Assembly: GCA_018003315.1 (NCBI GenBank) | Contig: JAGNEJ010000054.1 | Location: forward strand, 1 to 33,801 | DNA from: Verrucomicrobiales bacterium | Lineage (GTDB): Bacteria > Verrucomicrobiota > Verrucomicrobiia > Verrucomicrobiales > V1-33 | Direction: 5' to 3' | Length of the DNA stretch: 33,801 nucleotides | Shown: positions 1 through 33,801 of the stretch, in pieces | How positions within the stretch are numbered: the stretch's first letter is position 1 | Layout of the letters: each line of letters begins with the position of its first letter | Position numbers and translations under genes: made by a program | Notes under the pieces: generated by a model | Told to the model about the DNA's origin: nothing | The model's input: the letters and a program-made list of their open reading frames with translations, nothing else | Database searches by the model: none

Positions 1-233
1 AAGCAGCCCGCGACACCCGGCTCAAGCCGCTGGAGAAGGTGGCGGACATGATCGACAAGCACGGCGAAGGACTGCTCAACTACACTCTGCACCGGATCAC
101 CAACGCCATGAGCGAGGGATTGAACTGTGCCATCCAACTGCTCAAAAGCTGCGCCAAGGGCCTGCCCAACTTTGCGTCACTGCGGGCACGAGTGCTGTTC
201 TTTGAAGGCAAGCTGGAACTCCACCCCGCATGA
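1..233 (+). pseudogene. ISL3-type transposase, C-terminal end (cut by window edge)
   Basis: The reading frame is open from base 3 and ends at 233, giving about 76 residues with no start in the window. The segment ITNAMSEGLNCAIQLLKS, then GLPNFASLRARVLFFEGKLEL, is the typical end of ISL3-family DDE transposases (NAxSEGLNxxIQ...K..ARGF...FRxRxLFxxGKLxL), which catalyse cut-and-paste movement of their IS. The E of SEG is the position usually assigned as the last acidic residue of the catalytic triad. Whether the gene is complete upstream cannot be seen. The short ORF beginning at the GTG at 39 is only the tail of this frame. Family assignment is by motif recall. Confidence 0.75.
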
Positions 234-240
234 TTACTCC

Positions 241-260
241 CCATCAATTCCCGAAGAACC
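241..260. repeat. Possible right terminal inverted repeat of the ISL3 element
   Basis: Eight bases after the transposase stop lies CCATCAATTCCCGAAGAACC. It resembles the usual right end of ISL3-family elements, which carry a CCCGAAGAGCC-like terminus close to the transposase stop. The matching left end would be outside the window, so this is a position-plus-resemblance call only. Confidence 0.35.
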
Positions 261-341
261 ACTGTGATGAATTTGGTGAGGCGATTTCAAGTTTCAAGCC
301 GAACGGGATTGGCGTGAGGGAGTTCGCAGGCGAGGGAAGGG

Positions 342-770
342 GTGACGAAACCGACCTGCCCATTGAAAACCTACGAACACCTCACGAGCCTAGAGAGAGC
401 ACAGATTGAAGTTCTGAGCAAGGAGGGATGGGGGCCGACGCGGATCGGCCGAGTGTTGGGACGAGTCAAAAGCACGATCAGCACGGAACTGCGCCGCCTG
501 GGGGCCAAGTGTCGCTATGGTGCCCGGCGAGCCCAGGCTGAGGCGGAGCGTTTGGCCCGCAAAGCGCGGCGTCCGGTGAAAGGCACGCCGGAAATGCGGC
601 GGGAATTTATTGTCAAATTTGCGGACGGAACCAATGGAAGGGCCGAAATACGTGTCAGCAGTCCGCCAGCCCGGCCGTTCCTGGACATGACCGCCTACCA
701 CGTCCCCAGCGGCAGTCGGCACAAGGAGCATGACAAGTCGAAGGAAATCCCGGTGATTCCGCAGCGGTGA
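342..770 (+). pseudogene. IS30-family transposase N-terminal remnant
   Basis: The GTG-started frame of 142 codons begins YEHLTSLERAQIEVLSK and continues GWGPTRIGRVLGRVKSTIST, ELRR and YGARRAQAEAERLARKARRP. This is the N-terminal helix-turn-helix (HTH_38) that IS30 transposases use to bind their ends. Family members are usually more than 300 residues. Here the match stops near residue 80, the DDE catalytic domain is absent, and the remaining ~60 residues (from about GTPEMRREF) are not recognisable, suggesting a rearrangement joined unrelated DNA. It could only act as a DNA-binding fragment. It sits between the ISL3 fragment and a truncated sigma gene, so the first kilobase is recombination debris. 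Confidence 0.7.
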
Positions 771-812
771 GCAAATCCGCTTTGGAGGTCGAAAAGGCTG
801 TGCAGCCACACC

Positions 813-929
813 ATGAAGTGCAAACGGCTTCTCATTCCTGGCATTGCGGTATTGGTCGGCATTGGCCTTTGGTTTTTCTGGCGTTCGCCTTGGATTGCTG
901 GAGGAAAACGCGACCTCTCTTTGCCGTGA
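813..929 (+). CDS. Possible 38-residue membrane peptide (or remnant)
   Basis: ATG at 813 opens a 38-codon frame, MKCKRLLIPGIAVLVGIGLW followed by FFWRSPWIAGGKRDLSLP. It has a positively charged start, one strongly hydrophobic helix (about residues 6–23) and a basic tail, as in a single-pass membrane peptide or the first part of a longer membrane protein. There is no clear ribosome-binding site. Its stop at 927–929 lies in the same frame as the sigma-factor remnant that follows, so it may be unrelated DNA joined in during the rearrangement that removed the sigma 5' end. No homologue is recognised. Confidence 0.25.
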   Translation: MKCKRLLIPGIAVLVGIGLWFFWRSPWIAGGKRDLSLP

Positions 930-1097
930 AAATTCCCACACCATTCCGGGAAGGGCCACATCTTTCAAGACCTGCGCTACCAGCAGATTGCCGAAATCCT
1001 CGGCATCCCGCTCGGCACGGTCAAATCCCGCATCAACCTAGCCCTGGGCGCACTGCGCCTGCATTTTTATGGAAAAAACCTGCCCGCATCGCCCTGA
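930..1097 (+). pseudogene. ECF sigma factor, only region 4 left
   Basis: In the frame ending at TGA 1095–1097 the translation reads FQDLRYQQIAEILGIPLGTV, then KSRINLALGALRLHFYGKN. This is a textbook sigma-70 region 4 helix-turn-helix (LxYxEIAxxLGxPxGTVKSRI), which contacts the -35 promoter element. Nothing upstream in any frame supplies region 2, and the frame closes at 927–929. The end overlaps the next gene's ATG at 1069 by 29 bp, the usual arrangement of an ECF sigma/anti-sigma pair. The gene therefore appears to have lost its 5' two-thirds, probably through the IS-associated rearrangement immediately upstream. Confidence 0.75.
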
Positions 1098-2229
1098 CCT
1101 CGCCGCCTCCCTGACCGGCGACCTCCCGCCCGCTGCCCAGCGTGCCCTGTTCGCTCACCTGGCCGAGTGTGCCGCCTGCCGGAGTGAGCTGGCCAGCCTG
1201 AAACATTCCCTGGAACGGTTGCGCCAGTGGCCGGACCGCAGCGTTTCGCCCGGATTTTCCGCCCGGGTGCGTGCGGAGATCGCCGCCTTGCCAACGGATC
1301 GGGTGCGCTGGCCGCAGCGTTTCCGCTGGGTGGCCGCGGCGGCGGCAGTGCTCGTGGTTTCCGCCGTGACCGTCCGACATTTCCAGGCTGGGAGGGAAAC
1401 GGCAATCGCCGCCATGCCGCCCCAAGAACCGGCACCGGCGCACAGCCCGTTGCTGCTGGTGCAGTCCAGCCGCGACCTGGCCCTCAACTGGCTTTGCCGC
1501 ACCCAGGAGGCGGATGGCTCTTGGGACCCGGGCAAATGGGATGGCGACATCCGGTTCGGTGTTTCGCTGACGGCACTTCCGCTGCTGGCGTTGCTCCACG
1601 ATGGCGCTCCGCAAACGGAACCGGCCAGAGAGGCGGCCGCCAGGGCGATCCAGCGTCTCAAACTCTGGCAGCGCGCCGACGGTGTCTTCGGTCCGGGATT
1701 TTACGGCCAACCGCTCAATCAATCCCTGGCCACACTCGCCCTGCTCCATGCGCAGAAGCAGGGGATGCTGCCTGTGGACGACTGCTTCGTGCTGCAAAAA
1801 GCGCTGCCCCATGTGCTCCAGGCCAGCCAGTCCCTGGAATCCGCCATTTTCGAGCATAATCCAAACCTGCTCTGGCAGCATGAGGTGCTGGACTTGGCCC
1901 GGCAGACCGGGTGGTCACCCGCGGGAATGGCGGCGGATGCGCCACCGCCCCGCCAGGCTTCCCAAGGGTCCCTGGCTTCCGCTCCGCCGGTCCGATTTCC
2001 GGGCTTGCCGCAGGGTGAAGGGATCGATCTGGTCCAAGCCTACGCGCTTGCCCAGTCCGTATCGTTGGCGGATGCCGCCCCCGTCCAGGCCAGTCTGCGG
2101 GAATTCATCCTCACAGCACAAATCCACCAGGGCGCGGAACGTGGCAGTTGGGATCCCGGCATCGACCGATGGGGCGCAGTGGGTGGGCGAGTCTATGCCA
2201 CCTCCATGGCACTGCTGGCGCTGCACTGA
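1069..2229 (+). CDS. Zinc-finger membrane anti-sigma factor with alpha/alpha-toroid (terpene-cyclase-like) domain
   Basis: This 386-residue protein starts with a zinc-binding anti-sigma (ZAS/zf-HC2) motif, H30-x3-C34-x2-C37 in HLAECAAC. A hydrophobic segment at about residues 88–104 would cross the membrane. The rest (about 130–386) looks like an alpha/alpha toroid of the squalene-cyclase/prenyltransferase fold: QEADGSWDPGKW near 146–157, and GSWDPG plus GGRVYATSMALLAL at the end. In such proteins the ZAS domain holds a cognate sigma factor and the outer domain may sense a signal. Catalytic residues of true cyclases are not evident, so a binding or sensing role is more likely. Its start overlaps the remnant of its presumed partner, leaving it without an adjacent functional sigma. 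Confidence 0.85.
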   Translation: MEKTCPHRPDLAASLTGDLPPAAQRALFAHLAECAACRSELASLKHSLERLRQWPDRSVSPGFSARVRAEIAALPTDRVRWPQRFRWVAAAAAVLVVSAVTVRHFQAGRETAIAAMPPQEPAPAHSPLLLVQSSRDLALNWLCRTQEADGSWDPGKWDGDIRFGVSLTALPLLALLHDGAPQTEPAREAAARAIQRLKLWQRADGVFGPGFYGQPLNQSLATLALLHAQKQGMLPVDDCFVLQKALPHVLQASQSLESAIFEHNPNLLWQHEVLDLARQTGWSPAGMAADAPPPRQASQGSLASAPPVRFPGLPQGEGIDLVQAYALAQSVSLADAAPVQASLREFILTAQIHQGAERGSWDPGIDRWGAVGGRVYATSMALLALH

Positions 2230-2417
2230 GAAAAAGCAGGCATCTGAACCTGCGCCGACCGCACGAAACGCCGGCCGCCATGGAGGCTTGAATAAGGACC
2301 GCCACGTGGCGCACGACCGGATGCCGCCGCATTCGCATGGTGTCTTCCGAGGGGGGCGGCACGCTGGAAGAGCCCGCACGGCTTTCCTGTCCGGCAGCTG
2401 GTGGGGGGCGTTCCCGT

Positions 2418-2906
2418 TCAAGAAATGATGCGGCGCATCGGGATCATGTGGGAATGGAAAAAGCTGTGCCGCTGGAAGAAATGCTGGCTGCGTTCGTTGA
2501 TTTTGTCCGTGAGCAGGGTGATGCGCTTGAAATCCTTCTGCCGGGCGAAGTCGATGACATGGGCGAGCAGCATGTCGCCAAATCCCTGCCCGCGGTGCTC
2601 TGGCAGGATGATGACGTCCTCCATGAGGATGACAAAGCCTCCCTCCGCCGTGCTGATGGTAAAGAGCAGGTTAACCATGCCGATGAGCTTGTGGTCGCTG
2701 CGCACCACGAAAATGCGGCCGCGGTTGGGCTGTTCAAGGATGAGCTGGAGCCCGTGGCGCTGTTTCTCGCGGTCGGGTTCGAAATCGCCGTCGATTTCGA
2801 AAAGCGACATGACCAGATCTGTGAGTTCCGGAAGGTCCTCGATGGTGGCAGGTTCCACCCGGGCGATCCTGGCCGCGGCGTTGTTGCTGGAGGTGGAGGG
2901 ATTCAT
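2418..2906 (-). CDS. GNAT-family N-acetyltransferase
   Basis: From the ATG at 2906 the protein has 162 residues, close to the usual size of a single-domain GNAT. Motif A, which cradles the pyrophosphate of acetyl-CoA, is clear: VIILPEHRGQGFGDMLLAHV, with R105-G-Q-G-F-G110. It is followed by the beta5/alpha4 part LLTDKINERSQHFFQRHSFF, in which an aromatic follows an F-x-R-x-x-F stretch. The acceptor substrate cannot be read from the sequence. A GTG at 2945 would add 13 residues; the ATG is preferred because those residues look unlike the fold and neither start has a ribosome-binding site. The 188-bp gap to the preceding gene shows nothing recognisable. Confidence 0.85.
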   Translation of the reverse strand: MNPSTSSNNAAARIARVEPATIEDLPELTDLVMSLFEIDGDFEPDREKQRHGLQLILEQPNRGRIFVVRSDHKLIGMVNLLFTISTAEGGFVILMEDVIILPEHRGQGFGDMLLAHVIDFARQKDFKRITLLTDKINERSQHFFQRHSFFHSHMIPMRRIIS

Positions 2907-2979
2907 GGAAACAGCGGGAACGTTGGGCAGAATCCCCCGCGGCACAAGCTGGAAAACCGTCCCCGCCCCGCATCCGGCG

Positions 2980-4461
2980 CTATCGTGCCGCTTCCAGGCG
3001 CGGGTCGGACAGGTCCAGCCGATACATCAACTGGTTGTAATCATAACGGGCGGGAGCGAGCGGATTGCCGGAAAACTCCAGCGAATAGGTGCCTTCAAAA
3101 TAAATGATTTTCCCGTCCTCGGCGTCCAGAAAGGAATGATGCACCGGATTGTAATAGGAATAGCGAGGGTGGCTGGCGATCTTCACCGCCTTGCGCCAGG
3201 GGCCGAAGGCGGAGGTGCTTTCCGCATACCAGACCTCGCCGAGAAAGGAGGGTGCATTGCGCGTGCCTTTTTGCAAGGCAATCAGGATGAACCGTTTGCG
3301 CCACGCATTCCAGCGCACGCTGGCACCATGCACCAGGACGGGTTCGCCCGTGGCGGCGTCGGTGATCTGGTATTTGGCCCGTTCCGGTTGCATCCGCCCG
3401 TCCTTGAGCAGCCGGGTTTCTTCCTCCTGGGTGGTTGGCGGTTTTTCCCGCTGCCACACCCATTCGCCGCTGGAGGGATCGAAAACCAGCGCTTCATATT
3501 TTTCCGGAGCCAGCGCATCAGGGACGGAGGGGGAGACCCGGGCATGCAGAAACGGACTGGCAAAGGCCAGCCACCGCGCTCCGGCTTCCTCCACCACCAC
3601 GGAATTGCCGCGCGGAAAACGCCAGGTTTCTTTTCCATCCAAAGTCGTGCGATTTTCAAAAACTCCGGTGGCTTCATTGAAAACGGCAATGCCCTGTGAT
3701 TCCGGAGGCTCCAGCCCCTTGTGCCGGCCCCAATGCGCCAGCAGGGCGTCCTTGCCGCCGGTGCCCGGCAGCGCCGTCAGCCCGAAAAGCCACACCGCTC
3801 CCGGTTCCTTTACCGGCATCATGTGACGCACCGTTTCAGGCTTTTTCGGGTCCATGAAATATTCGAATGCCAGGCCCTTCTCCGGATCGGGGTGCGCTGG
3901 CGTGGTGGCCGCGGTGGTTTGGAAATTGCCCAGCGGATAACCGGGCAGGTTTGTGTCCCCCCAGAGCCAGAAAATGCGGTTGTTCCACGGCGTGGCCTGC
4001 ACGGAATCCTGTCCCATGACACCGGAGGCATTCAGATTCGGCAGCGGACACGGTTCCCCGAGCCGTTCGCAATGGCGGAACAGCCCCTGGCCGGTGAGGC
4101 GTCCGATGCGTTCCGCGACGTTCGTACGCTTGAGTTTGAGCGTGGCGCGTCCTCCCGGCTGCATCTTGAAGCGCGCTCCGGTGTAGCCGAAACCGTCTTT
4201 TTCCTTCGTGTAACCGGGGTGGTGGCTCAGGTAGAACCAGACTTCCCGCCCCATCAACCCAGGCTCATCAAAGGCGATCCAACCCGCATTGTCCGTGACC
4301 AAGCGGATGTCGTTGACGGTGCGCAGCTCGATCAATGGAATCCCGCGCCCCGTCTGCTCATCCACCACGCGAATGCCGAACAGGGCCGTCGTCTCAGCAG
4401 CGGGAACCTGCCAGGCCAGAATGGCGAAAATACCCAGAAAGAAGCGTTGCTTGCCGGTCAT
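2980..4461 (-). CDS. Secreted protein: beta-sandwich plus predicted beta-propeller (glycosidase-like), unknown function
   Basis: Starting at the ATG at 4461 gives 493 residues with a standard signal peptide (MTGKQRFFLGIFAILAWQV, cleavage near PAAET). Residues ~24–90 (GIRVVDEQTGRGIPLIEL, then VTDNAGWIAFDEP) resemble a carboxypeptidase-regulatory/Ig-like beta-sandwich. After residue ~120 come GQDSVQATPWNNRIFWLWGD and several W/G/D-rich beta strands, including VWYAEST and YYNPVHHSF. These are typical of secreted propeller proteins related to DUF4185-type and clan GH-J-like folds; GDT appears where such families place a conserved Asp. The frame stays open upstream for 127 more codons, but that part lacks a signal peptide and looks out of character. 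The substrate is unknown. Confidence 0.7.
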   Translation of the reverse strand: MTGKQRFFLGIFAILAWQVPAAETTALFGIRVVDEQTGRGIPLIELRTVNDIRLVTDNAGWIAFDEPGLMGREVWFYLSHHPGYTKEKDGFGYTGARFKMQPGGRATLKLKRTNVAERIGRLTGQGLFRHCERLGEPCPLPNLNASGVMGQDSVQATPWNNRIFWLWGDTNLPGYPLGNFQTTAATTPAHPDPEKGLAFEYFMDPKKPETVRHMMPVKEPGAVWLFGLTALPGTGGKDALLAHWGRHKGLEPPESQGIAVFNEATGVFENRTTLDGKETWRFPRGNSVVVEEAGARWLAFASPFLHARVSPSVPDALAPEKYEALVFDPSSGEWVWQREKPPTTQEEETRLLKDGRMQPERAKYQITDAATGEPVLVHGASVRWNAWRKRFILIALQKGTRNAPSFLGEVWYAESTSAFGPWRKAVKIASHPRYSYYNPVHHSFLDAEDGKIIYFEGTYSLEFSGNPLAPARYDYNQLMYRLDLSDPRLEAAR

Positions 4462-4600
4462 GCCCGATGCTCCCCAGCCCTGCGGAAATGTCAAGGTTGC
4501 GGCCAGCTCCAGTTGCGGGGGGGCGTGGAACTGCCAAACATGACAGTGAACACAAAATCTGCTTGACCTTCGTGGCGGATACTGATTTTCTTCCTCAACC

Positions 4601-5368
4601 ATGAAATCTGCGATTCTTCTCCTCTCTGCATCCTGCTTTCTCGGTGCTGCGTCGGCCTTTGGCGCAACCATATTTTCGGACGATTTCGAATCGCTGGCCG
4701 CATGGACCACCACTGGATCAAATTCTATGGTGGTCAGTACGGCGCAAAACAGAGGGCCCGGGGGCACTGCCAGCGCCTTGTCTGACACCACCGCAGACCG
4801 AATGCACAATAATTTGAACACGGAGGTGGGCGGTGCCAGCATTTTTACTTTCTCACTCTACTACAATGGCACCGCAATGCCACGTACCTTTGCCGAAGTC
4901 CGGGGATATAGCGCAACGGGATTGCCGGATGGCGGTAACATTGCTGACGGTGGGTTACAACAACTGTTTGCAGCTGGGGTGTATAATTCAGTAACGATGT
5001 CAGGGGAGACTTACGATAGCAACTACTTCCAGGCGCGGCTCACGTTTGGAAGTACGGCGGGATGGTTTAATCTGAAGGGAGGATCCAGTCCGACCAGATC
5101 GATTGGTTGGCACGACTTCGCCATTGAGCGGCTTGCGGACGGAACCTCAATCAATTTCTATGTGGATGGCATCTTGAGCCGTTCGTTCACAGGAGCCACC
5201 GCATCCGACTGGGATACCGTCATTATCGGGTCAGCCCTCGGTACTGCTTCCGGCACAACGTATTTTGACAATCTCTCGGTTGTCACTGTTCCGGAGGCGG
5301 GAAGCACTGCACTGCTGGCAGGGGCTGCGTTGCTGGGGCTGCGTCGTCGTCGTCGTTCGTCCCACTGA
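4601..5368 (+). CDS. PEP-CTERM-type secreted protein
   Basis: This 255-residue protein has a signal peptide (MKSAILLLSASCFLGAASAF, cleavage near GAT). Its body is rich in Gly, Ser, Thr and Asn, resembling a LamG/jelly-roll domain (IFSDDFESLAAW at 24–35; WHDFAIERLADGTSINFYVD and TTYFDNLSVV near the end). The C-terminus is a sorting signal: VPEAG, a hydrophobic helix (STALLAGAALLGL) and RRRRR. PEP-CTERM proteins are processed by exosortase and usually reach the outer surface or matrix of biofilm-forming bacteria. The motif is VPEAG rather than VPEPS or VPEPG. No exosortase gene is in the window. Function is unknown; surface or matrix material is inferred. Confidence 0.85.
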   Translation: MKSAILLLSASCFLGAASAFGATIFSDDFESLAAWTTTGSNSMVVSTAQNRGPGGTASALSDTTADRMHNNLNTEVGGASIFTFSLYYNGTAMPRTFAEVRGYSATGLPDGGNIADGGLQQLFAAGVYNSVTMSGETYDSNYFQARLTFGSTAGWFNLKGGSSPTRSIGWHDFAIERLADGTSINFYVDGILSRSFTGATASDWDTVIIGSALGTASGTTYFDNLSVVTVPEAGSTALLAGAALLGLRRRRRSSH

Positions 5369-5749
5369 TCTTGCGGCAACGGTTTGTGCCATTGATGGTG
5401 CGGGACAAACAGTCTGGCGCGGACGCCTCAATGGCGTTCATGCTGAAAAACGTTCCCGCCACCGGCGTTGCCTGTGTGATCCCTGATTCGATGGCCTGTG
5501 GAAGTCCATGCTCCGGTGCCACAATTCTGAGCATGGTTGACGCTTGGGCAGGCACATCGGGAAGGTTTCTCGGGGCGTGTCGAATTCCGTGATTCGCCAA
5601 CACCACTGCGGGCCACCCCGTCACAGCATCATCAAGAGGGAGCGCTCCTGCACAAGTGTGCGGCTGGGCTTCTGGTTTGGTTGACAGGCATAGGATTTCT
5701 CCCTATGCTGAGCGCCAGCATTTCCTCCTGAAAAACGACTACGATTCCG
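5369..5749. other. Intergenic, 381 bp
   Basis: No convincing gene is seen. Short frames on both strands (for example TTG 5371–5592 +) lack recognisable motifs or ribosome-binding sites. The stretch must hold the end of the PEP-CTERM transcript and the promoter of the gene starting at 5750, but I could not pick out a terminator hairpin with a T-run or a strong -35/-10 pair. Confidence 0.5.
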
Positions 5750-6826
5750 ATGCAGCAGGCGACGGCAAAACAGCGCGGCAGTACGACGTTCCACGTCGCG
5801 TGCGGTGTCTTTGTGGCCGTGGCTCTGGGGCAGGGAGTGGTGGCTGCGTGGGGATGGAAGAACCGGTTGGCTGCGTCCGGGGAGCTTCCCGCGGTGGAAG
5901 CTCCCAAGCCACCGCCATCAAAGATTGAACCGCCAAAGGACCTTCCCCCCGCGACAGTGGCCAAGGTGGAGCCGAGTCCTGCCGTCGCAGCGCCGGCGGG
6001 TGATTCGCTGCTGCCGGATGCGCTGCCGAGTCGTCTGAGTCTGGATGTGCCGATCACCGATGAAACAGTTTTGGAAAACCTGGACCGCTGTCTGGCGTTG
6101 CGGCAGCAGGGGGACATGCAGGGGGCGCTGGAGGCGATCCGCAAGGCATGTGAGATCCAACCCGACCACCCGAAGCTCCTTTACCAACTGGCCACGACGC
6201 TGGACCTCATGGGACTGGAGGCCAAGGCACAGCCGCATTGGCGCACCCTGTTCAGTCTGGGAGCGGCGGCGGGGGACATTTATTTCCGGGCTGCGGAGCT
6301 GCGCTTGAAGGAAAAACCCAACGCCGATGCCACCGCGGCGGCGGAGGAACGGGAAGGACGCTATAAAATCGTAGCTCCCGTGGTGACGGCGGACCCCACG
6401 CTGCTGCGCGGTGAGCGGCAGACCTTGCGTTTCAACATCCGCCGGGTGGAAGCGGCGGCTCAGACGGACGTGGCGGCCATCGAACTGAAGGTTCACTTTT
6501 TCGATCAAGTCAACGGACGGGTGGACCGGACCACTGCGGCGGTGTCAGCTCCGGTGTTTCCAGATGTTCCGTTTGATTTTCAACCCGACGGCGTGGAGCC
6601 GGTGGAGATGCTTTGTGAACAGGCGGAAATGACCCCGGAGGAAATCCGGAAATTCGGCCAGCGGCGCTTCTACGGCTACTGCCTTGAGTTGTACTACCAG
6701 GGAAAGCTCCAGGATGTGGCGGCGGAGCCGCTGCTGTGCCTGGACCTGGCACGGGAAATCCCCGAAGTCCTGCCGCCAGCGCCTGCGGCTGCGGGGAATC
6801 TCGACGGTTCGCTCTTCCCAAAATAG
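5750..6826 (+). CDS. Membrane-anchored TPR protein
   Basis: This 358-residue protein has one N-terminal membrane helix (about 14–34: FHVACGVFVAVALGQGVVAA), a Pro/Ala-rich linker (about 45–90), and one or two TPR units at about 100–165 (LALRQQGDMQGALEAIRKA, then DHPKLLYQLATTLDLMG). A beta-rich C-terminal domain follows (LRFNIRRVEA, AIELKVHFFDQVNGR). Its start is 7 bp-coupled to the next gene: it ends at 6826 and the next ATG is at 6834, followed by another gene 7 bp on, so the three probably form an operon. The protein could be an adaptor binding partner proteins at the membrane. I do not recognise a named family for the C-terminal part. Confidence 0.8.
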   Translation: MQQATAKQRGSTTFHVACGVFVAVALGQGVVAAWGWKNRLAASGELPAVEAPKPPPSKIEPPKDLPPATVAKVEPSPAVAAPAGDSLLPDALPSRLSLDVPITDETVLENLDRCLALRQQGDMQGALEAIRKACEIQPDHPKLLYQLATTLDLMGLEAKAQPHWRTLFSLGAAAGDIYFRAAELRLKEKPNADATAAAEEREGRYKIVAPVVTADPTLLRGERQTLRFNIRRVEAAAQTDVAAIELKVHFFDQVNGRVDRTTAAVSAPVFPDVPFDFQPDGVEPVEMLCEQAEMTPEEIRKFGQRRFYGYCLELYYQGKLQDVAAEPLLCLDLAREIPEVLPPAPAAAGNLDGSLFPK

Positions 6827-6833
6827 CCACTGC

Positions 6834-8801
6834 ATGCGGATCCTGATCGCCATGGAAGACGCGGAAGCGCGCAGTGCTCTGGAGGGATTTTTGTCCCGGC
6901 ATACCCGGCATGGCATTGCGGTGGCGGGCAGTGTCGATGAGGTGATGCAGGTGGGCACAGATCTGGACCAGATCGACGTGCTGCTGTGCGCCTCCACCTT
7001 TTCCCAGGCGGACGGCCAGGCGGTGCGGGATGGATTGAGCGAAAAATTTCCCTCACTGGCAACGGGATTCTTGTGCGATGCCGCTCCGTTCGGCGTCGCT
7101 CTCTCCTCCAGGGATCGAGCCTTTTCCGGAACTGCGTCGCATTATGAAATCCTGGAGTGGATCCACGAATTGGATCCGCCGGGTGAGCAGGCGGATGTCG
7201 GCGCCGAGCTGCCGGTTTTCAGTCTCGCCGGGCAGAGGATTGGCGACTACGATGTGCTGGAGAAGCGGAGGGATTTTGAGCGGACGGAGTCCTATCTGGC
7301 CTTCCAGCGTTCGATGCACCGCCATGTGGTGCTGGAACGGCTGAAGCCGGAATTCCAGTCCGATGGCACCGCCAAGCGGGCATTTCGCGCGATGGTGCGG
7401 GCCAAAGCCAACGTGGTCAATGCCTCCATTGCCTCCGTGTATGAAGCTCAGGAAACTGACACCGGAGAGATTTTTTTCACCCGGGAACTGGTCAACGGAA
7501 AGTCGCTGGCGGAAATGGAGCGGGACGAGCGGAAACTGGGCGAGGAACCCTTGCTGCAAATGCTGCGGGTTGCTGCGGAAAGCGCCCTCTTCTACGACGA
7601 ACGGGGCGTTGCGCGGGAACGGCTCCAGCCGTCGCATGTTTTTTGGGGTGATGATGGGCTGCCCCGCATGGGCAATGTTGCCGTTCAGGATGCCCCCGGC
7701 AACACCGATGACGCCGCCGACATCGAATTGCTCGTCGAATATGCCACGCTGGTGTGCGACAAACCCGGGACGGCCGCCCAATTGGCCACCCTGGCAAAAA
7801 AGGTGCACGGGGAACTCGCACCGCCGGTGGACTCCTGGAAGGCACTGGCCGTGGCGACACGGCAGAGTCTGCAGCATCTGGCCGAGCGCCGCGTCACCAA
7901 TCCCGCCGCCGGGCCGCCGTCCACGCGGCTGTTGCCCCGGCGGAAAAAGCACCGGCTGGCTCCGCTCTTGTTCGGGAGCCTGGGCGCACTGCTGGTGGGC
8001 GGCCTGGCGGCGCTGCTCTACCCCCGCTTTTCCTCGCCCAAGCCGCGGCAGCTCGACGGCATGGTGCGCATTCCCGCCGGCCCGGCCATCTACCGCGACG
8101 GACGGAGCATCGATCTGCCGGAATTTTGGATCGACAAATACGAGGTCTCCATCTTCCACTATCATGCGTTTCTGGAAGCCACCGCGGGCACTCCGGCAAA
8201 ATACGACCGCGATGACCAGCCGCCGGAAAAATCCACCCACAAGCCGGCGCTCTGGGATGAATACTACGCGGCAGCAAAACAGGGCGGAACCTTCCGGGGG
8301 CATCGCATCACGCTGAATTCCCCGGTCATCTACGTGGACTGGTGGGATGCCTGCGCTTACGCCGCCTGGAAGGGCCGCCGCCTGCCCACCGATGAGGAAT
8401 GGGAAAAAGCGGCCCGCGGCCAGAAGGGAAACCGCTACCCGTGGGGCAACACCGCGGATGCCGCCCGGGCAAATACGGGTGAGGATTACAGCGCCAAGGA
8501 TGCTTCCAGCGGCGGACGCATCGATGGCTTCAACGGATGGTGCGAGGTGGATGCCCTCGACGCCGACTCCAGCCCCTTTGACGTGGTGGGCATGGCCGGG
8601 AATGTGTCCGAATGGACCGCCACCTGGGACCAGCACCCCGATCTGCCGGACCAGCAGTCTCCGGCCTACCGCGGCGGCTCCTTTGCTTCCAAAGATGCCC
8701 CCTTGCCGGAACAGCGCTGGGCGGCGAAGAGTGGCACTTTCGCGCAGCCGTACCTCGGATTCCGCACCGCCAGTTCCTCTCCTCCAACTGCCAAACCCTG
8801 A
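6834..8801 (+). CDS. Degenerate receiver – pseudokinase – TM – FGE-sulfatase-like protein
   Basis: This 655-residue protein begins like a response-regulator receiver (MRILIAMEDAEARSALEGFL), but the beta3 position that normally holds the phosphorylated Asp is Cys52 (DVLLCASTF). Residues ~139–350 follow the Ser/Thr-kinase pattern without its catalytic residues. The VAIK Lys position is Glu (VVLERLKPE), HRDLKPxN has become RERLQPSH, and DFG has become MGN (RMGNVAVQ). A membrane helix at ~376–397 precedes an FGE-sulfatase/SUMF1-type domain (~408–645: MVRIPAG, FWIDKYEVS, GRRLPTDEEWEKAARG, VVGMAGNVSEWTATW, YRGGSF, LGFR). The two active-site Cys of formylglycine-generating enzymes are not seen near RGGSF, so enzymatic activity is doubtful. 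The ATG at 6834 is used because earlier in-frame codons lie inside the preceding gene. Confidence 0.85.
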   Translation: MRILIAMEDAEARSALEGFLSRHTRHGIAVAGSVDEVMQVGTDLDQIDVLLCASTFSQADGQAVRDGLSEKFPSLATGFLCDAAPFGVALSSRDRAFSGTASHYEILEWIHELDPPGEQADVGAELPVFSLAGQRIGDYDVLEKRRDFERTESYLAFQRSMHRHVVLERLKPEFQSDGTAKRAFRAMVRAKANVVNASIASVYEAQETDTGEIFFTRELVNGKSLAEMERDERKLGEEPLLQMLRVAAESALFYDERGVARERLQPSHVFWGDDGLPRMGNVAVQDAPGNTDDAADIELLVEYATLVCDKPGTAAQLATLAKKVHGELAPPVDSWKALAVATRQSLQHLAERRVTNPAAGPPSTRLLPRRKKHRLAPLLFGSLGALLVGGLAALLYPRFSSPKPRQLDGMVRIPAGPAIYRDGRSIDLPEFWIDKYEVSIFHYHAFLEATAGTPAKYDRDDQPPEKSTHKPALWDEYYAAAKQGGTFRGHRITLNSPVIYVDWWDACAYAAWKGRRLPTDEEWEKAARGQKGNRYPWGNTADAARANTGEDYSAKDASSGGRIDGFNGWCEVDALDADSSPFDVVGMAGNVSEWTATWDQHPDLPDQQSPAYRGGSFASKDAPLPEQRWAAKSGTFAQPYLGFRTASSSPPTAKP

Positions 8802-8808
8802 CATTTCC

Positions 8809-9741
8809 ATGAAATCATCCCACCGGTTGTTCCGCCTTCTGCTCCCGATGCTGGGGCTGGGGCTGTTGCTGCCCGCCAGCGGCCAGTTGCAGATCGACAT
8901 CCAGCTCGACCGCAACAATTACGTGGTGCATGAGCCCGTCATGGCCGTGGTCACGGTGGAAAACCGCGCCGGCAAGGACATTCTGCTCGGCGGCCCTGCC
9001 GGAACCAGCTGGCTCATGATCGACCTGCATTCTTCCGACGGGAAGGTGATTTCCAGCGATGCCGGCGAGCCGGCAACCAAGCCCGTCATGCTCAAAAAGG
9101 GAGCGAAAATCACCCGGGAGATCGATCTCATGAGTTTTTATCCCATTGAGGATCCGGACGCCTACCTGGTGACCTGCAATGTGTATTTCCCGGACCTGCA
9201 GCGCTGGCTAGGAGCCTCGGTGAAACGACTGTTCCGCACGGTTTCGGCCAAGCCTTCGTTCTGGGAACGCACCGTGGGCGTTCCGCAGGGTCACCGCGAT
9301 GCCGGCCGCTACCGCCGCTACAAGCTCTTTACCAACAAAAGCAATGCTCTCACGCCCACCGGCAACATGGAGCTGCAGTTGTTGTATCTTCAGGTCATCG
9401 ACGAGGAATCCGAAGAAAACCTCACCACCCACCCGCTCAGCCAAATCCTAACCTATCGCGACCCGCAGGCCACCACGGACAGCAGCGGAAATCTCCATGT
9501 CCTCTTCATGTTCGGGCCGCAGTTGTTTTACCACCTCACCCTCGATGTGGACGGCGCTGTGGTGGAAAAGAAAATCTACAGTTCCGGCGACAACAGCATT
9601 CCCACCCTCATGCAAAGCAACGATGCCCGGGTGAGCGTCCGCGGCGGGCGGCTGTTCGACCCCATTGTGGAAGCAGAACTGGCCCGCAAGCGCGCCAAGG
9701 AGCTGAAGAATCTTTCCGACCGTCCTCCGATCAACCCGTAA
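8809..9741 (+). CDS. Secreted protein of unknown function
   Basis: From the ATG at 8809 there are 310 residues with a signal peptide (RLFRLLLPMLGLGLLLPASG, cleavage near GQL). Residues ~27–125 (IDIQLDRNNYVVHEPVMAVV) look like an Ig-like or bacterial-intein-free beta-sandwich similar to those in secreted chaperone-like or adhesion proteins. The remainder has no recognised motif. The gene follows the pseudokinase/FGE gene by 7 bp and is probably co-transcribed with it, so the product may be its outer-side partner; that is inference. The longer upstream frame overlapping the previous gene is a shadow. Confidence 0.75.
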   Translation: MKSSHRLFRLLLPMLGLGLLLPASGQLQIDIQLDRNNYVVHEPVMAVVTVENRAGKDILLGGPAGTSWLMIDLHSSDGKVISSDAGEPATKPVMLKKGAKITREIDLMSFYPIEDPDAYLVTCNVYFPDLQRWLGASVKRLFRTVSAKPSFWERTVGVPQGHRDAGRYRRYKLFTNKSNALTPTGNMELQLLYLQVIDEESEENLTTHPLSQILTYRDPQATTDSSGNLHVLFMFGPQLFYHLTLDVDGAVVEKKIYSSGDNSIPTLMQSNDARVSVRGGRLFDPIVEAELARKRAKELKNLSDRPPINP

Positions 9742-9760
9742 GCGATCCGTCGCAGGGGCT

Positions 9761-10384
9761 TCAGAATCCGTCCAGCTTCGATCCGGTGGCGGAGGCTCCG
9801 GGAGTGCCCGAACCGGCTTTGGTTTCTTCGCCGGAGGGATCCCGGTTGGGCAGCGGTGCCTGGTAGTTGGGGTTGTCCACCACGGTTTTCTCCACGGCGG
9901 CTTTTTGTGTTGTCAGGGATCGCAGACACTCGCTGGTCATCACTTCCACCACGGTTCTGGCTCCCAGCTTGTATTCGCAGGCCAGCCGGTCCTTCTTTTC
10001 CTTGGTGACCCAGAACTGGCGGTTGAGATAGCTTTCGGATTCCTCCCAGTTGGTTTCCCCTTTGTTGACTTCCAGCAGCTTCGTGCGGTCCGCCATTTTC
10101 AGGCTTCCAGCATAGCGGACCAGCCAGACTTTGCCGGCTTTGAATTCCGCATGGATCAGGATCGGCGTGACAAATCCGGATTTTTCATCCGTGACTTTTT
10201 TTTCAAAGAGGAAGGACTCCTCGCTCTCCGAGTTGCGGGCAGCGTCCTTGCCCAGGGGCGTGCCCCAGTTGGTGCGGCATTCATCGAGCGTCCAGCCGAT
10301 GCGGGCCGCAGCCGGGGTGGGGGACAGGACTGCGGCGGCCAGCAGGGCGGCTGGCAGAAAGGCGGAGGAGAGGCGGGTGGACAT
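9761..10384 (-). CDS. Secreted protein of unknown function
   Basis: The ATG at 10384 gives 207 residues with a clear signal peptide (LSSAFLPAALLAAAVLSPTP, cleavage after AAA). The mature part starts RIGWTLDECRTNWGTPLGKD, a pattern common in small periplasmic proteins of this group in which a WTLxEC-type segment precedes a beta-sheet domain (FLFEKKVTDEK, ILIHAEFKAGKVWLVRYAG). The Pro/Gly/Ser-rich C-terminus (PNYQAPLPNRDPSGEE) is probably disordered. It converges with the preceding gene across 19 bp with no visible terminator. Codons upstream of this ATG lack coding character. Function is unknown. Confidence 0.75.
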   Translation of the reverse strand: MSTRLSSAFLPAALLAAAVLSPTPAAARIGWTLDECRTNWGTPLGKDAARNSESEESFLFEKKVTDEKSGFVTPILIHAEFKAGKVWLVRYAGSLKMADRTKLLEVNKGETNWEESESYLNRQFWVTKEKKDRLACEYKLGARTVVEVMTSECLRSLTTQKAAVEKTVVDNPNYQAPLPNRDPSGEETKAGSGTPGASATGSKLDGF

Positions 10385-10476
10385 GACTGAAGAAAAGCGT
10401 GTCAGGACTGGAAGGGGCGCACGGGAAATGTGTAGGATGAAAGCGAACGATTTGCAATTGGCGGCTGGAGGGAAAT

Positions 10477-11733
10477 TCACACCAGCCCGACGAGCCTTCG
10501 GCGCAGCAGATCCAGTGCCGCTTGGGAGGCGGCAAATTTGAACGACTCCCGTTCGAAGGGAAACTGGTGCCGTTCCACTACGGGTGCGCCGGTCTTGGAT
10601 GCCAGACCGACAAACACCGTGCCCACCGGTTTTTGCGCACTGCCGCCCGACGGTCCGGCAATGCCGGTGACCGCCAGCGCATGGTCCGTGCTGCTGCGCT
10701 CCAGGCACCCTCCCGCCATGGCGGCGCAGACTTCCGCGCTGACGGCACCGTGGGCGTCCAGCATCGCCTGCGGCACGCCCAGGAGGTCGCGCTTGGCTTC
10801 GTTGGCATACGTGATGCGGGCCTGGGGGAAGACCGCGGAGGCGCCGGGCACATTGGTCAGGCGATGGGAAATAAACCCGCCGGTGCAGCTTTCCGCCGTG
10901 GAAACGGTGCGCCCGAATGTTGTCAGCAGGTCGATCACGACTTTTTCCAGCGGCTCATCGGCATCGGAAAAAAACTGCTGCGGAAACGCCGCGGCAACGA
11001 CATGGAGCGCCCCTTCCAACTGCGCCGGCGTGCCGATGCACCGGACCACCACTTCTCCGATCCGGGCGCAATAACCGATTTCCAAATCTTCCCCCAACTG
11101 ACGCAGCGGCGCTTCCACCGTGTCCGCCACCAGGGATTCTCCCACGCCGGTGAGGCGGAAATTACGCATTTTCCCAGCGGTGGGCGTTTCCTGGCAGAAT
11201 TGGCGCAGCATCGGCTCCACGCTGCGTTCATACATGGGATGCAGTTCGCGCGGCGGACCCGGCAGCAGAAACAGGTGGGGACACGTCAGCCCCGGATGCC
11301 CCGGCACCGCACGCGGCGAGAAGTAAAATCCCGGAGCGGTGCCAAATGCGTTGGGCAGCACCACGGCACCCTCCGGCACCAAGGCCTGCCTGCGGATGTT
11401 CGGCGTGATCTCCCTTCCCCGGCCCGAAAGATAGGCGGTGACCTGCGCCAGCACCTGCGCGTCCTCGCGCAGTTCCACCCCGAAGAATTCCGCCACCAGT
11501 TCCCGGGTGGTATCGTCGCTCGTGGGGCCAAGCCCGCCGGTGACCAGCACAATGTCCGTCCGCGCAAAGGTCTCCACCAGGACATCCCGGAGGATGTTCC
11601 CATCCGGTATGGCCACCTGCCGTGCCATCCGCAGCCCGGCTGCCATCAGCTTCTCACCCAAAAAAACAAGATGGGTGTTCAGGGTGTTTCCCAGGAGCAG
11701 TTCCGTGCCGGTGTTGATGAGTTCGACGCGCAT
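10477..11733 (-). CDS. cinA: CinA-like protein (nicotinamide-nucleotide amidase / ADP-ribose pyrophosphatase family)
   Basis: This 418-residue protein matches the full CinA architecture. The N-terminal MoaB/MogA-like COG1058 domain shows NTGTELLLGNTLNTH (8–21) and VTGGLGPTSDDTTREL (64–79). The C-terminal PncC-type amidase domain shows STAESCTGGFISHRLTNVPG, containing the expected active-site Ser, and ALAVTGIAGPSGG. CinA proteins hydrolyse nicotinamide mononucleotide in pyridine-nucleotide salvage, and the N-terminal domain has been linked to ADP-ribose hydrolysis; the historic competence name does not imply competence here. Length is normal. The ATG at 11733 lies directly at the conserved MRVELINTGTE start. 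Confidence 0.95.
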   Translation of the reverse strand: MRVELINTGTELLLGNTLNTHLVFLGEKLMAAGLRMARQVAIPDGNILRDVLVETFARTDIVLVTGGLGPTSDDTTRELVAEFFGVELREDAQVLAQVTAYLSGRGREITPNIRRQALVPEGAVVLPNAFGTAPGFYFSPRAVPGHPGLTCPHLFLLPGPPRELHPMYERSVEPMLRQFCQETPTAGKMRNFRLTGVGESLVADTVEAPLRQLGEDLEIGYCARIGEVVVRCIGTPAQLEGALHVVAAAFPQQFFSDADEPLEKVVIDLLTTFGRTVSTAESCTGGFISHRLTNVPGASAVFPQARITYANEAKRDLLGVPQAMLDAHGAVSAEVCAAMAGGCLERSSTDHALAVTGIAGPSGGSAQKPVGTVFVGLASKTGAPVVERHQFPFERESFKFAASQAALDLLRRRLVGLV

Positions 11734-11877
11734 TCAGTCCCACGCATCCGCCAAAGCCCCTCCCTTTGCAAGCGTCGCTCCGCCCACCGATGCAACGATT
11801 TCCCATAAAATGTCCGGCAAATGATTGAGTTATCGACACGTCGGTGCCGAATTTGCAGACATCGGTCGCCCTGCCGG

Positions 11878-13062
11878 CTAACGTCCAACCAGCATCTGCT
11901 GGAAAAACGATGCCTTGTGCGACTTCAGCACCTTCTTTTTCCGGGCGGGTTCCGGTCCGGCGCTGCGATGATTTTCTGCCGTTCTCTCCGCGACCACTGC
12001 GCCCCGGCGGACCGCCAGGGCCCGGCTGCCCTCCGGTTCTCCGTTCACCGGCGTGCCCAGCATGACCGCCTGCAGCGGACTGTGGCTCAACTGGGCAGGG
12101 CGCAGGTCACTGAGGGTGTCGGGCGATGCAGAGGTCAGCTTCGGAAGCTGCCTGATGCCCGACACTCCGGAGGGGTTCGATCCGTCATCCGGATTCACCA
12201 CCCGCCCCTGCTGGTCAAAGGTGCCATCTGTAATAAACTGACTCCCCTGGATGAGCGACTGCGGACGGTTTTCATGCAAAATCGCAGGAGCAGCCAGCCG
12301 GATCTTGTTCCCGGCTCCGCTGGAAACAATGCGTCCGCCATTGCGCAGGAATCCATCCGCAATGATCTCAACCTCCCGCGCCTCCACCGCTCCCTGGGAA
12401 CTGAACAGCCCAGAGCCGGAGCCCGACATCATTGCCATTTTTCCCGTTCCGTCCGGTCCATTCACCTCGGCCCGATCCGCGGCCATCATCTGCACCACTC
12501 CACCGGATGAACGCACCCGCCCCTGATTTCCTACGGTCACCGTCGGCCCCATCACCACCAGAGCCCCGCTGTTGGCATCCACGCTGCCGTCGATCTGAAT
12601 CCGGCCCTGCCCGCCCGCATTCGTCCACCGCGTGCTCCCACCGTTGAGCAGGGCCAGGTCATTGTCCGCCGTCAGTCCGCTCAGCAAAATCCGCGGCGCG
12701 GAAATGCTCCCACCCGCCGCCACCGTGATCCCCCGCGCATTGAGCAGGGCAAACGGCCCGTCCGCCACCACCTGGCCGCGGATGAAACTGCGGGACAATC
12801 CGTCCACCACATTCACCGAACTCCGTCCCGGTGCCCCCTGCGACTGGAAGCGCAGCGTCGATCCCGAAGGCACGCTGAAGTCTTTCCAGGCGATCCGGCT
12901 GTTGGACTGCAAAAAAACCGTCACTCCGCCGGGGCCTTGCTGCGCACTGGCATTGCCGTGCGTCAGCCGCGGATTCCCCGCATGTCCCGGCAGCAGCGCC
13001 ACCTGGCCCCAGGCAGATCCGGCCGCCAACCCTCCGAACATGCAGCAAAGAATCGCTCTCAT
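11878..13062 (-). CDS. Short filamentous-haemagglutinin-like (TPS-domain) secreted protein
   Basis: The ATG at 13062 gives 394 residues: a signal peptide (MRAILCCMFGGLAAGSAWG), then a region resembling the two-partner-secretion domain of haemagglutinin-type exoproteins. That region has GGVTVFLQSNSRIAWKDFSV (45–64), GQVVADGPFALLNARGITVA (96–115) and repeated Gly/Asn/Ser beta-helix turns (GGSISAPRILLSG, GNQGRVRSSGGVVQMM). Such domains usually head proteins of over 1,000 residues exported by a TpsB partner. This one is short and no TpsB gene lies nearby. The tail is basic (ARKKKVLKSHKASFF). It could be a truncated adhesin or a small secreted beta-helix protein. An upstream in-frame start at 13137 would spoil the signal peptide. 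Confidence 0.75.
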   Translation of the reverse strand: MRAILCCMFGGLAAGSAWGQVALLPGHAGNPRLTHGNASAQQGPGGVTVFLQSNSRIAWKDFSVPSGSTLRFQSQGAPGRSSVNVVDGLSRSFIRGQVVADGPFALLNARGITVAAGGSISAPRILLSGLTADNDLALLNGGSTRWTNAGGQGRIQIDGSVDANSGALVVMGPTVTVGNQGRVRSSGGVVQMMAADRAEVNGPDGTGKMAMMSGSGSGLFSSQGAVEAREVEIIADGFLRNGGRIVSSGAGNKIRLAAPAILHENRPQSLIQGSQFITDGTFDQQGRVVNPDDGSNPSGVSGIRQLPKLTSASPDTLSDLRPAQLSHSPLQAVMLGTPVNGEPEGSRALAVRRGAVVAERTAENHRSAGPEPARKKKVLKSHKASFFQQMLVGR

Positions 13063-13177
13063 GCCGTCCAGTATCGCAGCATCCCACCGCGGCTGGCAAA
13101 TTTTTTGCCATTCCTCTCCCCCACAACGCCCTTGCATCCAGCCCGCCCCACTCTATCCTCCCTCCGCTTGCCTCCCT

Positions 13178-13251
13178 GCGGGTGTAGTTCAATGGTAGAA
13201 CACGAGCTTCCCAAGCTTGATACGTGGGTTCGATTCCCATCACCCGCTCCA
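13178..13251 (+). tRNA. tRNA-Gly (anticodon CCC), CCA encoded
   Basis: The sequence folds as a full cloverleaf. The acceptor stem GCGGGTG (13178–13184) pairs perfectly with CACCCGC (13241–13247). The D arm is GTTC/GAAC (13187–13190 and 13198–13201), and the anticodon stem is CGAGC/GCTTG with loop TTCCCAA (13208–13214), so the anticodon is CCC at 13210–13212. The T arm has GTGGG and CCCAT stems and a TTCGATT loop. The discriminator T is followed by an encoded CCA at 13249–13251. Confidence 0.95.
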
Positions 13252-13603
13252 TATTTGATAATCAATGGATTACGAAGAAAATCTGCCGGGTAATATGTAA
13301 GGTAATCCACAAAGTAATCCACTGGCCCAAGGAATTTCGGCAGATTCCAGAGCATTTCACGCCGGGTCAGAGGGGACTAACGGATGCGGTTCGAAACTGC
13401 GGCGGGAACGCAAATCACGGAGGACTCCCATCGATTCTCCAGCCAGTTGTGCCATGGCGACCGCCCTGGTTGTAGAGCGCCACTTGCCAGTGAGTGCCGG
13501 TCGCGGGATAATGTGGAATGTATGAGCCTATCTAGCCCGACTTCGCGGATTCGCCAGAGACTTGTGAGGTTTTATCGAGCCTGAGCGAGTCCAGAGGCCT
13601 CAA
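13252..13603. other. Gene-free stretch next to tRNA-Gly, with short repeats
   Basis: No convincing gene. Right after the tRNA the composition becomes AT-rich and holds TGGATTAC (13266–13273) and two direct copies of GTAATCCAC (13302–13310 and 13314–13322), the first being the reverse complement of the core of the other two. Such repeats beside a tRNA 3' end are what integrase arm-binding sites or an old attachment site look like, but no integrase gene and no second copy of the tRNA end are in the window. Small frames crossing the tRNA on the minus strand are not genes. Confidence 0.45.
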
Positions 13604-13615
13604 GTCTGCACTACA
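13604..13615 (+). repeat. 12-bp direct repeat, left copy (candidate target duplication)
   Basis: GTCTGCACTACA occurs here and, in the same orientation, at 14998–15009, bracketing the decayed IS1634-type transposase. IS1634 relatives are known for unusually long and variable target duplications, so this is a plausible insertion footprint. Confidence 0.55.
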
Positions 13616-13639
13616 CCGCGAGCGATTTCGTGCAGTCCT

Positions 13640-14951
13640 TCACCTTCGAGACGGGGTGGTGATTCTCGGTGGGGGCTGGTCAGGTAATGTGAGCTTGAGT
13701 TGGTCGAGCAGCAGCTGCAGATCCTTCTCAGGGTGAGTGTGGCGCGAAAGGATGATCTCGCGCCCATCGGTGGTCGGCAGGTTGACGTCCAGCATCTGCA
13801 TTGCGGCGAACTTCTCCAACACCGCTCTGGGCGTCAGTCCGCTGGCGCTCTTCTTGGGCCGGGCTTTCAAGGTGACTTGCAAGGCATAAGCCAGGAAGCT
13901 CACGAAGATGTGTGCCTCGATGCGTTCGTTGCGCTGATGAAGGACGGGACGGATGGCGAGGTCTCGCTTGAGTTCCCTGAAAGCTTGGTCGACCTCGGTA
14001 AGCAGGAGGTAGAACAGCCACAGCTTCCCGGGAGGGCGAAGCGAGCGTCGCGTCCGGCTTCCTTCTTCGCGGCGCCAAGGGCCTGATGCAGGGCGTCGCG
14101 TTGCATGGGGCGCTTGCGTCGGGTGATGGCCTTGAGCGCTTGGAGGTATTTTCGCAAGCGGCGGCTGTTCCAACATGGTGAGCCTGCCCTTGGGCGTGCC
14201 CACCAGATAACTCACCGGCGGAGTGCTGCGGCGCATTTCTTCGAACACCTCCTCGGTGGGAATGCCCAGTCGCGCCAACGCTGCGTGAGGTGATCGAAGA
14301 GTGGGCGTTTCTGTTGGAGCAGCAGATCATGGCAGGCGTAAAGGCGATGTTGTTCGGCGCGCCGGAAGTCGCTCCCGAGCAGGTCGGCAAGCGCACTGTG
14401 GTCGAACCAGTGGCGGTGCAGCCGCCATTCGCTGCCCGGATCGATCAGGCGATGGAGCACGAGGGTTTGCAGCACCAGATCCCAACGCGTGCCTTTGCGG
14501 CTGGCGGGCAGTTGCTCGCGCCAGAAGGTATCGAGTCCGAGTTGCTGCCACAGCTCGCAGCCCAGCCAGCAGGCACCCCACGGACGCGGCCTTCGCAGCA
14601 CCATCCCGGAGAGCCGCACGCGCACGACGGGCAACTCTTCGTCGCAGGATTGCACCGGGGCATGTTCCTCGGGAAAGAAGGCCACCTGCTGCGGAGCATC
14701 CTCATCCTGCCCGAAGTGATCCACGCCCTTGCGCCATGAAGCCTCCTGTCGGCCATTGCGTGCTCCGAGGTAGAGGACGTGGCGTTGCACGATGCGGCCT
14801 CCGTGCAGTCGGCGATTCTGCTTCGCGCCGCCTCACGGCGCTCACCCCTTCGGGGCAGCCTTCGGCTGGCGGCCTCGTCCCTCGGTTTCACGACACTCCG
14901 GTAGAAGTGCTCTTTGCCATCTTTGACGCGTTTGCTGCGACGCAGGAACAT
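13640..14951 (-). pseudogene. IS1634-type (IS4-superfamily) transposase, multiply broken
   Basis: Pieces of one transposase lie in three frames. The start MFLRRSKRVKDGKEHFYRSV (ATG at 14951) is followed, after a ~70-bp insertion that shifts the frame, by HGGRIVQRHVLYLGARNG and on to LLLQQKRPLFDHLTQRW. Near 14275 this joins LARLGIPTEEVFEEMR, then PPVSYLVGTPKGRL, meaning the central part with the catalytic Asp residues has been deleted. Another shift leads to ALHQALGAAKKEAG (13900–14157 frame), and a further one near 14030 to LLTEVDQAFRELKRDL and AHIFVSFLAYALQV, ending at 13640. The span could encode at most ~437 residues, whereas family members have about 550–600. The element is dead. Confidence 0.85.
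14818..14886 (+). repeat. ~70-bp triple-hairpin insertion inside the transposase pseudogene
   Basis: The transposase reading frame is continuous on both sides of this segment (VV/ENRRLHGG-type join in relatives) but is interrupted here by about 70 bp made of three adjacent hairpins. They are GCGCCG/CGGCGC (14825–14830 with 14836–14841, 5-nt loop), CCCC-TTC-GGGG (14845–14855) and CAGCC-TTC-GGCTG (14856–14868). An outer pairing GCCGCC/GGCGGC (14827–14832 with 14868–14873) can form as an alternative. It looks like a REP- or BIME-like small palindromic element; the family is not known to me. Confidence 0.6.
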
Positions 14952-14997
14952 GAAGGCTGATAAAGATAGCCATCGAAACCAGAGCGCAACCGCCAAG

Positions 14998-15009
14998 GTC
15001 TGCACTACA
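14998..15009 (+). repeat. 12-bp direct repeat, right copy
   Basis: Second copy of GTCTGCACTACA, the partner of 13604–13615. Confidence 0.55.
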
Positions 15010-15601
15010 AGCCGTTTTGGAGGGCACCCTCTTGTAAAATCAAAGGTTCCAGCGCCGTGAAAGGCCGAAAAAAGGCAAAAACCAGATCGAATCCGCGAAG
15101 TCGGGTTGGAATATTTGTGCGGCAATGAGCGATCGCCGGGGCGGTGCTCGGCATTTTTCAGTCTCGCTACCAAATTTGGCGGGACTCCCATGGTGCGCGA
15201 CGGGAAGGAACGGGCGGAGCGAGACAGATGGCTGTAACGAAATGCGGTGACGGCGCCAATGCATGGACCAAGGAGGGAATGATTCCTAACCACCACCAAC
15301 CCCCATGCACAACCACATCTCCATACAGGAATACCGCCAGGAACTCTACGGTGACACGGCGTATCCGATCCCGGTTCCGACCCCAGCTTTGCGGCCGCGG
15401 GTGGCGAAGCACGGTTCCGCCGCGGTGCCACCGTCATTGGCGGCAGAGCAGCCTCCAGGGATACCTTCCCCAGTTCCAGTGCTGCCTGATGTTCCCGCGC
15501 CAACCCGGCACCGGCACCGTTTTCGTGGATTCGTCGGGGCTTGCGCCCGGCTCTTCACTTGAGCATTGCCCGTCACCGGCCATGCCCGCAATCCCCGTGC
15601 C
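15010..15601. other. Gene-poor stretch before the sigma-factor locus
   Basis: I see no gene I would defend here. The best candidate is an 85-codon frame, ATG 15305 to 15562 (MHNHISIQEYRQELYGDTAY, then Pro-rich), which has no ribosome-binding site and no family resemblance; its Pro/Ala/Arg-rich second half is what GC-rich non-coding DNA yields. The segment is bounded by the IS remnant and the promoter of the sigma gene. Confidence 0.4.
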
Positions 15602-15630
15602 TTGACCGGGGAGCAAAAATTTTTCATTAT
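15602..15630 (+). promoter_or_regulatory. Candidate promoter of the sigma-factor gene
   Basis: TTGACC at 15602–15607 and CATTAT at 15625–15630 are separated by 17 bp, a reasonable match to a housekeeping -35/-10 pair. They lie 53 bp upstream of the ATG at 15684 in a locally AT-rich patch. The call is by consensus only; an autoregulated promoter with another consensus is also possible. Confidence 0.45.
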
Positions 15631-15670
15631 TGTGTAACGGCGGCGATTTTCGATCCCATAACCTTGTTAC

Positions 15671-15677
15671 AAGGAGA
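15671..15677 (+). promoter_or_regulatory. Strong ribosome-binding site of the sigma gene
   Basis: AAGGAGA lies 6 bp before the ATG at 15684 and decides that start over the earlier in-frame codon at 15630. It is the only strong Shine-Dalgarno match I found in front of a gene in this window. Confidence 0.8.
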
Positions 15678-15683
15678 TCCGCC

Positions 15684-16508
15684 ATGTCTTACCAGCCCGA
15701 CCATCAACCCGACAACCGGAAAGCCAATCCTTTCCGCCCCCTGCTTCCCATGACGCCGCCGCCGCCGCCGCCGGATGAGCCCGACGATCCCGATGCCAAG
15801 TTGAAGGCCAAGTTGAACACCGAGTTGAACGCCACTGTGAAAGCCGCCGCAGACCGCGACCCTGCCGCAGAAGTGAAACTCGCCGCCATCCTCACGGATT
15901 TGCTCCGGGACATAGCTTGGCGTTTCGGGTTTTTGCCAGCCACCGACCGCGATGACATGCTCCAAGAGGCCAAGATCACCATCTTTCGCAATCTCCCCAG
16001 CTTCAATCCCGAAATAGCCTCCTTCAAGACATGGGCGCGGACCGTTGCCTGGCGCAAAATGCGCGATGTTTTGGGCAAGGTGCGCCTCCCCCGGCGGCTC
16101 TATGCAAATGTGCAGAAAGTGCGGGATGCCCAGGACCGCTTTCTCCATGAGGAAGGCTGCCGGCCTTCCATTGATGAGTTGGCCGAGGAAAGTGGCCTTT
16201 CGAGTAAGGAGGTCGATGAAGCATTGAACGCCTCGGCTTTTACCCATGCCGAATCGATCGAAGAAATGACCGCTGCCGGACGCGACATCGTGGCTCCCGA
16301 GGAGTCCCATTCAACTCACGATCCGGAGGAACTGATGCGGTGCCTCGGCAAACTGACTGCGGAGGATCGTGAAATCATCGCCCTCGTTTACTGGAAAGAC
16401 CTTTCTCACAAAGAAATCGCCAGACAGCTAGGCATCACCGAAGAAAATTCCCGCGCCAAGCTCAAACGCGCCATGGACAGGTTGCGTAAGCTCATGGGCA
16501 CCAGCTAG
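15684..16508 (+). CDS. RNA polymerase sigma-70 family factor (regions 2–3–4)
   Basis: This 274-residue factor opens with an unusual Pro-rich, charged extension (six Pro at 25–30, then repeated KLxxKLNxELN). Region 2 is at ~65–130 (DRDDMLQEAKITIFRNLPSF, then FKTWARTVAWRKMRDVL), where -10 recognition and core binding take place. Region 3-like sequence lies at ~134–185 (GCRPSIDELAEESGLSSKEV), and region 4 at ~215–272 has the helix-turn-helix LSHKEIARQLGITEENSRAK. The presence of region 3 makes it more like a group 3 factor than a minimal ECF sigma. It is first in an 18-kb run of + strand genes and is followed at 115 bp by a zinc-finger anti-sigma-like gene, so it probably drives that locus. Regulon membership is inference. 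Confidence 0.9.
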   Translation: MSYQPDHQPDNRKANPFRPLLPMTPPPPPPDEPDDPDAKLKAKLNTELNATVKAAADRDPAAEVKLAAILTDLLRDIAWRFGFLPATDRDDMLQEAKITIFRNLPSFNPEIASFKTWARTVAWRKMRDVLGKVRLPRRLYANVQKVRDAQDRFLHEEGCRPSIDELAEESGLSSKEVDEALNASAFTHAESIEEMTAAGRDIVAPEESHSTHDPEELMRCLGKLTAEDREIIALVYWKDLSHKEIARQLGITEENSRAKLKRAMDRLRKLMGTS

Positions 16509-16623
16509 CCGCCGGAACAAAAGCAAACCCAAAAAAATCCCAAACGTCGCCGTAAACATCATCCGTGCCCCCCCAATTCAGCGGCGCACCCGATTCAAAA
16601 CAAACATCGAACTTTCCCAAATC

Positions 16624-17247
16624 ATGAATCCCAATGAATCCATCGAAAACTCCCTCCGAACCCTGCGATTGAAGCACCCGAGCGAGGAAGACCTCATGGC
16701 TGTGCTTGATGGCACGGCCACCCCGACAACAAAGGCTGTTGTCGAAAGCCACCTGGCGCTGTGCCTCGTGTGCGAACGGAAGGCGGAAATTCTCCGCGAG
16801 ACAATGGACAGCTTTGAGGCAGCGGTGGCGAAACACCTCGGCACGGCGGCACCGGCCCGCCCCGCCCCGCCTCCTAACGTGATCCCCTTAAGGTTCGGGC
16901 CGGTGACGATCGGAGCCTCCACCACGCAAGCGTTCGCCGCCGCTTCCAGTGCTTCGGAGAAACCGTTCCCGGCCATCATGCTTGACACCGGCGACCACCG
17001 GCTCAAAGCCAAGCTCCGCAGGGCGCAGGGCGGCCTCGTGATCGAATTCTGGTCTGACGACGCCACGCTCATCGGGGCGGAGATTGAGTTCGAGTTCGCC
17101 GGCCGCATCGACTCGGTAACCCTAAAGCGTCACAAATCAGGATCGAGCACCTCCAACGTGCTGTTCCCGGTGACGCTGTCGGATGAGAAAGCGACGGCCG
17201 CCGCCTCCACCTTCGAAGTCCGGAGAATCCGCGCTGCGCTGGAGTAA
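16624..17247 (+). CDS. Soluble zinc-finger anti-sigma-like protein
   Basis: This 207-residue protein has near its start the anti-sigma zinc motif H43-x3-C47-x2-C50 (HLALCLVC), with an upstream His at 18 in KHPSEEDLMAVLDG, the usual ZAS layout. No membrane helix is visible, unlike the other anti-sigma in the window. After a Pro/Ala linker (~75–85) comes a beta-rich domain (~115–205: LKAKLRRAQGGLVIEFWSDD, then ATLIGAEIEFEFAG) that may be the sensor or a partner-binding module. Position directly behind the sigma gene argues that the two work as a pair. The signal sensed is not evident. Confidence 0.8.
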   Translation: MNPNESIENSLRTLRLKHPSEEDLMAVLDGTATPTTKAVVESHLALCLVCERKAEILRETMDSFEAAVAKHLGTAAPARPAPPPNVIPLRFGPVTIGASTTQAFAAASSASEKPFPAIMLDTGDHRLKAKLRRAQGGLVIEFWSDDATLIGAEIEFEFAGRIDSVTLKRHKSGSSTSNVLFPVTLSDEKATAAASTFEVRRIRAALE

Positions 17248-17419
17248 ATGCGGCCCTGGAGCCGAGACGAAACGAAAGGAAAAGTGGGCCGGCCACTGGA
17301 CGGCTGTGAAGGAACCGCCGAGCCGGCGCAACCACCTCCTGCTGCAGGATCGGAAGCCACCATCCGTCGAAAATGGGTTCACTAATGGCGAGTGAGGGTT
17401 TATTTTACCTGTCAAATTC

Positions 17420-18205
17420 ATGACAGAAGGATCGCCGCCACTTTGCCCATCTCAGCCATTGTCGACCTTTTCCGGTCTGCTCACGGGTTGGGGCGACCTT
17501 GCGCCTGACGAAAAACCCGAATTCATCAAAAGCCTCTGTCATCCCATCGAACGGCGGTGGTTTTACGCCTGTCGGAATGCGGTGCGCCGTGTTGCTTCTG
17601 CGTCCGTTGATGCCGATGCCATTGATGCCGGGCGGCAACTTGCGAAGAAACTGTGGCCGGATGGCACTTGTGCAGAGTTCCGCGTGGCCGAGGCTCATCT
17701 CGCCTGTCTGGAAGCGATTGACGGCAAGCCATTCGCCGAAGCAGACGGGGAAAGCGGCACCACGGGGGCGGACACCGTGGTTTTGACCGCCGCTGCAAAA
17801 GCGCTTGACCTGCCCGTGCCGCTGTTGCTGGACATCGAGCATGAATTGCGCACCGGCCAGCCGCGCCAGCGCGTTCCCCGCAGCCTCGATTCTAGCGCAG
17901 ATCTTCGACGCGTGGAAATCCCCGGCGTCTTTCTGGTGAAGGAGGAGACCCCGAACGATCCAGCCTTCATCGCCCGGCTGGAACTGGAACTCGTCGCCCG
18001 TCCGGCGGCGGCGCAGGAAGCGACCGGCGTTCTCTATTCCGATGCCCGGCTGGCTTTTGTGTCTCGGAATGAGGATTGGCAGCGCGGGCCGAGAAGACAG
18101 CCCGGGCATTTGTTGAAGAGGTGCGCAAAAAGGCATGGCCTGCCGACATGGACATCCGGTGGCACCTTGCGCCTCGGGCGGAGGAGCAATTCCCCTTCCA
18201 CCTAG
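17420..18205 (+). CDS. N-terminal half of a Lon-like peptidase/TPR protein (frame lost near 18,085)
   Basis: From the ATG at 17420 the first ~222 residues form a module also found in the Lon-like/NTPase protein at 29848–32886. Shared landmarks are WFYAC (47–51, versus WFSAC), AEAHLACLEAID (90–101, versus AKLHCDLAIFIVD), GVLY (203–206, versus GCLY) and EDW (218–220, versus GDW). After residue 222 the frame drifts into Arg-rich nonsense to 18205 while the homologous sequence continues in the overlapping frame. The natural product is therefore probably one protein of ~1,402 residues spanning 17420–21627 after correction of one missing base. No ribosome-binding site is seen. The module's function is unknown. 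Confidence 0.7.
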   Translation: MTEGSPPLCPSQPLSTFSGLLTGWGDLAPDEKPEFIKSLCHPIERRWFYACRNAVRRVASASVDADAIDAGRQLAKKLWPDGTCAEFRVAEAHLACLEAIDGKPFAEADGESGTTGADTVVLTAAAKALDLPVPLLLDIEHELRTGQPRQRVPRSLDSSADLRRVEIPGVFLVKEETPNDPAFIARLELELVARPAAAQEATGVLYSDARLAFVSRNEDWQRGPRRQPGHLLKRCAKRHGLPTWTSGGTLRLGRRSNSPST

Positions 18206-21200
18206 AACTTTCCGGTGCTTCTGCTTCCGGCTGCTTTGCCGTTAGCATGGCGGCGCTTTGTCAGGATGAGGACTTCACCCGGCTGGATTTTCTGGGACTG
18301 GGACTCACCATGGACTTGCAGCCGGACGGCAGTGTGCGCGGGATCATTGGCCTCGACACCAAACTCCGCGGCGCCCGCACGGCCTTACCCGCCTTTCAGC
18401 ACATCGTCGTCGCCCATATTCAGATGTATCCTGACCCAAACCGGCAGGAACCCGACAGCGCCTTGGATTTCCGAACCCTGAGCGCCAACGGCACCATCCT
18501 GCACGATCCCGCCACGCGGGGCCTGCACATTCTTGCCGTCAAAAACCTTTCCGAGCTTCCAGCACTCTTGCGACAGGATTCCAAATTGAGGCAAAGGCGG
18601 AAGAAAATAATCATCACGCTAACCATCACGATAAGCTTGCTGATCGCCTTGAGTGTTGTGTTTCTTTTCCCCGGAAATGCTCCGGCAGCGCCGCCGCTGA
18701 TCGAACAGGCTCAGGGGGCGTGGCAGTTGAAGGACTGGAGCGCGGCTGAACGCCTCGCCCTTCAAGCCGCCGAGGAATTTCGCGACGGCGGCCCTCCTTC
18801 AGTGGAGGGGGTCATTACCGCCTATCAACTCGCTGGCAGGGCGGCATTGGCACGGGGCGCAGCCCCTGCGGCCGCAGAGCACCTCTCGAAAGCGATCGAG
18901 CTCACCAGCCGCGAAAAGGATCCATTGAAGTGGGCCAGGCTGAACCATGATCTGGCCAGTGCGCTGATGGCTCAAGCGCATGCGGACGACGCCATCAAGA
19001 TGCTGCGCACCGTCTGCCGCATCAAGGCGGAGCAACTGGGTGACGAAGACAAGGACACCGTGACCAGCCGTGGGAATCTCGCCAATGCCTTTCAATTGGC
19101 GGGTCGTTCGGCGGATGCCGAAACCACCTATCTGGCGCTGCTGCCAATCACGGAAAAATGGAGCGGGGAGGATCACAAGAATCATTTGACCCTGCTGCAT
19201 GATTTGGGAAGGGCACAGACCGCCCAGCGAAAATTTGCCAAGGCCATGCGGAACTATGAAGCGGTGCTCAAGGAGCGGATTGCATTGTTGGGCGAGGAAG
19301 ATTCCGAAACGCTCAAGACCAAGACGGCGATGGCCGAGATCTTCGCGGCGCAGGAACAGTGGGAGGCCGCAGAGAATCTACAAATCGAAGTGCTCAACGT
19401 CCGCAAGCGGATCAATCAACCCGAGGATCCTTTGCAGTTGCTCGCCCGGTTTGCGCTGGCCACCACACATTGGAAACAAGGACAGGTTGTGGCTGCAGAG
19501 GAGGAGTTCCGCGAGATCAAAGAAATTCAGGCCAAGATTTTGGGGCCGTCGCACCCCTGCACCCTCGCCTCGCGAATGAACTGGGCAAACTGCTTGTCGG
19601 ATCTCGGGAGACTGAAAGAAGCCTACGCCGAACACCACGAAGTCAACCGCCTGCGCAAAACGTCAGGAATCGGCACGCCAAAGGAATACGCTGGTGGCCT
19701 CCTGGCTGAAGCAGGGGCAGCGTCCAGACTTGGCAAATCGCGAGAGGCGCTGGGGCTTTACGAGGAAGCCGAAGCCAGCCTGAAGTCTTTGGCGAAACCC
19801 GAGGTCGAATTGGAATTATCCAGCCGGCTTGGGATAGCCTTCACCCTGATGAACCTCCACCGAAACTCGGAGGCCGAAGCGGCGATGGATGCGCTCATCC
19901 CCGAATTGGAGAAGCAATTCGGGCCCAACCATGTGATGACCGCAGGGGCTTGGCACAATCGGGCACTGCTTTACAAGGATCAGGGACGCTATGCAGAAGC
20001 AGAGACCATACTACGTCAGGTCATTAATCGCGGCGGGAATGCATCTAAAGAATCGCGGCGGGAAAAACTGGCGTGCGTCGCGGATCTGGCGAACGTACTC
20101 GCAGAGCAGCATAAGCTGACGGAGGCAGAGCGTCTCTATCAGGAAGTTCTTGATAAATATGAACAAGATTTTGGCCCCTCCCACCTGGATACCCTGACGG
20201 TCAAAGATGCCTATGCGGGGTATCAACTCTACCGGGGAGACTACAAGGCCGCTGCGGGGACTTACCGAGCGGTGATTGATGCGGCGAATGCGAATGGGAT
20301 GGCAGATTCCGAATTGGCGCTGCAGTCCCGCGGCAATCTAGCGGCTGCGTTGTGGAAAAGTGGCGACAATGTTCAGGCTGAAAAGGAAATCCGAACCCTG
20401 TTGGCCCGCTACAAGGAACTGCGGAGACCCGAAACCGATACCCGTGTGTTGAGCGCTCGCCGCAACCTGGCAGAATTCCTCCGCAGCCAGGGAAATTACC
20501 CTGCGGCAAAAGCCGAAGTCGAAAGTGTGCTTTCGTCGCTCCACAGTGTCGGCCTGCCGCCCGACGATCCACACATCATCCTCTGCCGCGGCAGGCTGGC
20601 GCTGATCATGGAAAACCTCGGCCGCTACGCCGAGTCCGAAAAGGAACTGGAGCAGATCCTGCCGCTGTGCACCAGCGACGTGCAGCGGGATAAACTGCGG
20701 GCGCAACTGGCGGGTGTGCGGATGAACCTGGGGCCTGAAGGTGCGCTGCAGGCCGTTCGGGAATTTGAGGACTTGATTGCCACCCGCAAGCAGCGGCTGG
20801 GAGCAAGCCATCCCGAAACCTTGGGTCTGCGGGCCAGGCATGCCCGGCTGCTCCAGGATTTGAGCCGCTACCCGGAAGCCGAGCGGGAGTTTGAAGAAAT
20901 CGCCGATTTGTGGAAGGGCAGGGATCCTGACGGAATCAATACATTCTGGGCGAGGTCGAACCTGGCCTGCGTGTGGCGGCTCCGCGGCGATGCGGAAAAA
21001 GCGGAAAAAGAGCATGCCGCTTTGCTGGATCGCGTCACCAAACAACCAACTCCGGATCCGGCGCTCGTGTTGGAACTGCGCAAGAAGCTGGCGGCAGACC
21101 AACTCGAGCGGGAAAATTTCAGGGACGCCAGGGCGCAGTATGATCAGGTGATCTCGCTGCTGGAAGCATACGACGTCAATTCTCCTGACATCATCGACGC

Positions 21201-21627
21201 CCGATTGAACCGTTCAACCGCTCTCGTCGGGCTGCACGAATTCAAGGCTGCCGAGGAGGACATTCGCAAAGTGATCCGGAGCTACGCGGAACGAGGACAG
21301 ACGAAGGAAACGGCCTATTTCGTGGCCAGAAATGTTCTCGCCTCCTGTTTGGAGGAGCAAGGCCGGCTTGCCGAGGCTGAGACAGAGCGCAAGGAAAACG
21401 TGATGGCGGCTCGGGTGGTCCTGGGCGCCAAGCACGAGCACACCCTCGGATACATTTTCAATTATGCGTTCTGTCTGGCCAAGGAGAAGAAGTTCGAAGA
21501 GGCTGCCGGACCGGCTCGCGAGGCCCTGGAAGGCCACAGGGAAGTGCTGGGTCCGACCCATTGGAAGACTGAAAATGCGCAGCGACTGTGGGATGAACTG
21601 CAGAAGGTTTTGCCCAAGACACAATGA
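18076..21627 (+). CDS. Lon-like (S16-type) peptidase – TM – TPR array protein
   Basis: Numbered from the TTG at 18076 (1,183 residues). Residues ~1–165 complete the module started at 17420 and contain a Lon-type peptidase core: GASASG with predicted nucleophile Ser49, DGSVRGIIGLDTKLRGAR with predicted general base Lys96, and the strand HIVVAHI. Lon-family peptidases use this Ser/Lys pair. A basic stretch and membrane helix follow (KKIIITLTITISLLIALSVV, ~177–198). The rest, ~205–1165, is a long kinesin-light-chain-type TPR array, with units such as DKDTVTSRGNLANAFQLAGR and HPCTLASRMNWANCLSDLGR; it has room for about 22 repeats. The topology suggests a cytosolic peptidase and external TPR superhelix, or the reverse. 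The first in-frame ATG is 18148, but homology requires upstream sequence. Substrates are unknown. Confidence 0.75.
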   Translation: MAARAEKTARAFVEEVRKKAWPADMDIRWHLAPRAEEQFPFHLELSGASASGCFAVSMAALCQDEDFTRLDFLGLGLTMDLQPDGSVRGIIGLDTKLRGARTALPAFQHIVVAHIQMYPDPNRQEPDSALDFRTLSANGTILHDPATRGLHILAVKNLSELPALLRQDSKLRQRRKKIIITLTITISLLIALSVVFLFPGNAPAAPPLIEQAQGAWQLKDWSAAERLALQAAEEFRDGGPPSVEGVITAYQLAGRAALARGAAPAAAEHLSKAIELTSREKDPLKWARLNHDLASALMAQAHADDAIKMLRTVCRIKAEQLGDEDKDTVTSRGNLANAFQLAGRSADAETTYLALLPITEKWSGEDHKNHLTLLHDLGRAQTAQRKFAKAMRNYEAVLKERIALLGEEDSETLKTKTAMAEIFAAQEQWEAAENLQIEVLNVRKRINQPEDPLQLLARFALATTHWKQGQVVAAEEEFREIKEIQAKILGPSHPCTLASRMNWANCLSDLGRLKEAYAEHHEVNRLRKTSGIGTPKEYAGGLLAEAGAASRLGKSREALGLYEEAEASLKSLAKPEVELELSSRLGIAFTLMNLHRNSEAEAAMDALIPELEKQFGPNHVMTAGAWHNRALLYKDQGRYAEAETILRQVINRGGNASKESRREKLACVADLANVLAEQHKLTEAERLYQEVLDKYEQDFGPSHLDTLTVKDAYAGYQLYRGDYKAAAGTYRAVIDAANANGMADSELALQSRGNLAAALWKSGDNVQAEKEIRTLLARYKELRRPETDTRVLSARRNLAEFLRSQGNYPAAKAEVESVLSSLHSVGLPPDDPHIILCRGRLALIMENLGRYAESEKELEQILPLCTSDVQRDKLRAQLAGVRMNLGPEGALQAVREFEDLIATRKQRLGASHPETLGLRARHARLLQDLSRYPEAEREFEEIADLWKGRDPDGINTFWARSNLACVWRLRGDAEKAEKEHAALLDRVTKQPTPDPALVLELRKKLAADQLERENFRDARAQYDQVISLLEAYDVNSPDIIDARLNRSTALVGLHEFKAAEEDIRKVIRSYAERGQTKETAYFVARNVLASCLEEQGRLAEAETERKENVMAARVVLGAKHEHTLGYIFNYAFCLAKEKKFEEAAGPAREALEGHREVLGPTHWKTENAQRLWDELQKVLPKTQ
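18080..18090 (+). other. Apparent single-base frameshift joining the two halves
   Basis: At CAGCGCGGGCCGAG the upstream frame reads DWQRG and the downstream frame reads AEKTARAF. Adding one base between CGC and GGCC gives DWQR-x-AEKTARAF, aligning with DWRDMERNIPLAL in the paralogue at 30451 onward. No classical slippery heptamer is present, so a mutation or sequencing error is more likely than programmed shifting. Confidence 0.7.
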
Positions 21628-21800
21628 TGCCCATGCCTGCGATGAGCGGCGTTCCGTCGGTCAGACTTTTGCGCAACATCTGATAGTCTGGAACTTTCTG
21701 GTTTTCTTGGCTCCGAGCACAGACCGAAAAAAGTGCAACGGTGAGTAAGACTGCATTTTCCTGTAACGCCCCGCGGCGCAGTGGCCCATGCAGTGGATGC

Positions 21801-24800
21801 ATGAAAACGTTCATCCCACTCTGTCTGGTTGCGCTTGGCGCTGCGCTGCTCCTTTCCGTTTCCCCCACCCAAGCCCAGGCGCCCCCGCCGTTGCCGCCGG
21901 GAGCTGGCAGTGACTTTGGAATTTCGCCGCTGCCGCCGGAAGCGGAGGCGCTCGCGCACAGCATCCCGACCCTGCACACCACACTGGAATACCGCAGCGC
22001 CACGCCGGCACAGCTCGCGGATGCTTATGCCCGGGTGGTGAACGACGTGACTAATCTGACGGGAAGCGTGCAGTCGGTGCTGATCGATGTGGGCAAATTC
22101 ATGATCGGCAAGGAGATTGACGCCCGGTCTACAGCCGGAACGACCGGGGAAGTGTTCCGGGTTGTGGCCAAGGAGGCGGTCAGTGAACTGGCCGGAGCGC
22201 TGCAGCGCCAAGCGGCGGCGGCCCGCACTTCGCCGGACACGCTGCGGGAGTTTCAATCGCTGGCGGATCAAGCGAAGGCGGACTTCATGAGTGCGCTGAA
22301 TCAGGCGGGACCGGCCGGCGAGTTCGTCCGGCCGATGGCGGAAGCGGCGCTGAACAAGGCGGTATCGGACTTGGTTTCTGCGGCCACGCCGGTGCTGCAT
22401 ACCGCAAACATTTACCGGGACCTCGCGGCGACGGCGGCATCGCTTTACCACGGCGTAACGGTGGCGACCCTGACCACCACGGTGACCGTTGCCAACGTGA
22501 ACATTTCCGAGGTCATCGTGCGGGACTTCACCTCACCGGCCAAGCCGCCCACCGGAGGCTATACCATCAGCATTCCGGTTCCCGCCTACGGAAATCCAAC
22601 GTCAAGTGGAGGCTACGGCAGCAGCGGCGGTGGTCATTCCGCTCCCTCCATCACTTTTGCCCCATCGGGGGGCTCTGGCCCATCGCTTACCTTTGCCTCA
22701 AAAACGACTGACGGAGTGGTGCTGCCGCCCTCCGGCGGGGTGTGGCAGCCATCACCATCTGCGGGGAATTCCGGAGGCGGCCAATTCTATCCTACTTGGG
22801 ACGGCGGTGGGGCTGAACTTTCGCCTGCCGTGTGCACCCTGCTGGCAGCCATGGCGTTTCAACAAGCCTGCTTGTTCTCCTCAGGCGATGCACCCCGCCA
22901 AGAGTCCGCCGCCACTCCCGTAGGGATGCCCTCAGATCCCCAAAAAACAGCCGCCCCAAAACCAGATGCCGGGCCTGTTCCTTTGCCGGTGCCAGAGTCT
23001 CTGGACCTCCCAGCGCACTGGTATCTGCCCATGGATCTGGCCGGAGCCACGGGTGAGGCGTGTGTTCCTGCTGCTTCCGTGCTTCATGGTGATGTGCCGA
23101 TGCGGACTTTCTCCTACCCCACAAAGGGGGGACCGGCGACGTTGGTTTTCGCCGCGGATGCGACCCGAACGGGAAAACCCTACGAAGGGGCGATTGCTAC
23201 CTGCACCATGACCACCAATGGCGTGCGTCTGAAAGACATTGATTCAGCAAATGGTTTCCTGATTTACCAGTTCGAGTCCCCGGAAAGTGGTGCGGCCGCC
23301 GGGTGTTACTACGGCTTGCAGTGGACGGCTGAAATCGGCCCGGAACGGGTGCTAATCTCGAATCCGCCGATTCCGGAAGCCCAATCGAGCCCCGCTGGAA
23401 CACGACTGATCACCTGTCAGGTTCACGGCCCAACCCCAGCGGCCTGCATGGCGGTGCTGGAGGCGTTCATTGGGAACGTGGCGGCCAGCGGGCGAAAAGT
23501 GCTGCTGCACCGCGAGGAACTGCCGGCCTGTTTCCTGCGGGATGCGAGAATGGACGGGACGCGGCTGGAGGCGGAGGTGTTCAACCGGTTTGTCGGCATG
23601 CTCCCCGCGGAAGTCACCGTCCGGCTCTGGCCGAAAACCTACGATCCGGCCCGGCCGGCGAGCCTCGCCTGCATCCTCCCGCTGGTTGGCGGAGTGAACC
23701 GCTGCGTGTTCCGCCTGCCGCATGTTGCCGGGGCCGCCAGCATTGAAATCAAGTCTGGGAAGAGCCGTTCACTGGCCTTTCTGCAGCGCGAAATTGTTCC
23801 ACTGGGCGAGAGGACGCAGGTGGCGGAAATCGCCGGAAGCGAAGGCTTGGCCGCAGGAACGCTGCCGCTGTTGGGAAATCGCCGCGGTTTCCGCCTCTCC
23901 GGCGACAGCCCGGCGATATTTGTTCCCTTTGCTTCGGTCAAACGTCGGCCCTGCGACGTGAGCGGCTGGGAGACGCTGGGGATCGAAGGCGTCTGCGCCA
24001 CAGGTTTCCGCTGTGCGGTCCAATTCATCGAAAAGCCGGAGGACATTGTTCTGGCGGCACAGGGCACCGGAAAAGAGGTCGCTCCGGGAAAATTCCGGCT
24101 GGTGGCACCGTTGCGGCCGCGGTTGGGTCAAAACCCAAGGTTGCTGGGAGCCGTCATCCAACTGACGCCTTCTGGTGCTTCTGTCGGCGGAAGAATCGAC
24201 CTGGAAGTTCGTGACCTGTGCCTCGCCGGCGGTCCGGCGAGCCGTGAGGATGTCTTTGGCCGCATCAGCCACGGCGGCATGGTCGTCACCCTGCCGGCGG
24301 GCTGGCGAATTGGCGTCGCCGGATTCACGCCGTTGTCTAGCCGCGCGCAACCGGCGGTGTTCTTTCCACAACGTGTCGATGCCCTGACAAATCCTCAGGG
24401 TTGGCAGGTGGCCCTCTGCGGAGTCGGCGGTTCCGGCGGCAGTGCGCGGATCGGGTTTCCGGCCGGACTGCCAGTTCCCGTGCTGCGAAACCTGTCTGGC
24501 CCGATTGCGCTGAGCACGGGTTCCGGAAATGCACCTTGCGCCACGCTTCCGGTTTCCGGCCAAGGAGCCTCCTGCGTTGCTTGGTGGGGAAAGGGCGCGG
24601 TGCCGTTGGAGGGCCTCCCATCCCGTTTCCCCATCCGGCTCCTGCGGGAGGAAGACCCGGTCCGCGCCTACGCCGCGGGCCGCAGCGACCTCGATCCCAT
24701 CACGGCCCTGCCGGGCGTCCCGGCTGCCACCGCCAATCCAAAATCTCCCGCGCCGGATGCGCCGCATGCCTCCGGCGAGCAGTTGCTGGCCGATTTTTCC

Positions 24801-25265
24801 AAGGGCACGGATGCCGTCGGCACGATCGGGCCGAAAGGGATGTCCGTGGCGAAGATTGTCAGGGGAGACGCGGCGGATGCGAATGCCACGCCCCGGCTGG
24901 TTATCGCGGCGGCGCCGGACGCCAAGTCCGGCGGCTACGGTGGCGGCTACGTGGACTTGGAGCGCCTCACGGGAAGTCCCGTTGCCTTCTCGCCCTCCGA
25001 TGTGCTGCGACTGGACATCCGGAATCTCGGCACGGCGACGGTGGATCTGGCCATCGAACTGAAGAGCCCCAACGAGAACTACACGCCGCGCCTGGTGCAT
25101 GCGGCCGCCAGGGCGGAAAGCGGCTGGAAGACGCTGGAGATTCCGCTTTCCAAATGTCTGGCGGCCGCTGCCGATCCCTGCAGCGTCATTTGTTTCGTCG
25201 TCACCCAACCCAGCCGGTTTGAGATCGACAACCTGCGGCTGGTGAAGCGCCCCATCGCCCCATGA
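21801..25265 (+). CDS. Very large secreted protein, unknown function
   Basis: Using the ATG at 21801 (MKTFIPLCLVALGAALLLSV, cleavage near AQA) gives 1,154 residues. The N-terminal ~230 residues are Ala-rich and helical (AVSELAGALQRQAAAARTSP). A Gly/Ser-rich low-complexity stretch (GGYGSSGGGHSAPS) and a Pro/Ser linker follow at ~255–340. The large middle part alternates short beta strands with no recognised motif. The last ~160 residues (ADFSKGTDAVGTIGPKG to RFEIDNLRLVKRP) resemble a jelly-roll, galactose-binding or CIA30-like domain often used for carbohydrate or surface binding. The gene lies between the Lon-like/TPR gene and the MoxR gene on the same strand, so it may be the exported component of the locus or simply inserted there. 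The earlier in-frame start at 21741 would mask the signal peptide. Confidence 0.75.
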   Translation: MKTFIPLCLVALGAALLLSVSPTQAQAPPPLPPGAGSDFGISPLPPEAEALAHSIPTLHTTLEYRSATPAQLADAYARVVNDVTNLTGSVQSVLIDVGKFMIGKEIDARSTAGTTGEVFRVVAKEAVSELAGALQRQAAAARTSPDTLREFQSLADQAKADFMSALNQAGPAGEFVRPMAEAALNKAVSDLVSAATPVLHTANIYRDLAATAASLYHGVTVATLTTTVTVANVNISEVIVRDFTSPAKPPTGGYTISIPVPAYGNPTSSGGYGSSGGGHSAPSITFAPSGGSGPSLTFASKTTDGVVLPPSGGVWQPSPSAGNSGGGQFYPTWDGGGAELSPAVCTLLAAMAFQQACLFSSGDAPRQESAATPVGMPSDPQKTAAPKPDAGPVPLPVPESLDLPAHWYLPMDLAGATGEACVPAASVLHGDVPMRTFSYPTKGGPATLVFAADATRTGKPYEGAIATCTMTTNGVRLKDIDSANGFLIYQFESPESGAAAGCYYGLQWTAEIGPERVLISNPPIPEAQSSPAGTRLITCQVHGPTPAACMAVLEAFIGNVAASGRKVLLHREELPACFLRDARMDGTRLEAEVFNRFVGMLPAEVTVRLWPKTYDPARPASLACILPLVGGVNRCVFRLPHVAGAASIEIKSGKSRSLAFLQREIVPLGERTQVAEIAGSEGLAAGTLPLLGNRRGFRLSGDSPAIFVPFASVKRRPCDVSGWETLGIEGVCATGFRCAVQFIEKPEDIVLAAQGTGKEVAPGKFRLVAPLRPRLGQNPRLLGAVIQLTPSGASVGGRIDLEVRDLCLAGGPASREDVFGRISHGGMVVTLPAGWRIGVAGFTPLSSRAQPAVFFPQRVDALTNPQGWQVALCGVGGSGGSARIGFPAGLPVPVLRNLSGPIALSTGSGNAPCATLPVSGQGASCVAWWGKGAVPLEGLPSRFPIRLLREEDPVRAYAAGRSDLDPITALPGVPAATANPKSPAPDAPHASGEQLLADFSKGTDAVGTIGPKGMSVAKIVRGDAADANATPRLVIAAAPDAKSGGYGGGYVDLERLTGSPVAFSPSDVLRLDIRNLGTATVDLAIELKSPNENYTPRLVHAAARAESGWKTLEIPLSKCLAAAADPCSVICFVVTQPSRFEIDNLRLVKRPIAP

Positions 25266-25416
25266 CGAAGGCGTCCCTTGCATTTCCCGCCCGGCCCTGC
25301 CACGCCGCCAGGACCGGGGGCGTGAATTCCGGTCACACCTGCGCCTTTGCACCCCATGTCCCATCCAAGCCCTGAATGGCTCGGCCATCTCAACAATCCA
25401 CCACCCATCATCCACC

Positions 25417-26370
25417 ATGAAATCAACCATTGCCCCCCCCAACTCGCGCAACGGCGGCCTGCCGCTGCTGCCCATCGAACACGAACGCGCCCCGTCCGCA
25501 CAATCCTATGAACGGGTCTCCATTTCCGGCGTGGCGATCCTCCTGCCGGAGCCGGCGGAGGTCCCTGCCCTGACCCTCCACGGGCAGGAGTCCCTTCTGG
25601 AAAACATCGCCACGGCCTGGGCGGCGGGGCTGCATCCCTCCATCGAAGGGGAGCCAGGCAATGGAAAGACGGCGGCCAGCCAGCAGGCGGCGCGGCGCGA
25701 CCGCATGGACTGCTACATGTTCAACGGCCATGCCGAGGTGACGCCGGAGGATCTCATCCTGACCGGTCGTGTCGTCGATGGCGGCGGCATTGAATACGTT
25801 GGTTCGCCATTGTTTGCGGCGGCCTGTCGCGGCGGAGTGGCCGTGATCGATGAACTGGCCAAAATCCCGTCCCGCTCCCTCTCCCCGCTGGCCTCGGCGC
25901 TGGATGATCGCCGCACCCTGACATCCTCCCTGGCCGGCATCACCCTCAAGGCCCACCCGGATTTCCGCTTCGTGGCGACGATGAACACTGCGGACCGTGA
26001 ACTGGATCCGCTGCCGGGCTTCATCGACGAGCGGCTCCGCCCGCGGTTCAGGGTCGGCTACCCGGACGTGAAACACTATCCGTCCATCGTCGAGGCGGCT
26101 GTGCCGCTGTCGCCGCCGGTCCTGCGCAAAGCCTTCCGTGACTGGATGCACCGCCGCACCAGCCCCATTTCACCGCGCTGCGCGATCACGGTTTTCCGTT
26201 TTGCCGCCAGCCGGCTGGCCCGCGCCGGGCATGGAGCCGCCATCCTCACGAAATCCGAGGCGCAAAACCTCCTTACGGAAATCGCCGCCCTCGTCGTGGA
26301 ATTGCCCGCAGCGGGTCCGTGGAGGTCCGGAGAAATGCAGGCCGCCACTGATGAAACCTCACCCTGGTAA
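25417..26370 (+). CDS. MoxR-type AAA+ ATPase
   Basis: This 317-residue protein is a single AAA+ module: Walker A GEPGNGKT (78–85), Walker B VAVIDE (141–146), sensor 1 in FVATMN (Asn190), and Arg residues at 206–210 (ERLRPRF) positioned as the trans finger. The helix-2 insert region (NGHAEVTPEDLILTGRVVDG) matches the MoxR/AAA_5 group, whose members remodel partner proteins, usually a vWA-domain protein encoded next door. No vWA gene with a MIDAS motif (DxSxS) is seen downstream, so the partner may be the TraB-like protein 35 bp away. The gene is the first of five closely spaced genes (gaps of 28–61 bp) that run to the window end. Confidence 0.9.
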   Translation: MKSTIAPPNSRNGGLPLLPIEHERAPSAQSYERVSISGVAILLPEPAEVPALTLHGQESLLENIATAWAAGLHPSIEGEPGNGKTAASQQAARRDRMDCYMFNGHAEVTPEDLILTGRVVDGGGIEYVGSPLFAAACRGGVAVIDELAKIPSRSLSPLASALDDRRTLTSSLAGITLKAHPDFRFVATMNTADRELDPLPGFIDERLRPRFRVGYPDVKHYPSIVEAAVPLSPPVLRKAFRDWMHRRTSPISPRCAITVFRFAASRLARAGHGAAILTKSEAQNLLTEIAALVVELPAAGPWRSGEMQAATDETSPW

Positions 26371-26405
26371 GGCCCCACCCGAACGCTGCTTCCGACACTC
26401 ATGCC

Positions 26406-28493
26406 ATGAAAACGCCCATTCTTCGCCAATTCACCCAAGCTGTCGGCAGTTTCTGCCTGCGCTGGGGCTCCAAACCGCTGTTTGCAGTGCCGTCGTGCCA
26501 CAATCGAGTGGCTTATGCGGCGGCGGTTGTCGCCGCGGCGGAGCAGTTGCTGCCGGATGTCATTGCCATCGAGCTGCCCGGCAGCTTGAATCGCAGTCCG
26601 GAGTTCACAGCCGCGGTCAACAAAATCTGGCCGCGTCCCGGCGCGGTGATCCTGGCGCCGCAAGGCTCCAGCGGAAACGCGATGGGATCCATCGTGCCCG
26701 TTAGTGTGGCCGATTCGCTCATCGTTGCCATGAAGCTGCCCGCGATCCTGGCCCGGCGCCATCCTGGCTGGCGGCCGGAAATCCGCTTCATCGATGCGGA
26801 AAATCGTCCGCAAAAACACGGCGGCGAGGTGCCGGTGCGTGACGACTGGAGTGTGATGGCGCTGCCCGATGGCCTCATGGTCGAGTCTGCTCGCGTTGCC
26901 GGCGCCAGTCTGAAACGCGATCCCTACGATGACATCCGGGAACAGGTCATGGCCGCGTGGCTGCGCGGGATTGTCCGATCCGGAAAATCGGTGCTCGCCG
27001 TGTTTGGTGCGGCCCACACCGCGGGCATTGCTGCGACGCTCGACGCTGGCGCCTGCTTTCCGGACGATCCCACGGCCCTGGGCGAAGGCCTTTCAAATGC
27101 AATGAAGTTCGATGCCTTGAAACTCAACGCCACCCATCAATGGGCCAACGGCCTGCTCGATTCCTCACCGGCGGAAGCCCATGCCTTCCAGCAATATCTG
27201 CTGCAGCTGCCCGCGTCTGGGCCGCTCGTTGCGTTCAACAAGGCGGAGGCTGTGAAAAGCATCGCCGCGGCCGCCGCAAGCCGGGCCGCGCGGGAACTGC
27301 CCGGCGGCGAGTTTTCCGTCCGCTCCTTGCAGCAGTGGTGGAAATACGCCAGCCAGTCGCTCACCCTGCAGGGCCGCTGGACGCACCACTCGTTCGTCCG
27401 CTGGCTGGACCAGGCCCGCGATACCATCGGCCCGCGCTTTCCCCGCATTCTGGAAGAGGAATTCCGCCGCTACCCCGGTGGCGAGGACGCCGATGGCTTT
27501 CTGCTGTTTTCCCACGGTTCCGGCAACGGCGTCGCCTTGCGCCCCAAAGGCTCCCGCTCCCGTGGCAAACCACCGACCACCCGGGTGACGCTGGCGGGCG
27601 GCCAGGCGGTCACCGTGCCGGACGGGGCGGAGGAAATCCGTCAGCGGCTCAGCGATGAGGCGGAAGGGAAAGACCCGGAGCCGTCGTCCTGGCAAATGGT
27701 ACCCGCCGCTTCCGAGCAGCGGCTGCACCGGAAAAACTACAAGGCGCTCCGCGTCATCGGCCATCGGAAACTCGCCGGGAAGACGGTCCGGGATCCGATT
27801 GCGGTGCGCTTCGAAGGTAACTCCGGCCTCGGCTTTGACATCCGGGCGACCCTCCGCGCCAGAAGCCACGGCGAATCGGCGCTCTTCGTCAAACATCCCG
27901 GCCGCCGGCGTTTTGTCGAGGATACCCATCCTGGTCTGTGCGATGGAAAATGCCCGTTGTTGTTCGTCTTCGACCCGGATGCCAAAGTCACCTCCACCGA
28001 CAGCGGCCTGTTCTTCCTGCCCACCGGCCGCGCCTATGCGTCCCACTACGCATACACCGGCCAGCGCCGTCTCGCGGGAGGCGCCATCCGGCAGGGGACC
28101 ATCTGCTATTTCCTGGCGCTGCTGCGTGAACTCGCACCCTACGACCCGAAGGCCGTTGCGAAACTAGTCAGCAGTCTCCCGCCCCGGCGCGTTTGCACCC
28201 GCCGGCCGTGGAGCGACCCGGAACTGGGCGGCTTCTCCGGCGTCAATGTGCTTCTTGCCTGCGCCATCAAGCACGCCGACGACCACATCGTCCTGGCGGC
28301 CAAACGCAATTTCACCCTAACCCCTGCCGTCCAGGAATTCGCCCGTTCCAGACGCGTCCGGATCGTTCGCGTGCTCCCCGCCGAACTCGATTCCCGCCTC
28401 TTCTCCCGCCTGTCGCTGGAACACATCGTTCCGGCCCCCGGCGCGTACACCGCGCCGTTCGAATGGACGGAGCAATACGTCACCCCGGTGTGA
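26406..28493 (+). CDS. TraB/TIKI-like domain protein with large unknown C-terminus
   Basis: In this 695-residue protein, residues ~25–215 follow the TraB/PrgY–TIKI–EreA pattern. VPSCHNRVAYAAAV has His32 at the place of the GTAH motif, DVIAIELPG has Glu56, RDPYDDIREQVMAAWLR matches the conserved Arg helix, and VFGAAHTAGI has His204. These superfamily members are metal-dependent hydrolases or signalling proteins, including the TIKI proteases. The 480-residue C-terminus contains W/R-rich helices (QWWKYASQSLTLQGRW), a beta-rich middle (LRVIGHRKLAGKTV) and a possible alpha/beta end (VNVLLACAIKHADDHIVLAA); I do not recognise it. Its position between the MoxR ATPase and a PfkB-like gene suggests it is the MoxR client. 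The TIKI assignment rests on motif order only. Confidence 0.6.
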   Translation: MKTPILRQFTQAVGSFCLRWGSKPLFAVPSCHNRVAYAAAVVAAAEQLLPDVIAIELPGSLNRSPEFTAAVNKIWPRPGAVILAPQGSSGNAMGSIVPVSVADSLIVAMKLPAILARRHPGWRPEIRFIDAENRPQKHGGEVPVRDDWSVMALPDGLMVESARVAGASLKRDPYDDIREQVMAAWLRGIVRSGKSVLAVFGAAHTAGIAATLDAGACFPDDPTALGEGLSNAMKFDALKLNATHQWANGLLDSSPAEAHAFQQYLLQLPASGPLVAFNKAEAVKSIAAAAASRAARELPGGEFSVRSLQQWWKYASQSLTLQGRWTHHSFVRWLDQARDTIGPRFPRILEEEFRRYPGGEDADGFLLFSHGSGNGVALRPKGSRSRGKPPTTRVTLAGGQAVTVPDGAEEIRQRLSDEAEGKDPEPSSWQMVPAASEQRLHRKNYKALRVIGHRKLAGKTVRDPIAVRFEGNSGLGFDIRATLRARSHGESALFVKHPGRRRFVEDTHPGLCDGKCPLLFVFDPDAKVTSTDSGLFFLPTGRAYASHYAYTGQRRLAGGAIRQGTICYFLALLRELAPYDPKAVAKLVSSLPPRRVCTRRPWSDPELGGFSGVNVLLACAIKHADDHIVLAAKRNFTLTPAVQEFARSRRVRIVRVLPAELDSRLFSRLSLEHIVPAPGAYTAPFEWTEQYVTPV

Positions 28494-28544
28494 CGTCAAT
28501 CTCATGTAACGCTGCAACCGATTCGAGCCCAATTCCCCTTTTGT

Positions 28545-29786
28545 ATGAATGCGATCACCTCTTCCCTGTCGGGCGATGGCGCTGGGTTTCCTGGCATCAT
28601 TGCGGTTTCATCATCAGTTACGGACATTGTCCTGCGGCCCTCGCAGGTGTCGATTGTGCACCCCCGGGTCGATTTCACCCTGCCGTCAGGCGTCCGCTGG
28701 CTGATGCCGTATGACGGCCCGCCGCTGGCCAGCGAAGGCAAACGCACGGTGCAGCATGACTTGTCCCATTTTCGCAATACACCGGGTGCCCAATTGCGCC
28801 CCGGCTCCGGCGGGGTGAATTCGGTGCTCTTTGCGCGGGGCCTGGAGCCACAGGCAACTTTCGTGCTTGTCGATTCCTCCGCTCCCGGTCGGGAAGTTGC
28901 TTCCGCGATGAAGTCCGCGGGGGTCGTCTGGCATCCGCTGGGTACCGGGCCGGTGGCCGCAAATTTGATCCTCGAGTGGAAGCCGTCGCCCCCTGCCTCT
29001 CCCGCCCGCATCTGTCTGCGCGGCCCCCGTACCGCAGAGTCCGCCGCGCCGGTTTTACAGAACTCCGTTCGTCCCAGAATTTTTGACTGGCCCAGGGAGA
29101 AGCCGATGACGCTTTGGCTGAATTCCTGCCGTGATTCGGCGCTGGTGCGGATGCTGAGCGATGAAGCCGCGGCCCGCGGCCTTCCGCAATACAGCGTGCT
29201 GACTCCGGCCCTGCCGCTGCGGGAGCGCCTTTCCCTGCAACTGGAACGCGATGTGCTGTCGATGGCGAATTGGGAGGAAACGCAGGAACTGGCCCGGGGG
29301 CTGGGCCTTCCCACCCCGGACGAACCGGAAGACCAGGTGGACCTCGCGGACGCGGCGGAAACGGTGCGCCGGATCATGGCGGAAGGCGGCCGGGGCGATG
29401 TCATCACCACCTTCGGTCCACGCGGCCTCATGGCTTCGGGCCGCTCTCACGCCGCCGTCTGGTGGATCCACCTGCATGACCAAAAACTCATCGAACGCCT
29501 CGTTGCCTGCTCTGGAAAAGTCACCGGTATGGGGGATCGCTGCTTTGCCGCCACAGCCCTGGCGCATTTTCAGGCCCCCCCCGGACCAGGCCGCGTGGTG
29601 CGGGCGGCCCACCTGGGCGCGGCGCAGGTGGTCGGTCATGCCTGCGGGCTGGCGGTCGCTCCCCGCGACGCCTTCCTTGTGCGGCCGGTCGCGGCCACCG
29701 GGCTTTCTGCTTGCACCAGCATGGCCACCGGCCGGTTCTCTGCGTTTTCCTCCCTGCTGCGCACAGCCGGCCGCGCTGCTTTGTGA
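28545..29786 (+). CDS. PfkB/ribokinase-like protein
   Basis: This 413-residue protein shows both PfkB signatures. The N-terminal glycine region is LRPGSGGVNSVLFARGLEPQ (85–102), followed by FVLVDSSAPGREVASAMKSAGV. The C-terminal anion-hole segment is KVTGMGDRCFAATALAHF, with GMGD at 328–331 in place of the usual GAGD and Asp331 as the expected catalytic base. GDVITTFGPRGLMA provides the strand before it. PfkB enzymes phosphorylate sugars, nucleosides or related alcohols with ATP. The ~110-residue N-terminal extension and acidic stretch (DEPEDQVDLADAAE) are unusual. Found in a MoxR/Lon/STAND neighbourhood, it may make or modify a small signalling or toxic molecule rather than serve central metabolism; that is inference. 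Confidence 0.7.
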   Translation: MNAITSSLSGDGAGFPGIIAVSSSVTDIVLRPSQVSIVHPRVDFTLPSGVRWLMPYDGPPLASEGKRTVQHDLSHFRNTPGAQLRPGSGGVNSVLFARGLEPQATFVLVDSSAPGREVASAMKSAGVVWHPLGTGPVAANLILEWKPSPPASPARICLRGPRTAESAAPVLQNSVRPRIFDWPREKPMTLWLNSCRDSALVRMLSDEAAARGLPQYSVLTPALPLRERLSLQLERDVLSMANWEETQELARGLGLPTPDEPEDQVDLADAAETVRRIMAEGGRGDVITTFGPRGLMASGRSHAAVWWIHLHDQKLIERLVACSGKVTGMGDRCFAATALAHFQAPPGPGRVVRAAHLGAAQVVGHACGLAVAPRDAFLVRPVAATGLSACTSMATGRFSAFSSLLRTAGRAAL

Positions 29787-29847
29787 GGATTCCGCCACTC
29801 GGGGCTTGTCAATTTCCTCTGGCTCCTCCACACTCCCTGCCAAATCC

Positions 29848-32800
29848 GTGCCGCCCAACCCATTTGACCAAATTTCACCGGGCGACCCGCTCTTGGACGC
29901 AGCGCAGCGCCTGTGGTTCTCCGCCTGTGTGGAGGCGGTGCAGACGGGCCGGGAAAATCCTGACTCGGCCAAACAGTGGCTCGCGGAAGCTCCCATTGAC
30001 AGGTGCGGGGACGATCTAAACGTCAAGGCTGTTGCCAAATTGCATTGCGACCTCGCCATTTTCATCGTGGATCACACCCGCACCTTGTCAGGGAAGACGG
30101 GAATTTTCTCTCCCACCGCCGATGCTGAAGGCCTCGGCAAACTCGCCGCCAAATACTCCCTGCTTACCAGCGCGGCCGAACCTAACGATCCTGGCCCGAA
30201 ATCCACTCCCGTCCCCGCCGGGTTGGTCATGGACCTGGCGCAGGAAATGGCCGGACCATCCGAGCCCACACTGCGCGCAGACGGCACGTTCCGCGGCTCC
30301 CTGCGTCCGCACATCCGCAGCACGGCGGTTCCCATCCTGTTTCTTCTGGGAAACGATCCAGCCATCGGCTGGATGACGCTGGAACTCATCGAAAACGGCA
30401 CGGGCTGCCTGTATCCATCCCCGGAGCATCTTTTCCTCTCCTGTGACGGGGACTGGCGGGACATGGAGCGGAATATTCCTCTGGCATTGAAACACCTTGG
30501 TCTCTGGCGCGGGAATGCGGACATTCGTTGGCGGCTCCGCCTGAAGTCCCCAGCCGATGCCGTAAAAAGGTTCATCGACGGCGGAACTCCCCTCGCCGGA
30601 GCCTCCGCCGGAGCCATTGTGGCGCTGGGTTGCGCCAGCTTGTTTGGCGGACCGGGGGTGTGGGCTTCGCTGGATGTCTCGCAGACTGCTTTCACCGCAG
30701 GCATCCATGCGGATGGCACCCTCTTCGCCGTTTCCGGCGTGGACGTTAAACTCGCCGGTGCCGCCCGCAATGCGGAAATCTGGCCGCGGCTGGGCACCGT
30801 GGGCATGGCGGCGTTGAATCTTGAGGAACTCAAGGAAGACTGGAAGAGCGGCGAAACTCACCGCGGGGTTCTGGACGACCTCGGCGGACATGTTTTCAAG
30901 GAGAAGGATCATGAGTTTTACCTGGTGGGCGCTGCCACGCTTCAGGAGGCAGCGCAGCGCCTGCACTTCCACCGCACCCAGCGCTGGCCGGAGGGTGATG
31001 GCTGGCTGGCTCCCACGCCGCCGGATTTCATTGAGCGTCCGGCCTTTGACTCCGCCATCTGGAATTTCATCCACGACTCTACATCCGACCACGGGGCCCT
31101 GGTCATCGTGGCGGCGGCGGGCTACGGGAAGACCACCTGGATGACCGGCTGGCTCAACCAGCTGCGGGCCGCAGGCAAGGCTCCGGTGCATTATTTCATT
31201 CGCTACCAGGCCGCTGCCAGCCGCGAGCATATTGCCGAAAGCCTTTTCCACCAATTGCGCCGCAATCATCTCATCGCCGATCACGAAGTCCCTTCCGGCA
31301 CGCCCTCCAATCGCCTCAAGGCCCTGCTGCCACTCGTCAGCAAAAAGCTGCCGCGGGATGCCGCCGGCCACATCACCCAGCCGGAAATCCTATTCATCGA
31401 GGCTGCGGACCAGACGCGCCATGCGGACACCCTGCTCGCGGGCATGATTCATCCGGGCCTGGAGCCCGGTATCTGGTGCGTCTTCACCACCCGGCAAGAC
31501 CAGCACTGGCTCACCACCGGGCAGGGGGTGCGCTTTGTCGATTTCGTTTCCGGTCAGGAAATGCCCCGCCACGATGCACCCCCGGCCACCACCGAGGCGG
31601 AAAAACCCTATCGAGATGCCATTCGGGCCTACTTGCAGAAGGAAACCACCCAACTCGATCCCCCGCTGGCGGAGGGTTTCATCGAACGCATCGCCGCCGC
31701 TGATTCCCTCCCTGGCAAATCCCAGCGCGTGGTCCCCATTTTCGGCACCGTGGCGGATACTGTGGCGCGGCTGCTGGGGAAAAAGCAGGCGGAACCCGGA
31801 TTTCTCACCCGCTGCCGGACGGAAATCGCCCCGTGGCTCCAGGAATGGGCGGAGCGGGCAACGGATGATGCCATTCACTTGGAAAACCGGGTCACCGGGG
31901 AACTGGGCTTGAAAATGACCGGCTCTCCGGCCCGACTGCTCTGGCAGACGCTGGCGCTGCTGGACCTCGCCTGCCGTCCGCTCTCCCGCACCGAACTCGA
32001 CATACTTGCCCGCAAGGCCCTTTTCGATACCGATGATTCCCTAACCGATTCCCGCGCCAAAAAGCGCGACGGCCAGGAAGTAGAGTATCTGGACGCGTTC
32101 AAAAAAAATCTGACCACCCACCACGAGTGTCTTTTGAAATTGGCAGTGAACTTCTTTGCCTACCGGGCCTTTGGCGACCTGCCGAACGAACCCTATACCT
32201 TTTTCCACCCGGCTTACGCTCGTCTGGTGCGGGAGCGACTGGCCGGCCATGCCCAAGCGGAGGAAGAGTGCCACCACCTGCTGGGCTCTGCCTGCCTGGA
32301 GCTGCTTCTGGACGGTGCCGGGAAGCTTCGCTCAGACCCTGACTTCCGCAAGGACGCCAGTCTGCCTGCCTATGCGTTTCGCCATGCGGTGCACCACCTT
32401 TCCCGCACCCAGCGCCCCGCGCCGTGGCGGGACTTGGAATCCCTCCTCTGCGCCCTGCCCTATATGGAGGCGCGATGGAAGGCGGGGCAGCTTTATGACT
32501 TGCTGGGGGACTGGGCGGAGGCGCTGACCCGGCATCCGGAGGAGATTGCCGAAACCCGGACCTCGACCGCCTGGCTGGCAGAGTTTTTTGCCTGGATCAA
32601 GAAGGTGGCGGAGCGTCCGCTGGGCGCACCCTGTCCGCCCGTGCCGGCTGTTCCGGATTCCACCCGCGGGGCGGCCACCGTCGCTGACCCGGCCACCTTC
32701 ACCCAGAACGACCGCCTGCATCTCTGGTTCCAGTTCCTCACGGATTCTGTGGCAGCCCTCACCTTCGGCGACGCCCATCCCAATCTCCCTCCACCCGATC

Positions 32801-32886
32801 TCGCCGTCCTCGCCTGCAACTCCGCCTCCCACGGCCCCGTCCACGCAGCCGGCAAAGCCGCCCTCGGTTTCCCTCATCATTCATAA
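29848..32886 (+). CDS. Shared module – Lon-like peptidase – STAND-type P-loop NTPase
   Basis: Numbered from the GTG at 29848 (1,012 residues). Residues 1–~250 are homologous to the 17420 protein (WFSAC 23–27, GCLY 186–189, GDW 201–203, DIRW 225–228). A Lon-type core follows: GASAG with Ser253, DGTLFAVSGVDVKLAGAA with Lys301. Next comes a P-loop NTPase with Walker A AAAGYGKTT (422–430, Lys428) and Walker B ILFIEAAD (514–521), then helical segments to the end, as in STAND/NACHT proteins that act as ATP-driven switches. The gene is followed at 28 bp by a WD40 gene, a partner usually fused to such NTPases. A TTG at 29806 is an alternative start. Expected role: sensing through WD40, NTPase switching, peptidase effector; all inferred. 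Confidence 0.75.
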   Translation: MPPNPFDQISPGDPLLDAAQRLWFSACVEAVQTGRENPDSAKQWLAEAPIDRCGDDLNVKAVAKLHCDLAIFIVDHTRTLSGKTGIFSPTADAEGLGKLAAKYSLLTSAAEPNDPGPKSTPVPAGLVMDLAQEMAGPSEPTLRADGTFRGSLRPHIRSTAVPILFLLGNDPAIGWMTLELIENGTGCLYPSPEHLFLSCDGDWRDMERNIPLALKHLGLWRGNADIRWRLRLKSPADAVKRFIDGGTPLAGASAGAIVALGCASLFGGPGVWASLDVSQTAFTAGIHADGTLFAVSGVDVKLAGAARNAEIWPRLGTVGMAALNLEELKEDWKSGETHRGVLDDLGGHVFKEKDHEFYLVGAATLQEAAQRLHFHRTQRWPEGDGWLAPTPPDFIERPAFDSAIWNFIHDSTSDHGALVIVAAAGYGKTTWMTGWLNQLRAAGKAPVHYFIRYQAAASREHIAESLFHQLRRNHLIADHEVPSGTPSNRLKALLPLVSKKLPRDAAGHITQPEILFIEAADQTRHADTLLAGMIHPGLEPGIWCVFTTRQDQHWLTTGQGVRFVDFVSGQEMPRHDAPPATTEAEKPYRDAIRAYLQKETTQLDPPLAEGFIERIAAADSLPGKSQRVVPIFGTVADTVARLLGKKQAEPGFLTRCRTEIAPWLQEWAERATDDAIHLENRVTGELGLKMTGSPARLLWQTLALLDLACRPLSRTELDILARKALFDTDDSLTDSRAKKRDGQEVEYLDAFKKNLTTHHECLLKLAVNFFAYRAFGDLPNEPYTFFHPAYARLVRERLAGHAQAEEECHHLLGSACLELLLDGAGKLRSDPDFRKDASLPAYAFRHAVHHLSRTQRPAPWRDLESLLCALPYMEARWKAGQLYDLLGDWAEALTRHPEEIAETRTSTAWLAEFFAWIKKVAERPLGAPCPPVPAVPDSTRGAATVADPATFTQNDRLHLWFQFLTDSVAALTFGDAHPNLPPPDLAVLACNSASHGPVHAAGKAALGFPHHS

Positions 32887-32914
32887 TTCCTCCTTCTTAC
32901 TTCGTCCTTCCTCC

Positions 32915-33801
32915 ATGCTGCTGTCGCTCCATCGCCCGCTCCCACAGCCCCGCCCAGCCCTGCTGCGCGTCCTGGAGGGCCTCTCGAACGGGGTCACGTC
33001 CGTGGCGCTCAGTGCCGATGGGCGCACCGCCATCTCGGGAAGTGTTGACAAAACCCTGCGCGTCTGGGACCTCGCCACCGGGCAATCCCGCGTCCTGGAG
33101 GGCCACTCGAACTGGGTCATGTCCGTGGCGCTCAGTGCCGATGGGCGCACCGCCATCTCGGGAAGTCTTGACAACACCCTGCGCGTCTGGGACCTCGCCA
33201 CCGGGCAATCCCGCGTCCTGGAGAGCCACTCGAACGGGGTCAGGTCCGTGGCGCTCAGTGCCGATGGGCGTACCGCCATCTCGGGAAGTGCTGACAACAC
33301 CCTGCGCGTCTGGGACCTCGCCACCGGGCAATCCCGCGTCCTGGAGGGCCACTCGAACTGGGTCAGGTCCGTGGCGCTCAGTGCCGATGGGCGCACCGCC
33401 ATCTCGGGAAGTGCTGACAACACCCTGTGCGTCTGGGACCTCGCCACCGGGCAATCCCGCGTCCTGGAGGGCCACTCGAACAGGGTCAGGTCCGTGGCGC
33501 TCAGTGCCGATGGGCGCACCGCCATCTCGGGAAGTGATGACAACACCCTGCGCGTCTGGGACCTCGCCACCGGGCAATCCCGCGTCCTGGAGGGCCACTC
33601 GAACGGGGTCAGGTCCGTGGCGCTCAGTGCCGATGGGCGCACCGCCATCTCGGGAAGTTTTGACAAAACCCTGTGCGTCTGGGACCTCGCCACCGGGCAA
33701 TCCCGCGTCCTGGAGGGCCACTCGAACGGGGTCAGGTCCGTGGCGCTCAGTGCCGATGGGCGCACCGCCATCTCGGGAAGTTTTGACAAAACCCTGTGCG
33801 T
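32915..33801 (+). CDS. WD40-repeat protein, 3' end outside window
   Basis: The ATG at 32915 opens a frame that is still open at the window end (at least 295 residues). After 18 residues come tandem 41-residue WD40 units, VLEGHSNxVxSVALSADGRT, then AISGSxDxTLxVWDLATGQS. Six are complete and a seventh is cut by the edge. Each has the GH, SVALS, D and WD signature of a propeller blade. The units differ almost only at residues 8, 10, 26, 28 and 31 of the repeat. WD40 propellers are interaction platforms and, at the C-terminus of STAND proteins, usually form the sensor. The gene is in a different frame from the NTPase and 28 bp after it. Seven blades would already form a closed propeller; more may follow. 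Confidence 0.85.
   Translation, partial: MLLSLHRPLPQPRPALLRVLEGLSNGVTSVALSADGRTAISGSVDKTLRVWDLATGQSRVLEGHSNWVMSVALSADGRTAISGSLDNTLRVWDLATGQSRVLESHSNGVRSVALSADGRTAISGSADNTLRVWDLATGQSRVLEGHSNWVRSVALSADGRTAISGSADNTLCVWDLATGQSRVLEGHSNRVRSVALSADGRTAISGSDDNTLRVWDLATGQSRVLEGHSNGVRSVALSADGRTAISGSFDKTLCVWDLATGQSRVLEGHSNGVRSVALSADGRTAISGSFDKTLC
32969..33801 (+). repeat. Seven 123-bp tandem coding repeats (last partial)
   Basis: Unit starts are 32969, 33092, 33215, 33338, 33461, 33584 and 33707, an exact 123-bp period. Units are nearly identical in DNA. I find a single silent change (CGC to CGT in unit 3), while changes at codons 8, 10, 26, 28 and 31, plus single changes at codons 4 and 5, all alter the amino acid. 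Units 6 and 7 are identical as far as visible. Confidence 0.95.

Follow-up and report, generated by a model that had tools for sequence, protein, structure and literature searches.

A hairpin repeat inserted in a degenerate IS1634-family transposase gene of a Verrucomicrobiales bacterium, probably a small non-autonomous mobile element

The DNA analyzed here (hereafter, the window) is a stretch of 33,801 nt from a Verrucomicrobiales bacterium. On its minus strand lies a degenerate insertion sequence (IS) whose transposase gene is interrupted by a short segment containing three hairpins. The features of the locus are as follows.

13533..15107, minus strand: degenerate IS1634-family insertion sequence copy (94.7% identity to the one on contig C47, same genome)
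14886..14951, minus strand: transposase codons upstream of the element, with a likely ATG at 14951
14886..14891, minus strand: target flank to the left, GTGAAA; other IS copies have GTCGAA, GTTGAA or GTGGAA here
14818..14885, minus strand: 68-nt mobile element running from CCGAGGGACGAG to GCGCGAAGCAG; its limits were set by comparing the filled site with the empty ones of L011, L198 and L199
14818-14886, minus strand: covariance-model match to the element (model R1, 87 bits)
14856..14868: hairpin 1 (plus strand CAGCC-TTC-GGCTG), from the sequence; relatives have A-T to T-A swaps, among others
14845..14855: hairpin 2 (plus strand CCCC-TTC-GGGG), from the sequence, with C-G to G-C swaps in relatives
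14825..14841: hairpin 3 (6-bp stem, 5-nt loop; plus strand GCGCCG-CCTCA-CGGCGC), from the sequence and covariation
14812..14817, minus strand: right flank AATCGC, where the transposase codons N-R-R resume, from filled/empty comparison

Read on the minus strand, the element extends from CCGAGGGACGAGG to GCGCGAAGCAG over 68 nt (complete segment, CCGAGGGACGAGGCCGCCAGCCGAAGGCTGCCCCGAAGGGGTGAGCGCCGTGAGGCGGCGCGAAGCAG) and is flanked by the transposase codons ...S-V-V-(K or E) on one side and N-R-R... on the other. Elsewhere in the window, Rfam recognized a tRNA gene at 13178-13248 (plus strand), some 300 nt away from the IS, and positions 32966-33801 hold 6-7 near-identical 123-bp tandem repeats (96% matches) that reach the contig end and that, by eye, encode 41-residue WD40-like repeats on the plus strand.

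An earlier, sequence-only reading had described three hairpins, two of them with TTC loops on the plus strand, that interrupt a dead transposase and shift its frame. The hairpins and loops were confirmed, with the segment ending at 14885 rather than at 14886, and the frame is indeed shifted, since 68 nt equals 3n + 2. As for the transposase, it is a dead IS1634-family copy lacking several internal parts: in a comparison with the related copy L004 (contig C114, same genome), the alignable residues were solely 1-44, 66-244, 340-378, 417-459 and 491-562. The family name of the window IS is likewise taken from L004, which scored 294.9 bits against the IS1634 transposase model NF033559 (cut-off, 100).

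The incoming frame passes through the window element without meeting a stop. In L004, where a natural 1-nt length difference is found just downstream of the element, the frame is open across it (562 aa up to the limit of the locus as read; 638 codons from stop to stop), and in L001 and L002, from the same genome, the element shifts the frame. We also considered a programmed frameshift or translational bypass in these IS copies and rejected it, as no repeated take-off and landing codon was seen by eye and the IS is dead.

As folded DNA, the 101 nt that include the element were ordinary for their base composition (z = -1.18, with 25 of 200 shuffles equalling them). Support for the hairpins comes from covariation instead. 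In 12 aligned copies, 96.6% of the cells could pair and 4 of the 15 pairs had changed on both sides, which none of 500 shuffles reached; in a more diverse set of 25 copies, both sides had changed in 10 of the 12 predicted consensus pairs. The copies measured were 58-81 nt long, with at least three hairpins and constant ends, namely RR followed across the left boundary by CCGR, and GA(A/G)(T/G)CAA up to the right boundary. A 22-nt core pattern is found at a single place in the window, with an expectation of zero from shuffles. A known RNA family was rejected as an identity for the segment: an Rfam scan of 8 sources gave 6 matches, none of them on the window element. A weak Rfam match in L091 (0.15), far under the family cut-off, overlaps the element of that locus.

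Comparison of filled and empty sites showed that the segment is a clean insertion after a GAA codon of the IS1634-family transposase gene. The loaded IS is present in multiple copies in its own genome. The insertion site in the window (site A) is empty in three natural IS copies, L198 from the same genus, L199 from genome G051 and L011 from genome G026; L199 is one of six G051 copies with open frames of 633-637 codons. At this site, the empty sequence of L011 reads GTCGAAAACCGCC, against GTTGAA-[element]-AACCGCC in L009 (genome G107). At a second site (site B), genome G107 has both states: its IS copy L124 carries an element there and its IS copy L106 does not. Here the junction GGCAGTGAA^TGGCGATTGC (also written CCTGGCAGTGAA^TGGCGATTGC) has gained 81 nt and lost none, so that the insert at GAA^TGG was acquired exactly, with no target duplication beyond a 2-nt (AA) ambiguity. 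The earlier proposal that the unit had moved, to be checked against empty sites in relatives, is thus upheld.

The GAA at sites A and B is present when these are empty and therefore belongs to the target there, not to the element. In a set of 51 distinct junction pairs, collected with a search pattern that fixed the element ends and not the flanks, the triplet to the left of the element was GAG in 20, GAA in 15, CAG in 8 and others in 8; an A occupied position -2 in 48 of the 51, and a G was never found at position +1. Insertion hence follows GAG, GAA or CAG. A classical MITE, which would be similarly short, mobile and devoid of its own transposase, was rejected, because the left end (CCGAGCGG...) is unlike the reverse complement of the right end (TTGCTTCG...), leaving no terminal inverted repeats, and because site B shows no target duplication apart from the AA ambiguity.

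Insertions can also accumulate. One IS copy, L124, carries four elements at four sites, and loci of genome G170, such as L108, show by eye a nested insertion in which the last hairpin of one element is split by another. This genome (2.5 Mb, free of Y1 transposase matches) has clusters in which elements are nested, along with several copies that are nearly identical, at L108 342-639 and L116 644-863.

Further copies, which the sequence-only reading had proposed to look for, were found in the same genome. A 91-nt query gave full-length matches on contigs C131, C47, C147 and C114, and a weak partial match on C63; the covariance model found five copies, those on the same four contigs plus C106:2140-2210. 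The copies on C131, C47, C147 and C114 lie at the identical codon of the IS (site A), meaning that they have evidently been carried by the IS. With four of the five copies at one IS site, the element's own jumping in this genome has evidently been small. The C106 copy (L123) occupies another site in the same type of IS, a site that by eye, from shared flanks, is also filled in the G107 copy L124. In L003, on C147, the IS match ends just past the element (319 nt aligned), and the 5' part of the IS plus the element are fused to other DNA. Two more hairpin-rich segments of similar grammar, with model scores of 17.5 and 15.2 bits, occur at L005 1454-1640 on C63; a query over one of them detected no second copy in the genome.

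The element and its IS flanks also differ in sequence conservation. At site A, the copy L002 and its counterpart L009 from G107 are identical at 65 of 68 element positions but at 245 of 310 positions of the IS flanks (Fisher p = 4e-4); over ten such pairs between the two genomes, p ranged from 4e-4 to 0.18. That the element is conserved above the IS flanks would not be expected if it had simply been inherited along with the IS. Repeated separate insertion at this one site, gene conversion or constraint would each account for the excess.

Related copies occur at other sites, in other genes and across the order. The covariance model found the element in 85 of 179 genomes of relatives from the same order, covering 26 of 43 genera; up to 28 candidates were scored per genome, so that copy numbers are lower bounds. 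BLAST gave matches in 43 of 189 genomes, its tally scoring four candidates per genome, again with copy numbers as lower bounds. A phylum-wide draw of 288 genomes contained 15 with a match, of which 13 belong to the same order and the other 2 to the remainder of its class. Any match scoring under about 30 bits must be regarded as uncertain, since a background of 30 Y1 transposase loci (97.7 kb) yielded one at 24.9 bits with E < 0.001. The segment might conceivably have been a one-off rearrangement or duplication, as the low copy number in its own genome (five), and nothing else, would suggest; this reading is refuted by the finding of both filled and empty states at several sites and by hundreds of matches in relatives, and we give it practically no weight.

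A core-pattern scan of named genomes returned 17 stretches, 12 of them in Verrucomicrobiota (Prosthecobacter, Verrucomicrobiaceae and one 'Verrucomicrobia bacterium') and 5 in Proteobacteria. When the five proteobacterial genomes were searched whole, four had one match and one had three. These proteobacterial matches may represent a separate family sharing the core. Some matches lie near tRNA genes, namely L102 2472-2539 (Lysobacter silvestris; Ser), L105 1258-1327 (Arg) and L242 (Ser), and L102 and L105 have a common 5' motif, GGTGAGAACTC...GTTCGAC. Searches of plasmids and of phages gave no matches.

Sequences were listed for 90 chosen matches, a selection from the total, and 80 of these entered the follow-on analysis. 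According to Pfam and NCBIfam, gene-internal copies reside in transposases of at least six families: IS1634, IS4 (L022), IS66 (L013, L014), IS630 (L125), IS110 (L017), Mutator/IS256 (L093) and an IS1380-like protein (L016, under the NCBIfam cut-off), besides other DDE_Tnp_1 proteins (L012, L106). Judging from the flanking open frames, the element also lies at or inside genes for group II intron-type reverse transcriptases (L034, L166), and it was found inside RhuM (L165), HsdM (L126, twice) and HsdS (L090, L100); a Pfam search assigned no family to the host gene of L010. As the loci were picked partly for recognizable flanks, the proportion within genes of mobile elements should not be taken as a measured rate. 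By eye, many copies are intergenic, above all those of a 60-nt short form.

The reading frame was followed in 23 gene-internal copies picked by recognizable flanks, all but L010 being resolved. Seven copies were in frame and stop-free, 2 were in frame with stops and 13 were shifted; in this sample, shared ancestral insertions are counted repeatedly (site A four times, site C twice, and hsdS probably a single insertion). Copies in frame and free of stops include the hsdS copies of two proteobacterial metagenome-assembled genomes, an hsdM fragment (twice), the IS630 and IS4 transposases, and the IS1634 copy L004. In both proteobacterial genomes hsdS is open and two stretches of HsdS match the specificity domain; the last hairpin of the element is not the same in the two, yet pairing is kept (GCGCCC/GGGCGC versus GCGTCC/GGACGC).

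Such copies bring to mind the protein-coding palindromic elements known from Rickettsia (RPE; PMC10969869); like these, the present element is a hairpin repeat found within genes and at times in frame with an open host gene. A protein-coding element selected for in-frame insertion is nevertheless very unlikely, because the open frame was kept in 7 of 22 resolved copies, an in-frame excess not clearly above chance, and because many copies are intergenic. By description, moreover, the element differs from RPE in being shorter, with several hairpins, in both orientations and often breaking the frame, and its gene-internal copies are mostly in mobile-element genes.

The best-known enzymes of the HUH type are the Y1 transposases, and through them the element could be linked to two known systems. 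Y1_Tnp genes are common, being found in 156 of the 179 genomes of relatives, and the genome under study has two good ones. The element was present in 76 of these 156 genomes, against 9 of the 23 without a Y1_Tnp match (G176 is counted among the latter, as it is not on the list of Y1_Tnp-matching genomes). The Y1-free carriers include G170, G013 and G052, with at least 28, 19 and 16 copies, respectively. When 52 Y1 transposase loci (22 + 30) were scanned for the element, the single match was the weak one of 24.9 bits. The presence of elements in 9 of 23 Y1-free genomes speaks against these enzymes as the mobilizing agents.

The first such link would make the element a REP/BIME unit belonging to the GTAG super-family, with a RAYT (REP-associated Y1 transposase) as its mobilizer. 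The sequence-only reading had envisaged a REP/BIME-like or MITE-like family particular to this lineage and had proposed a search for a RAYT-type transposase. Like GTAG/CGTC-tagged REPs and REPINs, the element is small, palindromic, dispersed and non-autonomous, with pairing kept over sequence; GTAG stands just 5' of hairpin 1 in L004, L009, L010, L011 and L013, and, according to PMC3733652, O. terrae (Verrucomicrobia) is rich in GTAG repeats. Our search of the PMC literature recognized no paper on such a repeat in Verrucomicrobiota. REPs, however, are palindromes of 20-40 bp with a terminal GTAG/CGTC tag on one side, whereas our element spans 58-81 nt with at least three hairpins and has untagged ends (CCGR... 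and ...GA(A/G)(T/G)CAA); in most copies GATAG or GACAG takes the internal place 5' of hairpin 1. The element also lacks a RAYT neighborhood, no RAYT bracketed by cognate repeats being present at the 52 Y1 loci, and is often gene-internal. Given these differences and the Y1-free carriers, a REP/RAYT origin seems to us rather improbable. What stands of the earlier view is a family largely bound to its lineage, not its RAYT connection nor its MITE-like character.

Alternatively, the element could be a solo end (terminal inverted repeat, TIR) of a TIRYT-type Y1 element. Its movement in trans would then depend on a tyrosine transposase that has TIRs, and not REPs, on its flanks. TIRYT genes, as reported in section 16 of PMC3733652, have TIRs with the common motif GGGGWSAS; most of our copies have GGGGTGAG beside a hairpin, which fits this motif, and the Y1 loci L041-L043 show a hairpin followed by GGGGAGAC. 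But GGGG is also a hairpin stem, so the match to GGGGWSAS may be chance; among the 52 Y1 loci no transposase gene flanked by the element was found, unlike the TIRs of TIRYT genes, and the Y1-free genomes again carry elements. This origin, too, seems rather improbable. The three loci L041, L042 and L043, from three genomes, have in common a hairpin and a GGGGAGACTCTC-type flank, likely a TIRYT terminal repeat.

Taken together, our results indicate that the segment is probably a small non-autonomous mobile hairpin repeat whose mobilizing enzyme, most plausibly of the HUH type, would be supplied in trans and act on a folded single strand. The clean gain, the short target, the lack of terminal inverted repeats and of any real duplication, and the conservation of pairing rather than sequence are what lead us to single-strand, HUH-like transposition in trans as the best guess. 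The element would fold as a single strand, to be cut and joined by the trans-supplied enzyme; a HUH-type single-strand transposase would presumably read the hairpins and the short target (GAR or CAG). Transposition of this sort is known from IS200/IS605 and REP systems, in which, according to PMC8266576, the cut is guided by a tetranucleotide 5' of a hairpin. The element may owe its persistence to being tolerated in, and carried along with, the genes of other mobile elements. We found no autonomous version or mobilizing enzyme, either at the 52 Y1 loci or in the interval between an opposed pair of copies in genome G015 (L127, 2.1 kb apart), where the genes look by eye like a sulfatase and a small membrane protein.

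A bolder version of this mobile-repeat reading, which we hold possible though unlikely, is that the element belongs to a distinct class of hairpin mobile DNA that is served by a non-Y1 enzyme and inserts after GAR. Such a class would be largely a hyperparasite in the genes of mobile elements and restriction systems, with some host genes staying open and the element translated.

Irrespective of the enzyme involved, the presence of filled and empty sites within one genome, together with a short target rule, reveals clean insertions of a hairpin repeat. Insertions of this kind make the movement of REP-like and RPE-like repeats testable, in a phylum where we have found little on them. The frequency of the element in the genes of other mobile elements, and the hsdS and hsdM copies that stay in frame, are relevant to the survival of such repeats and to the way they may shape proteins.

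Follow-up and report, generated by a model that had tools for sequence, protein, structure and literature searches.

The current view of MoxR-class AAA+ ATPases is that they work by way of vWA proteins; nearly all members of the wider MoxR clade, to which midasin, NorQ and CbbQ belong, pair with such a protein, dynein being named as the apparent exception (PMC7159879). In the cryo-EM structure of NorQ-NorD a finger of the vWA domain sits in the pore of the ATPase, and the same group notes that McrC does likewise to McrB without any vWA domain (PMC9976466, PMC13036017). The YehL-YehM-YehP operon combines an AAA_5 ATPase, a DUF5682 protein and a VWA_CoxE protein (E. coli b2119-b2121). Its three genes are well conserved as a set, both across Verrucomicrobiales and in E. 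coli (L039-L048; L049:6597-11104). No paper was found in a literature search by the family name DUF5682, and no solved relative of YehM was found by sequence.

The window, by which we mean the whole stretch of 33,801 nucleotides analysed here, makes up a whole contig in the 5.1-Mb draft assembly of a Verrucomicrobiales bacterium, and its end at 33801 falls inside WD40 repeats. Three of its open reading frames, for an ATPase, a large partner protein and a PfkB-like protein, share one strand and are separated by gaps of 35 bp and then 51 bp (Table 1). An earlier note had named these three genes from the sequence, and the reading frames and the 35-bp spacing between ATPase and partner were reproduced here. 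The same note fairly expected a vWA partner for the ATPase, because MoxR-clade members nearly all have one (PMC7159879). The ATPase and its partner constitute instead a real, conserved, small gene family without an adjoining vWA gene.

Table 1. Features of the ATPase-partner locus and adjacent genes, in window coordinates.
Feature	Position	Strand	Basis
AAA+ ATPase, MoxR/CbbQ/midasin class (AAA_5), 317 aa	25417..26370	+	Pfam, profiles, motifs, clade
Partner, 695 aa: TraB/TIKI/YehM-like ~1-215, helical middle, new C-terminal domain ~430-695	26406..28493	+	
H32 codon (PSxH), first conserved His of TraB-like domain	26499..26501	+	alignment
E56 codon (IELP), conserved Glu of TraB-like domain	26571..26573	+	alignment
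H204 codon (GAAH, GX2H motif), second conserved His of TraB-like domain	27015..27017	+	alignment
Partner C-terminal domain, residues 430-695	27693..28490	+	family alignment; weak AlphaFold model
PfkB-like gene (weak), neighbour in window genome only	28545..29786	+	short RbsK match
Lon-like domain + NACHT/NPHP3-type NTPase, neighbour in window genome only	29848..32886	+	NPHP3_N 4.3e-5

The same ATPase-partner pair occurs at three further loci, in Verrucomicrobiaceae MAG-17 (G033), in another Verrucomicrobiales genome (G504) and on plasmid pS13 of Neochlamydia sp. S13. The partner gene lies directly 3' of the ATPase gene in all four of these distantly related genomes, with an overlap of 4 nt in G033 and of 1 nt in G504, a gap of 5 nt in Neochlamydia and the 35 nt of the window. 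The partners show identities of 36, 27 and 20 per cent, so the linkage of the two genes has outlasted deep divergence. Generic WD40 and FGE-like matches aside, the window has no proteins in common with the loci of G033 and G504 but the ATPase and the partner. Of the three further copies, two came from searches of several hundred genomes in the order and in the phylum, and the third, that of Neochlamydia, from a search of plasmids. Three ATPase matches at E<=1e-20 were obtained in 240 genomes of the order, every one of them in a pair, and the pair is present in 3 of 387 genomes of the order, a rare and scattered occurrence that suggests horizontal spread. Searches with the partner returned the MAG-17 match alone among genome contigs, and searches of viral contigs, phages and plasmids returned Neochlamydia alone. 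A third match of the phylum search (G299, E 0.0055 over 30 residues) was taken as chance.

The ATPase matches the Pfam family AAA_5 above the cut-off (E=1.6e-17) but AAA_3, the MoxR family, with E=0.016. In profile searches the solved structures closest to it are those of midasin, NorQ and CbbQ, and among reference proteins a NorQ-type protein gives the best match to the profile of the pair (92 bits). The name MoxR ATPase given previously is therefore apt in the broad sense but not as MoxR proper, and by its sequence the protein is a member of the CbbQ/NorQ/midasin (AAA_5) branch of the MoxR class. Walker A (GNGKT), Walker B (VIDE), sensor-1 (N190), the arginine finger (R206) and sensor-2 (R254) are recognized, and the catalytic motifs are invariant across the four homologues, one Walker A position excepted. 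The segment between Walker A and Walker B can be aligned to the insert of NorQ, GGIEYVGSPL with GDTHWVDGPL, and is a candidate helix-2 beta-hairpin insert. In the tree the four pair ATPases form their own clade with support of 99/98, separate from YehL. Identity of the pair ATPase with YehL had been expected and was dropped, since the tree and the profile scores disagree with it.

The N-terminus of the partner carries the TraB/TIKI-type histidine motifs noted earlier; the profile matches are repeated and the His/Glu/His set is conserved, but every match lies below the curated cut-off (PF01963 and TIGR00261). PF01963 matches the family with E=0.017 in the window and 0.0095 (15.4 bits against a cut-off of 26.8), and TIGR00261 with E=0.0014 and 0.0022 (17-17.7 bits against a cut-off of 178). 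Sub-threshold TraB/PrgY/GumN matches fall at the GX2H segment independently in the window, MAG-17 and Neochlamydia proteins. The Neochlamydia partner also matches the N-terminus of DUF5682 (E=0.028; best 13.2 bits against a cut-off of 26), and in the partner family the DUF5682 match is confined to this N-terminus, with no full-length match over the cut-off. Comparison of a profile of the four partners with one of eleven YehM/DUF5682 proteins gives 74 bits and E 4.5e-8 over 183 columns, against 13-21 bits for reversed, column-shuffled and unrelated profiles. By these profile comparisons the TraB-like domain of the partner and the N-terminal region of YehM/DUF5682 are homologous. Five invariant positions are common to partners and YehM in the combined alignment, namely H32, E56, D130, R178 and H204 (window numbering); H32, E56 and H204 hold throughout the 4 partners and 11 YehM proteins, H32 aligning with the IRH/VRH histidine of the 11. 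Of the 2His/2Glu catalytic set (PMC6254334), two His and one Glu are recognized in the partner, and they fit a TIKI/Ere-type hydrolase, an activity that is predicted (PMC6254334). Against such an activity, the first histidine of the domain belongs to a PSxH segment instead of a GX2H one, and ExH was not seen.

Among the adjacent genes that were inspected, in the window as at the three other loci, there was neither a vWA Pfam match nor a MIDAS. The earlier statement that the genes following the ATPase lack a MIDAS (DxSxS) proved correct, the motif being absent from the window reading frames 21741-25265, 25417-26370, 26406-28493, 28545-29786 and 29251-32886, and DxSxS and the looser D.[ST].[ST] being absent from all four partner homologues, the three outside the window included. 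That a vWA gene lies beyond the window, as had been proposed, is unlikely, since three further loci with readable flanks have none adjoining the pair. As a control, a canonical MoxR (AAA_3) gene is found beside a DUF58 gene in G033, 15 kb from the pair and on the opposite strand. The complex could still be completed in trans by a vWA protein whose gene lies at another place in the genome: the window genome has 15 VWA_2 matches, all on other contigs, and in E. coli yehM shares an operon with the vWA gene yehP. However, YehP was not found in the three pair-bearing genomes searched (window genome, G033 and G504), and MoxR-class genes normally adjoin their vWA gene, as the MoxR-DUF58 operon of G033 does, so that we regard completion in trans as unlikely. 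Similarly, DUF5682 was not found in the window genome or in G033.

The C-terminal ~265 residues of the partner are conserved within the family, with the motifs GLGxDxRxT and CxxxCPxxFxFD in three of the four proteins, and nothing in Pfam or in profile comparison matches them. The C-terminal parts of the partner and of YehM are unrelated by profile. AlphaFold gave a mean pLDDT of 38.6 for the full partner modelled with three sequences and, for the C-terminal 266 residues, a weak model with a mean pLDDT of 54.9 and a pTM of 0.59; the models are poor because three sequences are too few. A vWA domain hidden in this region, for which the earlier note had asked, was thus sought by motif, by profile and by fold, and none was seen, the fold model being the weak one just described. 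The C-terminus might nonetheless be a highly degenerate vWA or vWA-like Rossmannoid domain, the pair then being a disguised MoxR-vWA couple of the usual kind. For the last ~85 residues the prediction is helix-strand-helix-strand, an arrangement that vWA domains also have, FVFD closes a hydrophobic strand in the manner of the start of a MIDAS strand, and MIDAS aspartates are missing in some vWA domains of ternary systems (PMC7159879). In contrast, the four homologues lack DxSxS and D.[ST].[ST] alike, and there is no profile match to YehP, ViaA, NorD or DUF58, although YehP and NorD, which both are vWA proteins, also fail to match each other in the same test. In the weak model, moreover, the predicted order is strand, hairpin, helix, strand, helix, strand, which is unlike vWA, and the listed fold matches include no vWA domain and no confident match of any kind. 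Taken with these observations, a disguised vWA couple appears improbable. Two other candidates for the C-terminal domain were rejected. A hint of an RNase-H-like strand order, given by the best VIA-align rows (Z 4.5 for the N-terminal domain of PepQ; Z about 3 for RuvX, RNase H, integrase and Argonaute), lies below the level expected by chance, and a Mrr-like restriction nuclease, considered from GLGxDxRxT...xVK, lacks the acidic residue of motif III and has arginine for the lysine in G033.

The pair resembles YehL-YehM-YehP in that a MoxR-class ATPase gene is followed by a gene for a large protein with a homologous TraB-like N-terminus. In contrast, yehP is present in 10 of 10 Verrucomicrobiales loci read and in E. 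coli, whereas the pair has no vWA gene; the ATPase clades are also separate, and the likeness of the two large proteins does not extend to their C-terminal parts. With NorQ-NorD and CbbQ-CbbO the pair shares an ATPase of the same AAA_5 branch, but there the partner has a vWA domain with a MIDAS and a finger, in place of which the protein described here has a TraB-like domain and lacks a MIDAS. In McrB-McrC there is a ring ATPase that resembles NorQ and a non-vWA finger, that of McrC, which enters the pore (PMC9976466, PMC13036017), but McrB is far in sequence (12.6 bits), and no connection of the pair with GTP or DNA restriction was seen. The MoxR-vWA ternary conflict systems also place a MoxR-class ATPase near STAND, protease-like and WD40 genes, but the vWA protein that defines them is absent beside the pair, and Pfam gives no match to VMAP, iSTAND, FtsH or bpX domains in the pair or the scanned neighbours.

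These comparisons suggest that a MoxR-class ATPase can work with another kind of partner, one distantly related to E. coli YehM. The earlier proposal of a new client class for MoxR is better put as a new class of partner, the two genes being tightly spaced or overlapping and kept together. We infer, with about even confidence, that the pair is a vWA-free two-component AAA+ remodeller in which the TraB-domain protein serves as adaptor. The ATPase would form a hexamer, and the partner would be its dedicated adaptor in the place of a vWA protein, a role suggested by the spacing and joint conservation of the two genes, which adaptor genes also show. Part of the partner may engage the ring, by analogy with the finger of the NorD vWA domain or that of McrC, McrB and McrC being a precedent for a finger-in-pore partner without vWA (PMC13036017, PMC9976466). 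Hydrolysis of ATP might then remodel or gate the TraB-like hydrolase domain of the partner, or a target that the partner holds. A bolder version, put forward tentatively and at somewhat less than even confidence, is that a TraB/TIKI-like enzyme has replaced the vWA co-chaperone and that ATP hydrolysis directly gates a hydrolase; by extension, YehM would be the constant partner of YehL and the vWA protein an add-on. A vWA-free pair offers a minimal system for asking what the ring acts on, and it gives a first handle on YehM/DUF5682 of E. coli.

The genes downstream of the pair, PfkB-like and Lon-NACHT-WD40, are local neighbours and not components of it, because the PfkB-like and Lon-NACHT genes are absent beside the pair in the other three loci. 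The PfkB-like kinase of the earlier note is a weak assignment: a pairwise match with RbsK over 24 residues (E=0.0055) and GG/GMGD-type motifs seen by eye speak for it, but Pfam gives no match up to E=10. The whole stretch (sigma, anti-sigma, Lon-TPR, AAA, TraB-like, PfkB-like, Lon-NACHT, WD40) could alternatively be a single anti-invader or stress-response island with the pair as one of its modules. Its NACHT/STAND, WD40 and MoxR components match those of described conflict systems (PMC7159879), and the G033 pair too has genes for a sigma factor and a zf-HC2-caspase protein as neighbours. However, the neighbours differ in all four loci, those at the G504 and Neochlamydia loci are ordinary, and PADLOC gives no match to the partner proteins; a unitary island is accordingly an improbable account of the locus.

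Several further features of the stretch were recorded. The gene at 29848-32886 has a Lon-protease-like N-terminus ahead of its NACHT/NPHP3 NTPase, which had been missed previously; it is 32% identical to the P-domain of E. coli Lon over 97 columns, and the dyad Ser (GASAG) and Lys (KLAGA) are present. A second Lon-like N-terminus, with GASAS and KLRGA, precedes TPR repeats at 17420-21627, and both domains are missed by the Lon models of Pfam. Judged by the paralogue at 29848, the Lon-TPR gene is split into overlapping frames (17420-18205 and 18076-21627) near 18076-18100, a candidate genuine frameshift, decay or assembly error. A short way past the stop codon of Lon-NACHT, a different frame opens with near-identical WD40 repeats (32915-33801), and the contig probably breaks inside them because the repeats halted assembly. 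Sigma factor and zf-HC2 anti-sigma genes lie near the pair both in the window (15630-17247) and in G033 (L006:950-4390), where zinc finger and caspase-like peptidase form one fusion protein. On the minus strand at 13640-15503, overlapping frames look like a decayed transposase gene.
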